Positions 1 through 64,000 of a stretch of 64,000 nt of DNA are shown here, one piece after another (the stretch's first letter is position 1; each line of letters begins with the position of its first letter). The DNA is from Aliiroseovarius lamellibrachiae (GTDB lineage: Bacteria > Pseudomonadota > Alphaproteobacteria > Rhodobacterales > Rhodobacteraceae). The translations under genes were made by a program, and so were the position numbers. A model generated the notes under the pieces. That model did no database searches, was not told where the DNA came from, and saw only the letters and a program-made list of their open reading frames with translations. The stretch spans positions 1 through 64,000 of the forward strand of contig NZ_JAHEVJ010000008.1 of NCBI RefSeq assembly GCF_018599245.1. Reading direction: 5' to 3'.

Positions 1-99
1 TGTCGTCCGCGCCGTCTGGCGTCCCGTTGTGCGCCTCAGCGCCGCCGGTGAAGTGGGTTCTAAGGTTATCACCCACTACCCGCAACCCCTTTTTTCTCA

Positions 100-132
100 A
101 AAATACAGATTTTTGCGATGTTTCTGTATTTT
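100..132. repeat. Inverted repeat in AT-rich stretch
   Basis: AAAATACAG at 100-108 is matched exactly by CTGTATTTT at 124-132, with 15 nt between. Nine perfect base pairs could form a hairpin or a binding site. It lies upstream of the DnaA box and the GANTC cluster. Confidence 0.5.
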
Positions 133-223
133 CCTTTGAAATTAGGGGGTTATGGAAAGGTTAAGAAAGGAAAGCAGGGGCTTTGCGCAACTTTGTTAGC
201 CTGATCTGCACCTTGCCGGGGAG

Positions 224-232
224 TTATCCACA
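224..232 (+). promoter_or_regulatory. Perfect DnaA box
   Basis: TTATCCACA matches the DnaA-box consensus exactly. It lies in gene-free DNA about 45 bp before a GANTC cluster. A single 9-mer can occur by chance in a window this size, so the support comes from the surroundings. Confidence 0.5.
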
Positions 233-276
233 GCTTCGATTTGATTTTTGTCGTCCCAATCCCGGTCGCGCCCCAT

Positions 277-436
277 GAATCGCCCCGAGTCAGACGTGAA
301 TCGCGAGACTCACCCCGAAATTCGCCCCAATTATTTTGTGATTTGGTCGATTTTTTTCGATTCACCGCGATTCACTTGATTTGAGTCGCGATGAATCGGT
401 GGAATCGGGGTGATTTGCCGACTCGCATCGCGATTC
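277..436. repeat. Cluster of 11 GANTC (CcrM) sites with CGATTCAC repeats
   Basis: GANTC occurs at 277, 287, 298, 307, 359, 369, 383, 393, 402, 420 and 432. About one site per 256 bp is expected by chance, so less than one in this stretch. Many copies are part of a longer word, CGATTCAC (358, 368, 431) or its reverse GTGAATCG (296). GANTC is the target of the cell-cycle methyltransferase CcrM in alphaproteobacteria. The cluster may couple methylation state to replication or transcription. Confidence 0.65.
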
Positions 437-450
437 ACCTGCCTCAACCA

Positions 451-479
451 AAAGGGCGGAGCAAAAAGCCCCGCCCTTT
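451..479 (-). terminator. Terminator of msrPQ
   Basis: AAAGGGCGG and CCGCCCTTT form a nine-pair stem around an A-rich loop, about 45 bp beyond the msrQ stop codon. A short T run follows on the minus strand. Confidence 0.6.
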
Positions 480-524
480 GTCTGCGTTTCACATTAAATA
501 GGTGCCCTTTGGACCTTCAGCGTC

Positions 525-1133
525 TTACCCGCGCGCAAACATCGGCAATTGCTTTGGCAAACGAGTCGCAAGCAAGCCCAGGATCACCGCCAGGTAAATC
601 ATCGGTTCCAGCTGCCAGGTTTTGGTCAGCATCACATAATGTACGCCGCCCAGAACAACCGCCGGGTAAACCAGCTTATGCAACTTGCGCCAGCGCGGCC
701 CAAGTTTGCGAACGGACCAGTTGTTGGATGTGACCGCCAGGGGCAGCATCAAAACCAAAGCACCAAAGCCAACGGTCACATAGGGGCGCTTTAGAATATC
801 GGCCCAGACCTGCGACAGGATTTGCACATCCAGCACCAACCAAACCAGAAAATGGCTAAACACCAGATAGAAGGTCAGCACGCCAATGGCCCGGCGAAAC
901 TTCATCAAGTTCAAGCCAAGCAGTTTGCGCAGCGGAGTGATCGCCAAACCAAGGATCATCACCTGAAGAGAAAGCTCGCCCAACTCATGTTCCAGCGCTT
1001 TGATCGGCTCTACCCCATAGTTACCGGTTGCGGCCAAGCCAAACATCACGATCGGCGCGATCAGGCCAACCAAATAGACCATCCAGACCGGCACGCGGCG
1101 CAGGGCTGTATTCACATGGGGGATCATCGTCAT
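525..1133 (-). CDS. msrQ: MsrQ, heme membrane subunit of the MsrPQ methionine sulfoxide reductase
   Basis: MsrQ is a b-type heme protein of the inner membrane that passes electrons to periplasmic MsrP, which repairs oxidised methionine in envelope proteins. The roughly 200-residue product has several membrane spans and histidines expected for heme binding, for example in LEHELGEL, FSHFLVW and GGVHYVM, as in the ferric-reductase-like family. It lies directly downstream of msrP on the same strand, which confirms the assignment. An AAGGA at suitable spacing favours the start at 1133 over the first ATG at 1142. A terminator follows the stop codon. Confidence 0.9.
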   Translation of the reverse strand: MTMIPHVNTALRRVPVWMVYLVGLIAPIVMFGLAATGNYGVEPIKALEHELGELSLQVMILGLAITPLRKLLGLNLMKFRRAIGVLTFYLVFSHFLVWLVLDVQILSQVWADILKRPYVTVGFGALVLMLPLAVTSNNWSVRKLGPRWRKLHKLVYPAVVLGGVHYVMLTKTWQLEPMIYLAVILGLLATRLPKQLPMFARG

Positions 1134-1198
1134 GAATATCATTCCTTTCGGTCGTGGGGTGGCGAAAGTCCGATTGGTGAAACGCCAACCCCCTCAGC

Positions 1199-2107
1199 TT
1201 AAAAGTTCGCTTTCAAATCCATGCCGGAATAAAGCGACGCGACCTCTTCTTCATAGCCATTGAACATCAGCGTCTCTTGTCGCTTGGCAAACAGACCACC
1301 GCCAACCTTACGTTCGGTGGCTTGCGACCAACGTGGGTGATCCACGCGCGGGTTCACGTTCGAGTAAAACCCATACTCAGACGGCTGCAGCATATTCCAT
1401 GTGGTTTCAGGCTGGGTATCGGTCAGGGTCACGCGCACAATCGATTTGATCGATTTAAAACCGTATTTCCACGGCACCACCAAACGCAGCGGCGCACCGT
1501 TTTGTTTTGGAAGATCGTCGCCGTAAAGACCCGTTGCCATAAACGACAGCGGGTGCATGGCTTCGTCCAACCGCAAACCTTCGCGGTACGGCCAATCGAT
1601 CCCACGACCAGACACGCCGGGCATCTCGTCAGGGCGCACCAGCGTTTGAAAGGCCACATATTTGGCGCCGGATTGAACGCCGGCCAAATCCAAAAGCTGC
1701 TTTAGCTCAAATCCATTCCAAGGAATGACCATCGACCAGGCTTCCACACAGCGGAAGCGATAGATGCGTTCTTCAATATTCATCTTGGCCAGAATGTCCC
1801 CAAGCCCGTAATTGCCGGGCCGCTCGACCAGACCGTCGATTTGAACAGCCCAAGGGTCAATGGTCAGACGATCCGCATATTTGGCGGGATCCCCTTTACC
1901 GGTGCCGAACTCATAAAAGTTGTTATAGGCCGTGATATCCTCAAGGCTGTTGGGGGTTTCATCGGACGAGTATTTGCCCGCCGCCAACCCCGGCCCGGCA
2001 AGCGCCGTTACTGCCGCAGCCCCCAAACCACCCATCAATTGACGGCGATTCAGGAAATCGGATTTGGGCGTAATGTCGGAATATTTCAGCGCGGACTTAT
2101 AAGCCAT
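1199..2107 (-). CDS. msrP: MsrP, periplasmic molybdenum methionine sulfoxide reductase
   Basis: The 302-residue product is the catalytic molybdopterin subunit that reduces methionine sulfoxide in periplasmic proteins. It begins with a twin-arginine signal ([10 protein letters not shown], about residues 20-29, then a hydrophobic Ala-rich stretch), so it is exported folded with its cofactor. Cys120 in YRFRCVEAW is the expected molybdenum ligand of the sulfite-oxidase fold. Length and the downstream msrQ fit the family (formerly YedY). The start is preceded by AGAGGTG. Residues after 120, such as PWNGFEL and PWKYGFKS, are typical of MsrP. Confidence 0.95.
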
Positions 2108-2324
2108 GAAAAGGCACCTCTTCTTTCTGTTAGAAAAGATCTAGAGCACCGGCGGAGAAATTCCAAAGCACATCAACTCACGTCCGCGTTGGGAGGTTGT
2201 AACAAATCAGCAATGCCCCGGTGAAACCACGGAACTTCGGGGGAGTTCCCGCCCGAACAGACCATCCCCCCCACACCACCTATATATAATGTGTATGCAC
2301 ATCGTGCCAAAGACCAAGGTGATG

Positions 2325-2783
2325 TCAGATGGGCAGGCCAAGTTTGCGATAAATAAAGCTCATCAACCACGCGGGTCCAATCAGCAAAAACTGCACGTCT
2401 TTAAAGAACGATGGCTTCTTGCCCTCAACCTTATGTCCCCAAAACTGGCCGATCCAGGCGATGACGAAAAGCGCCACGGCAACTTGCCATAAAGGGGACG
2501 GACTGACGCGGTCGACCCAGATCACACTCCAAAAGCAAAGAACGACAAACCCCATCACGCCGATGGTAAGGCGCGGGGATTGGAACAGGTAATATGCCCC
2601 CGCCCCTAGCGTTGCGATCAAAAGCCATGCCCCCTGCCCCAAAATCGCAGGCGCAGGCAGCGCATATAAAAATGCCATGACGGTCCAAAAGATCACCGGC
2701 ACGCAGATCCAATGCACCAGCTTATTTGTCGGGTTTTGATGACTTTCCCCGTATTCCTCTAACAATGCCTCAATGCGCGCCAT
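2325..2783 (-). CDS. Mpo1-like (DUF962) membrane protein
   Basis: This 152-residue protein has four or more hydrophobic segments and begins with ARIEALLEEYGESHQNPTNK, typical of the DUF962 family. The yeast member Mpo1 is an iron-dependent dioxygenase acting on 2-hydroxy fatty acids. The family histidines are present: His15 before NPTNK, His24 in the next helix, and a later GHK. The bacterial function is not established; a lipid-oxidising role is inferred from the family. It stands alone, and its start has GGAGAGG upstream. Confidence 0.75.
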   Translation of the reverse strand: MARIEALLEEYGESHQNPTNKLVHWICVPVIFWTVMAFLYALPAPAILGQGAWLLIATLGAGAYYLFQSPRLTIGVMGFVVLCFWSVIWVDRVSPSPLWQVAVALFVIAWIGQFWGHKVEGKKPSFFKDVQFLLIGPAWLMSFIYRKLGLPI

Positions 2784-3114
2784 GTTTTGGTCCTCTCCAT
2801 TTGCTTATGAACGCTAACATCGAATATTGCGCGATCCCGAGCCTGACCAAACGTAAGCATTTTTCGGCCCACATGGGAAACCGGGGGTTTTTCGGCGCAG
2901 CCTCGCCCAAAGGCGCAATTTTCATCAGAGAGGTTTCGCCGTCCCGGTTTGGTCCCGCGAAAAGTCGCCGTAGGAGAGATGAGATTCCCGCAACCTCGCG
3001 CTCAAATCAACGTGAACGCCAGAAATGGGGTGATCTCTTTTTGGTGGCGTGGCTGTGATGGCCCTGCGTCGCATGTTTGGCGCATTTAACGAACACCACT
3101 TACGGAGCAAACTT
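2784..3114. other. Gene-free interval
   Basis: This 331-bp interval between divergent genes contains reading frames with no recognisable family and poor starts. It presumably holds the promoters of the DUF962 gene and the EF-hand gene. I see no repeat or RNA gene. Confidence 0.4.
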
Positions 3115-3351
3115 ATGAAAATCCCTACACTCGCCGGACTTCTGCTGATCGCTGGCGCAAGCACCCTGGTTGCCGAAACCAAGCTGGATGCCAATGAAGA
3201 CGGCATGATCACAATGGAAGAAATGGCTGCGACCTTCCCAGACGTCAGCACCGACACATTCTCTGCCGCAGATGCTGATGACAATGGCGCGCTGGACGCA
3301 ACCGAGCTGACTGCCGCACAAGAAGCAGGCCTCATCCCCACCGACATGTAA
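3115..3351 (+). CDS. Small secreted EF-hand protein
   Basis: The 78-residue product starts with a signal peptide (MKIPTLAG, hydrophobic core, cleavage near LVAE). Two calcium-binding loops follow: DANEDGMITMEE and DADDNGALDATE, with Asp at loop positions 1, 3 and 5 and Glu at 12. It is probably a periplasmic calcium sensor or buffer; the partner is unknown. The start at 3115 is preceded by CGGAGC; the frame is open further upstream (3049), but that extension would precede the signal peptide. A strong bidirectional terminator separates it from clpB. Confidence 0.8.
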   Translation: MKIPTLAGLLLIAGASTLVAETKLDANEDGMITMEEMAATFPDVSTDTFSAADADDNGALDATELTAAQEAGLIPTDM

Positions 3352-3381
3352 GCGCCCCCGCGCCACCACTCACATGAAAAA

Positions 3382-3417
3382 GCCCCCGCCGAGGATCCTC
3401 GGCGGGGGCATCTTTTT
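3382..3417. terminator. Bidirectional terminator between EF-hand gene and clpB
   Basis: A 12-pair perfect stem (GCCCCCGCCGAG / CTCGGCGGGGGC) closes a GATC loop. T runs are present on both strands (3413-3417 on plus; A run 3377-3381 for minus), so it can end both converging transcripts. Confidence 0.9.
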
Positions 3418-3425
3418 AAACGCAC

Positions 3426-6041
3426 TTAGTGAACGACAGCGTCCTCAGGCGGTTGCTGGTTGGTGTTGCCAACACGATCCCCGATGATCAGACCATCGGC
3501 ACCGGCTGAGACGACAATCGTGTCCCCATCCATCAGATCACCCGCCAACAGAAGCTCTGCCAGTTGATCTTGAAGCGCCCGCTGGATCACACGTTTTAAA
3601 GGACGCGCGCCAAACACCGGGTCATACCCCTCATCCGCCAACCATGTTTTCGCGCCATCATCCAAAGTCATGGTGATGTTGCGCGCCGCAAGTCGTTTGG
3701 CCAAGTTGGCCAATTGGATCTCGACAATCCCATCCATGTCTTTGCGGGCAAGCCGATCAAAGATGATCGTCTCATCCAGACGGTTCAGGAATTCAGGTCG
3801 GAAATGGGCGCGCACCGCGTCCATCACATCACGTCGCGCATCAGACGCATCCGCACCGTCAGGCAGCTGGCTCAACGCTTGCGCGCCAAGGTTTGACGTC
3901 AGGATGATCAGCGTTTGCTTAAAGTCGACGGTGCGCCCCTGACCATCGGTCAGAACCCCATCGTCCAGAACCTGCAACAGCACGTTGAACACATCGGGGT
4001 GCGCCTTTTCGACCTCGTCAAACAGCACCACCTGATACGGGCGACGGCGAACCGCTTCGGTCAACACGCCCCCTTCGTCATAGCCAACATAGCCGGGGGG
4101 TGCCCCGATCAAACGCGCCACGGCGTGCTTTTCCATGAACTCTGACATGTCAATGCGCACCATCGCGCTGTCATCGTCGAACAAGAACTCAGCCACCGCT
4201 TTGGTCAGTTCGGTTTTCCCGACCCCTGTTGGCCCGAGAAACAGGAACGAACCCAACGGGCGGTTTTCGTCGTTCAGCCCCGCACGCGCCCGGCGCACAG
4301 CGTTTGACACGGCGGTTACGGCCGCAGATTGACCAATGACACGACGATGCAGTTCGTCCTCCATCCGAAGCAGCTTTTCACGCTCGCCTTCCAGCATTTT
4401 GGACGTTGGAATGCCTGTCCAACGCTCAACCACGGATGCGATTTGTTCGGGGCGCACGGCCTCTTCGACCATCATTTCGCCTTCGGCTTCCTCAGCATCC
4501 TCAAGCTTGTTCTCAAGCTCAGGAATGATGCCATACGACAGTTCACCTGCGCGGGCGAGGTTGCCGTCTCGCTTGGCGATGTCCAGTTCAGCGCGCGCAC
4601 GGTCAAGATGCTCTTTCAGCGTGCGGGCCCCTTCCAGCATATCGCGTTCGGCCTGCCATTTGGCGGTCATCGCGCCTGATTTTTCTTGTAGATCAGACAG
4701 TTCCGTTTCCAGTTTGGACAACCGATCCTTGGACGCTTTGTCATCCTCAAGCCGCAGGGCCTCGGCCTCGATCTGCATTTGTAGGATCTGACGATCCAGC
4801 GCGTCGAGCTCTTCTGGTTTGCTGTCCACCTCCATCCGCAAGCGGCTGGCGGCCTCGTCCACAAGGTCGATGGCTTTGTCTGGCAAAAAGCGATCGGTGA
4901 TATAGCGGTGACTTAGCGTGGCCGCCGACACCAAGGCGCTGTCGGAAATGCGCACCCCGTGGTGGAGTTCGTATTTCTCTTTGATGCCCCGAAGGATCGA
5001 GATTGTGTCTTCGACGGTGGGTTCCTGCACCACAATCGGCTGAAAACGGCGCGCAAGGGCGGCGTCTTTTTCAACGTATTTGCGGTACTCATCCAGCGTG
5101 GTTGCACCCACACAGTGAAGCTCCCCGCGTGCGAGCGCCGGTTTGATCAGGTTGGCGGCATCCATTGCCCCATCCGATTTCCCCGCCCCAACCAGCGTGT
5201 GCATCTCATCAATAAAGAGGATGATTTCACCGGCGGCAGAGGTCACTTCGTTCAGCACAGCCTTAAGCCGCTCTTCAAATTCGCCACGGTATTTCGCACC
5301 GGCAATCAGCGACCCCATATCAAGCGCCAAAAGGCGTTTGTTGCGCAGGCTTTCGGGCACATCGCCATTCACGATGCGCAGCGCCAGCCCTTCGGCGATT
5401 GCAGTTTTACCAACGCCAGGCTCACCGATCAACACAGGGTTGTTTTTGGTGCGGCGCGACAAGACCTGCATCGCGCGACGAATTTCTTCGTCCCGGCCAA
5501 TAATTGGGTCGATTTTTCCCTCACGGGCCGCTTCGGTCAGATCCCTTGCGTATTTATTTAGCGCCTCATAGCTGTCTTCGGCCGATGCGCTGTCAGCGGT
5601 ACGACCTTGGCGCAAATCATTGATCGCGGCGTTCAATTTCTGGGCGTCAACGCCGCCGGCTTCTAATGCCTCTTTTGCTTTGGATTTCACAATGGCAAGG
5701 GCAGTCAACAACCGTTCGACCGGGACAAAGCTGTCGCCGGCTTGTTTGGCAATTTTACCGGCTTCATCCACGACCGCAGCAATGGAATTATCCATATAAA
5801 CCTGCGCACCGTCGCCAGAGACCTTTGGCAGTTTCGCCAACCGTTCGTCCAGCGCCACGCGCACATCATCTGGCACGCCACCGGCCTTACGGATCAGGTT
5901 TGCGCTCATCCCTTCTTCGTCATCCAGAAGGGCCTTTAGAATATGTTCGGGAACCAGTCGTTGGTGGTTTTCACGCATCGCAATGGTCTGTGCTGCTTGA
6001 ATAAACCCGCGCGACCGTTCGGTAAACTTCGATACATCCAT
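3426..6041 (-). CDS. clpB: ClpB, ATP-dependent disaggregase chaperone
   Basis: The 871-residue product is the Hsp100 disaggregase that works with DnaK to rescue aggregated proteins after heat stress. It has a ClpN repeat domain (about 1-145), a first AAA+ module with Walker [11 protein letters not shown] and Walker [11 protein letters not shown], the coiled-coil middle domain (about 400-530, rich in Glu/Arg/Leu), and a second AAA+ module with [10 protein letters not shown] and VVLFDEVEK. Length matches ClpB rather than ClpA or ClpC. The start [10 protein letters not shown] is preceded by AAGGAGAA; a longer upstream frame is not used. A heat-shock-type promoter lies upstream. Confidence 0.97.
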
Positions 6042-6114
6042 ATCATTCTCCTTTTCAAAGCGCCCATATGTCGGATGCCCACTTTTGCGGCACACCCCTG
6101 ACGGGCCTTAAGAC

Positions 6115-6145
6115 ATAAATGGGAACACTGTGCCGCAACCGCAAG
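6115..6145 (-). promoter_or_regulatory. RpoH (sigma-32) type promoter of clpB
   Basis: Read on the minus strand, CCCCTTG is followed by 18 nt and then CCCATTTAT. This matches the sigma-32 pattern CTTGAAA, N11-16, CCCATnT (15 nt after the seventh -35 base). It lies about 75 bp upstream of the clpB start. Confidence 0.7.
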
Positions 6146-6231
6146 GGGTAGGTCGTCGGGGGGAAGGAAAGAATGAATTTACCCTTTTCCACCACGCTCT
6201 ATGCTGAGAATGTGGCCCCTGCGAGGTCCCA

Positions 6232-6519
6232 ATGTATGTATCAAGTATCACATTATCGAACCTATCTTACGACGAGGTTCTTGGCCGCATCAGCGGTTCT
6301 GTCTCCCTGCAAATCAATGATGAGGCTGCGTCATCAGCCCATGCCGTGAATGCACAGTTTTTATGCCGCGTCCCCGAAGCCTCTTCCCTGCCCCATCAGG
6401 AACAGCTCATCGCCCTTGCCCGCGAGGCCCTGCGTCAGGCACGCCGATTGCCTGACTATGCGGCATTGTGTGAAAACGATGCTTTTCGCCATGAAAATAT
6501 CACCGTCACGGGGGGATAG
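6232..6519 (+). CDS. Hypothetical protein, 95 residues
   Basis: I do not recognise a family. The protein is soluble, without signal peptide or membrane segment, and has a helical C-terminal half (QEQLIALAREALRQARRLPDY). GAGG precedes the start. It lies 80 bp upstream of pyrF on the same strand and divergent from clpB, so it may share the pyrF transcript. Codon use looks like its neighbours. Confidence 0.6.
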   Translation: MYVSSITLSNLSYDEVLGRISGSVSLQINDEAASSAHAVNAQFLCRVPEASSLPHQEQLIALAREALRQARRLPDYAALCENDAFRHENITVTGG

Positions 6520-6599
6520 GGATGTGCGCCGGGCGTTTCCGCATTTGCCTTTGCAAAAGTCGCCCGTTAGGACATGGCAACGACCTATAGGAGCTGACC

Positions 6600-7310
6600 A
6601 TGATTGCCACCCCCCATTCTGATGACCGCCTTATTGTTGCATTGGACGTCCCAAATGCCTTGGATGGCTTGAAGCTGGCGCAAGACCTTGGTGATGCTGT
6701 TAGCTTTTATAAAATTGGCCTTGGAATGCTGACAACCGGCGGGCTGGCTCTGGCCAACGAACTGAAAGACGAGCTTGGCAAAAAGATCTTCCTCGACATG
6801 AAGCTTTTTGACATTGGCAACACTGTCGAATCTGCTGTTCGCGGGCTGTCACAGTTCAATCTGGATTTTCTCACCGTGCATGGTGATCCGCATGTTGTGC
6901 GCGCCGCCCAGATCGGCAAAGGCGCCTCTGACATGAAAATTTTGGCCGTCACCGTTCTGACCTCGCTTGATCGCGCAGATTTGGATGCGTCTTGTTACAA
7001 ACCCGGTGATGTTCAGGATTTGGTGCTGGAACGCGCCGCAATCGCAATGGCCGCCGGGGCGGATGGTGTGATCGCATCCCCACAAGAGGCGGCCTTGATC
7101 CGCGCCTTGCCAGAGGCCAAAGGCAAGCTGATTGTGACACCGGGTGTTCGCCCCACCGGGGCGGATCTGGGGGACCAAAAGCGCATCGCCACCCCGACAC
7201 AAGCCATCGCAGACGGCGTGGATCATATCGTTGTCGGTCGGCCAATTTATCAGACCCCCAATCCCCGCGCCGCAGCACAAGCCATTTTGGCCGAACTTGC
7301 GTCGGCTTAA
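6600..7310 (+). CDS. pyrF: Orotidine 5'-phosphate decarboxylase
   Basis: PyrF converts OMP to UMP, the last step of pyrimidine synthesis. The 236-residue length is normal. The catalytic D-x-K-x-x-D motif is present as Asp66, Lys68 and Asp71 (LDMKLFDIGNT). The phosphate-binding segments VTPGVRP and IVVGRPI are near the C-terminus. An AGGAGCT sits at the right distance before the ATG. Confidence 0.97.
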   Translation: MIATPHSDDRLIVALDVPNALDGLKLAQDLGDAVSFYKIGLGMLTTGGLALANELKDELGKKIFLDMKLFDIGNTVESAVRGLSQFNLDFLTVHGDPHVVRAAQIGKGASDMKILAVTVLTSLDRADLDASCYKPGDVQDLVLERAAIAMAAGADGVIASPQEAALIRALPEAKGKLIVTPGVRPTGADLGDQKRIATPTQAIADGVDHIVVGRPIYQTPNPRAAAQAILAELASA

Positions 7311-7419
7311 ATCCACAAGACACGCGGCCACATTCTAGCGGATCACGCTTGATCAAAACTGTTGAACACGCATGTGTCGGACTTGCGCCAACACAAAATC
7401 TCCGGATCATAATATCCAA

Positions 7420-7473
7420 GCACGCTACATTTACCTTTGGGCAGATGTAGCGTGCCAAGATATTAAAAATATC
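7420..7473. promoter_or_regulatory. Two inverted repeats in the leader of a membrane-protein gene
   Basis: GCACGCTACAT (7420-7430) pairs perfectly with ATGTAGCGTGC (7445-7455) over a 14-nt loop. Directly after it, GATATT-aaa-AATATC (7459-7473) forms a second hairpin that ends one or two bases before the ribosome binding site GGAGGG. No T run follows the first stem, so it is not an ordinary terminator of pyrF. An operator or translational control element is likely. Confidence 0.6.
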
Positions 7474-7482
7474 GGAGGGCAC

Positions 7483-8208
7483 ATGCCTAGAGATCAAGAC
7501 CCAGATCGCGCCACAATGATGCGTCTGCGCCGCGGCATTGGCGCAATTGGTATCGGATTGCCCTTTGCGCTTTTGCTTGGTGTGCATCTGGCAGGCGTCC
7601 CCATGGAGAACTCTATCTCAGAATTCTTCTTTTCAGAGCTACGCGAGGTCTTCGTGGCGGCCGCTGCGGGTGTTGGACTGTTTTTGCTGGCCTATGAAGG
7701 CTATCCGCCGCGGCCCAAAGAAATCCTGACGGATCGGCGGGTTTCTGGTTTGGCGGGGGCAAGCGTGTTGGTTATGGCGTTTGTGCCGACCCTTTGCGCG
7801 CGAGGCACATGCGCGCATCCCCCGACGCTTTTTGACCGCCTGATCCCGGCAAGTGCAGACACCACACAGGCCGCGATACATTTGACCGCCGCAGGGCTGT
7901 TTCTGCTGAGTTTGGGGATCATGTCACAACGCGTTTTTACCCGCTGCACACGCCCAAGCAAGTCGCTGTTCAAACAACGCCGCAACCTCTGTTACCAGAT
8001 TTTCGGCTGGGTGATTTTTACGATGGTGGGTGTAATTGGCGTGATGAAGCTGGGATTTCCCAACATTGGCCATCACTGGGATACGCAGTGGCATTTCACA
8101 TTCTGGGCTGAAAGCGTCGCCGTCTGGGCCTTTGGGCTATCGTGGTTGATGAAAGGCGCGGCCATGCAGACCGCAATGCCGTATCTTTTTGGGAAAGGGG
8201 CCGACTAG
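7483..8208 (+). CDS. Multi-pass membrane protein of unknown function
   Basis: The 241-residue protein has about six hydrophobic segments (for example IGIGLPFALLLGVHLAG, FVAAAAGVGLFLLAYEGY and IHLTAAGLFLLSLGIM) with Arg-rich cytoplasmic loops. Topology and size resemble DUF998-like membrane proteins, but this is not a firm match. The pair WDTQWHFTFW near the end is distinctive. The start at 7483 is chosen because CGGAGGG precedes it; the frame is open further upstream through the hairpins. No clear link to neighbouring genes. Confidence 0.7.
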   Translation: MPRDQDPDRATMMRLRRGIGAIGIGLPFALLLGVHLAGVPMENSISEFFFSELREVFVAAAAGVGLFLLAYEGYPPRPKEILTDRRVSGLAGASVLVMAFVPTLCARGTCAHPPTLFDRLIPASADTTQAAIHLTAAGLFLLSLGIMSQRVFTRCTRPSKSLFKQRRNLCYQIFGWVIFTMVGVIGVMKLGFPNIGHHWDTQWHFTFWAESVAVWAFGLSWLMKGAAMQTAMPYLFGKGAD

Positions 8209-8231
8209 CCCCCCTCCTTGCATGTGATGAT

Positions 8232-8528
8232 CTAATTCTCGTTGATGTCACTATCAAAATGTTTGGTCTGCCCGCTGCGCACGCCGATGACACTGCGCAT
8301 TCCCAGCCAAGCGGCGATGGAAACACAGCCAAAAATCACCAACATCCAAGGCAGGGATATTGCCAACCCAAGCAGAGCAAGGATCGCGACAACGGCGGCC
8401 CCAACCGCGAAGCCCAAAAAGACAAACCCCGGTGCGAAGATTTCAAAAATCACCAAACCGATCGCAAAGGCGGCCCAAAGCCACCATTCCGACCATAAGG
8501 CAGATGCGTCCATCACCTGTTCCATCAT
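8232..8528 (-). CDS. NfeD-like membrane protein
   Basis: This 98-residue protein has two to three hydrophobic segments and motifs of the short NfeD family (EIFAPGFVFLGFAVGAA). NfeD proteins partner with SPFH proteins in membrane microdomains. It overlaps the end of the SPFH gene by an ATGA junction (start ATG 8528, stop of the upstream gene at 8525-8527), so the two are translationally coupled. Confidence 0.85.
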   Translation of the reverse strand: MMEQVMDASALWSEWWLWAAFAIGLVIFEIFAPGFVFLGFAVGAAVVAILALLGLAISLPWMLVIFGCVSIAAWLGMRSVIGVRSGQTKHFDSDINEN

Positions 8529-9412
8529 GATTTTCCTTTAAGCATGCTGAAGGCATCGCCAAAGGCGTCCAGAGCGTTTGACGGCAACAGAACTGTTTGT
8601 TTGCCCTCGCCTTTGCCCACTTCGACCAAAGCTTCAACCTGTTTCAACGCCACTTGATACTGGGCAGATTCGATGCCGTGCAGATGGATGGCCTTGGCCA
8701 CAACTTCCGTGGCATAAGCCTCTGCATCTGCCGACACACGACGCGCCTCGGCTGCTTTTTGTGCGGCATAAAGGTCGGCGTCCGCGCTCAGCTCAACCGC
8801 CCGACGGCGCCCTTCGGCTTCGGTCACCTGCGCGCGGCGCGCCCGTTCGGCGTTCAACTGTTGCAACATTGCTTCGCGCGTCGCAGCATCCAGATTGACG
8901 TCAAGGATTTCAGCCCGCGTCACTTCGATACCCCAATCGTCCACAGCTTCGGCGACTTGAACCTTGATCTTGGAAATCAACTGCTGGCGGTTCGATTGCA
9001 CCTCATCCAGCTCCATCTCGCCAATGCCAGAGCGCACGATCCCCGCAACCGTGGTGGCAATCGCGGCGTCCACATCGCGGATCCGGTACACGGTCTTTTC
9101 CGGTTCAAGAATGCGGTAAAACACCGAGGTGTCCACCTGCACCAACACGTTGTCCGACGTGATCGCATCTTGCGAGTTTGTGGGCAGCTGGCGTTCCAAA
9201 ACCGAAACCTTGTGACGAACAACATCCAGAAACGGCACAATAAAGTTGATGCCCGGCCCCATGACACTTTGCAGGCGTCCAAACCGTTCAACCACAAACT
9301 TTTGACTTTGAGGAACAATTTTCACGCCCTTCAGGACGGTCAGAACCAAAAATGCGGCAAGAACCAGCAACACAATATTGCCGCCGCTCAGATCAAAAGG
9401 AATGTCGCCCAT
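8525..9412 (-). CDS. SPFH/stomatin-like membrane protein (QmcA type)
   Basis: The 295-residue protein has one N-terminal membrane anchor (IVLLVLAAFLVLTVLKG), an SPFH/Band 7 domain (about 25-190, with IVPQSQKFVVERFGR and GINFIVPF) and an Ala/Glu-rich coiled coil (about 190-250). Such proteins oligomerise as membrane scaffolds that modulate proteases or lipid domains. The coupled downstream nfeD-like gene fits the usual stomatin-NfeD pair. Confidence 0.9.
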   Translation of the reverse strand: MGDIPFDLSGGNIVLLVLAAFLVLTVLKGVKIVPQSQKFVVERFGRLQSVMGPGINFIVPFLDVVRHKVSVLERQLPTNSQDAITSDNVLVQVDTSVFYRILEPEKTVYRIRDVDAAIATTVAGIVRSGIGEMELDEVQSNRQQLISKIKVQVAEAVDDWGIEVTRAEILDVNLDAATREAMLQQLNAERARRAQVTEAEGRRRAVELSADADLYAAQKAAEARRVSADAEAYATEVVAKAIHLHGIESAQYQVALKQVEALVEVGKGEGKQTVLLPSNALDAFGDAFSMLKGKS

Positions 9413-9535
9413 AATTATGCCTCATACATGAATGAAAGTGATTTCCCTAACATATGGCGGTTGATGCGGTCTTTTTCAACTCGGGAATAATGATGGGGCA
9501 GGCATCTTTAGGACCTGCCAGAGATAGGGTAAACT

Positions 9536-10798
9536 GTGCCTATGCCTGCTTTATGTCGATCCTGTCTGACACAATTTGAAACCGGTCGACGTTGCCCGGC
9601 CTGTAAAAGTCCGCGTGTGACATCACATCCCGAGCTTTATCAGCTGAGCATTGCACATATGGATTGCGATGCCTTTTACGCCTCTGTCGAAAAACGTGAT
9701 AATCCCGAATTGCAGGACAAGCCCGTGATCATTGGCGGCGGGCATCGGGGGGTTGTCTCCACCGCCTGTTATGTGGCGCGTATTCGCGGCGTAAAATCCG
9801 CAATGCCAATGTTTCAAGCGCTCAAGCTGTGTCCTGACGCCGTGGTGATCAGGCCGCGCGGCGACCATTATGCCGCTGTTTCCAAGCAAATCCGCGCGAT
9901 GATGGATGAGCTGACCCCGGCCATTGAACCCTTGTCCCTGGACGAAGCCTTTCTGGATATGTCCGGAACCCAGCGCTTGCACGGCGTGCCCCCTGCGGTG
10001 ATGCTTGCGGGGTTGGTGAAGCGGATGAAAGACGAGCTGGGGCTGACCGGTTCGGTTGGGCTTAGTCATAATAAATTTCTGGCCAAAGTCGCCTCGGATC
10101 TCGACAAGCCACAGGGATTTTCGGTGATCGGCAAAGCAGAAACCGGGGCATTTTTGCGCGATAAACCGGTTCGTATGATCTGGGGTGTCGGCCCCGCAGG
10201 GCAAGCCCAGCTTGATCGTGCGGGGATACGGACCTTTTCTGACTTGCTGCGCTGGGAACAGGCTGATCTGATCGCGCGGTTTGGTGGCATGGGCGAACGC
10301 CTGTATCACCTTGCACGCGGACAAGATCGCCGCCGCGTATCGGCACATGCCCCCGTTAAGTCGATTTCAAAGGAAACGACATTTTTCGAAGATACTCAGA
10401 ATGCAGAGATTCTGGACGGTCATCTGTGGCGCCTTGCCGAACAGGTCTCTGACCGGGCAAAAGCAAAAAACACAGCCGGACGCGTGGTGACATTAAAGCT
10501 GAAGCGCGCCAATCACGCCGGGCTGACCCGGCGGATCAGTTTAGGCGACAGCACCCAATCTGCAGATCGGATTTACCGTACCGCCCACCCGATGCTTGAT
10601 CGTGCGCTAAGCGAAGGGCCTTTTCGTCTAATCGGTGTTGGCATCAGTGACCTGGTCAGCGCAGAAGGGGCTGATTTGACCGACGACCTGCTTGATCCGA
10701 CCGCCGCCAAACGGCGCGCGGCAGAACAGGCGACGGATAAGATTCGCGCGAAATTTGGCAAGGGCCTCATCGTCAAAGGTCGCGCGCTCAGGCGGTGA
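9536..10798 (+). CDS. dinB: DNA polymerase IV (DinB) with N-terminal zinc ribbon
   Basis: Y-family translesion polymerase, 420 residues. Catalytic acidic residues are visible: Asp43 in AHMDCDAFYASVE and Asp136-Glu137 in SLDEAFLDMSG. A zinc-ribbon-like extension (Cys7, Cys10, Cys20, Cys23) precedes the palm, as in some alphaproteobacterial DinB proteins. The little-finger domain follows (about 280-380). The GTG at 9536 has the best spacing from AGGG; an ATG lies six bases later. I found no clear GTTC-N7-GTTC LexA site upstream. Confidence 0.95.
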   Translation: MPMPALCRSCLTQFETGRRCPACKSPRVTSHPELYQLSIAHMDCDAFYASVEKRDNPELQDKPVIIGGGHRGVVSTACYVARIRGVKSAMPMFQALKLCPDAVVIRPRGDHYAAVSKQIRAMMDELTPAIEPLSLDEAFLDMSGTQRLHGVPPAVMLAGLVKRMKDELGLTGSVGLSHNKFLAKVASDLDKPQGFSVIGKAETGAFLRDKPVRMIWGVGPAGQAQLDRAGIRTFSDLLRWEQADLIARFGGMGERLYHLARGQDRRRVSAHAPVKSISKETTFFEDTQNAEILDGHLWRLAEQVSDRAKAKNTAGRVVTLKLKRANHAGLTRRISLGDSTQSADRIYRTAHPMLDRALSEGPFRLIGVGISDLVSAEGADLTDDLLDPTAAKRRAAEQATDKIRAKFGKGLIVKGRALRR

Positions 10799-10846
10799 TC
10801 GGACGTTACATCCACACACAATTGCGCACCCCGCTGACACATACGC

Positions 10847-11704
10847 CTATTCAGCCGCAAGCTTTTCGCATGTGCGCCCAATGTCGCAAATCTCTTGAAT
10901 TGCTTCAGCAAGCCGCGCCTGAATGTTGTGGAACTGACCATTGGGCCGAATTTGTGCTTCGTTCATGTAAAGGGAGCGGTCAATTTCCACTTGGATCACA
11001 TGCTGCTGGCGCGACGGGCGGCCATAATGCTGCGTCACAAACGCCCCCGCAAATGGGATGTTACGCGCGACAATAAAACCCGCCCGCTGAAAGGCGTTCT
11101 CGATCCCGCCCACGATGCCCGACGACGCCGATGCACCGTGGCGATCGCCCAACACAATCTCAGGGCGGCCCTGTGGCAACATCACATTTCGCAGCGCATC
11201 ATGCGGCATCGAATGGCAATCAATTAATATCGCCTCGCCAAATGCGCGATGGCTTTGATCCAGCAAGGTCTGCAATTGGTTGTGATAGGGAAACCAAGTG
11301 TCATTCAACCTTGTCTGTGCTTCGGACATCGACATTTTGCCGTGGTAGATTGCACGCCCCCCGGCCACAACACGCGGTATAACACCCAGCCCAGCAGAGA
11401 TCCGCGCGTTCAATGCAGGTCGACGCACCCCCCGCACCAGGGCGGGATCAAGCTCTTCTGTGCCGCGGTTAAAATCCACAAAAGCCCGTGGCGTATTTGC
11501 GGCCAACAGCGGGGCGCCACAATCAGGGGCGGCCTGAAACAGCTTATCGACATATGCATCTTCCGACGAGCGGATCAGCCGTTCGTCCAAAATCGAATTT
11601 TGCAAGAAATCCCAACCATATGCCCGCCCGGAGTGCGGCGATGCAAAGACCACACTACTGCTTCGTTCCTTTGGGTTTCGTAACGTATAGGGACTGTTTC
11701 TCAT
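10847..11704 (-). CDS. N-formylglutamate amidohydrolase family protein
   Basis: The 285-residue product belongs to the zinc-dependent N-formylglutamate amidohydrolase family, which releases formate and glutamate in histidine breakdown; some members act on other N-acylated substrates. Motifs: FASPHSGR (metal-binding His), FVDFNRGTEELD and ILIDCHSMPH. No hut genes are nearby, so the real substrate is open. The start at 11704 is chosen for GAGGAG upstream; the longer open frame runs back through the tRNA gene and is an artefact. Confidence 0.85.
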   Translation of the reverse strand: MRNSPYTLRNPKERSSSVVFASPHSGRAYGWDFLQNSILDERLIRSSEDAYVDKLFQAAPDCGAPLLAANTPRAFVDFNRGTEELDPALVRGVRRPALNARISAGLGVIPRVVAGGRAIYHGKMSMSEAQTRLNDTWFPYHNQLQTLLDQSHRAFGEAILIDCHSMPHDALRNVMLPQGRPEIVLGDRHGASASSGIVGGIENAFQRAGFIVARNIPFAGAFVTQHYGRPSRQQHVIQVEIDRSLYMNEAQIRPNGQFHNIQARLAEAIQEICDIGRTCEKLAAE

Positions 11705-11859
11705 CTGGGCTCCTCGTGTCCTATATAAAGCCATAAATTCTCTCACCAAAAGCCCTTGCGCAGCGGCACGACTCCTTTTATAGGAACGGGACCGACGCGG
11801 GCTTTCCCGCGTTGTGTCTTTTGAGATGTGCCAATTGGTATGTTTTAGATGAGATTTCA

Positions 11860-11934
11860 GGGCGATTAGCTCAGCGGTAGAGCACTTCGTTGACATCGAA
11901 GGGGTCACTGGTTCGATCCCAGTATCGCCCACCA
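11860..11934 (+). tRNA. tRNA-Val (GAC)
   Basis: A cloverleaf can be drawn: acceptor GGGCGAT (11860-11866) pairs with ATCGCCC (11924-11930), the anticodon stem CTTCG/CGAAG encloses a loop with GAC, and the T arm contains GTTCGATCC. A 3' CCA is encoded (11932-11934). The D loop AGCTCAGCGGTAGA is canonical. Confidence 0.97.
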
Positions 11935-12032
11935 TGAACCGTCCGTGCCGGGCCAAGGGGAAACCCAGAACCAATGGCGCAGATAAAATGAAGTTTAGGC
12001 GCAACCGCAGCGCCGCGTAGAAGGAGATGGAC

Positions 12033-12158
12033 ATGAAAGTTCGTAACTCACTCCGCTCGCTGAAAAACCGCCACCGCGACTGTCGCGTGGTGCGCCGTAA
12101 GGGCCGTGTTTATGTGATCAACAAAACACAGCGCCGCTTCAAAGCCCGTCAAGGTTAA
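12033..12158 (+). CDS. rpmJ: Ribosomal protein bL36
   Basis: The 41-residue basic protein begins [17 protein letters not shown] and contains [13 protein letters not shown], typical of bL36 of the longer, zinc-free type. AAGGAG sits six bases before the ATG at 12033; the ATG at 12027 is too close to it. The gene is monocistronic, with a terminator 42 bp downstream. It is too short to appear in most automatic frame lists. Confidence 0.97.
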
Positions 12159-12199
12159 TCCCTTCGGGCTAGGGCATCAGCCTAGCGAATTTTAAAAAG

Positions 12200-12224
12200 G
12201 CCGTCCTTCGGGGCGGCTTTTTTT
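12200..12224 (+). terminator. Terminator of rpmJ
   Basis: A seven-pair stem (GCCGTCC / GGGCGGC) with a stable TTCG tetraloop is followed by seven T residues. Confidence 0.9.
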
Positions 12225-12266
12225 ATGCCTTGAGAGGGCGTGGTTTTTAGGCCGCCCAAAAAGAAA

Positions 12267-12292
12267 AGGCCAGGGTTGCCCCCGGCCCTTTC
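12267..12292 (-). terminator. Terminator of the liv/ligase operon
   Basis: On the minus strand AAGGGCC...GGCCTTTTC forms a GC-rich stem about 30 bp after the stop of the last gene, followed by T-rich sequence. Confidence 0.75.
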
Positions 12293-12319
12293 CCTCAGGA
12301 GGAAGATACCCTGAAAGGG

Positions 12320-13540
12320 TCAGTCATAGACGCGTTGGTCGTCGATCACCTTGCCATCGTTGGGCAGGCTGCCCTTGGCAACGATCTCGATCTTACCTTT
12401 AAGTTTCAGCGTCTCAGCAATGGACTTGGCATAAGGTGCCGCATCCGTTGCATCCGTTTCGATTTGCACGGTCATCGCATCCATTTCGCCTTCGCGAGAT
12501 GCGATGACCCGTGCTTTGGCCACATCCCCATGCTTGGCAACAAAATCTGCAACCTGTTCAGGGCGCACAAACATGCCCTTGATCTTGGCGGTTTGATCCG
12601 CGCGACCCATCCAACCTTTGATCCGCATATTGGTGCGACCGCAGGGGCTGACGCCGGGCAAGGCAGCTGACAAATCGCCGGTTGCAAAACGGATCAGCGG
12701 ATAGTCGGGATTGAGCGTGGTCACGACCACTTCGCCGACTTCACCCGGGGCAACGGGATCACCTGTGCCGGGGCGCACGATTTCCACAATCACACCCTCG
12801 TCGATGATCATGCCTTCCATGGCATCCGATTCATACGCCACATTGCCCAAGTCAGCGGTGGCATAGCTTTGCAAACAGGTGATACCGCGATCCGCGTATT
12901 CCTGGCGCAATGACGGGAACAAGGCCCCCCCACCAACGGCGGCTTTGGTGATCTTAAGCTTGACGCCATCCGCATCAGCCCGATCCAGAATGATCTTCAG
13001 GTAGTCCGGCGTGCCCGCATAAGCGGTGGTGCCAATGTCGGCGGCCGCCCGCACCTGAAGCTCGGTCTGGCCAACGCCTGCTGGCACAACCGCCGCCCCA
13101 ACGGCGCGCGCGCCGTTTTCAAAAATCATACCCGCGGGGGTCAGATGATAACCAAAACAGTTCTGAACAATGTCACCTTCGCCGATGCCACAGGCCGCCA
13201 AAAAGCGCCCCATTCGCCACCAATCATGACCAACCCCACCGGGTTCATAAATCGGACCGGGCGATTGAAAGATGTGGGCAAACTTATGTGTCGGCAAGCC
13301 ACCAAATCCACCCAGTGGGCCATCCGCCGCCTGCGCCTTGCCAATCTCTGACTTGCGCAGCACCGGCAGGCTGGCCAGATCCGCGATGGATTTAACCGCG
13401 CCAGCATCCACATCCGAGAGGCTTGCCCCATAGCCCGTCAAAGCCTTGGCGCGGGCAATCTGTTCGGGCAGCGCCTGCGCAAATGCGGCGGCGCGTTCGT
13501 CCGCCGAGCGGGTTTCCAGCGCATCAAAATACTTGGACAT
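12320..13540 (-). CDS. PaaK-like acyl/aryl-CoA ligase with altered A3 motif
   Basis: The 406-residue protein belongs to the phenylacetate-CoA ligase branch of AMP-forming ligases, which activate a carboxylic acid with ATP and CoA. The C-terminal core is kept: ATGD, and GRADQTAKIKGMFVRPEQV as the hinge region. The glycine-rich phosphate loop (usually SSGTTGKP) is replaced near residues 91-102 by QSPGPIYEPGG, and the usual YGxTE is YATADLG. It may be a divergent active subfamily or have another acyl-transfer role. It is the last gene of a minus-strand operon with an ABC importer, suggesting it activates the imported compound. Confidence 0.8.
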   Translation of the reverse strand: MSKYFDALETRSADERAAAFAQALPEQIARAKALTGYGASLSDVDAGAVKSIADLASLPVLRKSEIGKAQAADGPLGGFGGLPTHKFAHIFQSPGPIYEPGGVGHDWWRMGRFLAACGIGEGDIVQNCFGYHLTPAGMIFENGARAVGAAVVPAGVGQTELQVRAAADIGTTAYAGTPDYLKIILDRADADGVKLKITKAAVGGGALFPSLRQEYADRGITCLQSYATADLGNVAYESDAMEGMIIDEGVIVEIVRPGTGDPVAPGEVGEVVVTTLNPDYPLIRFATGDLSAALPGVSPCGRTNMRIKGWMGRADQTAKIKGMFVRPEQVADFVAKHGDVAKARVIASREGEMDAMTVQIETDATDAAPYAKSIAETLKLKGKIEIVAKGSLPNDGKVIDDQRVYD

Positions 13541-13611
13541 GAGTGAAACCTCTTGTCTGAGCCGACTTAACCGTCAGCAAATTATCAATGTTTACGAGTA
13601 AGCGGTGGGGC

Positions 13612-14436
13612 TTAGGCCAACCAACGCTTACGACGACGATACGAACGCACATCACGGAAGCTCTTGCGACCTTCATCGGACATACCCAGATAGAATTCCT
13701 TCACATCAGGGTTTTCACGAAGCTCTGCCGCCGGGCCATCCATCACGATGCGACCGTTTTCCAGAATATAACCATAGTGGGCATACCGCAGCGCCACGTT
13801 GGTGTTTTGTTCAGCCAGAAGGAAGGTCACGCCTTCTTTCTCATTCACTTCTTTCACAATCTCAAAGATCTGTTCCACAAGCTGTGGGGCCAGACCCATC
13901 GAAGGTTCGTCCAGCAAGATCATGTCAGGGCGCGACATCAGCGCGCGGCCCATGGCCACCATCTGTTGTTCACCACCAGAGGTGTAGCCGGCCTGAGATT
14001 TGCGACGCTCTTTCAAGCGTGGGAAATAATCGTAGACCATCTCCAGATCTTTGGCGATTTCGGCTTTGCCGTCGGTGCGCGTATACGAACCTGTCAAAAG
14101 GTTTTCTTCGACGGTCAGGTGTTCAAAACAATGACGGCCTTCCATCACCTGAATGACGCCACGTTTCACCAACGCGGCTGGATTCAGTTCAGCAACGTCT
14201 TCGTTTTTGTGGAAGATCGTCCCTTTGGTCACCTCGCCGCGTTCCGCCTGCAACAGGTTGGAAATCGCTTTAAGCGTCGTGGTTTTGCCAGCTCCGTTCC
14301 CGCCCAAAAGCGCGGTGATCCCACCCTTGGGGACTGTGAGGCTGACACCTTTCAACACAAGGATCACGTGATTGTAGATCACCTCGATATTGTTGACCTC
14401 TAGAAGGTTTTCCGTGGTCTTTGCGGCGTCCAGCAT
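13612..14436 (-). CDS. livF: LivF-type ABC transporter ATPase
   Basis: The second ATP-binding subunit of a branched-chain amino acid type importer, 274 residues. Walker A is GGNGAGKTT, the signature is YTSGGEQQM, and Walker B is MILLDEPSMGLAP. It carries an Arg/Lys-rich C-terminal tail (RSYRRRKRWLA) beyond the usual LivF end. It lies between the binding-protein gene and the PaaK-like gene, all on the minus strand. Confidence 0.92.
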   Translation of the reverse strand: MLDAAKTTENLLEVNNIEVIYNHVILVLKGVSLTVPKGGITALLGGNGAGKTTTLKAISNLLQAERGEVTKGTIFHKNEDVAELNPAALVKRGVIQVMEGRHCFEHLTVEENLLTGSYTRTDGKAEIAKDLEMVYDYFPRLKERRKSQAGYTSGGEQQMVAMGRALMSRPDMILLDEPSMGLAPQLVEQIFEIVKEVNEKEGVTFLLAEQNTNVALRYAHYGYILENGRIVMDGPAAELRENPDVKEFYLGMSDEGRKSFRDVRSYRRRKRWLA

Positions 14437-14471
14437 GATGGGTCGTCCTATACGTATTCGTTCCTGAAATG

Positions 14472-14493
14472 GTCCGGGCCCAAAGGCCCGGAC
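14472..14493 (-). promoter_or_regulatory. Intercistronic hairpin after the binding-protein gene
   Basis: A perfect nine-pair stem (GTCCGGGCC / GGCCCGGAC, loop of four) lies between the stop of the binding-protein gene and livF. No T run follows, so it more likely protects the upstream message from exonucleases than stops transcription, allowing excess binding protein. Confidence 0.7.
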
Positions 14494-14509
14494 GCTTCAA
14501 ACCAAGTGC

Positions 14510-15796
14510 TTATTTACACTGTGGCTCGATTTTGTTTTCCGCGGCATAAGCCTCGGAATCTGCTGTGATCAGCGGCTGGATGACATCCATGTCCGAAGGA
14601 CCAAAGTCAGAGATCAGCGACCATTTTCCGGCTGTTGCATCCCACTGAGAAATCGCAGCAGTACCTGGACCACCATGGTTGGCACAGCTTACTTTGAACT
14701 CGGGGCCAAAGCCCTCCATTCCCAGTTCCGCCATACGTGCGTTGGTGATTTCCAGCTGTTCCAGACCATCACGCATCTGACCCGAAGTGATGTCTTTCAC
14801 ACCATGAATTTCCTGAGCCTTCTTGGCGGCTTCAGCAAGCATCATGGCGGCGTAAACGCCACGGTTATAGATAACGGTCCCAACGTTCGAACCATCACCA
14901 GCTGCTTTGCCAGCATCAACAACATATTTGTTGATGTCGTCAAATACTGGATAGTCGTGGCCAACGCCGTGGAATGCCACAGCCTTATAGCCATTTGCAG
15001 CGGCGCCAGCAGGCTCCACGTCATGCTCAGCACCAGACCACCAAACGCCAATGAAGTTTTCCATTGGGAAGCGAATGTTGGCGGCTTCTTGCACAGCAAC
15101 CTGGTTCATCACGCCCCAGCCCCAGAACAGAACATAGTCAGGCTTTTCGCGGCGAATTTGCAGCCACTGCGATTTTTGTTCCTGACCAGGATAGTCCACT
15201 GGGATCGTGCTGAATTCAAAACCATGCTTTTCGCCCAAAGCGGTCAGCGTTGGGATTGGCTCTTTACCGTATGCGCCGTTGAAGTGCAGCAAGATAACCT
15301 TTTTGCCTTTCAGATCGCCGCCGTTCAGGTCCAGCAGGTGGTTTACAGCAGCGGACGCGCCGTTCCAGTAGTTCGCTGGGAAGTTGAACACATGGCTAAA
15401 CACATTGCCGTTGGCAGCCGAAGTCCGGCCGTAACCAGGTGTGTAAAGCGGGATGTCATCGGCGGTCGCTTTGGGGATCAGCTGATAGGTAATACCCGTC
15501 GACAGTGGGTTATAGGCAAGCGCGCCTTCCCCTTTGGTCGCTTCATAGCACTCAACGCCTTTTTCTGTGTTATAGGCGGTTTCGCACTCTGGAACCTGCA
15601 GCTTAACGCCACCAACACCACCGTCACGCTCGTTGAGCAGGGTCATGTAGTCGGCAAAACCGTCAGCATAAGGAATACCACCAGCGGCAAACGGGCCGGT
15701 GCGATAGCTCAGCGATGGGAATACCAGATCGGCCATTACGGGCGATGCCACCATCAGTGCGGCTACTGATGCCGCTGCAACTCTCTTAAAAGTCAT
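14510..15796 (-). CDS. Periplasmic binding protein of a Liv-type ABC transporter
   Basis: The 428-residue product starts with a signal peptide (MTFKRVAAASVAALMVASPVMA) and continues with a Peripla_BP_6 fold (type I binding protein), for example RTGPFAAGGIPYADG and LHFNGAYGKEPIP. It captures the substrate for LivHMGF. Gene context with two acyl-CoA ligases suggests an organic or aromatic acid rather than leucine; this is inference. GGGAGGAAG precedes the start; the longer frame is unlikely. Confidence 0.9.
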   Translation of the reverse strand: MTFKRVAAASVAALMVASPVMADLVFPSLSYRTGPFAAGGIPYADGFADYMTLLNERDGGVGGVKLQVPECETAYNTEKGVECYEATKGEGALAYNPLSTGITYQLIPKATADDIPLYTPGYGRTSAANGNVFSHVFNFPANYWNGASAAVNHLLDLNGGDLKGKKVILLHFNGAYGKEPIPTLTALGEKHGFEFSTIPVDYPGQEQKSQWLQIRREKPDYVLFWGWGVMNQVAVQEAANIRFPMENFIGVWWSGAEHDVEPAGAAANGYKAVAFHGVGHDYPVFDDINKYVVDAGKAAGDGSNVGTVIYNRGVYAAMMLAEAAKKAQEIHGVKDITSGQMRDGLEQLEITNARMAELGMEGFGPEFKVSCANHGGPGTAAISQWDATAGKWSLISDFGPSDMDVIQPLITADSEAYAAENKIEPQCK

Positions 15797-15933
15797 TTGC
15801 TTCCTCCCTAGATTAGCAAAATGTCGTGCCCTTTTTGGGTCACTTTGGTGAGGATCCCCCGGCCCGCTCCTCATGGACCGGAAGATCAATTCTTATTCAC
15901 AGGCCTTGGCGCTGTCCCGTCCATGCGGGCCCG

Positions 15934-17010
15934 TCAGTGCGGGAATGGCCAGAGGCGCAGTTTGTCTTTCGTCAGGCGCCACAGTTGCGCAAGGCCATGG
16001 GGTTCCACGATCAAGAAGAACACGATCAGGCCACCAACGATCATAAACTCAAGGTGAGCTGCAAGATCAGTTGGCCAACCCATCATGCCCACCAGCACGT
16101 TCTTCAGAAGAACTGGCATCAGAACCATAAAGGCCGCACCTGCAAAAGATCCAAAGATCGACCCCAAACCACCAATGATGATCATGAAGAGGATCAGGAA
16201 CGATTTGGTGATGCCAAAGCTTTCACCCGCTTCCGCAGCCCCCAGATAAACTGAGAAGAACAGCGCGCCAGCAACACCCACAAAGAAGGACGAAGCAGCA
16301 AAAGCGGTCATCTTCGCCATCAGCGGGTTCACCCCGATGATTTCAGCCGCGATGTCCATGTCGCGAATGCCCATCCACTTACGGCCCATCATGCCGCGTG
16401 TCAGATTGCGTGCAACCCAGGCCAAGCCAACAAGAAACACCAAGCAGATCAGGTATTTTGCCCAAGCATCTGTGTTTGGGCCAGTTACGATCACACCCAA
16501 TACGCTACGCTCTGGGGCGTTGATCTGACCAGAGGCCGAATAGTTGTAGAACCACGGCACTTTGTTAAAGAGCCACACCAGAAAGAACTGCGACGCAAGC
16601 GTGGCCACCGCAAGGTAGAACCCTTTGATGCGCAGCGATGGAAGGCCGAAGGCCACACCAACAACCGCCGTGATCCCGCCTGCAATCAGCACATGGAACA
16701 CAATGCTCACTTCTGGAAAGGCCACCATCAGCTTGTAGCAAGCATAAGCCCCCACCGCCATGAACCCACCGGTCCCAAGCGACACCTGACCGGCGTAACC
16801 TGTCAGAATGTTCAACCCCAACGCCGCAATGGCATAGATGAAGAACGGTGCAAACACAGCGTTCACCCAATAGTCGTTCACAAAGAACGGAATAATCAGG
16901 AAGGCTACGGCGAGGGCAACCCAATACCCGGCCCGGTCCAAACGGATCGGAAAGGTCTGGTTGTCGTCTTTATAGGACGTTTTGAAATCACCAGCTTCAC
17001 GGTAAAACAT
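15934..17010 (-). CDS. livM: LivM-type ABC transporter permease
   Basis: The 358-residue protein has about nine membrane segments and family motifs such as LNILTGYAGQVSLGTGGF and IIIGGLGSIFGSFAGAAF. It forms the membrane channel with LivH. Its start lies three bases after the livH stop, so the two are co-translated. The N-terminus has a 25-residue soluble extension. Confidence 0.93.
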   Translation of the reverse strand: MFYREAGDFKTSYKDDNQTFPIRLDRAGYWVALAVAFLIIPFFVNDYWVNAVFAPFFIYAIAALGLNILTGYAGQVSLGTGGFMAVGAYACYKLMVAFPEVSIVFHVLIAGGITAVVGVAFGLPSLRIKGFYLAVATLASQFFLVWLFNKVPWFYNYSASGQINAPERSVLGVIVTGPNTDAWAKYLICLVFLVGLAWVARNLTRGMMGRKWMGIRDMDIAAEIIGVNPLMAKMTAFAASSFFVGVAGALFFSVYLGAAEAGESFGITKSFLILFMIIIGGLGSIFGSFAGAAFMVLMPVLLKNVLVGMMGWPTDLAAHLEFMIVGGLIVFFLIVEPHGLAQLWRLTKDKLRLWPFPH

Positions 17011-17013
17011 GGA

Positions 17014-18000
17014 TCAGACCCTTTCGATGATTTTTTCGCCGAACAGGCCCTGTGGCCGGAAGACGAGGAAGATAAGTGCGAGAACATACGCGAACCAGTT
17101 CTGTGTCGCACCACCGATCAATGGACCAATGGCGAATTCGAACAGCTGCTCGCCCACACCGATGATCAGACCGCCGATAATGGCGCCCGGGATCGAGGTG
17201 AACCCGCCCAGCATCAGCACTGGCAGAGCCTTAAGCGCGATCAGTGACAGCGAGAACTGAACCCCTGATTTGGCGCCCCACATGATACCCGCAACAAGGG
17301 CAACAAAACCGGCAATCGACCAGACCAGAACCCAGATAAAGCGCAGCGAGATACCCACCGACAAAGCAGCCGAGTGGTCATCCGCCACAGCGCGAAGGGC
17401 GCGGCCTTGTTTGGAGTACTGCGAAAAGATCGTCAGTGCCGCCACAAGCAAGGCCGCAATCAAAGTCGCCACAATATCAAGGTTGTCGAGAAAGAAGCCG
17501 TAACCAAACAGCTTATCAGTCGCATCCAGAACGGTTTCGTTCAGACCCTGCGGAAGACCCACATCAAGCGTTTTCAGCTCGGATCCCCACATCAAGTCGC
17601 CGAAGCCTTCCATGAAGTAAGCAAGACCAATGGTCGCCATAAAGAGGATGATATCCGGCTGCCCCACAAGGTGCTTCAGGATATACCGCTCGACGATCCA
17701 GGCAAAGCCCACCATGACGCCAGCGGCGGCAATAATCGCGATGATCGACGGCACATGCCACGGAAAGTGGTGAATTTCAGTGCCAAAAATCGCGTTGATC
17801 AGATGCGAAAACGGGATCTGACCTTGTTGAACACCCACCAGCGTCATAGCCGCAAACAGCGCCATAACCCCTTGGGCATAGTTAAAAATGCCGGACGCCT
17901 TGAAGATCAAGACAAACCCCAGCGCGACAAGCGCGTAAAGCACCCCGGCCATCAGGCCGTTCAGGGTGACTTCCGCCGCAAAGAGCAATTGTTCAGACAT
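17014..18000 (-). CDS. livH: LivH-type ABC transporter permease
   Basis: The 328-residue permease has the family signature NGLMAGVLYALVALGFVLIFKASG at its N-terminus (first 20 residues or so of the membrane part) and GGFTSIPGAIIGGLIIGVGE near the end. The start MSEQLLFAAE is preceded by GGGGGGACAC; a longer upstream frame overlaps livG and is rejected. It pairs with LivM. Confidence 0.93.
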   Translation of the reverse strand: MSEQLLFAAEVTLNGLMAGVLYALVALGFVLIFKASGIFNYAQGVMALFAAMTLVGVQQGQIPFSHLINAIFGTEIHHFPWHVPSIIAIIAAAGVMVGFAWIVERYILKHLVGQPDIILFMATIGLAYFMEGFGDLMWGSELKTLDVGLPQGLNETVLDATDKLFGYGFFLDNLDIVATLIAALLVAALTIFSQYSKQGRALRAVADDHSAALSVGISLRFIWVLVWSIAGFVALVAGIMWGAKSGVQFSLSLIALKALPVLMLGGFTSIPGAIIGGLIIGVGEQLFEFAIGPLIGGATQNWFAYVLALIFLVFRPQGLFGEKIIERV

Positions 18001-18010
18001 GTGTCCCCCC

Positions 18011-18835
18011 TTAGTCGTGTGCAACGCCGAGATAGGCGTCGATGACATCTTGGTTGTTGCGCACCTCTTCCGGTGTGCCATCGCCAATTTTTTTACCGTA
18101 ATCCATCACAACCACGCGGTCGGACAGGTCCATAACCACGCCCATATCGTGTTCGATCAGGGCGATGGTGGTGCCAAATTCGTCATTCATATCGAGGATA
18201 AAGCGGGACATGTCCTCTTTTTCCTCAACGTTCATGCCGGCCATTGGTTCATCCAACAGCAACAGTGACGGTTCAGCGGCCAAAGCACGGGCCAATTCCA
18301 CACGTTTCTTCAAACCGTAAGGCAGACGCCCAACTGGGGTTTTCCGAATGTGCTGAATTTCAAGAAAGTCGATGACCTTTTCGCAAACTTCGCGGTTGGC
18401 CAGCTCTTCTTTCTCGGCTTTGCCTTTCCAGATCGCTTGCTGAAACATGTTTGCTGTCATGTGGTTCAGACGGCCGGTCATGATGTTGTCAAGAACGGTC
18501 ATCCCATCAAACAAGGCGATGTTTTGGAAAGTCCGCGCCAAGCCCTGGCGCGCCACCTGAAACGGCTTCATGGGGGGGCGTTTTGTGCCCCGGAACCAAA
18601 CTTCACCCTCTTGTGGCTTATAAAAGCCCGAGATGACGTTCAGCATGGATGATTTACCAGCACCGTTTGGCCCGATGATTGCGCGGATTTCACCTTCGCG
18701 GATGTCAAAGCTGATGTCTTTGATCGCAACCACACCGCCAAAGCGCAGCGTGATATTTTTCAAATCCATCACCACCGGTCCGATGGTGCGCCCATCTGCG
18801 GTGACATAGCTGTCGGCGTTCATATCTAAGCTCAT
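18011..18835 (-). CDS. livG: LivG-type ABC transporter ATPase
   Basis: The first ATP-binding subunit, 274 residues. Walker A is GPNGAGKSSM, Walker B is LLLLDEPMAGMN, and the signature segment VGRLPYGLKKRVELARAL departs from the textbook LSGGQ, as is common in LivG. The start ATG overlaps the stop of the upstream acyl-CoA synthetase gene by ATGA, so translation of enzyme and transporter is coupled. Confidence 0.92.
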   Translation of the reverse strand: MSLDMNADSYVTADGRTIGPVVMDLKNITLRFGGVVAIKDISFDIREGEIRAIIGPNGAGKSSMLNVISGFYKPQEGEVWFRGTKRPPMKPFQVARQGLARTFQNIALFDGMTVLDNIMTGRLNHMTANMFQQAIWKGKAEKEELANREVCEKVIDFLEIQHIRKTPVGRLPYGLKKRVELARALAAEPSLLLLDEPMAGMNVEEKEDMSRFILDMNDEFGTTIALIEHDMGVVMDLSDRVVVMDYGKKIGDGTPEEVRNNQDVIDAYLGVAHD

Positions 18836-21009
18836 TCTGCCGCCACTCCTGTTTTTTGGCCCTGATTGGTACCAACCACCGCCGCATCGCGGATTTCCAG
18901 GGTGGCGTTGATCGAGCCCTTACGACCGTCCTCATAGGTGACTTCGGTCTCGATGTATTGCTCGTGCTTGCCGCCATAAAGCGCATCGATCAGCGGAGCG
19001 TATTTCTCCTCGACAACCTTACGGCGCACTTTCCGTGTCCGGGTCATTTCACCGTCATCCGCATCCAATTCTTTGTGCAAGATCAGGAAGCGGTGGATCT
19101 GACAGCCAGACAACATGTCATCTTCGGCAACAGATTTGTTCACCGTTTCAACATGGTCCTGGATGGTCGACACCACATCGGGGTGACCTGCCAGCTCTTG
19201 GTACGATGCATAAGCAACGTTGTTGCGCTCTGCCCAGTTGCCCACGGCGGTCAGGTCAATGTTGATGAACGCCGTACACATGTCGCGCTCGTTGCCAAAC
19301 ACAACCACTTCCAGAATATCCGGATAGAATTTGAGCTTGTTCTCAACATATTTCGGCGCAAACATCTTGCCATCAGCCATTTTGCCAACGTCTTTCGCGC
19401 GGTCAATGATCCGCAAGTGACCATTGTGCTTGTCAAAGAACCCAGCATCCCCCGTGGCCACCCAACCCTCTGGGTCTTTGGTGTCCGCAGTGCTGGCGGG
19501 ATTGTTGTAGTACTCAACAAATGTGCCCGGGCTGCGATAAAAGATCTCGCCGTTGTCAGCGAGGCGAATTTCAACACCCGGCGCTGGCACACCAACGGTG
19601 TCGTTGCGCACTTCACCATCTGGCTGCACGGTGATAAACACAGTGGCTTCGGTCTGACCGTAAAGCTGTTTCAGGTTGATCCCCATCGAGCGGTAAAACT
19701 CAAAAATTTCCGGACCAATCGCTTCACCCGCGGTGTAACCAACACGAATGCGGCCAAAACCCAAAGTATCTTTCAGCGGGCCATACACCAGCACATCACC
19801 ACAGCGATATTTGAAATATTCCTGCAGCTTGCCACGGTAAAGCTTCAGACCAATTGGATCTTTGGCTTTAAAGTGTTTGCGGGTTTCCACCGGATGACGC
19901 AGCTTGGTGAACCCAAGGCGGATCGTGTTTTCAACCAGTGTTTCAATGGCGAACCCAATCCCCATCGCATAGCGAAAACCGTGACGAATTTTCTGTTCGA
20001 GCGTTCTCTTTTTCGTCGTCACTTTGCGACGCGGCATACCGTATTTCTCACCGGCACCCTTTTTCGCAAAATCCATAAAGTGATGGAACAGAGCGTATTT
20101 CAGATTGCCACTGTCTTCCATCCGGATCATCACGTTGGTCAGCTGTGTTTCAAACACACGCGGTGGCGCAAAGTAATAGGTTGGCCCAATTTCGCGCAGA
20201 TCCGACATCAGTGTATCGGCGCTTTCGGGACAGTTCACGCAGAACCCGGACCACATGGCCTGACCCAGCGAGAAGATAAAGTCACCCACCCATGCCATCG
20301 GCAGATAGGCCAGAACATCTTCGTTCATGCCTAGGTTATCAAATTCAGATGAATTCTTGGCGCTCTCAATAATGTTGCGGTTCGACAGAACCACACCTTT
20401 TGGGCGACCAGTGGTGCCAGAGGTGTAAAGCATGACGCAGGTGCTGTCATAATTCAGCTCAGCTTCACGCACCGCCATCTCGTCTTGCAGGCGCGCATGG
20501 GCCGCGCGACCCTCTTCCTGAATGTCGTGATACCAATGCAGGTGGCTGTGGTCATATTTCCGCAAGCCACGCTTGTCGAAATAAATCACGTGTTCGATGT
20601 GATGGATTTTCTCCTGCACTTCGATCACTTTGTCGACCTGTTCCTGGTCGCCACAAATCACGAAACGCGCACCGCAGTTTTCCAGCACGTATTCCATTTC
20701 TTCGGTCACGGCGTCTTGGTAAAGCGGAACCGGTACGGCCCCTGCTCGTTGCGCGGCAACCATTCCCCAGTAAAGAGCAGGGCGGTTGCGACCGATGATG
20801 GCGACATGGTCGCCACGATTGATCCCAAGGGCCAACAAACCCAAGGCAAGGTTCTGGATTTCCTCTGCGGCTTGCGCCCAGGTCCAGCTTTGCCAAATAC
20901 CGAATTCCTTCTCCCGGTAGGCCGGGCGATCTCCAAATTCCTTCACGTTCCGGGCTAAAAGCTCCGGAATGGAAGCAAACGCGCCAGCTGCGGCTAATTC
21001 TTGTGCCAA
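18832..21009 (-). CDS. Large AMP-forming acyl-CoA synthetase
   Basis: The 725-residue enzyme belongs to the long-chain acyl-CoA synthetase group (FadD15-like). Motifs: phosphate loop LYTSGTTGRPKG, LYGQTEA, the ATGDAGFF segment, and RAKDVGKMADGKMFAPKYVE at the hinge. It activates a carboxylic acid to its CoA thioester. The start is TTG at 21009, supported by GGGAGGACAA just upstream. It is the first gene of the liv operon and divergent from a two-component system, which suggests uptake and activation are controlled together. Substrate unknown. Confidence 0.92.
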   Translation of the reverse strand: MAQELAAAGAFASIPELLARNVKEFGDRPAYREKEFGIWQSWTWAQAAEEIQNLALGLLALGINRGDHVAIIGRNRPALYWGMVAAQRAGAVPVPLYQDAVTEEMEYVLENCGARFVICGDQEQVDKVIEVQEKIHHIEHVIYFDKRGLRKYDHSHLHWYHDIQEEGRAAHARLQDEMAVREAELNYDSTCVMLYTSGTTGRPKGVVLSNRNIIESAKNSSEFDNLGMNEDVLAYLPMAWVGDFIFSLGQAMWSGFCVNCPESADTLMSDLREIGPTYYFAPPRVFETQLTNVMIRMEDSGNLKYALFHHFMDFAKKGAGEKYGMPRRKVTTKKRTLEQKIRHGFRYAMGIGFAIETLVENTIRLGFTKLRHPVETRKHFKAKDPIGLKLYRGKLQEYFKYRCGDVLVYGPLKDTLGFGRIRVGYTAGEAIGPEIFEFYRSMGINLKQLYGQTEATVFITVQPDGEVRNDTVGVPAPGVEIRLADNGEIFYRSPGTFVEYYNNPASTADTKDPEGWVATGDAGFFDKHNGHLRIIDRAKDVGKMADGKMFAPKYVENKLKFYPDILEVVVFGNERDMCTAFINIDLTAVGNWAERNNVAYASYQELAGHPDVVSTIQDHVETVNKSVAEDDMLSGCQIHRFLILHKELDADDGEMTRTRKVRRKVVEEKYAPLIDALYGGKHEQYIETEVTYEDGRKGSINATLEIRDAAVVGTNQGQKTGVAAE

Positions 21010-21226
21010 ATTGTCCTCCCACCGTCGGCCTGTCCGACGTTCCCGGTTGTCAGGCGATTCTTGCCTACAACCCTGACCAAAAAAACTTGGGCGTCAAAGG
21101 TTTCGGCACTTTTTCGAAATCCTAACGAATTGTTACAAGTTGATTTAGCGGAATTTCGCCCCTCAAACCCCTTTTCTCATTGGACCTGCGGTGATAGCGA
21201 CAAAAAGAAGAAGGGGACAAACCTTG

Positions 21227-23152
21227 ATGCAGAATAGCAAAGAAGCCGTCGTTCTGACCCAAGCAGGGCTGAATCTTATCCAGCAAGCCCTGTCCATTTA
21301 CGATCGACACCTGACATTGGTGATCGGCAATCGACAGTTTCAGGACATGTTTGACTTGCCCGATAAACTGGTGCGCCCCGGGGCTGAATTTGGCGATACA
21401 ATCCGCCATCTGGCCGAGCGTGGCGATTATGGCGGCGTGGGCGACATCGACGCCTTTGTGCGTTCTCGGGTCGATCAAGCCAAGGCCTTTGTGCCCCATT
21501 ACATCGAACGCACGCGCGCCAATGGTCGGGTCATTTCGGTTGAGGGCAACCCCCTGTCACAAGGCGGATGGGTCACGGTGTACACCGACATCACCCACAT
21601 CAAGCGACAAGAACGCCTGTTGCGCGCCCGTTCGGAAGAACTGTCAGACCTTGTGCTCAGTCACACCGAAGAATTGGCCCAAACCAACCGCGCGCTGGAA
21701 TCCACCAACAAAGCACTCGAAGAGGCCAAGCATGAGCTGACCGAGATGGAGCGCAGCACGCGTTTGACCGCCGAAATGATGCCCGCCCATATCGCACGAA
21801 TTGACCAGGACCTGCACTATACTTTCTCAAACCGTCGCTTGGGAAAAGTTATTCCAGGGCGCCCCGCCGATCTGTTCGGTTTGCACGCCAGAGATGCCTT
21901 GGGGGACGAAGCTTATGTGCGGATATCCCCTTATTTTCAAAAGGCTTTCAAAGGCGAACCTTCTGTTTTTGAGTTCACGCACGAAGGATCCGGGCGGCGC
22001 ATCCGTGTGGCCCTGACCCCAGATCGCGACGAGGAAAGCAGGGTCATTACCGGCATCTATGTTCTGTCCATGGACATCACCGAAGAGGCGCAATCGCGCG
22101 CCGCGCTCGCACAAACCCGGAAACGCGAACTGGCGGCCCAGCTGACCTCTGGTGTGGCGCATGACTTCGCCAACCTTCTTACCATTATTCTTGGTTTGCA
22201 AAGCCGATTGGGCACAATGGAAATCGGCGATACGGCCCAAGAATTGGTTGAGGCCACGACCGCAGCCGTCCGTCGTGGTGGCACCCTGCTTGAACGGATC
22301 GCATCAATTTCCGGTAAACGCGAAGTGCATTACGAGGCCACCCACCTCCCGGATCTATTGAAAGGTCTGGAAACGCTGACCGCGTCAACCCTTCCTGATG
22401 GGGTCAGCCTGAACATCACGGTGACCGATCTTGACGAGCCCGCAGTGCTGGATGCTGGTGCGGTGCAGGACGCGTTGTTGAATCTGATCCTTAACGCGAC
22501 CCATGCCATTGGCGCGGGGCCCGGTAATATCACCCTCAGCGTGCGACCTATTCGTGAAACCTGGATTGAATTCCGTGTCACTGACACCGGGCCGGGTTTC
22601 GCAAAAGAGGCACTTCAACATGCGTTGGATCCGTTTTTCACCACCAAAGGCGGTGAGGGATCGGGCCTCGGGTTGTCAATGGTTTATGACCAGACCACAG
22701 TTGCGGGGGGGCATGTCAAAATCTTCAACGCGTCACCAAAAGGTGGGGCGGTGGTGTCCATCCGCCTGCCCCTGCGCAGACCCGCGCGCCCTATTGCGCC
22801 GCGATTGGTTCTGCTGATCGAAGACAACACTGACATTCGCGCCTCTGTTCGCGCAATGCTGACGGATATGGGGCACCAAGTGATCGAAGCGGCCTCTACC
22901 GAAGAGGCCCTTGGCTTGGTCTCATTGGACGGAATTGGGTTAATCCTGTCCGACGTTATTCTGGAAGGGCCGCAAACCGGCCCCGAATTTCTGGTGGGGC
23001 TGAAGGCCGCAGGTTTAGAAACCCCGATGCTTTTGATGACATCTTTGCCATCAGACGATGCGCGCAGGGCAAATGCGGGCTTTCCAGTTCTGCATAAGCC
23101 CTTTACCAAGGGAGAACTTGCTACATTCCTGTCTCAGGAGGTCCGCACATGA
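21227..23152 (+). CDS. PAS-containing hybrid sensor histidine kinase
   Basis: The 641-residue protein has no membrane segment, so it senses a cytoplasmic signal. It contains two PAS-type regions (about 15-125 and 185-295) joined by a coiled coil, a kinase core with His312 in SGVAHDFANLL, ATP-binding motifs NLILNATHAIG, TDTGPGF and GEGSGLGL, and a C-terminal receiver with Asp576 (ILSDVIL). Its stop overlaps the response-regulator start by four bases. It faces the liv/acyl-CoA synthetase operon and probably controls it. Start: an in-frame GTG at 21191 lies before the purine-rich ribosome binding site, so ATG 21227 is preferred. Confidence 0.9.
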   Translation: MQNSKEAVVLTQAGLNLIQQALSIYDRHLTLVIGNRQFQDMFDLPDKLVRPGAEFGDTIRHLAERGDYGGVGDIDAFVRSRVDQAKAFVPHYIERTRANGRVISVEGNPLSQGGWVTVYTDITHIKRQERLLRARSEELSDLVLSHTEELAQTNRALESTNKALEEAKHELTEMERSTRLTAEMMPAHIARIDQDLHYTFSNRRLGKVIPGRPADLFGLHARDALGDEAYVRISPYFQKAFKGEPSVFEFTHEGSGRRIRVALTPDRDEESRVITGIYVLSMDITEEAQSRAALAQTRKRELAAQLTSGVAHDFANLLTIILGLQSRLGTMEIGDTAQELVEATTAAVRRGGTLLERIASISGKREVHYEATHLPDLLKGLETLTASTLPDGVSLNITVTDLDEPAVLDAGAVQDALLNLILNATHAIGAGPGNITLSVRPIRETWIEFRVTDTGPGFAKEALQHALDPFFTTKGGEGSGLGLSMVYDQTTVAGGHVKIFNASPKGGAVVSIRLPLRRPARPIAPRLVLLIEDNTDIRASVRAMLTDMGHQVIEAASTEEALGLVSLDGIGLILSDVILEGPQTGPEFLVGLKAAGLETPMLLMTSLPSDDARRANAGFPVLHKPFTKGELATFLSQEVRT

Positions 23153-23850
23153 CCCAACCGCTCGTGGCCATTCTCGACGACGAACCGGAAATACGCCGGA
23201 TGTTGTCTGACGCGTTAGATGATGCGGGGTTCCGCACTGCATGTTATTCCCGCGCGACCGAATTCGAGGCGGCCTTAAATACCATGTCGCCAGACGTGTG
23301 TTTGGTGGATCTGGGGCTGCCAGATCGCGATGGGCTGACATTGGTCCACCGTTTGGCCCTGGAAAGCGGCGCGTCGATTATCATCATTTCGGGCCGCACA
23401 CAGGTTCAAGACAAGATCACCGGTTTGGAATTGGGCGCGGATGATTACATCATCAAACCGTTTGAGGCCGCAGAGGTTGTCGCCCGCGTGCGGGCCCGTT
23501 TGCGCAGCCAAAAACCAGGTGCGCCGGTATCACAAACCGCGCAATTCAATGGATGGATTGCCCATTTCGACCGCTATGTCTTAGAGGATGACGCAGGTGG
23601 GGAAACCGCTTTTTCCCACGCTGAAGGCGAAGTGTTGCGCCTATTTCTTGACGCCCCCAACAGGTTAATTTCCCGCGCACAGATGCAGGAAAGCCTGGGC
23701 GGTGTCGCCGGTGAAAGCTTTGACCGCGCGATGGATGTGCGGATCTCGCGTTTGAGGACAAAACTGCGCGAAGACCCAAAAAACCCGCGCCTCATCAAAA
23801 CGATCTATGGCGCGGGGTATATTTTTCTTGGGGATGTACGTTGGGGGTAA
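23149..23850 (+). CDS. OmpR-type response regulator
   Basis: The 233-residue protein has a receiver domain (Asp10-Asp11, Asp54 in LVDLGLPDRDG, Lys in IIKPFE) and a winged-helix DNA-binding domain (about 135-230, ending IKTIYGAGYIFLG). It is coupled to the hybrid kinase by ATGA overlap. Likely target: the divergent promoter region 21010-21226. Confidence 0.93.
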   Translation: MTQPLVAILDDEPEIRRMLSDALDDAGFRTACYSRATEFEAALNTMSPDVCLVDLGLPDRDGLTLVHRLALESGASIIIISGRTQVQDKITGLELGADDYIIKPFEAAEVVARVRARLRSQKPGAPVSQTAQFNGWIAHFDRYVLEDDAGGETAFSHAEGEVLRLFLDAPNRLISRAQMQESLGGVAGESFDRAMDVRISRLRTKLREDPKNPRLIKTIYGAGYIFLGDVRWG

Positions 23851-23885
23851 GACGCTAAGTCTTTTACAAAGGCCTTACGCCGCTG

Positions 23886-24431
23886 TTAACGGCATTCACC
23901 AATGGATCCTTCACCGCAGACATGCCCGTCAGGCCAGATGGCATTGTCCAGCTTGGCCTCAAACAGAATCACATCGGTCATTTTCGCACCAAGCAGGTTT
24001 GCCCCGCGCAAATCCGCATCAAGCAGATTCACACCGGTCAGATTGGCCATCATCAGATCTGCGCCCTGCAAGTTTACAGCATGCATGTGCGCGCCCGTCA
24101 GGTTCGCAAATGTCAGGTTTGCCCCCTCAAGGTTTGTCATATGCAGGATCGCGCGTTCCAGATTTGCCCGCGACAGGTTAGAATGATCAAGGCGCATCGT
24201 CGTCATCGACGCCCCCTCCATATCTACCCCAGACAGATCCGCATCCATCCGAATAGCCCCGGCGCATTGCGCACCCGGCGCATATTCGCAGACGGTGTTA
24301 TAGTCACGATCGTTGGTGATTTCATCTGACCATGCCAATGCCCCAACGCTGGTCGCCAACACCATTGCCACCGCCACGGTGGCACGGGTTGCATACTTAT
24401 TGGCTCTGCTGGTCTGTTTCACATCTTTCAT
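23886..24431 (-). CDS. Secreted pentapeptide-repeat protein
   Basis: The 181-residue protein has a signal peptide (residues about 12-33, TRATVAVAMVLATSVGALA) and about 18 A(D/N)LxX pentapeptide repeats, for example ANLERAILHMTNLEGANL. Such repeats fold into a right-handed four-sided helix; the role of exported members is mostly unknown. Two cysteines near the start of the mature part (CEYAPGAQC) and two near the end (HVCGEGSIGEC) may cap the helix by disulfides. AGGAGAAC precedes the start at 24431. It is convergent with the response regulator. Confidence 0.8.
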   Translation of the reverse strand: MKDVKQTSRANKYATRATVAVAMVLATSVGALAWSDEITNDRDYNTVCEYAPGAQCAGAIRMDADLSGVDMEGASMTTMRLDHSNLSRANLERAILHMTNLEGANLTFANLTGAHMHAVNLQGADLMMANLTGVNLLDADLRGANLLGAKMTDVILFEAKLDNAIWPDGHVCGEGSIGECR

Positions 24432-24599
24432 CAAAGTCGTTCTCCTGTTCACGGGTGGATTGACCTTGTAATTACAGATGGAACAGGGATTGATCTTAAC
24501 AGGGATCAAGTGGTTATCACATTCACTAAATCGCATACTCCCACATTGCATCGCGAAAAGATTGGAAGGTTGGTGAATGGCGCCATGCCAAATGGACGC

Positions 24600-25604
24600 T
24601 CACCCATCATCCTTTTGATACATTTTCTTTTTCCGGCGGCGGGTTTCCTGCGTCCCCTCTTCACTGCCATCATGAAAGGTTCCGAACCAGCGGTCCCACG
24701 GCATCTCTTGATTACCATAGTTGCATTCATAATAGCGGTGATGGAGCTGATGGTAAAACGTGCCAAGGGCAAGCCGTCGCTTATCTCGAACCAAAAGATC
24801 CTCGTACCCAGTATGGGTCATCGCAGCCCCTGGGCCCAAATAGATCACATGAAAATACAACAGGATCGGATGGGTCGGCACAACCCAGTGAATCAGCAAC
24901 GACGTCAAATACAGAAAATGCTCTACCGGATGCATCGAGAACCCGGACCACGGGCCAATATTCACGTTGCGATGATGCACGGAATGCACATGCTTATAAA
25001 CGCCAGGCACATGCAATAGTCGATGCACCCAGTAGAAATGAAACGCCGACCAAACCGGCAGCAACACCACCCCGACCAGAAACCAGACCGGATGCTCAGC
25101 GAGGGTGTAGGTCGGCGTGTAGCCATTTGCCATCAGCCACATCGTCAGCGCCTGAAAACCCGAAATCTGGGTCACCCCGCTGGCCAGCGACCAGAACATA
25201 TTGTCCCGAACCTGATCCGAAAAGCTCCACAACCGATTGCCCTTTGCCATGTCGCGACGGTCGAATTTCAACGCCTTATTCTGTCCGCGCTTCATATAGA
25301 AATACCAATGCAGACCACCAGCGATCGCGATCATGGTCACCAAATTCACGACCCAGACCTGAGCCACCCATCCGACGGAAAACACCACAGCCTGATCCAT
25401 AGACGGATAGGCGAACGCCCAAAGAACAACCGCTAGGGCAACCATCATCACCCGTTCACTTAGCATCAGCCAGTTGCGTGCAAACCAGTGCAGCAAATAC
25501 CGGGGCCGGGGGGGCCATTTGAATACGGATGTATCGGCAAGCGGGAGCTCGGGGTGGTAATTCCACTCCCGGCTCATCGGCACGTCGTCAAACTGATCCT
25601 GCAT
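24600..25604 (-). CDS. Sterol desaturase / fatty acid hydroxylase family membrane enzyme
   Basis: The 334-residue protein has several membrane spans and the di-iron histidine motifs of the family: HRLLH (194-198), HSVHH (207-211), HPVEH (225-229) and HQLHH (285-289). Such enzymes insert oxygen into lipids or carotenoids. It carries an Arg/Lys-rich tail (ETRRRKKKMYQKDD). Substrate unknown. It lies 90 bp downstream of the formate dehydrogenase gene on the same strand. Confidence 0.88.
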   Translation of the reverse strand: MQDQFDDVPMSREWNYHPELPLADTSVFKWPPRPRYLLHWFARNWLMLSERVMMVALAVVLWAFAYPSMDQAVVFSVGWVAQVWVVNLVTMIAIAGGLHWYFYMKRGQNKALKFDRRDMAKGNRLWSFSDQVRDNMFWSLASGVTQISGFQALTMWLMANGYTPTYTLAEHPVWFLVGVVLLPVWSAFHFYWVHRLLHVPGVYKHVHSVHHRNVNIGPWSGFSMHPVEHFLYLTSLLIHWVVPTHPILLYFHVIYLGPGAAMTHTGYEDLLVRDKRRLALGTFYHQLHHRYYECNYGNQEMPWDRWFGTFHDGSEEGTQETRRRKKKMYQKDDG

Positions 25605-25665
25605 TTACCGCCCTTCCTAAGCAACTACAGCTCCAGTCAAGCTGTCAGGGCGGGTATTTCTAACA

Positions 25666-25697
25666 CGAATGCGACTTAATAACCCGAATGCGACTTA
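25666..25697. repeat. 13-bp direct repeat covering the fdh stop codon
   Basis: CGAATGCGACTTA occurs at 25666-25678 and again at 25685-25697. The second copy contains the stop codon of the formate dehydrogenase gene (TTA on the plus strand). It looks like a small tandem duplication that left the stop codon repeated downstream. Confidence 0.6.
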
Positions 25698-28445
25698 GAC
25701 GGTCTCATGCTCAACTTTCTCAACCTTTACCGCCGAAAATTTCATCTCGGCAATCTTCCCATATGGGTCCAAGGCTGGGTTGGTCAGCATGTTGGCGGCC
25801 GCTTCGACATAGGCAAACGGCAGGAACACCATGTTTTCCGCCACACCATAATCAGCGCGCGCCATCACTTGGATAGACCCGCGACGGGTGGTCAGGCGCA
25901 CCATCCCCCCTGGCACCACGCCCATTTCACGCAGCGTTTTCGGGTTCAGGGAACAGTTTGCCTCTGGTTCGATCGCATCCAGAACCGTGGCGCGGCGGGT
26001 CATTGAACCTGTGTGCCAATGCTCCAACTGGCGACCGGTTGTCAGCACCATTGGGTAATCCGCATCCGGCGTTTCTGCAGGCGGCAGGATGGTGGCTGGC
26101 GTGAACCTTGCCCGGCCACCGGCCCGTGGGAACCCATCGCCGAACACAACCGCTTGACCGGGGTCTTCTGGCGACAGCGACGGATATGTCACCGCATTCT
26201 GTTCTTCCAGACGGTCCCAAGTGATGTTGTTCAGTGACGGCATCACCCGGCCCATTTCAGTAAAGACTTCGCTCGGGTGCGTATAAGTCCAGCCCATGCC
26301 CATGCGATTGGCCAACTCAACCGTGATCAACCAATCTTCTTTGGCGTCACCCGCGGGTGGCACGGCGGCGCGGGTCATTTGCACTTGGCGGTTGGTGTTG
26401 GACACCGTTCCGGTTTTCTCGGCCAAGGCCGCGGCAGGCAGAACCACATCGGCGTAGCTTGCGGTCTCGGTCAGGAAGATATCCTGGCTGACCAAAAACT
26501 CCATCCGCTCCAGCGCTTCGCGCACATGGGTCACATCCGGGTCAGACATCGCCGGGTTTTCACCAAGGATATACATGCCTTTGATCTTGCGATCATGCAC
26601 AGCATCCATGATTTCCACAACGGTCAGACCGGGATTGGGGTTCAACTCTTCAATGCCCCAAACCTCGCGGTACATGGCCTGCACCTCGGGGTCTTTCACC
26701 GACTTATAGTCAGGGTAGAACATCGGGATCAGACCCGCGTCTGAGGCCCCTTGCACGTTGTTTTGACCGCGCAGCGGGTGCAGCCCGGTGCCCGGACGGC
26801 CCACATTCCCGGTCATCAGCGCAAGGCTGATCAGGCAACGCGAATTATCGGTGCCGTGCACATGCTGACTGACCCCCATACCCCAGAAAATCATCCCCGC
26901 TTTGCCCTTGGCAAAGGTGCGGGCGGCGTCACGCAGATCATCCGCGGAAATCCCACAGATCGGTGCCATCTCTTCCGGCGAAAACGCCTTGAGATGTTCA
27001 CGCATCGCGCCCCAATTTTCAGTATGCTCGGCGATATAGGCCTCGTCGGTCAGACCCTCTTCTGCGATCACATGCATGATTGCATTCAGCATCGAGACAT
27101 CCGCCCCCGGCTTGAACTGCAACCGGTGCGTCGCAAAACGCCCCATGCCCACGCCGCGCGGATCCATCACAATCAGCTTGCCACCACGTTTGGTGAACTG
27201 TTTGAAATAGGTCGCGGCAACGGGGTGGTTTTCAATCGGGTTCGAGCCGATGACAATCGCCACGTCCGAATGCTCGATCTGGTTAAACGTCGCCGTAACA
27301 GCCCCCGACCCGACATTTTCCAACAGCGCCGACACGGATGACGCGTGACACAGGCGCGTACAGTGGTCGACGTTGTTATGCGTGAACCCTTGGCGGATAA
27401 ATTTCTGGAACAGATAGGCTTCTTCATTGGTGCATTTGGCCGAACCAAACCCGGCAACCGCCTCGCCACCATGTTCATCGCGCAAGGACATCAGGCCCTT
27501 GGCCGCCACATCCAGCGCCTCATCCCAGGTTGCTTCGCGAAAGTGCGTCAGCGGATTGGCGGGGTCGATGTTCAACCCTTTTGGCGCGCCCTCTTTGCGG
27601 ATCAGCGGCTTGGTCAGGCGATGCGGGTGATTGATGTAGTCAAAGCCAAAACGGCCTTTGACGCACAGACGCCCTTCGTTTGCCGGACCATTGATGCCCT
27701 CGGCATAGACCACTTTGTCGTCCTTCACGCGCAAGCTGACCTGACAGCCAACACCGCAGAAGGGGCAAATGCTTTCAACTTCTTTGTCGAAATCAGAGGT
27801 GTCTTTCACCTTGGCAGGCATCAGCGCACCGGTTGGGCAGGCCTGAACACATTCGCCGCAAGCCACACAGGTCGAGGCGCCCATGGGATCATTGATGTCA
27901 AAAACCGGATAGGCGTTGTGCCCACGACCGGCCATGCCGATCACATCGTTCACCTGCACTTCGCGGCAGGCCCGCACGCAGAGGTTACATTGAATGCAGG
28001 CATCCAAATTCACGCTCATCGCGACGTGGCTGTCATCCAACAGCGGCACACGACCTTCTTCAAGCTTGGGGAAACGACTTTCCGTCACGCCATTCAGATC
28101 AGCCATATCCCAAAAATGCGCAGAGGAATCATGGGCGTCTTTCGGCTGGTCCGCGACCAGAAGCTCAACCACCATTTTACGCGCGGTTTTGGCACGGGCG
28201 TTGTCAGTGATCACAACCATACCCTCGGCAGGTTCGCGAATGCACGAGGCCGCCAGGACCCGCTCGCCTTCAATCTCAACCACGCAGGCGCGACAATTGC
28301 CGTCGGACCGCAAATCAGGCACGTTATCTTTGTGACACAGGTGCGGAATCAGCGTGCCTTCACGCTTTGCCACATCCCAGATGCTTTCGCCCGCGTGCGC
28401 AATAACTTCGCGCCCGTCCAGAGTGAATTTGACCTCGACCGTCAT
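25695..28445 (-). CDS. Molybdenum/tungsten formate dehydrogenase, alpha subunit
   Basis: The 916-residue protein oxidises formate to CO2. An N-terminal 2Fe-2S domain (Cys37, 51, 54, 68) is followed by a histidine-bearing 4Fe-4S segment, two 4Fe-4S ferredoxin motifs (about 150-205, CIQCNLCVRAC and CVACGECVQAC) and the molybdopterin core with its own 4Fe-4S site (CPFCGVGC, 227-234). Cys366 followed by His367 (RLCHASS) is the expected metal-ligand cysteine, so selenocysteine is not used. The architecture matches the FdsA/HydA-like NAD-linked type, but no beta or gamma subunit gene is adjacent. The start at 28445 is set by GGAGG. Confidence 0.9.
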   Translation of the reverse strand: MTVEVKFTLDGREVIAHAGESIWDVAKREGTLIPHLCHKDNVPDLRSDGNCRACVVEIEGERVLAASCIREPAEGMVVITDNARAKTARKMVVELLVADQPKDAHDSSAHFWDMADLNGVTESRFPKLEEGRVPLLDDSHVAMSVNLDACIQCNLCVRACREVQVNDVIGMAGRGHNAYPVFDINDPMGASTCVACGECVQACPTGALMPAKVKDTSDFDKEVESICPFCGVGCQVSLRVKDDKVVYAEGINGPANEGRLCVKGRFGFDYINHPHRLTKPLIRKEGAPKGLNIDPANPLTHFREATWDEALDVAAKGLMSLRDEHGGEAVAGFGSAKCTNEEAYLFQKFIRQGFTHNNVDHCTRLCHASSVSALLENVGSGAVTATFNQIEHSDVAIVIGSNPIENHPVAATYFKQFTKRGGKLIVMDPRGVGMGRFATHRLQFKPGADVSMLNAIMHVIAEEGLTDEAYIAEHTENWGAMREHLKAFSPEEMAPICGISADDLRDAARTFAKGKAGMIFWGMGVSQHVHGTDNSRCLISLALMTGNVGRPGTGLHPLRGQNNVQGASDAGLIPMFYPDYKSVKDPEVQAMYREVWGIEELNPNPGLTVVEIMDAVHDRKIKGMYILGENPAMSDPDVTHVREALERMEFLVSQDIFLTETASYADVVLPAAALAEKTGTVSNTNRQVQMTRAAVPPAGDAKEDWLITVELANRMGMGWTYTHPSEVFTEMGRVMPSLNNITWDRLEEQNAVTYPSLSPEDPGQAVVFGDGFPRAGGRARFTPATILPPAETPDADYPMVLTTGRQLEHWHTGSMTRRATVLDAIEPEANCSLNPKTLREMGVVPGGMVRLTTRRGSIQVMARADYGVAENMVFLPFAYVEAAANMLTNPALDPYGKIAEMKFSAVKVEKVEHETV

Positions 28446-28591
28446 CGGAACCTCCAACATTTCAGACCTTAGTATAAACCACGCGCGACGCGAGGTCAGT
28501 TCTTCAATCACGACATAAGCTGGGGTTTTTGCGCCAGCCCCCTTTTAAGATTGGATCCAATTGGCTAGCAATGAGCCAAGAGGAGCACGGC

Positions 28592-29242
28592 ATGCCGCAA
28601 ATCACCCTAATCCGCCATGGACAGGCCAACACAACCGCAACCGATGAAGCCGGGTATGACAACCTGTCTGATCTGGGCCGTCAGCAGGCCCGTTGGCTTG
28701 GCCAGTACATGCGGGATCATGGGCAGGAATTCGACAAGATTTATGCAGGGTCTTTGAACCGCCAACAGCAAACCGCGCAAGAATGGGGCGCCCCGGAAAT
28801 CATCTGTGATGAACGCTTAAACGAGTTCTCGTATTACGATATTTCCACCGCCATGCACGCAGAGTTTGACCTGCCCCGCCCCACCAATCGCGACGAATTC
28901 ATCGCCCATATGCCGCTGGTGTTTTCCGCGTGGCAAGATGGTCACCTGACCGGAGATTTCGAAACCTTCCACGATTTCCAGCAACGGGTTGAGGATGCGC
29001 TGTTGGAAATCGCATCACGCGGCGAACGCGCGGCTGTATTCACCTCTGGCGGGGTGATTGGCATGGCTATTCGCATCACAATGGGGTTGGATACAGGTAC
29101 GTTTACGCGACTTATGCTGTCCATCCACAACAGCTCGGTCCATAATTTGCTGCGACTCGGGGCAAATCTTTCGCTGACCGGCTTTAATGCCATCCCGCAT
29201 TTGGCGCATCCCGATCGCCACCACGCACAGACTTATATTTGA
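28592..29242 (+). CDS. Histidine phosphatase superfamily protein
   Basis: The 216-residue protein has the RHG motif (LIRHGQAN) with the catalytic histidine near residue 8, a second His in the C-terminal half, and FTSGGVIGM before it. The family includes phosphoglycerate mutases and small-molecule phosphatases; the substrate cannot be told. AAGAGGAGC fixes the start at 28592. It is divergent from the formate dehydrogenase gene and 18 bp upstream of the lysine operon, with which it may be co-transcribed. Confidence 0.85.
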   Translation: MPQITLIRHGQANTTATDEAGYDNLSDLGRQQARWLGQYMRDHGQEFDKIYAGSLNRQQQTAQEWGAPEIICDERLNEFSYYDISTAMHAEFDLPRPTNRDEFIAHMPLVFSAWQDGHLTGDFETFHDFQQRVEDALLEIASRGERAAVFTSGGVIGMAIRITMGLDTGTFTRLMLSIHNSSVHNLLRLGANLSLTGFNAIPHLAHPDRHHAQTYI

Positions 29243-29260
29243 TATCCAAAGGACCCCCTC

Positions 29261-30316
29261 ATGACACATCTCTGGGTTCGCGCCGAACAGCGCCCAAACG
29301 AAGACCGCGTTGGCCTTACGCCCGAAGGCGCCAAAGCCCTCATTGACGCGGGGATCCGTGTGACCGTTGAAAAAAGCACGGTGCGCGCCATTGGCATCGA
29401 AGGGTATGAAGCCGCAGGGTGCGAAATCGCCGCTGAAAACAGTTGGCCCGATGCACCGCTGGACGCCATTATCTTTGGCCTGAAGGAATTGCCCGAAGAC
29501 GGCACCCCCCTGCGCCATAAACACATCATGTTTGGGCACGCCTTCAAAGGGCAACACTCGGGTCGCGCGCTGCTTGAGCGGTTTAAAACGGGCGGTGGCA
29601 CGCTTTATGATCTTGAATATCTGGTGGATGAAAACGGGCGGCGCGTGGCCGCTTTTGGCTATTGGGCAGGGTTTGCGGGAGCGGCGGTGACGCTGAAAGC
29701 CTGGGCCGCACAGCAACGCGGTGAGCTTTGCGGTTCGGTTGGCGCGTATTCCGGGAAAGACGCTTTGCTTGGCGAGTTGAAAGCCGAGCTGGATGCAACC
29801 GGCGCCCCCCGTCCCACTGCAATTGTCATCGGCGCTTTAGGGCGTGTGGGCACAGGTGCCACGGACCTGATGACCGCGATGGGCATGGCTGTGACCAAAT
29901 GGGACATGGCGGAAACCGCAAGCGGCGGACCCTTTCCAGAAATTCTGGAACATGACATCTTTATCAACTGCATTCTGGCAGGCCCACAAACCCCGGTTTT
30001 TGTCCCGCGTGAGGCCAAGACAGCCGAACGCAAACTGACCGCAATTGGTGATGTGGCCTGTGACCCTGACAGCGATTACAACCCAGTGCCGGTTTATAAC
30101 AAGGCCACAAGCTGGGCTGAGCCCGCATTGCGTGTGGCGGAGGATCCGGTGCTTGACGTGATGGCCATTGATAACTTGCCCTCAATGCTTCCCGTAGAAA
30201 GCTCGCATGACTACGCGGGGCAATTGTTGCCAAGCCTCGCTGGCTTAACAGACCTGAATTCTGGTGTGTGGGCGCGTGCTGAGGCCACCTTTCTTCAACA
30301 CATGAAGGATCTGTGA
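29261..30316 (+). CDS. Saccharopine dehydrogenase, lysine-forming type (lysine-2-oxoglutarate reductase side)
   Basis: The 351-residue protein resembles LYS1: an AlaDH/PNT-type N-terminal domain (WVRAEQRPNEDRVGLTPEGA), the segment FGLKELPEDGTPLRHKHIMFGHAFKGQ in shortened form, and a nucleotide-binding part (AIVIGALGRVGTGA). It links lysine and 2-oxoglutarate to saccharopine. Together with the gene at 30578 it forms the saccharopine route, which in bacteria usually degrades lysine. Its stop overlaps the next start. Confidence 0.88.
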   Translation: MTHLWVRAEQRPNEDRVGLTPEGAKALIDAGIRVTVEKSTVRAIGIEGYEAAGCEIAAENSWPDAPLDAIIFGLKELPEDGTPLRHKHIMFGHAFKGQHSGRALLERFKTGGGTLYDLEYLVDENGRRVAAFGYWAGFAGAAVTLKAWAAQQRGELCGSVGAYSGKDALLGELKAELDATGAPRPTAIVIGALGRVGTGATDLMTAMGMAVTKWDMAETASGGPFPEILEHDIFINCILAGPQTPVFVPREAKTAERKLTAIGDVACDPDSDYNPVPVYNKATSWAEPALRVAEDPVLDVMAIDNLPSMLPVESSHDYAGQLLPSLAGLTDLNSGVWARAEATFLQHMKDL

Positions 30317-30564
30317 TGGAAGAGCTTGTGGGGGCAGCCGCAGCCATTGTCAGCACAATCTGCTGGCTGCCCCAAACCCTTAAAACATGGCGTACTCGTG
30401 AAACCAAAGATCTGTCGCTTCCGGCCAACCTATTGATCTTTTTCTCCATTTCTCTTTGGTTGATCTATGGGTTGATGCTGGGGGCTTGGCCCCTGATTGC
30501 GGCCAATGCCATCGCGGTGATCTTGGTTGGCGCCATCGTCGCGGCAAAACTGAAATTCGGTTAA
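30316..30564 (+). CDS. SemiSWEET transporter
   Basis: The 82-residue protein has three membrane helices and the PQ motif (CWLPQTLKTWRTRETKDLS), typical of SemiSWEET half-transporters that dimerise to move small solutes, classically sugars. The ATG shares a base with the TGA of the upstream saccharopine dehydrogenase (TGATG), so translation is coupled. The placement between the two saccharopine enzymes suggests it may serve a lysine-pathway solute; this is inference. A GTG three bases earlier is an alternative start. Confidence 0.88.
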   Translation: MEELVGAAAAIVSTICWLPQTLKTWRTRETKDLSLPANLLIFFSISLWLIYGLMLGAWPLIAANAIAVILVGAIVAAKLKFG

Positions 30565-30577
30565 AAGGACAAATACT

Positions 30578-31708
30578 ATGACAATCCACTGGTGTGGCAC
30601 CGGCCTGTCGGCCATCCCCGGACTGCGTCGCCTGATTGATTTGGGCCACGATGTTGTGGTCTGGAACCGCACAATCGCCAAAGCCGAAGAGGCCGTTGGC
30701 GACGTGGCAAAGGACATCCGCGCGTTTGACATCCAAGCCTTGGCGGATGCCCTGAAACCCGGCGATATCGCGGTGTCGATGCTGCCTGGGGATCTCCATG
30801 TCCCGGTTGCAAAAATCTGCCTTGAAAACGGCGCGAATTTTGTCTCTTCAAGCTATATTGCCCCCGAGATGCGCGCGCTGGATGCGCAATTCAAAGCGGC
30901 GGGCTTATGCTCGGTGAACGAGGTTGGCCTTGACCCCGGCATTGATCACCTGATGGCGCATTGGCTGGTCGCAGATTACCGCGCATCTGAGGCCTATGAC
31001 CCAAGCTTGCCGATTGGTTTCCGGTCCTATTGCGGTGGCGTGCCGAAGCACGCAAACCCTTTTCGGTATAAATTCAGTTGGTCGCCTTTGGGGGTACTCA
31101 AGGCGCTGCGCTCGCCGTCACGCTCGATCAAAGATGGCAAGCCCTTTGACGTCGCGCGCCCTTGGGATGCGATTTCATCTTATGCTGCCCCCTTGGCGCA
31201 GGCGGAAAGCTTTGAGGTTTATCCAAACCGCGACTCGCTTCCGTTCATGCAAGAATACGGGTTTGACCCTGACTGGAATGTGGATCTGTTTGTGCGCGGC
31301 ACCCTGCGTCTCAATGGTTGGACCGAGGCGTGGAAAGATGTGTTTGCCGAAGTGGAAACCCTGGAAGGCTCCGCGGGGGACGCCCGCCTGAAAGAGATGT
31401 CAGATCAATTCTGGGACGAAAACTCCTATGACGAAGGAGAGCCGGATCGTGTGATCATGTGTGTCGAACTGAAAGCTGGCGATGCCTATCACAAAACCTA
31501 TGTGATGGACGCTTGGGGGGATGCGCGCGGCACGGCCATGGCCCGCTTGGTGTCTGTTCCTGTTTCCTTGGCGATTGAGGCGGTTTTGGCCGGAAGCATT
31601 GCCCCCGGCGTCACAGCCGCGCCATCTGATCTGGGGTTGATTGATACATGGATGGCCGAAGTGCGTAAGCTGGCACAGCACGTCAACGTCGTGGATCACA
31701 CCACTTAA
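30578..31708 (+). CDS. Saccharopine dehydrogenase, glutamate-forming type
   Basis: The 376-residue protein resembles LYS9 / the SDH half of LKR-SDH. It has a short Rossmann start (IHWCGTGLSAIPGLRRL), the family block SSSYIAPEMRALDAQFKAAG, and NEVGLDPGIDHLMAHW. It splits saccharopine to glutamate and 2-aminoadipate semialdehyde. It is 13 bp downstream of the SemiSWEET gene. The dinucleotide-binding glycines are fewer than in typical enzymes (CGTGLSAIPG). Confidence 0.88.
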   Translation: MTIHWCGTGLSAIPGLRRLIDLGHDVVVWNRTIAKAEEAVGDVAKDIRAFDIQALADALKPGDIAVSMLPGDLHVPVAKICLENGANFVSSSYIAPEMRALDAQFKAAGLCSVNEVGLDPGIDHLMAHWLVADYRASEAYDPSLPIGFRSYCGGVPKHANPFRYKFSWSPLGVLKALRSPSRSIKDGKPFDVARPWDAISSYAAPLAQAESFEVYPNRDSLPFMQEYGFDPDWNVDLFVRGTLRLNGWTEAWKDVFAEVETLEGSAGDARLKEMSDQFWDENSYDEGEPDRVIMCVELKAGDAYHKTYVMDAWGDARGTAMARLVSVPVSLAIEAVLAGSIAPGVTAAPSDLGLIDTWMAEVRKLAQHVNVVDHTT

Positions 31709-31735
31709 CGCGACATATTCGCGTCGTAAAACATG

Positions 31736-31790
31736 CAGCATGGCGGGGTTTGCCTGTTAAACTTTCTGAAAACAGGAGGCCGCCATGCTG
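31736..31790 (+). promoter_or_regulatory. Nested hairpin enclosing ribosome binding site and start codon
   Basis: CAGCATGGCGG (31736-31746) is perfectly complementary to CCGCCATGCTG (31780-31790), which contains the ATG at 31785. Inside lies CCTGTT (31753-31758) paired with AACAGG (31771-31776), which covers half of the ribosome binding site AGGAGG (31774-31779). The structure would hide both signals, so translation of the downstream gene probably needs an opening event. Confidence 0.7.
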
Positions 31791-32381
31791 GAAAAACCAT
31801 CCCCGTCCACGCCCATTTGGACCAGTTTTGAGACCGCCACAAAAGAGGATTTCCTCGCTGTGATGGCATATGACGAGGCTTATGCAAACGCTTTGCCTGA
31901 CCGGATCCTGACCGCGATGAAGGATCTGGATGAAGAGATCACACCCTATCCGATCAACCGCTATCAACACTCGTTGCAATCCGCCACGCGGGCGCATGAA
32001 GCAGGCGAACCAGAGGATCTGGTGGTTGCCGCGTTGATCCACGATCTTGGCGACACGCTGTCGCCGTTCAACCACGGTGAACTCGCCGCCGCCATCGTGA
32101 AACCCTATGTGTCTGAACGCGCCCACTGGATCCTAAAACATCACTGCGTGTTTCAAGGCTATTATTACAATCACCACCTTGGCGGGGATCGCCATGCGCG
32201 TGAGAAATACAAAGACAGCCCGCATTATGACGCCTGTGTCAGGTTCTGCCACGACTACGATCAATGCTCATTTGACCCGGATTACCCGACGAAACCGTTA
32301 GCGTTTTTTGAACCCATGCTGCGCCGCGTATTCAGCCGCACCGAGGGACATATGGAGTTGAATGAGGTGCGAGAGGGATAA
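31785..32381 (+). CDS. HD-domain protein, PhnZ/TmpB-like oxygenase candidate
   Basis: The 198-residue protein resembles PhnZ, a mixed-valence di-iron oxygenase that cleaves organophosphonates. The iron ligands of PhnZ have counterparts: His62 (QHSLQSA), His86-Asp87 (LIHDLGD), His97 (NHGEL), His119/120 (LKHH) and Asp157 (CHDYD). The segment around His62 to Asp87 is the closest match. No phosphonate genes are nearby. It may act in the lysine neighbourhood or on an imported substrate. A plain phosphohydrolase cannot be excluded. Confidence 0.7.
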   Translation: MLEKPSPSTPIWTSFETATKEDFLAVMAYDEAYANALPDRILTAMKDLDEEITPYPINRYQHSLQSATRAHEAGEPEDLVVAALIHDLGDTLSPFNHGELAAAIVKPYVSERAHWILKHHCVFQGYYYNHHLGGDRHAREKYKDSPHYDACVRFCHDYDQCSFDPDYPTKPLAFFEPMLRRVFSRTEGHMELNEVREG

Positions 32382-32549
32382 CACCCCCGCCCGTAAGTCA
32401 TTGGGAATTTGCCCGACGCGCTGAAATAAACTCCAACGAAACGCCTTTGTGTGATTGCGCGCTTGGGCGAATGGGTGTTCTTAGGTGGTCTGATCAACCA
32501 TGGATACGACTCAAACGAGGTGTCCGGTTCACCCAAACAAGGAACCACA

Positions 32550-33125
32550 ATGAAACGCATATTTTTGACCCTTATGGCGACGCTCGCAGCCAGCCCTGCG
32601 CTTGCCCACCTGAACCCCGACGAGCACGGCTCATTCATGGCTGGGCTGTCGCATCCTGTGTTTGGACTCGATCACATATTGGCGATGATTGCGGTTGGTC
32701 TGTGGGCTGCGTCCCTTGGGGGACGTGCAATCTGGGCTCTTCCCAGCGCATTCGTGGCCGCAATGGTACTTGGGTTCGGCGTCGCGGTGGCTGGCGTCCT
32801 TCTTCCGTTTGTCGAACCAATCATCCTCCTCTCCGTTTTTGCGCTCGGGCTTACGGTGGCATTTGCAATTCGCCTCCCGGCGACAGCAGCGGCGAGCATC
32901 GTGGCGGTCTTTGGCCTGTTCCACGGATTTGCCCACGGCGGCGAATTGGGGTCAGCAGGTGCAGTTGCATTTGGTGCAGGGTTTGCGCTGGCTGCGGCCA
33001 TACTTCATGCCTTTGGCATCAGCATCGCCGTGATTACAGGTCAGAGCCTTTCAAACAGCAAGCTAATGCGCAGCCTTGGTTGGGCAACGGCTTTTGGCGG
33101 CTTGTGGATCGCCAGCGGCGGCTAA
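32550..33125 (+). CDS. hupE: HupE/UreJ-family metal permease
   Basis: The 191-residue membrane protein has a signal-like first helix (MKRIFLTLMATLAASPALAH), the signature HPVFGLDHILAMIAVGLWA and FGLFHGFAHG, with histidines for nickel or cobalt. HupE/UreJ proteins import nickel for hydrogenase or urease, or cobalt. No such enzyme is in this window. The start at 32550 is preceded by AAGGAACC. No cobalamin riboswitch could be recognised in the 168 bp upstream. Confidence 0.88.
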   Translation: MKRIFLTLMATLAASPALAHLNPDEHGSFMAGLSHPVFGLDHILAMIAVGLWAASLGGRAIWALPSAFVAAMVLGFGVAVAGVLLPFVEPIILLSVFALGLTVAFAIRLPATAAASIVAVFGLFHGFAHGGELGSAGAVAFGAGFALAAAILHAFGISIAVITGQSLSNSKLMRSLGWATAFGGLWIASGG

Positions 33126-33392
33126 AGCGCGACCAACACGCGGCGAAAGCATCACAAGTGTCAGTCTATTTGCGCACCTTGCGTCCGTTCGTCCGGACAG
33201 TCCGTGAACGCTGTCGCGTCCCGCGCCCGGAAAACCCTAGTGGATGACGTAAATGTTGAAGATCGCGGTTGCATGGACAATCGGGCCACAGCGCTTCGGC
33301 CCCAAACGACATGAATGCCATTCTTGTCGCTGCTGGGTTTGTGCACGCCATGTGCAAGATACAGGACGGGCTTACCACAGGGAGATCCGGCC
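33126..33392. other. Decayed DNA between hupE and the argE remnant
   Basis: No intact gene is seen. The stretch leads into a clear 3' remnant of a peptidase-family gene and is probably decaying sequence itself, though I cannot match it to a parent gene. Confidence 0.35.
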
Positions 33393-33602
33393 GTGATATG
33401 GGCAAAAACCCTTGTGCCGAACCAAGCCGTCAGCAAGGTTGCTTTCGGTACCCAAGCAGGTTTCTTTGCAGAACTCGGTTTCCCGGTCATTGTCATGGGG
33501 CCGGGCGATATGGCACGAGAGGAGCACAAACCAGACGAAGGGTTGGACCTGTCGCAACGCGGCACTTGTGACCGGATGATGAAAAACTGCTGCAGGAATT
33601 GA
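33393..33602 (+). pseudogene. 3' remnant of an acetylornithine deacetylase (ArgE) family gene
   Basis: The frame reads SKVAFGTQAGFFAELGFPV, then VMGPGDM and EEHKPDEGLDLSQ, which matches the C-terminal end of M20-family acetylornithine deacetylases (YGTEAG, CGPG, AHKPDE, ending CDRFL). Only about 65 residues remain; the catalytic and metal-binding N-terminal part is absent upstream. The C-terminal metal-ligand region (HKPDE) is kept. It looks like the end of a deleted gene. Confidence 0.6.
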
Positions 33603-33621
33603 CGCCGTAAATGCGTAGAAT

Positions 33622-34542
33622 TCAGGAAATAAAGGTGATTTCCGGCATGCGTTCAAGGATCGCGATATCATCGAGATAGACATCCGTCATGTCGTCAACG
33701 AAATGTTGCGACCAGCCGGGCAAATCAATTTCTTCTTCAACGGCCTCTTCTGAATGGAAGTATTTCAGAAACAACGACTGCACTTGAACACGCTGTGCTT
33801 CGGTCAATTCAGGCCGCTCTGCCAGATAGTTTTCCAACCGCTGCATACCCTGTTCAGACATGACCTTTTGCAGAATATCATGTTCGCCCGCGAACCTGAA
33901 TGTCGATGTAATGCCGGCAACTTTCTTCAAAACTTTCGGCCAGATCAACGGCGTGTCTTCATTGCACCAAACGGTGATCGGGCAATCTGGATTATCTGCC
34001 AGAATATCTTTTACCACCTGCGACCAACGCAAATTCAGAAGATCGGCACCCCCGGTAAATTCTTCCCATGTTTTTTGCGTTTGTGATTGAAAAACCGCAG
34101 GGACAAACGTCGCAGGATTGCGAATACCCAGAAATAATTCACAGCGATTTTGGCGAAACAACTCGCGCAACTCACCCGTGTTCCGGCCCGCATTTTGATA
34201 AATGCGCCCGCCATTCAGCATCCAAGCAGGGACCCCCAAAAAACTGGGGTCCGTTAAAATGAGACGGGAAACCTTCTGCTTTTTGATAATTCTGGCCAAT
34301 AGAGCTTCACGCTCTTCATCCGTGACATATTCTTTGGTCTGCTTTTCCAAAAGCCGCCCGACGTCCTTTTTGTAGGTTCCGGGGCGTCGGATCATGACAC
34401 CAAGAGCGGACAGGGCTTTCACATCTTTTCGAAGTGACCAGGTCAACTGGCCGTTATCAGTGTGTGGCGCTCCGACATGAACCGCTATGGAAACGTCTCG
34501 CAATTTTTTAGCTGCATCAGTTTCTGCCACAATTTCCCCCAT
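33622..34542 (-). CDS. Sulfotransferase-like protein with degenerate PAPS motif
   Basis: The 306-residue protein begins IAVHVGAPHTDNGQLTWSL, which resembles the start of bacterial sulfotransferases (HVGAPKTGTT), but the lysine and the glycine-threonine of the PAPS loop are missing. Later parts (ILTDPSFLGVP, LFLGIRNPATFVPAVFQSQ) recall the 3'-phosphate binding serine/arginine region. It may have lost sulfate transfer. It is the last gene of a minus-strand group of glycan-type genes. The start codon is either ATG 34542 or a GTG just before it; no strong ribosome site is seen. Confidence 0.6.
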   Translation of the reverse strand: MGEIVAETDAAKKLRDVSIAVHVGAPHTDNGQLTWSLRKDVKALSALGVMIRRPGTYKKDVGRLLEKQTKEYVTDEEREALLARIIKKQKVSRLILTDPSFLGVPAWMLNGGRIYQNAGRNTGELRELFRQNRCELFLGIRNPATFVPAVFQSQTQKTWEEFTGGADLLNLRWSQVVKDILADNPDCPITVWCNEDTPLIWPKVLKKVAGITSTFRFAGEHDILQKVMSEQGMQRLENYLAERPELTEAQRVQVQSLFLKYFHSEEAVEEEIDLPGWSQHFVDDMTDVYLDDIAILERMPEITFIS

Positions 34543-34577
34543 CACAGGCTTTCAACGTCGACGCATCAGGATTTCCC

Positions 34578-35960
34578 TTACGCCAGTCGTTTTAACATCC
34601 GGCGGAAATACACGTCATCGCGCTGGCGTAATATATGTCGACAAACCTGTTTGGCAAGGGCGGGGTGCCCGCGATCCAGGGCGAGGTTGGCAAGCTCGCG
34701 TTGGAACCTTGGAAAGGTATGACGCGCGCGCAATAGCCCATGAAATTCATGCGCTGTCAGATCGCCAGCAATCGCTTTTCGGGCAATGGTCTGCAAAGCC
34801 CCCATCTGGGACAAGGATGACCCCAAACGGTGCCCCAGCAAAGGACAGCGCCAGAAGGTCACATTGTCCCCGGTATACCGTGCGGCGTGGGCGGCATCGG
34901 GGCGCACATATGGGTCGAACATGATGTGCACGTCTTTTGCGGCTTGGCTCGAGATCGAAGCATCGCCGAAGGGGCCGGAAAAATCACGCGACCACGCCTT
35001 TTTGTAACGCATTTCCCACGGCACAATGGACTTATCCAGTGTCGATTGCGGACTGATGGCAAATACCGTCGATCCTGGGGCGGCGGCAGAATAGGCCGCT
35101 GCGGCATAGCCACCCATCGAGGCACCGTAAAACACCACCCGCTTGAATTTGGCAAAAAAGCCACTGTCGCGCAGTTCGATGAACTTCTGTGACACCTCAT
35201 CGCCGCGAAACCATGTCCAGCCCTTGGCCATCACGCCCAACATCGACCAGCCTTGCGCCTCGATAAAACTAAATCCCCAAGGGCGGCGATCATCCCGTTT
35301 TGTCATCGCAATGTCGAGATTGTCAAACGTCACCACAAGCGTATCGCTGCGCTGGATGAACAAAAATGAATGCTCGCCCAGATCTGAAAAGAAACCCTCG
35401 TTTCCAGCCAGTTCCACCGCGACTTTTGACCATTCACCTGCGGGCTCATCGACCGGATCATCCTGCGGTTCGACCGACATCACAGCCACCCGATTGCCCT
35501 GCGCTGTCTCTATCGGCAGCGTATTGCAAGACCCATAGGTGTTCAGGAACGGATAGCTTCCAGATCCTTTGCGGATCTCCATCACCAGCCGACTTTCGGA
35601 ATGTAATCCACGTCCCAAAATGCGTTTGAGCTTTTGCACCTTCCCGCGGACCCCAAAACCATTGAGTGAGGCCAGGACATCATAGGGTTTTAGCGCCTTG
35701 CGGTTGGTCACAAAGACCACGGCATCATCTTCGATCCCCGCATCCCTTACTGCCGACAAATAGCCATCCCGCGCTTGCGGATCAGGTTCAATAAACCGGC
35801 CATCGCTGTCCACGCAAAGAACATCAATCTGCACCCCGTAACGTTGGTGCAACGCGATGGCCAGATCAGGGGCCTGACCATTGATGTCCGCAAAGCTGCG
35901 AACATCATCCAGATCCAGTGCACCAAGCGCCGCGTCGGTTATCAATTGTACATTATTCAT
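34578..35960 (-). CDS. Alpha/beta-hydrolase-like protein with a decayed N-terminal methyltransferase-like domain
   Basis: The 460-residue protein has two parts. The second (about 165-410) has a serine-hydrolase elbow GASMGGYAA with Ser281 and a late His (LLGHRLG), as in alpha/beta hydrolases. The first (about 15-160) aligns with the methyltransferase domain of the neighbouring gene: FADINGQAPDLAIALHQRYG here against LADIGCGYAFADLVLYRRYG there, and EIRKGSGSYPFLNTYG against DVRKGSGGISVLKKYG. The SAM-binding glycines are lost here. A C-terminal helical tail follows. Function unknown; the context suggests surface glycan modification. The start at 35960 is uncertain (alternative 36005). Confidence 0.7.
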   Translation of the reverse strand: MNNVQLITDAALGALDLDDVRSFADINGQAPDLAIALHQRYGVQIDVLCVDSDGRFIEPDPQARDGYLSAVRDAGIEDDAVVFVTNRKALKPYDVLASLNGFGVRGKVQKLKRILGRGLHSESRLVMEIRKGSGSYPFLNTYGSCNTLPIETAQGNRVAVMSVEPQDDPVDEPAGEWSKVAVELAGNEGFFSDLGEHSFLFIQRSDTLVVTFDNLDIAMTKRDDRRPWGFSFIEAQGWSMLGVMAKGWTWFRGDEVSQKFIELRDSGFFAKFKRVVFYGASMGGYAAAAYSAAAPGSTVFAISPQSTLDKSIVPWEMRYKKAWSRDFSGPFGDASISSQAAKDVHIMFDPYVRPDAAHAARYTGDNVTFWRCPLLGHRLGSSLSQMGALQTIARKAIAGDLTAHEFHGLLRARHTFPRFQRELANLALDRGHPALAKQVCRHILRQRDDVYFRRMLKRLA

Positions 35961-36079
35961 TTCGTTATACTCGCCGCTTGAAGGTGCCAGAGCAGCCCTT
36001 GTCATGAGAGGGCCGCCCGCTAGAATTCAACACTATGACCTAGGTCTAGACAAAGCGAACAAAGGCTTGAACCTTTCCG

Positions 36080-37645
36080 CTAGGGATGTCGCACCCGCGC
36101 CAGCACCGTAGAGCTTTTCCCATGCTTTCCTAAAACGCTGACCTCACCGTATTTTTTCAACACGCTGATCCCCCCGGACCCTTTGCGCACATCAAGCACA
36201 ATGGCGCCGCCGTCGGTCACTTGGTCCTTAAAAAGCGCGTCATAGGTGTTGATCGGATAATGGAAACCACAAGAGGCCAAGCTGATCACCAGATCAAATT
36301 TTCCGGCCTCATCCGTGCTTTCTGTCGTTGGATTAAGTGTGGTGATCTTATCCGCAGGAACGCCGTTTCCCTCAAGAAACTCTCGCGCTTTTTGCAAGTT
36401 GGAAAACCCGGCCCCGGTGCTTTGAAGCCCGTAATGGCGCTTTTCACTCGTTTCAATATCAAACAACACAATGTCACAGCCATATCGCCGATAAAGAACA
36501 AGGTCCGCAAAAGCATAACCGCATCCGATATCCGCGAGCCGCTGTGGCTTGATGTCATCAACAGCCGCAGTAAAGTGCCCGCATTCACGCTCCGCAATTC
36601 GAAACACGCTGTGAAGTGTTTGCTCACGATGCTCTTTAGCGTAGCTCAACAGCGGTTTGTCATTGCCCGACATCCAGTCTTTGATCTGATCTCTGGCCGA
36701 GGCACCTTCCGAGCGTTGCAAAATGAGATTGGCCACATCAGCATCACCAAGCATCGAAAAATCAAGGTCTTCCAGCTTAATCTCGCTCGCAACCTCTTCC
36801 GTTTTTTTGGCCTTCGCCACCATCATATGCTGTGTCTTATACGGATCAATTTCGTGCTTTTTCAGCAGCTCATGAACATAGCAGCCTTCCGCCGGGACAC
36901 CGCCATATTTCGCAGCAATATTCCGGAAACGACGCCCCCAGAAATGGATCGACAGCGTATCTTCCTTGATCATGTTTCTGGTTTGATTGATGCGGTTCGG
37001 GTTTAACGTCGCCCCCGCTATTCTGAATGGCACTGGATAAATGACATGTCCCGGCTGCGAGTGGCGGATTTCTCCTGTGTCCTTCAAGAACCACGACAGC
37101 GCGTCTGGCCCCCACACGCCCCACGGCAACAGCGATACATGCTCACCCTCACCTTTGGCTTTACGCGCGCGCAACTCGTCTTGCTTTGCGTCTCGATACC
37201 AAGGGGGAATAGGATATTCATCGCTGGTGAATTTCATCATCGCCTTCAGCGTTTTGGACGACTTGGGCAACCGCAATACCCCGTTGTTCACCTGCGGTAT
37301 CTTATCTGAAATCCAGCCGTGAAAATGCTTGCCTTTCAGCTTCCATGGCTGACAACAAAACGCATCTGTATCGGCCCAGACATAGTCCGTCTGATAAAGC
37401 ATATGCAGCCGGAACACATCCGCATGATAGGCGGGGCTGCCGGTTTTGGCGTGGCGGATAATATTGTCAGCGGGCAGGATGTCATTGGCGTCTTGCTGGC
37501 GCACACCATCTGGGATGCCTTTCACCTCATCATAGGTGAACAAAATGACCTCGTGGCCGTGATCAACGAAGGATTTAAGACAGAGCTGTTCCAACCAGCT
37601 CAGCTCTTCCCCCACCCAAAGCGATGCAATGGTCGGAAGTGCCAT
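36080..37645 (-). CDS. GT32-like glycosyltransferase fused to a SAM-dependent methyltransferase
   Basis: The 521-residue protein combines a glycosyltransferase with a DXD sugar-binding motif (Asp92-x-Asp94 in WADTDAF, preceded by YHADVFRLHMLY) in about the first 270 residues, and a class I methyltransferase in the last 170 (motif I DIGCGYAF at 372-379, then FDLVISLASCGFHYP). GAGGAGG fixes the start at 37645. It may add a sugar and methylate it, or methylate the acceptor. Neighbouring genes encode another glycosyltransferase and a sulfotransferase-like protein, which points to a surface polysaccharide. Confidence 0.8.
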   Translation of the reverse strand: MALPTIASLWVGEELSWLEQLCLKSFVDHGHEVILFTYDEVKGIPDGVRQQDANDILPADNIIRHAKTGSPAYHADVFRLHMLYQTDYVWADTDAFCCQPWKLKGKHFHGWISDKIPQVNNGVLRLPKSSKTLKAMMKFTSDEYPIPPWYRDAKQDELRARKAKGEGEHVSLLPWGVWGPDALSWFLKDTGEIRHSQPGHVIYPVPFRIAGATLNPNRINQTRNMIKEDTLSIHFWGRRFRNIAAKYGGVPAEGCYVHELLKKHEIDPYKTQHMMVAKAKKTEEVASEIKLEDLDFSMLGDADVANLILQRSEGASARDQIKDWMSGNDKPLLSYAKEHREQTLHSVFRIAERECGHFTAAVDDIKPQRLADIGCGYAFADLVLYRRYGCDIVLFDIETSEKRHYGLQSTGAGFSNLQKAREFLEGNGVPADKITTLNPTTESTDEAGKFDLVISLASCGFHYPINTYDALFKDQVTDGGAIVLDVRKGSGGISVLKKYGEVSVLGKHGKSSTVLARVRHP

Positions 37646-37867
37646 TGGTGTCTGCCTCCTCAACTCGCAACTTGCGGTCATTTTTGACCGTAATTTCATG
37701 CCCTTCGCGGGCAGGACTTACAATTTTCTAACGACCCGAATGCATTCTTGTCAATGCGCCCGCCGCCCCAGTCACGCCAACAGTGCGCCCATTTCTGGGG
37801 TATTGGTGCAAATATGCAAACACTGGCAGAGACCCGCTTTTGCCACATATGTCTAATCCAAAAGGCC

Positions 37868-40183
37868 TTAATGGTTGGTTTCGCCCTTCTCAACCGTAAA
37901 CCAAAAATCATCACCGGGCTCATGGTCCGCAATCTCATCCGGAATGACGGCTGGACCCGACAAAAACACATTGGCCCCAAAATGGGCGTGCATTCGAGAC
38001 AGGCGCTTCAACTTGCGGCTGGTCAGAATGTCAAACAGCTCAAGAAAATCTTCACGGGTTTTTAGCTCTTCGATTTTATCCCGGTGCATTTTGACCGAAT
38101 GGGCGTGGGCCGCTGCAATATCCGGGTCAGACAAAAGTCGGTCCATTTCTGCGCGTACGGCCGGGACCATCCGTTTGATCGAGGTTGCTTCCTCGGCGTT
38201 GTTGTTCATTCGAAACCAGTAAGACAGCCCCTGATCCCGATCCACATGGTTCACCCGACCGCGATCTCGTTTGACCAAAAAGCTCTCGGCACTGCGCACC
38301 GCATAGTGATTGAGTTGCACCAAATCATAGCCATAGGTCGTCATGGAACAGCGCCAGCCATTGCGAAACATGCTGGGCGGCATGTCTTTTCCTGAGCCGT
38401 TCACCCAACGAATGTCTTCCCACAACTGCGGTTTCAGCCCCTTCGGTCGATGCACCCCCAGCTTCTTGAAAATCCCGACATTGCGAAACAGCGTTTTAAA
38501 CCCCCAGGCCTGATGCGGTTTTCGGGTCACTTCAAAAGCGCAGCGATCAAAGGCTTCGATCATCAGTTCATCTTTGAAATCGCGCACATCGTTGTTCCCA
38601 AAAAGGCGCCAAGTCATTGAAATCATATTGGCATCTCCGACCGATTTAAACAGGTCAGGCAAACGCCCATCGCCACATTTCACATTGATGAACTCATCCA
38701 CATCCATACAGACCAGCCAGTCAGAGTTGCGAATGACCGGTTCATCATCAGCCGCTTGCAAGGCGGCATGCTGCGGTTTCAGATCACTGTCACGGAATGG
38801 GTTGTCACGGTGCTGAACAATGCCCTTTTCCTGCAACATATCCAGCATCGTATCGGTGCCATCCGTGCAGTCATTCGTATAAACCAGAAAATCATCCACC
38901 CCGATGACCCGGTGATAGGCGAGCCATTCCAAAATGAACGGACCCTCGTTTTTCATCGTGGTGACAATGGTCGTCTTCAGCGTCTTGTTTTTGGATCTCT
39001 CAAGCTTTTCTTCGGGAATACGCACCGGCTTGCTGGCAAAATAGCCTGTGGCCAGATCCAACAGAACATCAGCCTCAACCAGGCTGGTTTTTGGCACAAT
39101 TTTGGACACAGAGTCCGTTGGGTGACGCAAAGCCATAAAACGATAAAAGGGCACTGTCGCACCAGGATCGGGTTCAGCGCCCACAACGCGGATCAACCGC
39201 CAGATTGCCCGTTTCCCAAGTTTTTTCGGGGCGATGCACCAACGCTTGCGAACTGCATTTGAATCAAATTGCAAACAAATATGATCCGCAAAGCTGGCCA
39301 CATCTCCGACGCGGACACGCCAAGGATACGCTTGCCGCCCTTCAAGCACCACATAACCAGTGCGCGAGGTTGCGGCCAAATCAAACACAGATGCCCCGTC
39401 AGGCCCAATGATCAAATCAAATAAATCGACATTGGCAACCGCCCGCGCCCCGGACAGAAACCGCGCGCGCATGATTTCGTAGACGATCATCTCGCCCAGC
39501 GGGGATGTCCACGGATCGGCGGCGGGAATTCGCATCCGATCTTTTCCCGGCGCGCCATGCACGTTGTAAGGGTGCGCTTCGTCCGGCAAATCACCTTTGC
39601 CAAGCGGCACGTCGGAATGCACAACAAGCAACTGTTCCAAGCCGCCCAACTGACCAATCTCTCGGGATAAGGCCGCGCTAAACTCAGCACTGTCCTTGGG
39701 CTTTGCACGGTCAACAATCACAACCCCCTGCATCCCGTGTTGCGCGATGTGATAGCGAACCCACTCCACCGTCGTTTCAACGGTCTCGCCATTGCGAACC
39801 GCAATCAAAACATTCAAATCACGAAACAATTCCGTTTCGTTCTCACTCAGAGTTATCTCTTTTCTCTGACCTTGCAACTCGATGAAAACCCGATCACATA
39901 CGCTTGCGTATACGAGGTCCACCACAGGTGCGCCGCCAAAATTATGGACGACCATTTTCTGTGGCTCGGGAGAGACCTGAAGCCCGTCAATCTTGGACCG
40001 GGATGCAAAGACCAAACGCACAACCCGCCGGTCGTCGAATTCGGTTTCAACAGCGTCCAGCAACACCGCCTTTTCAAAGGTGCAAACCCTTAGTTTGCGT
40101 TCCATCCATGATGCGGAATCATCGTTGGTGCTTTGCCCGGAAGTCATACTCGATTGCTCTTTTGCCAATTTCTTTTTGTACAT
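37868..40183 (-). CDS. Glycosyltransferase with two GT-A-like domains in tandem
   Basis: The 771-residue protein ends with a family 2/92-like glycosyltransferase (about 400-700): TTMKNEGPFILEWLAYHR near 408 and DVD at 494-496 (CMDVDEFIN). A second, weaker copy appears earlier (about 120-310): IAVRNGETVETTVEWVRYH near 127 and NVDLFDLI near 251, at comparable spacing. The first copy has lost DVD and may be inactive. No membrane segment is seen. ATG codons at 40183, 40147 and 40105 are all possible starts; none has a strong ribosome site, so the longest is given. Confidence 0.75.
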   Translation of the reverse strand: MYKKKLAKEQSSMTSGQSTNDDSASWMERKLRVCTFEKAVLLDAVETEFDDRRVVRLVFASRSKIDGLQVSPEPQKMVVHNFGGAPVVDLVYASVCDRVFIELQGQRKEITLSENETELFRDLNVLIAVRNGETVETTVEWVRYHIAQHGMQGVVIVDRAKPKDSAEFSAALSREIGQLGGLEQLLVVHSDVPLGKGDLPDEAHPYNVHGAPGKDRMRIPAADPWTSPLGEMIVYEIMRARFLSGARAVANVDLFDLIIGPDGASVFDLAATSRTGYVVLEGRQAYPWRVRVGDVASFADHICLQFDSNAVRKRWCIAPKKLGKRAIWRLIRVVGAEPDPGATVPFYRFMALRHPTDSVSKIVPKTSLVEADVLLDLATGYFASKPVRIPEEKLERSKNKTLKTTIVTTMKNEGPFILEWLAYHRVIGVDDFLVYTNDCTDGTDTMLDMLQEKGIVQHRDNPFRDSDLKPQHAALQAADDEPVIRNSDWLVCMDVDEFINVKCGDGRLPDLFKSVGDANMISMTWRLFGNNDVRDFKDELMIEAFDRCAFEVTRKPHQAWGFKTLFRNVGIFKKLGVHRPKGLKPQLWEDIRWVNGSGKDMPPSMFRNGWRCSMTTYGYDLVQLNHYAVRSAESFLVKRDRGRVNHVDRDQGLSYWFRMNNNAEEATSIKRMVPAVRAEMDRLLSDPDIAAAHAHSVKMHRDKIEELKTREDFLELFDILTSRKLKRLSRMHAHFGANVFLSGPAVIPDEIADHEPGDDFWFTVEKGETNH

Positions 40184-40288
40184 ACGGCGGAAACAACGCG
40201 CGCATGATACGTTTATAGCAGCATGTTTGCCCGTGGGGCCACTGGGCGCAATGGGGAAAATTCCTCTCGCGTAATCTCACCACAGAAA

Positions 40289-40319
40289 ACGCCGCCACAG
40301 GCATGTGCTGTGGCGGCGT
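40289..40319 (-). terminator. Terminator of the tct operon
   Basis: A perfect 12-pair stem (ACGCCGCCACAG / CTGTGGCGGCGT, seven-nt loop) followed by TTTT on the minus strand, 26 bp after the tctA stop. Confidence 0.85.
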
Positions 40320-40344
40320 CAGCTCTGTTCAAATCGCAGGCGGA

Positions 40345-41859
40345 TCAATCCGCGTCGGCAACCCCTTCGGCCCGCAACCGCGCCCGGCGCGCCCGATAGC
40401 TGGGTAAAATCACCAACAGACTGGCCAGGCCCAGCAGGCCCATGGTCATCGGACGTTCAAGGATAAATCCGATGCCATCATAAAGTTGCATCGACCGGGC
40501 AAAGTTATCTTCTAGCATCGAGCCCAGGATGAACCCAATCAACAGCGGCGCCAGCGGATAATCCGCAAACCGAAGCACTGTGGCGGCCACCCCAAGCCCC
40601 ACAAGGATCAAAAGTTCCGTCGCGTTGTTCTGGCCGATATAGGCCCCCATCAGGGTGAAAAACAGGATGAAAGGGATCAGGAAGGTGCGCGGCACGGCCA
40701 ACACTTTAGCGATATAGGGGATCAGCGGCAGGTTCAGGATCAACAAGATCACATTGCCAACATACATCGAAATGATCACCGCCCAGAAAATCTCGGGCTG
40801 ATCAATCATAAGACGCGGACCGGGCGATACATTTAGCGCAATGAGCGCACCCAACAAAATCGCCGTGGTGCCAGACCCCGGAATACCCAATGTCAAAAGC
40901 GGTACAAACGACCCGGTACAGGCCGCGTTATTGGCACTTTCCGGCGCAGCAAGCCCCTTGATCGAGCCTTTACCAAACTGTTCCTGTTCTTCCTTCGGGG
41001 CAATATTCCGTTCAACCGCATAGCCAAGGAAGGACGCAATGGTGGCGCCCGCGCCGGGCAGAACACCGATCAAGAACCCTTGGATCGACTGACGGCCAAT
41101 GACGGGCGCGATGGATTTCGCTTCTGCCTTGGTGATACGCAGGTCTTTGATTTCACCGCCTGTGTCAGAGTTGGACCGGCTTGGGTCAAGCACCAGATAG
41201 ATCGCTTCTGGCAAGGCGAACATTGCCATCGCCAATGTGATAAATCCAAAACCAGACTGAAGATCCATAACCCCCATCGTAAAGCGTGGCATGTTGAACA
41301 GCGCGCCTTCGCCCACTGTCGCCATCATCAGCCCCACAAAGGTCATCAACAGCGCCTTGGCCACCTGTCCGGTGCCGGCAAAAGCGGCGATTGCAGACAG
41401 GCCCACCACCATCAGGGCGAAATACTCGGCCGAGTGAAACAAGAGCGCAACGGAGGCCAGCGCCGGCGCAAAGATCATCAACAGGATGGCACCGATTGTG
41501 CCCCCGCAGAAGGACGCAATTGCAGCCACCGTCAGTGCCTTTCCCGCCTTACCCTGACGCGCAAGCGGATAGCCATCAAAGCTGGTCGCCACGGTCGAGG
41601 CCACCCCCGGCGCATTGATCAGGATCGACGACGTAGATCCACCAAAAATCGCGCCGTAATAGACCCCAGCCAGCAAGATCAAAGCCGCAGAAGGATCACC
41701 AATAGAAATCGCCACGGGGATCATAATCGCGATGATCGACATCGGCCCAAGCCCCGGCAACATGCCGATAAATGTCCCGATCAGACAGCCGCCAATGACC
41801 ATCAAAAGGTTGGAAATGGAAAACGCGGTGCTAAGACCAACAAGAATACCTTCTAACAT
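40345..41859 (-). CDS. tctA: TctA, large membrane subunit of a tripartite tricarboxylate transporter
   Basis: The 504-residue protein has about 11-12 membrane helices and the family motif GTFIGMLPGLGP near residue 28, and again GVLPGAGATIASFLGY. It drives uptake of citrate-like or other carboxylates using an ion gradient, receiving substrate from TctC. It starts one base after the tctB stop. Substrate unknown. Confidence 0.95.
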   Translation of the reverse strand: MLEGILVGLSTAFSISNLLMVIGGCLIGTFIGMLPGLGPMSIIAIMIPVAISIGDPSAALILLAGVYYGAIFGGSTSSILINAPGVASTVATSFDGYPLARQGKAGKALTVAAIASFCGGTIGAILLMIFAPALASVALLFHSAEYFALMVVGLSAIAAFAGTGQVAKALLMTFVGLMMATVGEGALFNMPRFTMGVMDLQSGFGFITLAMAMFALPEAIYLVLDPSRSNSDTGGEIKDLRITKAEAKSIAPVIGRQSIQGFLIGVLPGAGATIASFLGYAVERNIAPKEEQEQFGKGSIKGLAAPESANNAACTGSFVPLLTLGIPGSGTTAILLGALIALNVSPGPRLMIDQPEIFWAVIISMYVGNVILLILNLPLIPYIAKVLAVPRTFLIPFILFFTLMGAYIGQNNATELLILVGLGVAATVLRFADYPLAPLLIGFILGSMLEDNFARSMQLYDGIGFILERPMTMGLLGLASLLVILPSYRARRARLRAEGVADAD

Positions 41860-41860
41860 A

Positions 41861-42355
41861 TCAGCCCCCTACCGCAAAAAATGTGGGCCACGGGCTGAGG
41901 AAGATCCCCAACACCTGCTGCACCAAATACCATACAATGCCAGCGGCAAGGGCAGCCACGAGGGCCAAAACACCGTATCGTCGCTCGCCCAAAATAGCGG
42001 AGCCCAGCACCAAAAACCCAAAGGTCGCCGCCAAGAACCCGATCGGGCGCAAAAGCAACGCGTAAACCACCATAAGACCCAACAACATCAGGGCTTGCCC
42101 CAATTTATACTCAGTCAAACGGCGGTAATTGATCTCGCTCGGTTTGATCTCATCATCAGACTTCTCAATACCCAGCAAGATGATCAGCGCGCTGACAATG
42201 GTCAGCACCGAAAGCATTTTGGGAAAGGTCGATGGCCAGATTGGATTGCGTTGCATGAACGGCGGAAGGCCCCCATCCATGGTGAAAAAAGCGGTGTAGC
42301 CATAGACGAGGCTGATCATCAGAATAATCAGCGCGATCCAGCGATCCAGTGCCAT
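41861..42355 (-). CDS. tctB: TctB, small membrane subunit of the TTT transporter
   Basis: The 164-residue protein has four membrane helices and the usual N-terminal helix followed by a periplasmic loop (FFTMDGGLPPFMQRNPIWPSTFP). TctB is poorly conserved; position between tctC and tctA supports the call. Confidence 0.9.
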   Translation of the reverse strand: MALDRWIALIILMISLVYGYTAFFTMDGGLPPFMQRNPIWPSTFPKMLSVLTIVSALIILLGIEKSDDEIKPSEINYRRLTEYKLGQALMLLGLMVVYALLLRPIGFLAATFGFLVLGSAILGERRYGVLALVAALAAGIVWYLVQQVLGIFLSPWPTFFAVGG

Positions 42356-42393
42356 TGGTCCCCTCCCCGGGATAAAGATTGTGGGCAGAAAAA

Positions 42394-42420
42394 GGGCGCA
42401 GCCAACACATGGCCGCGCCC
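42394..42420 (-). terminator. Attenuating hairpin between tctC and tctB
   Basis: GGGCGC-n-GCC pairs with GGC-n-GCGCCC (nine pairs, one mismatch), and the minus strand continues with five T residues (42389-42393). It lies directly after tctC, so it probably lowers expression of the membrane subunits relative to the binding protein. Confidence 0.7.
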
Positions 42421-42433
42421 ATCAATTAGGGGC

Positions 42434-43420
42434 TTAAAGGAAGCCCAGTTCTTTCATCAGATCACCGATGACCTGTTCCTGCTCTTCTAGGAACGCTTTA
42501 AAGTCATCGCCTGAGTTGTGGATGTTGACCCAACCATTACGCGCGCGCACAGCTTCCCATTCTGGGGTGTCATACATCTTGGTCAGGGCCTCTTGGTACA
42601 TCGCCACTTTGTCAGCGGGCAAACCGGGTGCACCGAAGAACCCACGCCAGTTTACAAAGGTGGTTTCCAACCCCTGCTCAACCATCGTCGGCGCATCCGG
42701 GGCCGCGTCCACGCGTGCATCCGCGGTCACACCGATGATTTTGACTTCGCCAGCGTTTGCCAGATCAACCGCTTCCGAAAAGCCGGTTGAAAGCGCTGCG
42801 ATCTCACCTGACAGCAGCGCCGCCATGGCTTTTCCGCCCGCATCATAGGGGATGTATTTCAGCGCTGTGGGATCTTCGCCCGCCGCCTTCATCACCATCG
42901 CCGCGACAAGGTGGTCCATCCCGCCGGGAACCGACCCGCCGCCGACAGCTGTGCCTTTCATGTCCGCTTTATAGGCCGCAATGAAATCCGACATCGAGTT
43001 GATCGGGCTGTCTTTGCCCACAACAATTGCCGCATAGTCGCCGATGGTGCCAGCGACCAACGTCAGATCACGGAAGTTATGTGGGAACACGCCGGTCAGC
43101 GAACGGATCACGATCGGGGTGGAATTCACCATCAACGTGCCATGCTGGCTTGCGGCGTTTTCGATCAGATACCCAATCGCTTTACCACCTCCGCCACCCG
43201 ACATGTTTTCGTAAGATGCGGTGCCAACAAGCCCGGCCCCCGTCAATGCTTCGCCCGTGCCACGCGCGGTGCCATCCCAGCCGCCGCCGGCCCCACCGGG
43301 GATCAGAAAGTGAATGCTGTCCACCACTTTATGGCCATCGGCCAATGCAGGAGCAGCAAAGCCCATCGCAGCAACAGCGGCGGTCATAATCATCCGCCGG
43401 GTCAGGTTCAGTTTAGTCAT
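42434..43420 (-). CDS. tctC: TctC, periplasmic binding protein of the TTT transporter
   Basis: The 328-residue protein has a signal peptide (MTKLNLTRRMIMTAAVAAMG) and Bug/TctC-family motifs: IHFLIPGGAGGGWDGTARG and KYIPYDAGGKAMAALLSGEI. It captures a carboxylate in the periplasm. GGGAGGATACC precedes the start at 43420; the longer frame is not used. It is divergent from tctDE. Confidence 0.94.
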   Translation of the reverse strand: MTKLNLTRRMIMTAAVAAMGFAAPALADGHKVVDSIHFLIPGGAGGGWDGTARGTGEALTGAGLVGTASYENMSGGGGGKAIGYLIENAASQHGTLMVNSTPIVIRSLTGVFPHNFRDLTLVAGTIGDYAAIVVGKDSPINSMSDFIAAYKADMKGTAVGGGSVPGGMDHLVAAMVMKAAGEDPTALKYIPYDAGGKAMAALLSGEIAALSTGFSEAVDLANAGEVKIIGVTADARVDAAPDAPTMVEQGLETTFVNWRGFFGAPGLPADKVAMYQEALTKMYDTPEWEAVRARNGWVNIHNSGDDFKAFLEEQEQVIGDLMKELGFL

Positions 43421-43483
43421 GGTATCCTCCCATTTGACAAATCGCGGGCGCACCGCGCATGTCTGAAAGGGAACACGTAAAGC

Positions 43484-43499
43484 TGACACAAACCTGTCA
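43484..43499. promoter_or_regulatory. Candidate TctD operator
   Basis: TGACA and TGTCA form a perfect inverted repeat around six bases in the 106-bp divergent interval between tctC and tctD. TctD-type regulators are expected to act here. Confidence 0.5.
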
Positions 43500-43526
43500 C
43501 ACCCAAAATGAAAGAAGGCACCCTGC

Positions 43527-44192
43527 ATGAGATTTCTTCTGGTCGAAGACAACACCAGCCTGGCCAATGCCATCTTGGATCGTTTGCGACTGGACGCCCA
43601 TGTGGTCGATCACGCCCCCGATATTGAAAGCGCCGAAGCCTTTTTTGCCACAACCGATTACGACTTGATATTGTTGGATATTATGCTTCCAGACGGGGAT
43701 GGTCGTAGCTTTTTGAAATCCCACCGCGAACGGCAAGATGAAACCCCTGTCATCGTGTTGACCGCCCGGTCTGAGGTGTCAGATCGGGTGGGCGTTTTGG
43801 ACCTTGGGGCGGATGATTACATCACCAAACCATTTGATTTTTCCGAGCTCGAAGCCCGCTGTCGCGCCGTGCTTCGCCGCCGTGGCGGGGGCAGTTCCAA
43901 TGAGAAACGATTCGGAAATTTGCGCTTTGACCCGATGGCAGGCACATTGGTTGTGGGCGATCGCTCTGTCACTTTGCGCAACAAAGAGCTGCGTTTACTC
44001 GAGGTCTTTTTGGGGGCACCCGGGCGAATATTCTCAAAGGGCAAGCTCGTGGATCGGTTATTTTCTTACGAAGAGGACGTCTCTGAGAATGCCATCGAAG
44101 TGTATGTCGGACGGCTGCGTAAACATCTAATCGGATCCGGCGTTGAAATCACCACCGTACGCGGCATGGGGTACAGGATTTCACAAACATGA
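43527..44192 (+). CDS. tctD: TctD, OmpR-type response regulator
   Basis: The 221-residue regulator has a receiver (Asp51 in LLDIMLPDGDG, Lys in ITKPFD) and a winged helix (EVYVGRLRKHLIGSG, ending VRGMGYRIS). It likely activates tctCBA in response to the carboxylate. Its stop overlaps tctE by ATGA. Confidence 0.92.
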   Translation: MRFLLVEDNTSLANAILDRLRLDAHVVDHAPDIESAEAFFATTDYDLILLDIMLPDGDGRSFLKSHRERQDETPVIVLTARSEVSDRVGVLDLGADDYITKPFDFSELEARCRAVLRRRGGGSSNEKRFGNLRFDPMAGTLVVGDRSVTLRNKELRLLEVFLGAPGRIFSKGKLVDRLFSYEEDVSENAIEVYVGRLRKHLIGSGVEITTVRGMGYRISQT

Positions 44193-45610
44193 CTGCGGGT
44201 GCTAAATCCAGCGTCCAAATCAGCGGTTCAATTCGCAAGCGGCTGCTGCTTCAACTGCTGGGAACTGCGGCAATCTTAGCCAGTGTGCTTATCGTCGCTG
44301 TACTTGGTTTTGTGCGCGATGTGGCCGAGGAAAGCCACGACCGGATCCTGTCGGCCTCCGCCACCTCTATTTTGGACTCGGTCACCGTGACAGCGGGCTC
44401 GCTCTCCGTGGATATCCCCTACGCGGCACTGTCCATGCTGGGGAACATCAGCGATGACCGGGTGTTTTATAGCGTCACCTCCGGTGGAACATTGCTGACA
44501 GGTTACGAGGATTTGCCCGATGTTTCCCCCCCCCTGAGCGCCGATGGACAACAAGGGCAACCGGCGTTTCCGACCGTTTTTCAAACATTGGATTACAAAG
44601 GCGATAGCGTACGTATGGCCACAGCCTCGCGACGTTTATCGCTTAACGGCATTCCAAAGGTCATCGCAGTCAATGTGGCGCAAACCCGCGACGGTCAGGC
44701 CCTGATTTTGACCCGCCTTACACGATCCTCCATGGCGCTTGGCGCCGGTTTTTTCCTTTTGGCATCATTGCTTTCGGTGTGGTCGGCGCAATCCACCATT
44801 CGCCCCTTGGCCACGCTTACGCAAGCCATATCGCGCCGCGGTCCGAAAGATTTGCGCCCGGTCGCACGCCCGGTGCCTTCAGAAATGGCACCGCTTGTGA
44901 CCTCGCTCAACACCTTTATCGAACGGCTCAGTGCATCTTTGTCACGCTCCGAAGATTTCATCGCCGAAGCCGCGCATCGCGTGCGCACACCGCTGGCCAC
45001 CGTGCGCACACAGGCCGAAATCACCCTGCGCCGGGTTGAACGGGAGGACAACCGCACCAGCCTGCGCGAAATGATCCGCGCCATCGACGAAAGCTCGCGA
45101 GCGGCGGGGCAATTGCTGGATCACGCGATGGTCACCTTTCGCATCGACAGCTTGGAACAAGCCGAGTTTGACTTGTCCAATCTGGCCGAGGAATTGGTCG
45201 AGCGTCTGCGCCCCATGGCTGAGCTGCGCGACATCTCGTTGGTGTTTGACGGACATCCCCCCTGCCTGATGCGGGGCGACCCGATTTTGATCCAAAACGC
45301 GGTCCGCAACATCTTGGACAATGCCATCAAATACTCGCCTTCCGACCGTCAGGTGTGGGTCAGTGTCACGACCGAGGCAGGCACAGAATGTGTTTCCGTT
45401 CATGATCAGGCTGGTGGATTTGGCGACACGGACACGCGCAGTTTGACCGAGCGTTTCGTGCGGGGCGACAATGTGCAGGGCACCGTCGGATCCGGGTTGG
45501 GCCTGACCATCGCACGCGAAGTCGTCGAGGCCCATGGCGGCGAAATCCGCATCATAAACACCGATACAGGAGACGGCGCATGCGTCACGCTTTGCTTCCC
45601 CTCACTCTGA
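44189..45610 (+). CDS. tctE: TctE, membrane sensor histidine kinase
   Basis: The 473-residue kinase has two membrane helices (about 22-42 and 182-200) enclosing a periplasmic sensor region, a HAMP-like linker, His263 in AEAAHRVRTPL, and ATPase motifs (NILDNAIKYSP, GSGLGLTI). The periplasmic region is of the TctE type (2CSK_N). The gene is coupled to tctD and overlaps the next gene by 31 bp. Confidence 0.92.
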   Translation: MTAGAKSSVQISGSIRKRLLLQLLGTAAILASVLIVAVLGFVRDVAEESHDRILSASATSILDSVTVTAGSLSVDIPYAALSMLGNISDDRVFYSVTSGGTLLTGYEDLPDVSPPLSADGQQGQPAFPTVFQTLDYKGDSVRMATASRRLSLNGIPKVIAVNVAQTRDGQALILTRLTRSSMALGAGFFLLASLLSVWSAQSTIRPLATLTQAISRRGPKDLRPVARPVPSEMAPLVTSLNTFIERLSASLSRSEDFIAEAAHRVRTPLATVRTQAEITLRRVEREDNRTSLREMIRAIDESSRAAGQLLDHAMVTFRIDSLEQAEFDLSNLAEELVERLRPMAELRDISLVFDGHPPCLMRGDPILIQNAVRNILDNAIKYSPSDRQVWVSVTTEAGTECVSVHDQAGGFGDTDTRSLTERFVRGDNVQGTVGSGLGLTIAREVVEAHGGEIRIINTDTGDGACVTLCFPSL

Positions 45611-46614
45611 CACTTATTGCACTGTTCAGCACGGCCGCACAGGCGTTTGAGATTGAGGATCACCGCTGGTTTGGCCCCAAAGACGGTGACGTCCTCCGCG
45701 TGATTTCCACCACGGACACAACCATTTTAACCCCGCTGATCGAGGTGTTCTTGCACGACAACCCCGGTGTGGGGCTGGACTATGTCGTGGCCAGTTCAGG
45801 TGACGTCATGAAAGCCCTAAGCGAAGAGGGACGGCAGTATGATGTTGCGCTATCTTCTGCAATGGATTTGCAAGTGAAGCTGGCCAATGACGGTTTTACC
45901 CGCGCACATCAATCCGCCGCGACAGATCTGTTACCGGAATGGGGGGAATGGCGCGGACATGTGTTTGCCTTTTCACAAGAACCCGCATCCATTGTGGTCT
46001 CGGCCAAGGCATTGCACGCAGACGAAGTGCCCCACACGCGACAGGCGCTGATCTCGCTTTTACGCGATCAGCCAGACCGGTTTCGGGGCAGAATTGGCAC
46101 CTATGATGTTGCTCAAAGTGGGCTTGGGTATCTCTTTGCCACCCAAGACGCGCGCACGGCGGAAACCTATTGGCGACTGATGGAACTGATGGGGGGGCTG
46201 GGGGTGGAACTCTATTGCTGTTCCGGCGATATGATCGAAAGTGTGGCCGAGGGGCGCATTTTGGTCGCCTATAACGTGTTGGGCAGCTATGCCCGCGCAC
46301 GCACCGATTTGGCCGAGCATATCGTGGTGATTGACCCCGAGGATTACACCCATCTGATGATGAGATCGGCGGTGATCTTAAAAGATGGTGAAAACGCGGA
46401 TATGGCCGGACGCTTTGTGGATCATCTGATCCGCGCCGCTTGGTCCACCCCGCGCCCGCAAGAATATCCCTTCAGTGATCTTTCAAGCGACTTCACCTTG
46501 CAATCCGATGCCCAGCGCCCGATCAATCTCGACCCTGGCTTGCTGGTTTATCTGGACCGCGCCAAGCACAAACGGTTTTTGGAAGAGTGGCAAAATGCCG
46601 TGCGGCAGAAATAA
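45580..46614 (+). CDS. Periplasmic binding protein attached to the TctDE operon
   Basis: The 344-residue protein has a signal peptide (MRHALLPLTLTLIALFSTAAQA) and an ABC-type (iron-family-like) solute-binding fold: VVASSGDVMKAL and SGLGYLFATQD. No ABC permease or ATPase is near, and the gene overlaps tctE by 31 bp. It is therefore probably a ligand-binding accessory of the TctE sensor rather than a transporter part, as PgtC is for the phosphoglycerate system. Substrate unknown. Confidence 0.8.
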   Translation: MRHALLPLTLTLIALFSTAAQAFEIEDHRWFGPKDGDVLRVISTTDTTILTPLIEVFLHDNPGVGLDYVVASSGDVMKALSEEGRQYDVALSSAMDLQVKLANDGFTRAHQSAATDLLPEWGEWRGHVFAFSQEPASIVVSAKALHADEVPHTRQALISLLRDQPDRFRGRIGTYDVAQSGLGYLFATQDARTAETYWRLMELMGGLGVELYCCSGDMIESVAEGRILVAYNVLGSYARARTDLAEHIVVIDPEDYTHLMMRSAVILKDGENADMAGRFVDHLIRAAWSTPRPQEYPFSDLSSDFTLQSDAQRPINLDPGLLVYLDRAKHKRFLEEWQNAVRQK

Positions 46615-46618
46615 GCTG

Positions 46619-47077
46619 TTAATCGACCATCGGGAAAACATCGGTCTTTTTCACGGTGCCGTAAACAAAACTTGTGTCAATTGATGCAATGCCGCCAATC
46701 GGATGGATGCGGTTGCGAATAAAATCCTCATACGCTTCCAGATCAGCCACCACAACGCGCAGCTGATAATCAGTCGCACCCGTCAGAACATGGCATTCCA
46801 ACACCTCTGCGATCGCCAGAACGCGACGCTCAAAGTGCTGCACATCGTCTTCGTTGTGGCGTTCAAGTCGAATGCGCACAAAAACGGTAATGGGCAGGCC
46901 ATACGCAGCCGCATCCGCCTCGACCGCATAGCCGCGAATGGCCCCAGCCGCTTCCAGATTGCGCACCCGCCGCAAGCATGGCGATGGCGACAGGTTCACC
47001 TTGTCAGCCAAATCCTGATTGGTCATACGCCCATCTTTTTGCAGTTCGCGGATAATTTGGCGATCTTTGTGATCCAT
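46619..47077 (-). CDS. Lrp/AsnC regulator of methionine catabolism (MdeR-like)
   Basis: The 152-residue regulator has an N-terminal helix-turn-helix (LADKVNLSPSPCLRRVRNLE) and a RAM ligand-binding domain. It is divergent from methionine gamma-lyase, the arrangement of mdeR and mdeA in Pseudomonas putida. A palindrome just upstream of its own start suggests autoregulation. The start at 47077 has GGGG upstream; a longer frame exists. Confidence 0.9.
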   Translation of the reverse strand: MDHKDRQIIRELQKDGRMTNQDLADKVNLSPSPCLRRVRNLEAAGAIRGYAVEADAAAYGLPITVFVRIRLERHNEDDVQHFERRVLAIAEVLECHVLTGATDYQLRVVVADLEAYEDFIRNRIHPIGGIASIDTSFVYGTVKKTDVFPMVD

Positions 47078-47092
47078 TAGGTCAGCCCCGGT

Positions 47093-47113
47093 TTTTAGCA
47101 TTTTATGCCAAAA
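47093..47113. promoter_or_regulatory. Candidate MdeR/Lrp operator
   Basis: A 21-bp palindrome with arms TTTTnGCAT and ATGCnAAAA around TTT lies between the divergent regulator and methionine gamma-lyase genes, 15 bp before the regulator start. Spacing and A/T flanks fit Lrp-type sites. Confidence 0.65.
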
Positions 47114-47198
47114 TATACCCCGATACTGGCAGACTTCGCAATCCATGACCTTTCAGGCAGTGGCATTATGACGGGGAAACTCGAACCAGGAGCTTGCC

Positions 47199-48401
47199 AT
47201 GTCGACCCCAAAAGGCTTTGCCACCCGCGCCATCCACCACGCCTATAACCCGCTGGACAATGGCGGCGCGCTCACTCCGCCGCTTCACCTGACCTCTACC
47301 TTTTCGTTTGAAAGCGCTGAGGCCGGCGGTGAGATGTTTGCCGGCGAGCGCGAAGGGCATATCTATTCGCGCATCTCCAACCCCACCTGCGATCTTTTGG
47401 AACAGCGCATTGCAACCCTGGAAGGCGCCGAAGCGGGGCTGGCGTTATCTTCTGGCATGGGCGCAATCACTGCCGTTTTCTGGACGCTCTTGTCGCCGGG
47501 GGACGAGGTGATTGTGGACAAAACGCTTTACGGCTGCACCTTCGCTTTCATGCAACATGGCTTGGCAAAATGGGGCGTGAAAATCACCCATGTCGACATG
47601 ACGGAGCCAGAAAACCTCCGCACGGCCATCTCTGACAATACCCGCGTTGTCTATTTCGAAACCCCCGCCAACCCCAACATGCGGTTGGTGGACATTTCCA
47701 AAGTGTCAAAGATTGCCCATGACGCCGGTGCAACGGTGGTGGTCGACAACACATACGCCACCCCCTATTTGACCCGCCCGATTGCGCATGGCGCGGACAT
47801 CGTTGTGCATTCCGCCACCAAATATCTGGGTGGTCACGGTGATGTGGTGGCTGGCCTTGTGGTTGGCAAATTGGAACAGGTCACAGAAATCCGTCTGGTT
47901 GGCATGAAAGACATGACCGGCGCTGTGATGGCCCCCTTTAATGCAATGCTCATCCTGCGCGGACTGAAAACACTTGCCCTGCGGATGGACCGTCACTGCG
48001 CCTCGGCTATGAAAGTGGCAGATTGGCTTGAGGCACAACCCGGCGTGCAGGCCGTACATTTCCCCGGCCTAACCAGCTTTCCTCAGCACGATGTGGCCCG
48101 CGCGCAGATGGACCAACCGGGTGCGATGATTGCGTTTGAATTAGACGGTGGCATCGACGCGGGACGGCAAATGATGAACCGCCTGAACATGATCCAACGC
48201 GCGGTGTCTTTGGGGGATGCCGAAACGCTGATCCAACACCCGGCCTCTATGACCCACTCGACCTATTCGCCAGAAGAACGCGAAGCGCATGGCATCAGCG
48301 ACGGTTTGATCCGCTTGTCTGTGGGACTGGAAGAGGTGGCCGATATCATCGCCGATCTGGACGCCGCTTTGGCACCCTTCTTGGTTCAAGCCGCAGAATA
48401 A
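47199..48401 (+). CDS. megL: Methionine gamma-lyase
   Basis: PLP-dependent enzyme that splits methionine into methanethiol, 2-oxobutyrate and ammonia; 400 residues, as usual. The cysteine typical of true methionine gamma-lyases is present (Cys113 in LYGCTFAF), as are the PLP lysine Lys208 (SATKYLGGH) and DNTYATP. GGAGCTTG precedes the ATG. Downstream genes handle 2-oxobutyrate. It corresponds to mdeA of Pseudomonas putida. In marine bacteria the methanethiol links to DMSP-sulfur metabolism. Confidence 0.95.
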   Translation: MSTPKGFATRAIHHAYNPLDNGGALTPPLHLTSTFSFESAEAGGEMFAGEREGHIYSRISNPTCDLLEQRIATLEGAEAGLALSSGMGAITAVFWTLLSPGDEVIVDKTLYGCTFAFMQHGLAKWGVKITHVDMTEPENLRTAISDNTRVVYFETPANPNMRLVDISKVSKIAHDAGATVVVDNTYATPYLTRPIAHGADIVVHSATKYLGGHGDVVAGLVVGKLEQVTEIRLVGMKDMTGAVMAPFNAMLILRGLKTLALRMDRHCASAMKVADWLEAQPGVQAVHFPGLTSFPQHDVARAQMDQPGAMIAFELDGGIDAGRQMMNRLNMIQRAVSLGDAETLIQHPASMTHSTYSPEEREAHGISDGLIRLSVGLEEVADIIADLDAALAPFLVQAAE

Positions 48402-48403
48402 GG

Positions 48404-48871
48404 TTACGGGGTGCGCGCACCGCCCGCTTTGACCCGCCGGATCGGGATCGAAGACTGGATCGACGCCACCCCATCCACCTTGGTGAGCTTACCAACCAAG
48501 AAGGCTTCGAAATCTCGCAACCCTGTGGTGGCGATCCGCATCAGGTAATCCCGGTCACCCGTCATCAACCAGCAATCGACCACTTCGGGAAAACCAATAA
48601 TCGCTGTTTCAAACTTGACCAACGCGTCGTCCACCTGACGATCCAATTGGACCGAGACAAAGACAGAGACATCAAAGCCCAAGGCGGCCTCGTCAATGCG
48701 GGCCCCATAGCCGGTGATAATACCCCCCTCTTCCAACCGCCGAATGCGGCGCGCGGTAGGGGTGGGGCTGAGGCCAATTTGATCGGACAGGTCCTGCACG
48801 GATATTCGCCCCTGTTCGCCCAAATGGCGCAGAATTCGAATATCAAAGACGTCAAGATCGACAGTTTCCAC
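48404..48871 (-). CDS. Second Lrp/AsnC regulator
   Basis: The 155-residue regulator has a helix-turn-helix (LSDQIGLSPTPTARRIRRLE) and a RAM domain. It starts with GTG at 48871, with GAGGG at good spacing. It ends two bases after the stop of megL (convergent) and is divergent from the 2-oxoacid dehydrogenase gene, which it probably controls. Confidence 0.9.
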   Translation of the reverse strand: METVDLDVFDIRILRHLGEQGRISVQDLSDQIGLSPTPTARRIRRLEEGGIITGYGARIDEAALGFDVSVFVSVQLDRQVDDALVKFETAIIGFPEVVDCWLMTGDRDYLMRIATTGLRDFEAFLVGKLTKVDGVASIQSSIPIRRVKAGGARTP

Positions 48872-48886
48872 CCAATAGCCCTCTAA

Positions 48887-48919
48887 TGTTGGCGTTTTCC
48901 TTCAAGGCGCTAGCCAACA
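48887..48919. promoter_or_regulatory. Inverted repeat between second Lrp gene and mdeB-like gene
   Basis: TGTTGGC (48887-48893) and GCCAACA (48913-48919) form a perfect inverted repeat spaced by 19 bp in the divergent promoter region. It is a candidate operator of the second Lrp regulator. Confidence 0.5.
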
Positions 48920-49026
48920 GAACCACAATTGGCCGGGATGCTGCAAGGCAAACCTGTTAGACTGCCCCCTGCCCCGCGCAAAAGCCCTGCTTTTTGGCGC
49001 TGCGGCAAAGACCAAAGGACCGCATC

Positions 49027-51420
49027 ATGAACACACAATCCACCACTCCGATCACAGACATCCAACAGCTGAAAACCGTGGAGCAACGCCTGTTGTGGCT
49101 GTCCCATTGGATGATCCACCACGCCAATCATGTGCGCCCCAAGGCGGATGGGATTAAGATCGGCGGGCATCAGGCCTCTTCCGCGTCAATGGTATCGATC
49201 ATGACTGCGCTCTATTTCAACACGCTGAAACCCGAAGATCGCGTGGCCGTCAAACCCCATGCCAGCCCCATCTTTCACGCGATGCAGTATCTGATGGGCA
49301 ATCAGACCCGCGAAAAGATGGAGAATTTTCGCGGTTTCGGCGGTGTGCAAAGCTATCCTAGCCGGACAAAAGACATCGACGATGTTGATTTCTCAACCGG
49401 GTCGGTTGGCTTGGGCGTGGCAATCACATCCTTTGCCTCGATGATCCAAGATTACATCACCGCCAAGCCTTGGGGCACCGATGCCCCACAAGGCCGTATG
49501 GTGGCGCTTGTGGGCGATGCGGAACTGGACGAGGGCAACATCTATGAATGCCTTCAGGAAGGTTGGAAAAACGACCTGCGCAATACCTGGTGGATCATTG
49601 ATTATAACCGCCAATCACTGGATGGGATTGTGCACGAAGGGTTGTTTGAGCGGGTTGAAAAGATCTTTGACGCCTTTGGCTGGGACGTTGTGCGCGTGAA
49701 ACACGGCGTGCTGCAACGGGCCGCATTTCAGGAACCGGGCGGCGACAAACTGCGCGATTGGATTGATGCCTGTCCGAACCAAGACTACTCGGCCCTGACC
49801 TATATGGGCGGCGCGATTTGGCGCAAACGCTTGATGGATGATTTGGGCGATCAGGGCGACGTGACCGCGTTGATTGACGCCCGATCAGATACGGAATTGG
49901 CCGCGTTGATGGAGAACCTCGGCGGCAATTGCGTTGAGACGATGGCCGAGACCTTTGCATCCATCACCCACGACCGCCCCACCTGTTTTCTGGCCTATAC
50001 GATCAAAGGCTGGGGCACGCCGATTGCGGGTCACAAAGACAACCACGGCGGGTTGATGAACAAAACCCAATTCACGGAATGGCAAGCAAACATGGGCGTT
50101 GAAACAGGCGCGGAATGGGATCCGATGGCAACCGTTGCAGATCCCGCCGCACTTCAAGCCTATTTGGGGCAGGTTCCATTTTTCGCCAACGGCCCGCGCC
50201 GGTTTCATGACGCGCAACTGGAGGTTCCCGCAATCGAACTCAGCCCAGATCGCGAGATTTCGACCCAGATGGCCTTTGGCAAAGTGTTGGATGATTTATC
50301 TAAGGGTGACAGTGATTTGGCCGCACGGATCGTCACCACATCCCCGGATGTGACCGGTACAACCAACCTTGGCCCATGGGTGAATAGGCGCAAGCTTTTT
50401 GCCCGCACAGCACAGGCCGATGCCTTTATCGAACACCGCATTCCGTCCACCGCCAAATGGGAATTCACCCCCGAAGGGCAGCACATCGAACTTGGTATCG
50501 CCGAGATGAACCTGTTCCTGTTGCTGGGCGCCGCCGGCCTGTCACACAGCCTGTTTGGCAAGCGATTGATCCCAATTGGAACGGTCTATGATCCCTTTGT
50601 GTGTCGCGGCTTGGATGCGCTCAATTACGCCTGTTACCAAGATGCGCGGTTCATGATTGTCGGCACACCATCCGGGGTCACATTGGCCCCCGAAGGCGGC
50701 GCGCATCAGTCGATTGGCACACCGCTGATTGGCATGTCCCAAGACGGTCTGGCCGCCTTTGAACCCGCCTTTGCGGACGAGCTTGCGGTAATCATGCGGT
50801 GGTCCTTTGACTATCTGCAACGTGACGACGAAGGCGACCCGGATGAACGCACATGGCTGCGCGACGAAACCGGCGGGTCGGTGTATCTGCGCCTGACCAC
50901 CAACCCCATTGAACAGCCCGGAAAACGCCATGACGATGCCTTCCGGCAGGGCGCAATTGATGGTGGTTACTGGCTGCGCAAACCCGGCCCCAATTGTGAC
51001 GTTGTGATCGCCTATCAGGGTGCTGTCGCGCCAGAGGCGATCAAAGCGGCGGGGATGATTGGCGAAACCCGGCGTGACGTTGGCGTTTTGGCTGTGACAT
51101 CCGCTGACCGTCTGAACGCTGGTCTGACAGCGGCACAACGCGCGCGGTCGCGTGGAAATGTAAATGCCCAGTCACATGTAGAGCATCTGATGCAAGACCT
51201 GCCGCCACACTGCAAATTGGTCACCGTCATCGACGGGCATCCTGCCACTTTGTCTTGGCTTGGCGGTGTCGCAGGCCATCAAACCATCCCGCTGGGGGTG
51301 GAGCATTTCGGGCAAACCGGCACAATTGGGGACCTTTATCGCCACCACGGAATTGATGCCGCGGCAATCGTCGAAAAGGTTGCTGGGCTGACCCAAGGTC
51401 GGCGTGTCGTCAGCCACTAG
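49027..51420 (+). CDS. 2-oxoacid dehydrogenase E1 (MdeB-like, 2-oxobutyrate type)
   Basis: The 797-residue protein is a homodimeric thiamine-diphosphate E1 of the AceE type. The ThDP-binding GDAELDEGN...N segment (LVGDAELDEGNIYE then IIDYNRQSLDG) and EGQHIELGIAEMN are visible. In Pseudomonas putida the homologue mdeB lies beside methionine gamma-lyase and oxidises 2-oxobutyrate. No E2 or E3 gene is adjacent, so it probably uses the pyruvate dehydrogenase core. ATG 49027 is preceded by AAAGGA. Compared with AceE (about 890 residues) it is shortened. Confidence 0.88.
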   Translation: MNTQSTTPITDIQQLKTVEQRLLWLSHWMIHHANHVRPKADGIKIGGHQASSASMVSIMTALYFNTLKPEDRVAVKPHASPIFHAMQYLMGNQTREKMENFRGFGGVQSYPSRTKDIDDVDFSTGSVGLGVAITSFASMIQDYITAKPWGTDAPQGRMVALVGDAELDEGNIYECLQEGWKNDLRNTWWIIDYNRQSLDGIVHEGLFERVEKIFDAFGWDVVRVKHGVLQRAAFQEPGGDKLRDWIDACPNQDYSALTYMGGAIWRKRLMDDLGDQGDVTALIDARSDTELAALMENLGGNCVETMAETFASITHDRPTCFLAYTIKGWGTPIAGHKDNHGGLMNKTQFTEWQANMGVETGAEWDPMATVADPAALQAYLGQVPFFANGPRRFHDAQLEVPAIELSPDREISTQMAFGKVLDDLSKGDSDLAARIVTTSPDVTGTTNLGPWVNRRKLFARTAQADAFIEHRIPSTAKWEFTPEGQHIELGIAEMNLFLLLGAAGLSHSLFGKRLIPIGTVYDPFVCRGLDALNYACYQDARFMIVGTPSGVTLAPEGGAHQSIGTPLIGMSQDGLAAFEPAFADELAVIMRWSFDYLQRDDEGDPDERTWLRDETGGSVYLRLTTNPIEQPGKRHDDAFRQGAIDGGYWLRKPGPNCDVVIAYQGAVAPEAIKAAGMIGETRRDVGVLAVTSADRLNAGLTAAQRARSRGNVNAQSHVEHLMQDLPPHCKLVTVIDGHPATLSWLGGVAGHQTIPLGVEHFGQTGTIGDLYRHHGIDAAAIVEKVAGLTQGRRVVSH

Positions 51421-51467
51421 GAGAGGCCTGAACGGGGTGGACTTATTCGCCCCGTTCAGAGCAACAT

Positions 51468-52334
51468 TCAGGCTTCCTGTGGCGCAATCTTATCTTGGGT
51501 GCGCAGTTCGAAATCTGACGCGTCATGACGTTCATGAAGCTGGTTTTCAAGCGGCCCCCAAGTGCGGTTCACTTTGCGCCCACGCTGCACCGCAGGGCGA
51601 TCCAGAATGTCATATGCCCAACGGCGCAGGTTCTCATAGCTTTCGACCTGTAAAAACTCGCCCGCGTCATAGGCATCCCCCATCACAAGGTTCCCATACC
51701 ACGGCCATGTCGCCATATCCGCGATGCTGTATTCATCCCCGCCAAGATAGCGATGTTCAGCAAGTTCCCGGTCTAAAACATCCATCTGACGCTTGGTTTC
51801 CATGGTAAATCGGTCGATCGGATATTCAAACTTTTCAGGGGCATAGGCATAGAAATGGCCAAACCCACCACCCAAATAGGGGGCGGACCCCTGAAGCCAG
51901 AACAGCCAATTCATCACCTCGGTCCGGTGGGCGGGATCCGCTGGTAAAAAGCGGCCAAATTTTTGCGCGAGATAAAGCAAAATCGCCCCGCTTTCAAAGA
52001 CCCGACTGCCGGTGTCTGTGTCGAAAAGTGCCGGGATTTTTGAGTTTGGATTGACCGCAACAAACCCGCTTGAGAATTGGTCCCCGTCACCGATCTTGAT
52101 CAAATGCGCGTCATACTCTGCCCCTGCTTCGCCCTGCTCAAGCAGTTCTTCAAGCAGGATTGTGACCTTTTGCCCGTTCGGTGTTCCGAGCGAATAAAGC
52201 TGCATGGGATGCTTGCCCTTTGGCAATTCGGCATCATGCGTGGCGCCTGCGATGGGGCGGTTGATACTGGCCCATTCGCCGCCGTTTTCAGCATCCCAGG
52301 TCCAAATTTTGGGGGGAGTATATGTATTGCTCAT
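51468..52334 (-). CDS. yghU: YghU-type glutathione transferase
   Basis: The 288-residue protein has a thioredoxin-like domain with TPNGQKVTILLEE, the Thr-Pro-Asn-Gly signature of YghU/YfcG disulfide-bond reductases, NPNSKIPALFD and ESGAILLYLA, then an all-helical domain. It reduces disulfides with two glutathiones. It lies 17 bp downstream of a tetR gene on the same strand. Confidence 0.9.
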   Translation of the reverse strand: MSNTYTPPKIWTWDAENGGEWASINRPIAGATHDAELPKGKHPMQLYSLGTPNGQKVTILLEELLEQGEAGAEYDAHLIKIGDGDQFSSGFVAVNPNSKIPALFDTDTGSRVFESGAILLYLAQKFGRFLPADPAHRTEVMNWLFWLQGSAPYLGGGFGHFYAYAPEKFEYPIDRFTMETKRQMDVLDRELAEHRYLGGDEYSIADMATWPWYGNLVMGDAYDAGEFLQVESYENLRRWAYDILDRPAVQRGRKVNRTWGPLENQLHERHDASDFELRTQDKIAPQEA

Positions 52335-52351
52335 CTTGATCTCTTTCCTGC

Positions 52352-52960
52352 TCATTCGGATGCTCCACACACCCGCAAATTTTCAATTTCCCGGGCCATG
52401 TCCTCGGCCAGTTCCGCCGTTTCCAAAGCATCCGTCCCTAGGTGTAGTTCAAACCGCAAGGCTGCCAAATTGGCCTGAAATCGACGCGCCAACCGATTGG
52501 TGTTCGCCGAATCAGGAAGCTCGCCCATCTTTTGTGCGCGGGCGAAACCTGCCGCGAATTCTTGTTGCATTGCGGCCAGATAGCTCCGCGTTTTCTCAGC
52601 AATGGCAGGTTCAGTTGTCTGCGTATCGACCAATGATTTGGTCAGCATACACGCCTGACGCGCCATATCATTTGGGCTCAGTGCTGCGATCGTCCGAAAA
52701 TGTGCGGCAAGCCCGGCCAAAGGCGACGCTGCGCGCGCCATCTGGGCCCGGTGCCCCAAGCGAGATTTCTCAAAATATCGTTCCAGGGCCAGCAGATACA
52801 GGTTTTCCTTACTGGAGAAGGCCGCATAGATGCTACCTGGTTTCATCTTCAACCCAGCCTCAAGGTCCTTAAGCGACGTCGCGTGAAACCCTTTCTCCCA
52901 AAAAAGAGACATGGCCGCGTCCAACGCTTTGTCGCGATTATAGGGGGTGGCACGGGTCAT
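52352..52960 (-). CDS. TetR-family repressor
   Basis: The 202-residue regulator has the TetR helix-turn-helix (AMSLFWEKGFHATSLKDL, then MKPGSIYAAFSSKENL). It forms an operon with yghU and probably represses it until an electrophile or oxidant is sensed. A palindrome 46 bp upstream is the likely operator. Confidence 0.9.
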   Translation of the reverse strand: MTRATPYNRDKALDAAMSLFWEKGFHATSLKDLEAGLKMKPGSIYAAFSSKENLYLLALERYFEKSRLGHRAQMARAASPLAGLAAHFRTIAALSPNDMARQACMLTKSLVDTQTTEPAIAEKTRSYLAAMQQEFAAGFARAQKMGELPDSANTNRLARRFQANLAALRFELHLGTDALETAELAEDMAREIENLRVCGASE

Positions 52961-53006
52961 CGCGCTTCCTTTTCCTGCATCAAATGCACGCCCATTTCAC
53001 ACGAAT

Positions 53007-53022
53007 TTGAGCGTACACTCAA
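53007..53022. promoter_or_regulatory. Candidate TetR operator
   Basis: TTGAG, six bases, CTCAA: a 16-bp palindrome with one mismatched pair (GTAC at the centre), upstream of tetR-yghU. The gene-free part 52961-53214 holds nothing else that I recognise. Confidence 0.6.
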
Positions 53023-53214
53023 TCCCGTAGTTTCCCCAGCTGCTCAAGAATACGGGCACAGGTCTGGCGGTATGATGTGCATAGCCAGAGGCGTCACTGA
53101 CACGGCAGCGACATTCGCGGTTGAAGATGACCGTTAAAAATGGTCCGAGAACGCCAACAACGGTTTGTAATGCGTTGGTCCGCCCGCGTTGCCTTTCCCT
53201 TCCCACCGCTGTTG

Positions 53215-54342
53215 TTATTGGGGATTACAGCACCCGAAAAGATTTTCCATGTGACCCGTACTTCCAGACGGGCGCTGCAACTGAATCGACATCGAATACT
53301 GGGTATCTGACATGCCATCAGAGCATGATTTCTGGTCGATCGTACCCGTCAAAGGGTGCGCTTTGAATGCAAAGGGATATCCCCCCGATGTTGCGGGTGT
53401 AGCCATGGCCAGATGGCGCACAGGGTCGGGCCCTTCGATGAGCGAAGTGTATTGAAAACGCCGGTCCTCGCCGATTTCCAATGTCCAAAAGGGCTCGGTT
53501 CCACGGCATGTCAGCCCCAATGGAAATCCGTTTGCCGTGGCAGAGGTGGCATTCTCAGCCATGCGTGTCAGAAACCGCATGTTGATATACCCGATTTGAC
53601 CATTGAGCGTGATTTGCCCCCAGTTTCCAGATGCCCGGCCGTTGACGTTTACGACGGAACCCGGATTAAGGCTGCCAATTTGATTGCCACCTGCCCTCGG
53701 CGCGTCACGCACCCAAAGAACATCACCTGACGCAACGCCAGACACCGAAAACACCGCCGGCAGAGGGCCACCATCAGGCCCCACGCCTGGGGTCGCATCC
53801 GGCATAGGTTCGGGTGTCGACCTCATCGCGGCAAGATAGGCAGTGCTCACCCAACCCACGTCAGATCCAAATGCGATCATCGCCCAGTCGCCCCCCCTGT
53901 CAAATTGTATGACGTGAACAGCTGTATGATCAGCTAAGACGCCCAAACGACCAAATGCCGTTCCTGCGCCATCGCGCACAACAAGCCCCCCATCCGGGTC
54001 ACCCACCGCAATACCGGTTACAACATTGGGGCCAAGGCGCGGGCGCTGCGTGTCAGCCCCGCTTGCGGGCGCGGCGAGATACTTGGAAGCCACCCAGTAA
54101 ATTCGCCCTTGATGCAAAATTTGCGCCCACCTGCCGTCTTCATTGTAGGCCAAGACATTGACATGCGCGTGTTCGAAAAGATCCCCACGGTCGGGATAAG
54201 AGGCACCAGGCCCGGCACGCAGATTAAGCGTGTCACCGTCAGCAATATTGACAACCTCCATCATCTCAGCGGATGCGGTTGTGATCGTGAGTGTAAGGGC
54301 GGCCGCGAAGATGGCGACAGGGGTATATCGTTGGGGGAACAA
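53215..54342 (-). CDS. Secreted protein with three SH3 domains and a COG3650-like end
   Basis: The 375-residue product has a signal peptide (about 1-25), three bacterial SH3 domains (about 29-90, 110-170, 197-258; motifs LNLRAGPGASYP, LVVRDGAGTAFG and LWVRDAPRAGGN) and a C-terminal domain that begins CRGTEPFWTLEI, known from envelope proteins of unknown function. SH3 domains often bind cell wall peptides. The start is TTG; a stop codon lies a few codons upstream, so no ATG is possible for the signal peptide. It is the last gene of a secreted-protein group. Confidence 0.82.
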   Translation of the reverse strand: MFPQRYTPVAIFAAALTLTITTASAEMMEVVNIADGDTLNLRAGPGASYPDRGDLFEHAHVNVLAYNEDGRWAQILHQGRIYWVASKYLAAPASGADTQRPRLGPNVVTGIAVGDPDGGLVVRDGAGTAFGRLGVLADHTAVHVIQFDRGGDWAMIAFGSDVGWVSTAYLAAMRSTPEPMPDATPGVGPDGGPLPAVFSVSGVASGDVLWVRDAPRAGGNQIGSLNPGSVVNVNGRASGNWGQITLNGQIGYINMRFLTRMAENATSATANGFPLGLTCRGTEPFWTLEIGEDRRFQYTSLIEGPDPVRHLAMATPATSGGYPFAFKAHPLTGTIDQKSCSDGMSDTQYSMSIQLQRPSGSTGHMENLFGCCNPQ

Positions 54343-54419
54343 TGGCTGGGTACTCGCTCAATGATGTTGCAGATTGTGATGCACGGCCCATCGCAAGCGA
54401 GAGCCGTGCAAACCAACGC

Positions 54420-54833
54420 TTATTTAAAGCAGTTTTTGGCAACAGCGCCTGCCGCCGCCATATGACCTTTTCCTTGCCCGACCGCTTTGGTCATGACCTC
54501 TACAAGCTCTTGAGGTTTGCAGGTTTGCGCCCCAATCTTACGATAGGCATCGCGGGATTTCTTAAATCCATCGACGTCAATTTTGCCAATATCTTTAAGT
54601 GTTCGGGCAAATTCATGAGAGGCCCCGGTCTCTGGATTTGGCAATTCAACTTCGATCGCCGCACCTTCGCCTGCAACACTCTCCAATGGGCATGGGCCAC
54701 CGAACGTACACTGTAGCCAACATCCGGGCGGATCCGAGGCTTGCCAGCAGCTTGTAATCGCCCAGGCCGAACTCATCGACATCATCAAACTGGTTGCGGC
54801 AATGACGCCGCCGAAGAAGGTTCTTTTCATCAT
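54420..54833 (-). CDS. Secreted protein with six cysteines, 137 residues
   Basis: I do not recognise a family. A signal peptide (about 1-25, ending SSAWA) precedes a mature part with six cysteines: four near the start (SCWQ, GCWLQC, GPCPLE) and two later (QTCKP, NCFK). An even number suggests three disulfides. The rest is helical (FKKSRDAYRKIG, QELVEVMTKAVG). It lies between another six-cysteine protein and the SH3 protein on the same strand. Confidence 0.75.
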   Translation of the reverse strand: MMKRTFFGGVIAATSLMMSMSSAWAITSCWQASDPPGCWLQCTFGGPCPLESVAGEGAAIEVELPNPETGASHEFARTLKDIGKIDVDGFKKSRDAYRKIGAQTCKPQELVEVMTKAVGQGKGHMAAAGAVAKNCFK

Positions 54834-54878
54834 GGTATTTTCCTGTTGTGGTAAAATTGAGAGAACATGGATGCCTTG

Positions 54879-55274
54879 CTATTTGATGGGCTCTTCCGGC
54901 AGGGGGACGGGTTTCTCAAGGCAGACCGGCGGACAGCCCGAAGACTTCTGAATTTTGGGATCTGGCAGAATGATTGACATCTTTGGCTTGCGCCGATGTG
55001 TTTTTGCAAGGTCTGGGTTTTTTGCAATCTCTGCATCTAAGGCCAGCATCGATTTGATGTCTTTTGCTTCGATTGCACCTTGGGGCATAAGCCCGCCAAA
55101 GCACCTCGATCCTTCGGGCACTTCGATGTCTTCGCATGGGTAGGCCGTGGTGGTGCAGGACCACCCATTCGGCCCACAAAGCACATCTGCGCCCGCCACC
55201 AACGGAGCGCCCGCCACCGCGAACATGAATGCACCCGCCGTCATTGCCGTCAGTAATTTACCTTGAAAAAACAT
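54879..55274 (-). CDS. Secreted protein with six cysteines, 131 residues
   Basis: I do not recognise a family. The signal peptide ends near VAGA, and the mature part has six cysteines (VLCG, SCTT, PCED, RCFGG, GCPPVCLE), a Pro-rich C-terminus (PVPLPEEP) and a basic middle (THRRKPKMS). It follows the giant protein gene by 132 bp on the same strand and is likely co-expressed. AAGGA precedes the start. Confidence 0.75.
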   Translation of the reverse strand: MFFQGKLLTAMTAGAFMFAVAGAPLVAGADVLCGPNGWSCTTTAYPCEDIEVPEGSRCFGGLMPQGAIEAKDIKSMLALDAEIAKNPDLAKTHRRKPKMSIILPDPKIQKSSGCPPVCLEKPVPLPEEPIK

Positions 55275-55406
55275 AATCCAATCCTTCGTCTGTAATCTCT
55301 TTGGGTTCTATCGTGCCAACCAAGCTGGCTCGTATTTGATGAACCACGCTTGGTTGTTATGCGAATTCGCCCGTTTGATATCAGATATCATTCCTGTAAA
55401 TTACTG

Positions 55407-58400
55407 TTATTTAAGGCATATTCCATTTATCCTTAGGCGACATTTTGCGGCGTCACCGCTGTGCTCCGAAGGGGATGCCGCGTCAGTACCAGGGACGCTT
55501 GGTTTGGGCCGTGGGGCGATCTTGATCGTCAGGCATTTTCCACCAACCATCGGCAATCCGTTACGGCAACGACATTGGGTCGGGGACACTTTTTTCGCAT
55601 TTTTCTGGTCACGGCAGACACATTGATTGCCGCGCAAACGGGTCGATGCTTTTTCACACGCCAAACCTGCCGCGTCAGGCACAGGTTTAGGTGTTGGGAC
55701 CGCCTCAGCGACACAGCCTTTGCCTTTGACCAACCGAAAGCCCCGACCACATTGGCAGGAGGTCGCACTGCGGCGCTCCATATGATCAAAACGGCAGGCG
55801 CATTTGCCGTCAGACTTCACCGTGGTCGAAAGATTGCACTGCAATGGCGGAGCAGGCATTGGCGGCAGTGGCGCAGACACACAGCTTTGTGTGCCGGCGA
55901 TCTGCAAGGGCAATCCGAGGGCTGCAAACAAACGATCATCAAAATCTGTGCTGCGTGGCAACCCAAGTGAAGCTTGCAGCTGAGCCAAGGCCGCGAAGGT
56001 TTTCTTGCCCGGTTTACCATCCACCGGACCCGCATTCAGCCCGCGAGCATTCATGATTTGCTGAATGGCGGCCACACGTTGGGTGCGATCCGCGGGGATG
56101 CCCACCGCCGCACAGTTTTCAACTGTTCCACCCTTGCGCAACCCTTTCACACCCATCCTTAGGTCCAGATGTGTGCTTGCCCCGGCGGCCAAGGTCAGCA
56201 AAGGGTGGCTGCAAGAAATACTGTCACGCACGGGTCGGGCACAGGCCCAGCCCCCTTGAGATAACAACGCGGCGGATTTCACACCAGGTTTGCCAACCGT
56301 ATCGGTAATGGTGAGCGGACCTGAATAGGGCGCACCGCCGGTGTTGGTGACTGAAAGCCGGAAGCCACAGTCATAGGACTGGCTGGCCCGGTTGGGTTCA
56401 CATGGTCCGGTTTGCTCTTTGTGGATGCTCAAAACCGATGGTTGGATTGTTGGCTGAACCACGGTCTCCTGCCCAAACGGAGCATGATCTTCGTCATCCC
56501 CCATGTAAACACTGGCCGCTTTTGGCATCGATTGGATCTCGGCCATCAGCGCTTCTTTTTGTGGTTGCGTCATTCCCTTTCGCTCGGGGCAATACGCTCG
56601 TGCGATTGCCTCAAAGGCCGGAATAATCTGGGAAGATTCTGAAATGTGAACAACGTCGGTCACTTGCGGATCGAAGGCAACATTTCCACCTGCGGTGACT
56701 TGGTTTGGCCCAAGAAGCGTGGACAAGCCGGTGGCAACAGACGTGTATCCAAGCGCGATTCCGACAACCCGGCTGCCTTGGTTGCGCAAAGCATTCAGCG
56801 CAGGCACCGCCGCATTTATGTTTTGTACTGCGTTGCCCGCGAAAGGCTTGCCCGGAACGCCATCAGAGATGAACAAGACCAACGGTTTATCTGCGATGCC
56901 GGAAACGACGCTGTTTGTCGCAGACATGCCAACCTGCCAATCTTCGTTCCCCCATGCGGTGATGCCACCAATAGCGGCCTCTAAGCTGGGCGATGGAAGT
57001 ACCGCTGATGGCCCTCCGATGACATTTGCCGATTGATTGAAAATAATCGCACCCGATTTTGAACCGCCGCCTTCAAAGATGCGCAGCGCAGCAATGAGGG
57101 CCTGTTTGGTCAACGGCAAGCGGTTGTGCAGGTTCATTGATCCAGAGCGATCAACTAGAAACAGCGTATCAAAACCACATCCACTGGTGGCGACAGGTGG
57201 AACACCTGTATCGATGATCGGGTCCACCTCAATAACACCCGTCCCAGGCGTCGGTGTCAAAGGTGGGGTAACGGTTCCGGTCAGAGGACCCGCACCACCC
57301 ACAGATGCAATTGGGAAAGTCACAGGAACACAAGATTTACCATTACCACCCACGGGTCCATGTAAGCCCAGTGCAGCAACATCGACGAACGCACAGTTTT
57401 GGGCTTGTGCCCCCCCCAACGGACGTCCGGCTGGCCCTTGATAGCTGCCGGTAAACGGAATGGTCAGAACACCACCCGGCGCGGCATTGATATCATCAGT
57501 GGTGATATCGCAGGCACTGGATGTTCCGCCGTTCATTTGACCACCACCACAGGCGTTTGTCGGGCCCATAACCTGGCCATAAAACGCGGTTTGAGTGGCA
57601 GATGACATCAGCTCGTCCGTGACGCGAACCTGTTGCCCAGCAGGCAGGTTTTGCCCCGTTATGGTCAAGGTACACGCAACGGTCCATTGGCCCGGTGTCG
57701 ATTGCTGAGCGGGCGAACACGTCTTTACCAGATCGATGCTTGGATCTTTGGGATTTGGGGTTGGGGCGATTTCAAAACAGTCGCTCGCGACTGGTGCTGG
57801 CAGCCCTGCTGCCGTTGGCGCACCCACTGAAATTTCGACACAATTTTCGGCCCCAAATGTGTCCATCGTGCTGTTCATCATAAGATCAACGGTCAGGCTG
57901 GATGTGCCGGAGGCTGGGAACTGATTGCCCTGAATGCCACAATACGGCGTGTTGCCCTGACCGACCGGTCCATATGGGGGGGATGCACAATCCCAGGGGT
58001 CAGCCGACGTAATATTTTGGATCGAAGCAGCGCCAGGGTTTTGGCCGAAATGCAGATCCTCTGTCACCCACAATGGGCCCGTGAATGGCACGCCATTTGT
58101 GGTCACGATCAGGGTGCATTGATACGCTTGGAACCAAGTGTTTGGCCCCATGACGATGCGTTCCCCGGTCGCTTTGCAGGATTTTTCGACGTCGAAGGTG
58201 GTCGAAGGATCAGGCTCGTCAATGATCACACAATCTGCGGATCCAACGACCTGATCGCCGATCCTCACCTGAGCGCAGTTCTTGAAATCATCTTTGCCCA
58301 AAACGGCCGTGGGGATCGACAGAAAGGCGTCAATCCGGTGGCCCGTATTGCCGTTGAAATCAGCCGCAGAAATCGTACAGCTCGCACCAGTTGTATAAGG

Positions 58401-61187
58401 TGCTTGGCCACAATCCCACCCATTCGGCAGTGTCGGTGTGCCTTGCAAATTCACGATGTATTGTGCGGCAGATGCGCCGGACGAGGTCGAGAAAAGCTCA
58501 TCAAAAGTAAGCGCGCTGGAAATTGGCGTTCCACCTGTCTGGGTGATGTAGATCGAACAGGCATACAGCGCATTTCCCCCATCTACGCCCGCGAGGCGGC
58601 AGCCCTTTTTCAGCGAAAACTGCGGGTCGCTATCGGGTTTCCATGTGGTGCTTTCGCAGTTGCCCTTCACTTCATGTGGCGTCCCAGTTGCGGGCGTATA
58701 AACCCCGTCGACACAGTTGCGCCACGCGATGGGCTCATCGCCCGTTTCGGCGAACAGATGAAAACCAATGGTCTCGGACCCGCTCGGATCGAAATCATTG
58801 CCTGCGATTGAGCAATCGGTCACCGAGGTCGGCACATTCGGCGTACAGCTCCATGCATTGCCCTGCTGCAAGATGTCGACAATCGCGGCGTTGCTGCTGC
58901 CCGTCACCGCAGAGGCATCTTCGGTGAAGGTGAAAACACCGCTAAACGGCACGGGGGAGGCGGTCACCGTAATTTTACAATCCCAGCCCAGACCGCGGAC
59001 ACCGTCACGTTCTTCTTCAAAGCTGCGGCCACAGGATTTCTTGATCGAAATTTCTTTAAGTTGAGGATCAGTTGAGACCTCTGGCTTGATCACCGTGTCC
59101 ACGCAATGCGCGTCGCTGGGAAACGTTCCCGCCGCTGTTTGAGCCGCACCTGTGGCGCAGTTTGTCCATTCGATGGGTTGGTCCGGGTCGATCACTTCTG
59201 TGAAAAGCTGATAGGATACAACATGCGGGGCCGTCATGGTTGAACCATCAAGTTGGCATTGCAGGTGGTCAGTCGTCAGCCCCGTACAGTTCGGCTCTGA
59301 TGCGCTGACAAATTGCGCTGTGCCGATGGAAATGTTTGAGGCGTCATCGTCAAAGGTGAAGGTTCCCGAAAATGGCGTCGGGGTGACGATGATTTCAGCG
59401 CGACAATCCCAAGTATAGCCTTGTGCGCCCTGATGCGTTGCCGGTGCTGGCGCATTACAGGTTTTCTGAACCTCGACGCTTTCGATCTTGGGTTGCTCTA
59501 TCACCTTTGGCAGGTCCAGGATCACGCAATTGTCGGGCAGCCCGGCCGCTGAGCTTGATTGTGGGCTGCGCATCGGGGGCTGGCTGCTGCGCAGCCCAAT
59601 GGCATCAATATAGGACGTGGGCAGGATGTCTGTCATCGGGCAGTTGGCGACCTGACCGCTTGATTGATCGGTGGTAAACTGGAAGCTTACGTTCAGGGTT
59701 GAGCTGCCGCCAGCCGCGAACATGTCGGTTGCTGAAAGCTCGCACAGGCCGGTGGAACCCGGCGCATTTAGATTGGCGTCGGCACAATTCCAAGGCTCAT
59801 TTGAGGTGACATTCATCATCGCGCCAGAAATCGTCGCCGTCATCGGAGGTAATGCGCCAAAGCCGTCGCCCACCATTAGGATGCTATCGGTGGTCAAGTC
59901 CGTGCCGGTGACCTCGATCTGGCAATTCAAAGTCATCGGTCCAGAGGTCACAGGCGCAATTGGGCTACATGTTTTCACGACCGAGGAACGCGGGATCCAT
60001 TGCGCTGATACGCAGTTTCCAGCAATGGGGGTGACGTTGCCTGCGCCATCGTCATAAGCCCCTTCAACACAGTTTTGCATCGGATATGTGTCTTGCAAGT
60101 CTGTCGCGGTCACGAAGATTGAATAGGACAGCGTCTCTGTGCCGCTCGTGTCAAAATTCGCTCCAATGATCGTGCAACTTGCCCCTAGAGAGCAATCGAA
60201 ACTGCCCGTTGCAGAACCCGAAGAGACCACTTCGCTCGCAGTTGTTGAGGTCGGCGTATACAGATCTGTGACCGTTAAAGATCCGCCAAAAGGCGCGATC
60301 GGAACCGTGACATCGACAGTGCATTCCCACATCTGGCCAACTTGTCCGTTATGGATCGATGATGTGGTTGGGACACATGACTTTGTCAGGTCGACGTCTT
60401 GCGGATCAAGATCGGGGACTGACGGCACGGGGGGCGGATTTGGTGTGCCTGCAGGGATGGTCGGGCAATAGCTGTTGTCGACGTAATGGGCGAAAGCGTC
60501 ATCGAGAATATAGCCCGGTCGGGCGATGTAGGCCCACGCATATTGCTCCGTCGCCTCAACCGCATAGTATTTTTTCAGTGGGGTCCACTGCTCAGCCACA
60601 AATTGGCCACCCGTGTTCCCGATGGTCGAGATGTTGTCCATCGCATAGGTCGGATCCGGATTGGTCGACAGGCCACCATAGAACGGATTAATTGACCCAA
60701 ACCGAAACAAGTCGCCAGAGGCACTCGTACCAGCGGTCACTCCGCCAAACGCAATGCAGCCCGTGTAAGGCGCGGTGATGCGCTGCCCAACGACACTCCA
60801 GAAGTGTTTCGTATTGAGCCGAATGTAATGCCCATCTTGCGCGGCGCCAGCAAAGGTCACATCCGATTCAGGAAGGTTCCAAGGTGTGATCTGTCCAAAC
60901 GGGCTATTGTACAAGGTGACAGGTTGGCCACCGGGGCCATCGACCTTCACCACCGAAAGTTCACGGTAGTTGGTCGTGCTTTGCGATGTTGGGTTTGGGT
61001 TTTCATGCGCGCGCATCCACCCTGTTAAAGTAACCCCGACATTGTCGCCATAGTTGGGCGCCGTAACCGCCTCGAAGTCGCCATTGATCAACAGATTTTG
61101 CGAAACCACCGCTGTGGGTGCAACTGCACTGATGCAAAAAGCGTATACAAGTCGGCGCAAATAGGCCGCAGAAAAACGTCGAAGCAT
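55407..61187 (-). CDS. Giant secreted protein: cysteine repeats, VWA domain, peptidoglycan-binding domain
   Basis: The 1926-residue product starts with a signal peptide (about 1-29) and an N-terminal domain (30-250; NLLINGDFEAV) like those of carbohydrate-binding or adhesin heads. Eight DUF11-like repeats of about 140 residues follow, each opening with Lys-x-Cys or similar (Cys 271, 407, 577, 719, 863, 1004, 1157, 1596). A von Willebrand A domain (about 1335-1535) with an intact metal site (DRSGS at 1346-1350) sits between repeats 7 and 8. A peptidoglycan-binding domain (about 1700-1760) and two tandem six-cysteine motifs (1784-1825 and 1844-1885) end the protein. It is probably an adhesin or matrix-binding protein held at the wall. 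Confidence 0.88.
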   Translation of the reverse strand: MLRRFSAAYLRRLVYAFCISAVAPTAVVSQNLLINGDFEAVTAPNYGDNVGVTLTGWMRAHENPNPTSQSTTNYRELSVVKVDGPGGQPVTLYNSPFGQITPWNLPESDVTFAGAAQDGHYIRLNTKHFWSVVGQRITAPYTGCIAFGGVTAGTSASGDLFRFGSINPFYGGLSTNPDPTYAMDNISTIGNTGGQFVAEQWTPLKKYYAVEATEQYAWAYIARPGYILDDAFAHYVDNSYCPTIPAGTPNPPPVPSVPDLDPQDVDLTKSCVPTTSSIHNGQVGQMWECTVDVTVPIAPFGGSLTVTDLYTPTSTTASEVVSSGSATGSFDCSLGASCTIIGANFDTSGTETLSYSIFVTATDLQDTYPMQNCVEGAYDDGAGNVTPIAGNCVSAQWIPRSSVVKTCSPIAPVTSGPMTLNCQIEVTGTDLTTDSILMVGDGFGALPPMTATISGAMMNVTSNEPWNCADANLNAPGSTGLCELSATDMFAAGGSSTLNVSFQFTTDQSSGQVANCPMTDILPTSYIDAIGLRSSQPPMRSPQSSSAAGLPDNCVILDLPKVIEQPKIESVEVQKTCNAPAPATHQGAQGYTWDCRAEIIVTPTPFSGTFTFDDDASNISIGTAQFVSASEPNCTGLTTDHLQCQLDGSTMTAPHVVSYQLFTEVIDPDQPIEWTNCATGAAQTAAGTFPSDAHCVDTVIKPEVSTDPQLKEISIKKSCGRSFEEERDGVRGLGWDCKITVTASPVPFSGVFTFTEDASAVTGSSNAAIVDILQQGNAWSCTPNVPTSVTDCSIAGNDFDPSGSETIGFHLFAETGDEPIAWRNCVDGVYTPATGTPHEVKGNCESTTWKPDSDPQFSLKKGCRLAGVDGGNALYACSIYITQTGGTPISSALTFDELFSTSSGASAAQYIVNLQGTPTLPNGWDCGQAPYTTGASCTISAADFNGNTGHRIDAFLSIPTAVLGKDDFKNCAQVRIGDQVVGSADCVIIDEPDPSTTFDVEKSCKATGERIVMGPNTWFQAYQCTLIVTTNGVPFTGPLWVTEDLHFGQNPGAASIQNITSADPWDCASPPYGPVGQGNTPYCGIQGNQFPASGTSSLTVDLMMNSTMDTFGAENCVEISVGAPTAAGLPAPVASDCFEIAPTPNPKDPSIDLVKTCSPAQQSTPGQWTVACTLTITGQNLPAGQQVRVTDELMSSATQTAFYGQVMGPTNACGGGQMNGGTSSACDITTDDINAAPGGVLTIPFTGSYQGPAGRPLGGAQAQNCAFVDVAALGLHGPVGGNGKSCVPVTFPIASVGGAGPLTGTVTPPLTPTPGTGVIEVDPIIDTGVPPVATSGCGFDTLFLVDRSGSMNLHNRLPLTKQALIAALRIFEGGGSKSGAIIFNQSANVIGGPSAVLPSPSLEAAIGGITAWGNEDWQVGMSATNSVVSGIADKPLVLFISDGVPGKPFAGNAVQNINAAVPALNALRNQGSRVVGIALGYTSVATGLSTLLGPNQVTAGGNVAFDPQVTDVVHISESSQIIPAFEAIARAYCPERKGMTQPQKEALMAEIQSMPKAASVYMGDDEDHAPFGQETVVQPTIQPSVLSIHKEQTGPCEPNRASQSYDCGFRLSVTNTGGAPYSGPLTITDTVGKPGVKSAALLSQGGWACARPVRDSISCSHPLLTLAAGASTHLDLRMGVKGLRKGGTVENCAAVGIPADRTQRVAAIQQIMNARGLNAGPVDGKPGKKTFAALAQLQASLGLPRSTDFDDRLFAALGLPLQIAGTQSCVSAPLPPMPAPPLQCNLSTTVKSDGKCACRFDHMERRSATSCQCGRGFRLVKGKGCVAEAVPTPKPVPDAAGLACEKASTRLRGNQCVCRDQKNAKKVSPTQCRCRNGLPMVGGKCLTIKIAPRPKPSVPGTDAASPSEHSGDAAKCRLRINGICLK

Positions 61188-61500
61188 TGAAAGGTCCTAT
61201 CTAGCCAACAGCCATCCCCCCGCGCGGAGGGATCGTACGAATGTATGTTGGTAAAAAATGAGCGTGAACTACCATATGGGTATTGATGGCAAAGTTACGG
61301 TCACATTCTTCAGCGGAAATGACCACACATCCTACTTGTTCTTTAAGCGTCTGTGCTGCTACGCTCAAAATTCAGTGTAACCCCCTATTGGAAAACAGCT
61401 ATTTTCCCGAATTTCACCCAGCCCCTTTCCCCGACGTCAAAGGTCGCCTGACGAGCCGAAGAAATGTCGTACTGCGCGCGAAAACAGGACACAGACAGCC
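61188..61500. other. Divergent promoter region of the giant gene and the LuxR gene
   Basis: This 313-bp interval separates the giant gene and the luxR-type gene. It holds a near-perfect 20-bp palindrome (61214-61233) and, at about 61273, the 8-bp palindrome CCATATGG. No small gene is supported. Confidence 0.6.
61214..61233. promoter_or_regulatory. 20-bp palindrome upstream of the giant gene
   Basis: The sequence ATCCC-n-CCGC / GCGG-n-GGGAT is a palindrome with one mismatched pair (18 of 20 bases symmetric), 26 bp upstream of the giant gene. It could be an operator or a leader hairpin. Confidence 0.6.
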
Positions 61501-62580
61501 ATGATCTCAGACCCAAATAATTGCATAAGCGAACTGAAGGCCACATTGGAATTGGCCACAACCGACGCCCAACAATGGGACGCCGCCTGCGATATTGTGG
61601 TCGAGTTGTTTGGCGCAACCGGCGCGTTGCTGCCCTCTTCCAATCCACATTTTCGCGGGATTTGGGTGTCTGGAACCAAGAATATGAAGGCAGCGATGGC
61701 TGAATATGTTTCGGATCGCTGGAACCTAAAGGATCCGCGCGAAGGCTTGACACAGATGATGTTTGATCAAGGCTATGCCACCGATGATCAAATTTTTCCT
61801 GACCGCGAAGCAAGGTCGAAATTACCCTTCTATCGCGACTTTCTCCTTCCCTTGAACTTCGGAAACGTCTGCCTCATTCGCATTCTCACGCCAAACGGGT
61901 ATTGGCCGTTGACCCTGCATTTTGGAAATGATCACCCCCCGTTGTCGGCGCAGGATATTGAGCTGATCAAAACCATTCAGCCCATGTTTGAACATGCGGC
62001 CAAACGTGCGGCCGAGGTTGCACATCAGCGTATTTTTGACTTCGCACAGTTTTTCCGGGGCACAGATTCCGAGGTTCTGTTGTTTGATGCTGATGGGAAT
62101 CAATGCTTTAGCGTCGATGCCGCCGGGCGCACACAGCCCAATCGTAAACTTGCAACATTGATGCCACAAGAAATTGGCGAAAGCCTTAAAACCGAGTTTA
62201 AAGACGTGTTGACCAGTGATCCAGGCATGTCACTGAGCAAAGCGTATCAGTTCCAGGAAGGCACCAAATCAATCAACGTTTTGGTCATTCAAATTCCGCC
62301 AACGCTGCGCCACTTTTTCATGCAGTTCAAAGCCTGCGCCATCCGCACAGAATGCAGCGCCACACTGGCAATCAAGCAACGCGAATTGCGCGAAACATAC
62401 GGCCTGTCGGAAAAGGAAATCAGTACAGTTGCGTTATTGGCCGAAGGGAAAACACCCGATATGATTGCCAACCTTCTAAGCGTGAAACCAGCCAGCGTGC
62501 GCCAGAGATTAAAGCTTGTCTTTCAAAAAACACAGGTGAGCAGCCAAATCGAATTGGTCGCGTTATATGGACGTCTTTAA
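61501..62580 (+). CDS. LuxR-family transcription regulator
   Basis: The 359-residue regulator ends with a LuxR helix-turn-helix (about 300-357; GLSEKEISTVALLAEGKTPD, IANLLSVKPASVRQRLK). The N-terminal 280 residues show no known autoinducer domain and look like a GAF/PAS sensor. It is divergent from the giant protein gene and is the likely regulator of that locus. Confidence 0.85.
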   Translation: MISDPNNCISELKATLELATTDAQQWDAACDIVVELFGATGALLPSSNPHFRGIWVSGTKNMKAAMAEYVSDRWNLKDPREGLTQMMFDQGYATDDQIFPDREARSKLPFYRDFLLPLNFGNVCLIRILTPNGYWPLTLHFGNDHPPLSAQDIELIKTIQPMFEHAAKRAAEVAHQRIFDFAQFFRGTDSEVLLFDADGNQCFSVDAAGRTQPNRKLATLMPQEIGESLKTEFKDVLTSDPGMSLSKAYQFQEGTKSINVLVIQIPPTLRHFFMQFKACAIRTECSATLAIKQRELRETYGLSEKEISTVALLAEGKTPDMIANLLSVKPASVRQRLKLVFQKTQVSSQIELVALYGRL

Positions 62581-62811
62581 TGTTGGCCGCGAGAAATTAA
62601 TTGGCGTTGGTTCTTCCAGCGCATTTGCGCATGAAAAAGGTTTTCCGTCGGTTCCCTTAAAACGCCCAAACCCAGTCATTTCGCAACACAAACGCCCCAC
62701 CACAGCATCACAGACGATCGTGATCATATCTTCAGATGAAGACGGCCTGCGCGCGGGCTGTTTGATGTCTTTGGCGATGCTCTCGTCAGGGCGCTTGGGT
62801 GTCTTTTTCAT
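62563..62811 (-). CDS. Possible small hypothetical protein
   Basis: An 82-residue frame starts MKKTPKRPDESIAKDIKQPA, with GAGGAG spaced well before its ATG, and overlaps the end of the luxR-type gene tail to tail by 18 bp. It is basic at the N-terminus, with no recognisable domain. The good ribosome site is the main support. The rest of 62812-62984 shows no gene. Confidence 0.4.
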   Translation of the reverse strand: MKKTPKRPDESIAKDIKQPARRPSSSEDMITIVCDAVVGRLCCEMTGFGRFKGTDGKPFSCANALEEPTPINFSRPTLKTSI

Positions 62812-62984
62812 CACCACTCCTCAGGGGGAACGACACGCCCGAAACCCTCTCTTCTCAAACATCGCTATTTGGACCCAAGGGTGCCGACGGCAGACACTTG
62901 CCATAAGCACCGAACCGAAGGCTTATGGGGCATTGGCGAAACAGTATGGGCAGCGCGAAGCGCTATGCGCCGCCCTATAACAGT

Positions 62985-64000
62985 TCAGAAATCGAGGTTT
63001 TCGACCGACAACGCGTTTTGCTGGATAAATTCGCGACGCGGCTCCACCACATCGCCCATCAACTTGGTAAAGATGTCATCCGCATCGGCCAGATCACCCA
63101 CCTTCACCTGAAGCAGGGTGCGGGCTTCGTGGTCCAGCGTGGTTTCCCACAGCTGATCGGGGTTCATTTCACCTAAGCCTTTGTATCGCTGCAAGGTCAG
63201 CCCTTTTTCACCCTCGGCCAAAATGGCACGCAACAGATCAATAGGGCCCTGCACCAGCAGCTCGCGTTCCTTGCGGTTCAGCTTGGCTGAGTCTTTGTAA
63301 ATGTCGCGGGTCTCCATCGACACCTCAGACAACCGCCGTGCCTCACCAGATCGAAGCACAGCACCATCCAAGGTGCGGATTTCTTCCACACCGCGCAACA
63401 CACGCGCCAAACGGATGCCGTGATCTTGGGTGATCCGCCCCTGCCAACCTTGTTCGTATTCGACAGCGACCTGATCCAAACGCTTGGCCACATCATCTGC
63501 AACACGCTGCAAATCAGCATCAGCACGGCCAGGATCAAATGCACCGGCAAGGGCGGCTTGTTCCAGAATATTGCGCGGGTAATGCGTTGGAAACGCGTCT
63601 AGAATCCGCTTAAAGTTACGAGCAGCCTCGACAACACGGGCCAAATCCGCCCCGGCGATTTCTTCCCCAGAAGGCAGGCGCAAAACAGCGCCATCGATCC
63701 CTTGCGCAATCAAGTATTCCTCAAGCGCATTTTGGTCTTTCACGTAAACTTCCGACTTGCCACGCGCCACTTTGTAAAGCGGCGGCTGCGCGATATAAAG
63801 GTATCCGCCTTCGATCAATTCCGGCATTTGACGGAAGAAGAAGGTCAGCAAAAGGGTGCGAATATGCGCACCATCCACATCTGCATCGGTCATGATAATG
63901 ACCTTGTGATAGCGCAGTTTCGAGATGTCGAACTCATCCCGACCAATCCCTGTGCCCAGCGCGGTGATCAACGTGCCGATCTCTTGGCTGCCCAACATCC
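62985..64000 (-). CDS. gyrB: DNA gyrase subunit B, C-terminal part (cut by window edge)
   Basis: The 337 or more visible residues are the Toprim and C-terminal parts of GyrB. The metal-binding DADVDGAHIRTLLLTFFFR is followed by GYLYIAQPPLYKV, and near the end come QRYKGLGEMNPDQLWETT and the family terminus EPRREFIQQNALSVENLDF. The N-terminal ATPase domain lies beyond the window. An insertion of about 160 residues (about 75-235) between Toprim and tail is common in alpha- and gammaproteobacteria. Confidence 0.97.
   Translation of the reverse strand, partial: MLGSQEIGTLITALGTGIGRDEFDISKLRYHKVIIMTDADVDGAHIRTLLLTFFFRQMPELIEGGYLYIAQPPLYKVARGKSEVYVKDQNALEEYLIAQGIDGAVLRLPSGEEIAGADLARVVEAARNFKRILDAFPTHYPRNILEQAALAGAFDPGRADADLQRVADDVAKRLDQVAVEYEQGWQGRITQDHGIRLARVLRGVEEIRTLDGAVLRSGEARRLSEVSMETRDIYKDSAKLNRKERELLVQGPIDLLRAILAEGEKGLTLQRYKGLGEMNPDQLWETTLDHEARTLLQVKVGDLADADDIFTKLMGDVVEPRREFIQQNALSVENLDF

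Follow-up and report, generated by a model that had tools for sequence, protein, structure and literature searches.

A candidate transferable locus for a wall-tethered, adhesin-like fibre with an exchangeable tip in Aliiroseovarius lamellibrachiae

According to the accessible text of PMC12617251, stalks braced by isopeptide bonds are known mainly from the pili and adhesins of Gram-positive bacteria, and their reach into Gram-negative bacteria is recent. The closest described system is the CLIPPER (DUF11, PF01345) stalk of the Acinetobacter adhesin B9T28_05395, a long exported protein with tandem repeats, whose crystal structure (9IFR) contains the triad Lys715, Asp748 and Asn806, with spacings of 33 and 58 residues (PMC12617251, accessible text). 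The same text indicates that the Lys-Asp-Asn triad is not universal even among DUF11 domains, and that disulfides are frequent in the CLIPPER domains of Pseudomonadota.

In the alphaproteobacterium A. lamellibrachiae, we analysed a locus encoding a giant protein with similar repeats, located in a window of 64,000 nucleotides (the whole stretch of DNA considered here; contig NZ_JAHEVJ010000008.1, positions 1 to 64,000). Table 1 compiles the features of this locus. A preliminary description had listed five genes, namely a LuxR-type gene on the plus strand and the genes of the giant, two small six-cysteine proteins and an SH3 protein on the minus strand, and all five were found where it had placed them. 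Their arrangement had to be corrected, as the LuxR-type gene does not face the minus-strand genes but stands back to back with that of the giant, in divergent orientation. The block that contains them also proved wider than first proposed, since it includes a TetR gene and extends down to position 52350. The signal peptides of the giant, small and SH3 proteins were judged by eye, and NCBIfam gave nothing above its cut-offs among the proteins of the block. We propose, with a probability of about one half, that the locus is transferable and encodes a doubly cross-linked, adhesin-like fibre that is tethered to the wall and has a predicted exchangeable tip. Such a fibre is the best fit to a giant in which a stalk of repeats, predicted to be covalently braced, is combined with a tip that is swapped and with a wall anchor.

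Table 1. Coordinates in the window of the features of the locus (residue numbers refer to the giant protein).
Feature	Position	Strand	Remarks
Presence/absence block, 10.6 kb	52350..62979		TetR, SH3, two small genes, giant, LuxR
TetR-type regulator	52352..52960	-	Pfam TetR_N; in the block of the window genome only
SH3 protein, 375 aa	53215..54342	-	Three SH3_3 stretches (Pfam) and a C-terminal domain
Small protein A, exported (predicted), 137 aa, 6 Cys	54420..54833	-	
Small protein B, exported (predicted), 131 aa, 6 Cys	54879..55274	-	
Giant protein, exported (predicted), 1926 aa, 67 Cys	55407..61187	-	
Cysteine-rich tail	55410..55880	-	Residues 1770-1926; C-x-C motifs, EGF-like look (by eye)
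Anchor cassette	55857..56438	-	Repeat 8 (1584-1697 and last strand ~1769-1777) with PG_binding_1 inserted
PG_binding_1 domain inside repeat 8	55917..56084	-	Residues 1702-1757; Pfam 24.2 bits, cut-off 23
VWA domain	56553..57191	-	Residues ~1333-1545
CLIPPER-like repeats 2-7	57306..59990	-	Residues 400-1294; Lys, acid, Asn and six Cys columns
CLIPPER-like repeat 1	59991..60404	-	Residues 262-399; unlike between L039 and L054
N-terminal head, exchangeable	60408..61100	-	Residues ~30-260
Conserved 9-mer TGGTAGTTC	61266..61274	-	Candidate regulator site 5' of the giant
LuxR-type regulator, 359 aa	61501..62580	+	HTH ~residues 297-354; N-terminal part without Pfam match

Relatives of the giant are present in Thalassobius sp. 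I31.1 (L039), Pacificibacter marinus (L040), Celeribacter halophilus (L041) and a further locus, L054. An exact short-peptide scan of one genome per species (84,980 species) confirmed three of these, L039, L040 and L041; the five loci, the window included, are a lower bound because such a scan misses distant relatives. The conserved unit consists of the LuxR, giant and SH3 genes, which keep the same order at five chromosomal sites: in all five, the divergent LuxR-type gene precedes the giant and the SH3 gene comes after it.

A profile built from the window's own repeats places eight in the window giant, the number proposed in the preliminary description, and at E<=1e-5 it finds 36 repeats in all, eight in each of three giants and six in each of the other two. 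As the profile derives from the window, the window's own count is not independent of it; the four relatives, with eight, eight, six and six repeats, are the independent check, and they amount to fewer than four independent relatives because L039/L054 and L040/L041 are close pairs. The earlier naming of these repeats as DUF11-like was right as to their kind, on the evidence of profile-profile comparison and modelled fold, but they miss the Pfam cut-off, as one of the eight window repeats matches PF01345 with an E of 0.023 and 15.5 bits against a cut-off of 24.6. For this reason we call them CLIPPER-like and not members of CLIPPER/DUF11. Their homology to accepted DUF11 repeats is indicated by hhalign, which aligned the window repeats with four repeats of a Ciceribacter protein (probability 95.8, E 7.9e-9) that itself matches PF01345 at 2.6e-41. 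Model alignment assigns the repeats a CnaA-like sandwich fold, as it does for the CLIPPER crystal domain.

Although the seven other repeats share only 19-26% identity with repeat 8, the Lys, four Cys, the Asn and the Cys after the Asn are invariant among them. Across the five giants, the isopeptide-type Lys is found in 36 of 36 repeats (32 aligned, and four just beyond the local alignment that were read in the sequence), as is the isopeptide-type Asn. One column holds an acid in every repeat (22 Asp, 14 Glu), with an Asp within one column in 33. Six cysteine columns are near-invariant, with 33/33, 36/36, 34/36, 34/36, 36/36 and 27/27 of the aligned cells. The spacings of the triad are 36-41 from Lys to acid and 62-77 from acid to Asn, and Lys, Asp and Asn are likewise retained in all four DUF11 repeats of Ciceribacter. 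Based on this conservation, on the triad of the CLIPPER crystal and on that of the Ciceribacter repeats, we interpret each repeat as CLIPPER-like, with one isopeptide bond and at most three disulfides predicted. Compared with 9IFR as described in the accessible text of PMC12617251, the window repeats share the order of Lys, Asp/Glu and Asn, the tandem arrangement in a long exported protein and predicted disulfides, which are frequent in pseudomonadotal CLIPPER domains. They differ in falling below the Pfam cut-off, in their longer triad spacings, in having six near-invariant cysteines each, and in that the last one contains an inserted peptidoglycan-binding domain. Sequence searches of the PDB returned nothing at E<=0.1 for the giant, while with the repeats they gave a single row, a superoxide dismutase at E 0.14; the top Foldseek rows, GH3 glucosidases, were disregarded as they covered more than 400 columns at an rmsd above 20.

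The giant has the layout of a fibrillar adhesin, in which a head region of about 230 residues precedes the long repeated stalk. The window head has no Pfam match, and its structure was predicted poorly (mean pLDDT 49.1). The giants of L040 and L041 are missing repeats 3 and 4 as well as the VWA domain. VWA_2 lies below the Pfam cut-off in the window giant (19.7 against 27 bits), and its metal site is not fully intact, contrary to the preliminary description: DxSxS and the later Asp are present, and the Thr is replaced by Glu. In 11 of 11 aligned VWA proteins of the same family, chosen from loci L005-L038, DxSxS and the later Asp are likewise found, but with the metal-site Thr in place; the giant differs from them in this Glu and in having a VWA domain that is dispensable, given its absence from L040 and L041. 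The tail has no Pfam match in the window giant, and its cysteines are retained across four aligned giants.

The peptidoglycan-binding domain noticed earlier is indeed present, PG_binding_1 (PF01471) being above its cut-off in the window giant; in the giants of L039-L041 it is sub-threshold (17.7-18.6 bits). Within repeat 8, it comes after the Asn-Cys strand and before the final Cys strand. In the structural model, the sandwich is the better part and the last strand (model residues 482-489) follows the inserted helices; VIA-align superposed model residues 296..490 on CLIPPER 9ifr and matched 122 of its 123 residues. In an alignment of ten cassette sequences from nine loci, both flanking cysteines are invariant, all ten sequences match PG_binding_1, two match DUF11 unaided, and Lys and Asn are retained in eight (by eye). 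This count leaves out loci with the PG-binding part alone (L033-L037, L059, L087-L090). A class-wide cassette search at E<=1e-15 found the window's genome and three others among 385, two of which (G531 and G635) contain the whole cassette and the third the PG-binding part only.

The same cassette, with PG_binding_1 before the last cysteine strand of the sandwich, occurs in a plasmid protein of Ciceribacter thiooxidans (NZ_CP059897.1, L042), and the proteins of L055-L058, L085 and L086 have the same sandwich with inserted PG_binding_1 as the giant. In these proteins the preceding N-terminal parts differ from one another and are unlike that of the giant, with a coiled-coil-like appearance (by eye) in L058, L085 and L086. 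The cassette lies in the later part of most of them and is followed by about 410 residues in L057 and 277 in L042. No LuxR or full-length SH3 relative was found beside L055-L058. We tentatively regard the cassette as a more general device that may hold unrelated N-terminal parts to the wall. Its late position behind unrelated N-termini suggests that it anchors the producer's own protein, which weighs against a giant released into the medium or the biofilm matrix, where its wall-binding domain would grip neighbouring cells or fragments. Such a released protein, although in line with a signal sequence and with the lack of a membrane anchor or sorting motif (both by eye), appears improbable to us.

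Comparison of the giants points to an exchange of their modules. Those of L040 and L041 are 83-95% identical in all shared domains except the head (32%), with 76% in the signal segment, and the head of L040 is 73% identical to that of the window. Likewise, the giants of L039 and L054 are 95-100% identical apart from repeat 1 (42%). Relative to these two, the window giant is 83-90% identical in repeat 7 and VWA, 42-73% in repeats 2-6, repeat 8, the PG-binding domain and the tail, and only 30-33% in the head and repeat 1. DNA identity, measured in 40-codon bins, drops sharply at the same places, and it looks as though the modules have been swapped by recombination. Near-identical giants with one swapped block, head or repeat 1, suggest that these parts meet a changing partner.

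These swaps bear on the main rival to the adhesin-like fibre, a periplasmic location, in which the giant would be an envelope scaffold held on peptidoglycan by PG_binding_1 and its SH3 partner, would never reach the outside, and would lend strength to the envelope by its cross-links. A Sec-type N-terminus (by eye), the PG_binding_1 and SH3_3 domains, the many cysteines, suited to the periplasm, and the fact that no exporter gene was recognised among the frames of the block all speak for it. However, swaps of the head or repeat 1 between near-identical copies are what one typically sees in parts facing a variable partner outside the cell, and a locus found at full length in 2 of 394 family genomes is rare, unlike a general scaffold. 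We consider this scaffold rather unlikely, though a serious competitor.

The genes between the giant and the SH3 gene are not constant. There are two in the window, two in L040 and three in L041, and the slot is empty in L039 and L054, which rules them out as core parts: they are a variable slot of the locus, and the small proteins are not fixed members of it. The preliminary interpretation, a disulfide-linked surface or secreted assembly of the four proteins under control of the LuxR protein, is partly supported. Small protein A has a distant homologue at the same place, just upstream of SH3, in L040 and L041; of 394 family genomes, a single one (the window's own) contains this protein family, as do three of four genomes checked that bear the locus. 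No homologue of small protein B was found, and its comparison with small protein A and the other slot proteins (Z -0.7 to 0.4) gave no sign of homology. Small protein A is without a Pfam match, small protein B has one sub-threshold Pfam row, and neither matches a PHROG or PADLOC family. The different small frames held by the slot in three loci (window, L040 and L041) would suit active products, such as toxins, bacteriocin-like peptides or enzymes, for which the giant would be a display or delivery fibre. This seems quite improbable, because the fibre genes of L039 and L054 are retained although the slot is empty, and the two small proteins of the window match no PHROG or PADLOC family and no Pfam or NCBIfam family above cut-off. 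As a separate observation, a Tat-type protein of L040 and L041 contains WCGPCK, a motif of thioredoxin, with no family support (L040 copy searched).

The SH3 orthologues in the loci of the relatives are 49-59% identical to that of the window; the L039 gene ends at the contig end, and its last stretch is unlike the others. In 149 family genomes, the SH3 protein is full length in one, the window's own, and partial in 61 others, where most matches cover the common SH3 and C-terminal-domain region; this C-terminal domain occurs in many proteins of the family. The LuxR protein is 52-56% identical in L039-L041, was also found in L054, and at E<=1e-30 occurs in 1 of the 149 family genomes, its own. 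Its match to GerE (PF00196) is just under the cut-off (22.5 against 23.5 bits), and a profile of four LuxR proteins matches DesR (E 2.4e-5) and NarL (E 0.0019) of the PDB over the HTH region. By tblastn, the TetR gene has no match in L039-L041 or L054. The 9-mer occurs once per locus in all five. In the window it lies 79 bases upstream of the start of the giant gene, and in the other loci it holds the same position in the alignment; a random 9-mer would be expected about 0.5 times per 64 kb on both strands (our own reckoning). This fixed place argues for constraint, although two pairs of the loci are close relatives. Neither promoter-like sites (8, against 5.9 in shuffles, sd 2.5) nor terminator-like sites (8, against 12.5 in shuffles) exceeded chance.

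The giant is single copy in its own genome. At E<=0.001 it matches 38 of 149 family genomes (one per genus), and, among the matches listed, all outside its own genome correspond to the VWA or PG-binding part. Within 21 genomes of the genus, own included, it is full length in its own only, and six others have the PG-binding or VWA part. A profile of its C-terminus finds 7 of 394 family genomes at E<=1e-8, with the whole profile in its own and in G318 only; the giants of G318 and Thalassobius sp. I31.1 share 92% identity. Among the congeners, G156 has the gyrB end closest to that of the window (98%); in this genome gyrB and a GST gene are adjacent (L079), and the whole block is missing. Window positions 40472-52349 and 62980-63998 align to this genome at 89.9% and 88.8% and meet there at 1019/1022 of L079, which defines 52350-62979, TetR included, as one presence/absence block. 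The other five of the six congeners compared (L080-L084) are uninformative, as gyrB is their one syntenic gene and other genes lie beyond it; in L080 and L083, other genes of the window find weak matches at the protein level (22-28% identity). Absence of the block from 20 congeners and nearly all family genomes favours gain over loss, a deletion in G156 being the less probable course.

The surroundings of the locus differ from site to site. When flanking frames of 120 residues or more were compared by tblastn, no pair of the five loci showed a match at E<=1e-10, over about 1-8 kb per side, none beyond the L039 SH3 gene, and window frames above 40000. In L040 and L041, DNA similarity spans LuxR, the giant (head excepted), the small genes and SH3, and about 1.1 kb on each side gave no DNA match. 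A DDE transposase frame adjoins the LuxR gene in L054, and no integrase was seen among the frames whose families were searched. The block ends have no direct or inverted repeats of 7-14 bases, with one 6-base match. Phage origin was rejected (no phage match, and no relative confirmed in viral_contigs with C-terminal patterns), as were copies on plasmids (for the giant, nothing but the Ciceribacter cassette; for LuxR, none at E<=1e-20) and a defence system (no PADLOC match). Patchy distribution would also fit a horizontally acquired surface gene that is now a neutral passenger with no present function. However, the genes are open (the L039 SH3 gene being truncated where its contig ends), every repeat has kept the triad and the gene order is the same in five loci, so that we consider such a passenger very improbable.

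Returning to the adhesin-like fibre, the giant would be exported by means of its N-terminal signal sequence. Each repeat is predicted from its sequence to fold as a CLIPPER-like sandwich in which Lys and Asn would be joined by an isopeptide bond, assisted by the nearby Asp/Glu, while the six cysteines would pair into up to three disulfides, and the repeats thus cross-linked may form a stiff stalk. The N-terminal head would be the exchangeable business end. Near the other end, the PG-binding domain would lie in the hairpin of the last repeat, between the strand of the isopeptide Asn and the final strand, so that the wall anchor would be held inside a cross-linked domain, with the cysteine-rich tail next to it. 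The SH3 protein may be a second partner that binds the wall or the stalk, the small exported proteins encoded between the giant and SH3 genes variable accessories, and the divergent LuxR-type protein the switch of the operon. The most likely role would be attachment, whether to a polymer, to a surface or to another cell.

Taken jointly, a Gram-negative wall-tethered fibre with one isopeptide bond and three disulfides per stalk domain, a module-swapped tip and a PG-binding anchor in the last hairpin, all encoded by a horizontally moving locus, would be a novel reading, which we put forward as a possibility on the doubtful side. If true, the load path from anchor to tip would be braced by covalent bonds. 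PG_binding is absent from the accessible main text of two CLIPPER/DUF11 papers (PMC12617251 and PMC9210967), and anchoring by a wall-binding domain inserted in a sandwich of the isopeptide type would be a solution of which we found no description in the literature searched, mostly without subscription papers. The locus would also be a compact transferable system that offers a natural experiment, in the form of pairs of near-identical copies whose main difference lies either in the head or in repeat 1, and comparing the tips of such pairs would show directly what the head binds.

In the exported giant protein, the block formed by repeat 7 and the VWA domain is far closer to the giants of Thalassobius sp. 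I31.1 (L039) and of genome G318 (L054) than is the remainder of the protein, a contrast in the sequences which suggests that this block may have been exchanged too.

The small WCGPCK protein that occupies the variable slot in Pacificibacter marinus (L040) and Celeribacter halophilus (L041) is possibly a thiol-disulfide helper for the disulfide-rich fibre; a search with the L040 copy gave no family support. Beyond the SH3 gene, the frames in L040, L041 and the window are, by eye, apparently unrelated. Proteins combining SH3 and the C-terminal domain are common in the Rhodobacteraceae.

Features discussed
Feature	Coordinates	Remarks
Repeat 7 + VWA block	window 56553-57746
Slot protein	L040:12339-12776; L041:12732-13172	twin-arginine-type N-terminus, WCGPCK motif
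Beta-barrel gene (OMP_b-brl)	L054:5822-6529	outer membrane; follows SH3 gene, G318
Second SH3 + C-terminal-domain protein	G000:C17:89256-89798	own genome
Larger cassette protein, G336	L055:5910-10322	1471 aa, 65 Cys
Smaller cassette protein, G336	L055:13308-14621	438 aa, 24 Cys
Long cassette proteins	L058:4443-9605; L085:4493-8422; L086:5814-10739

In G336, two proteins with the sandwich/PG-binding cassette are encoded close together, in gene surroundings unlike those of the giant locus. The same cassette also lies near the ends of three long proteins (L058, L085, L086); these proteins, in which repeated Cys-x-x-Cys segments and coiled-coil-like stretches are visible by eye, are a further family of long envelope proteins.
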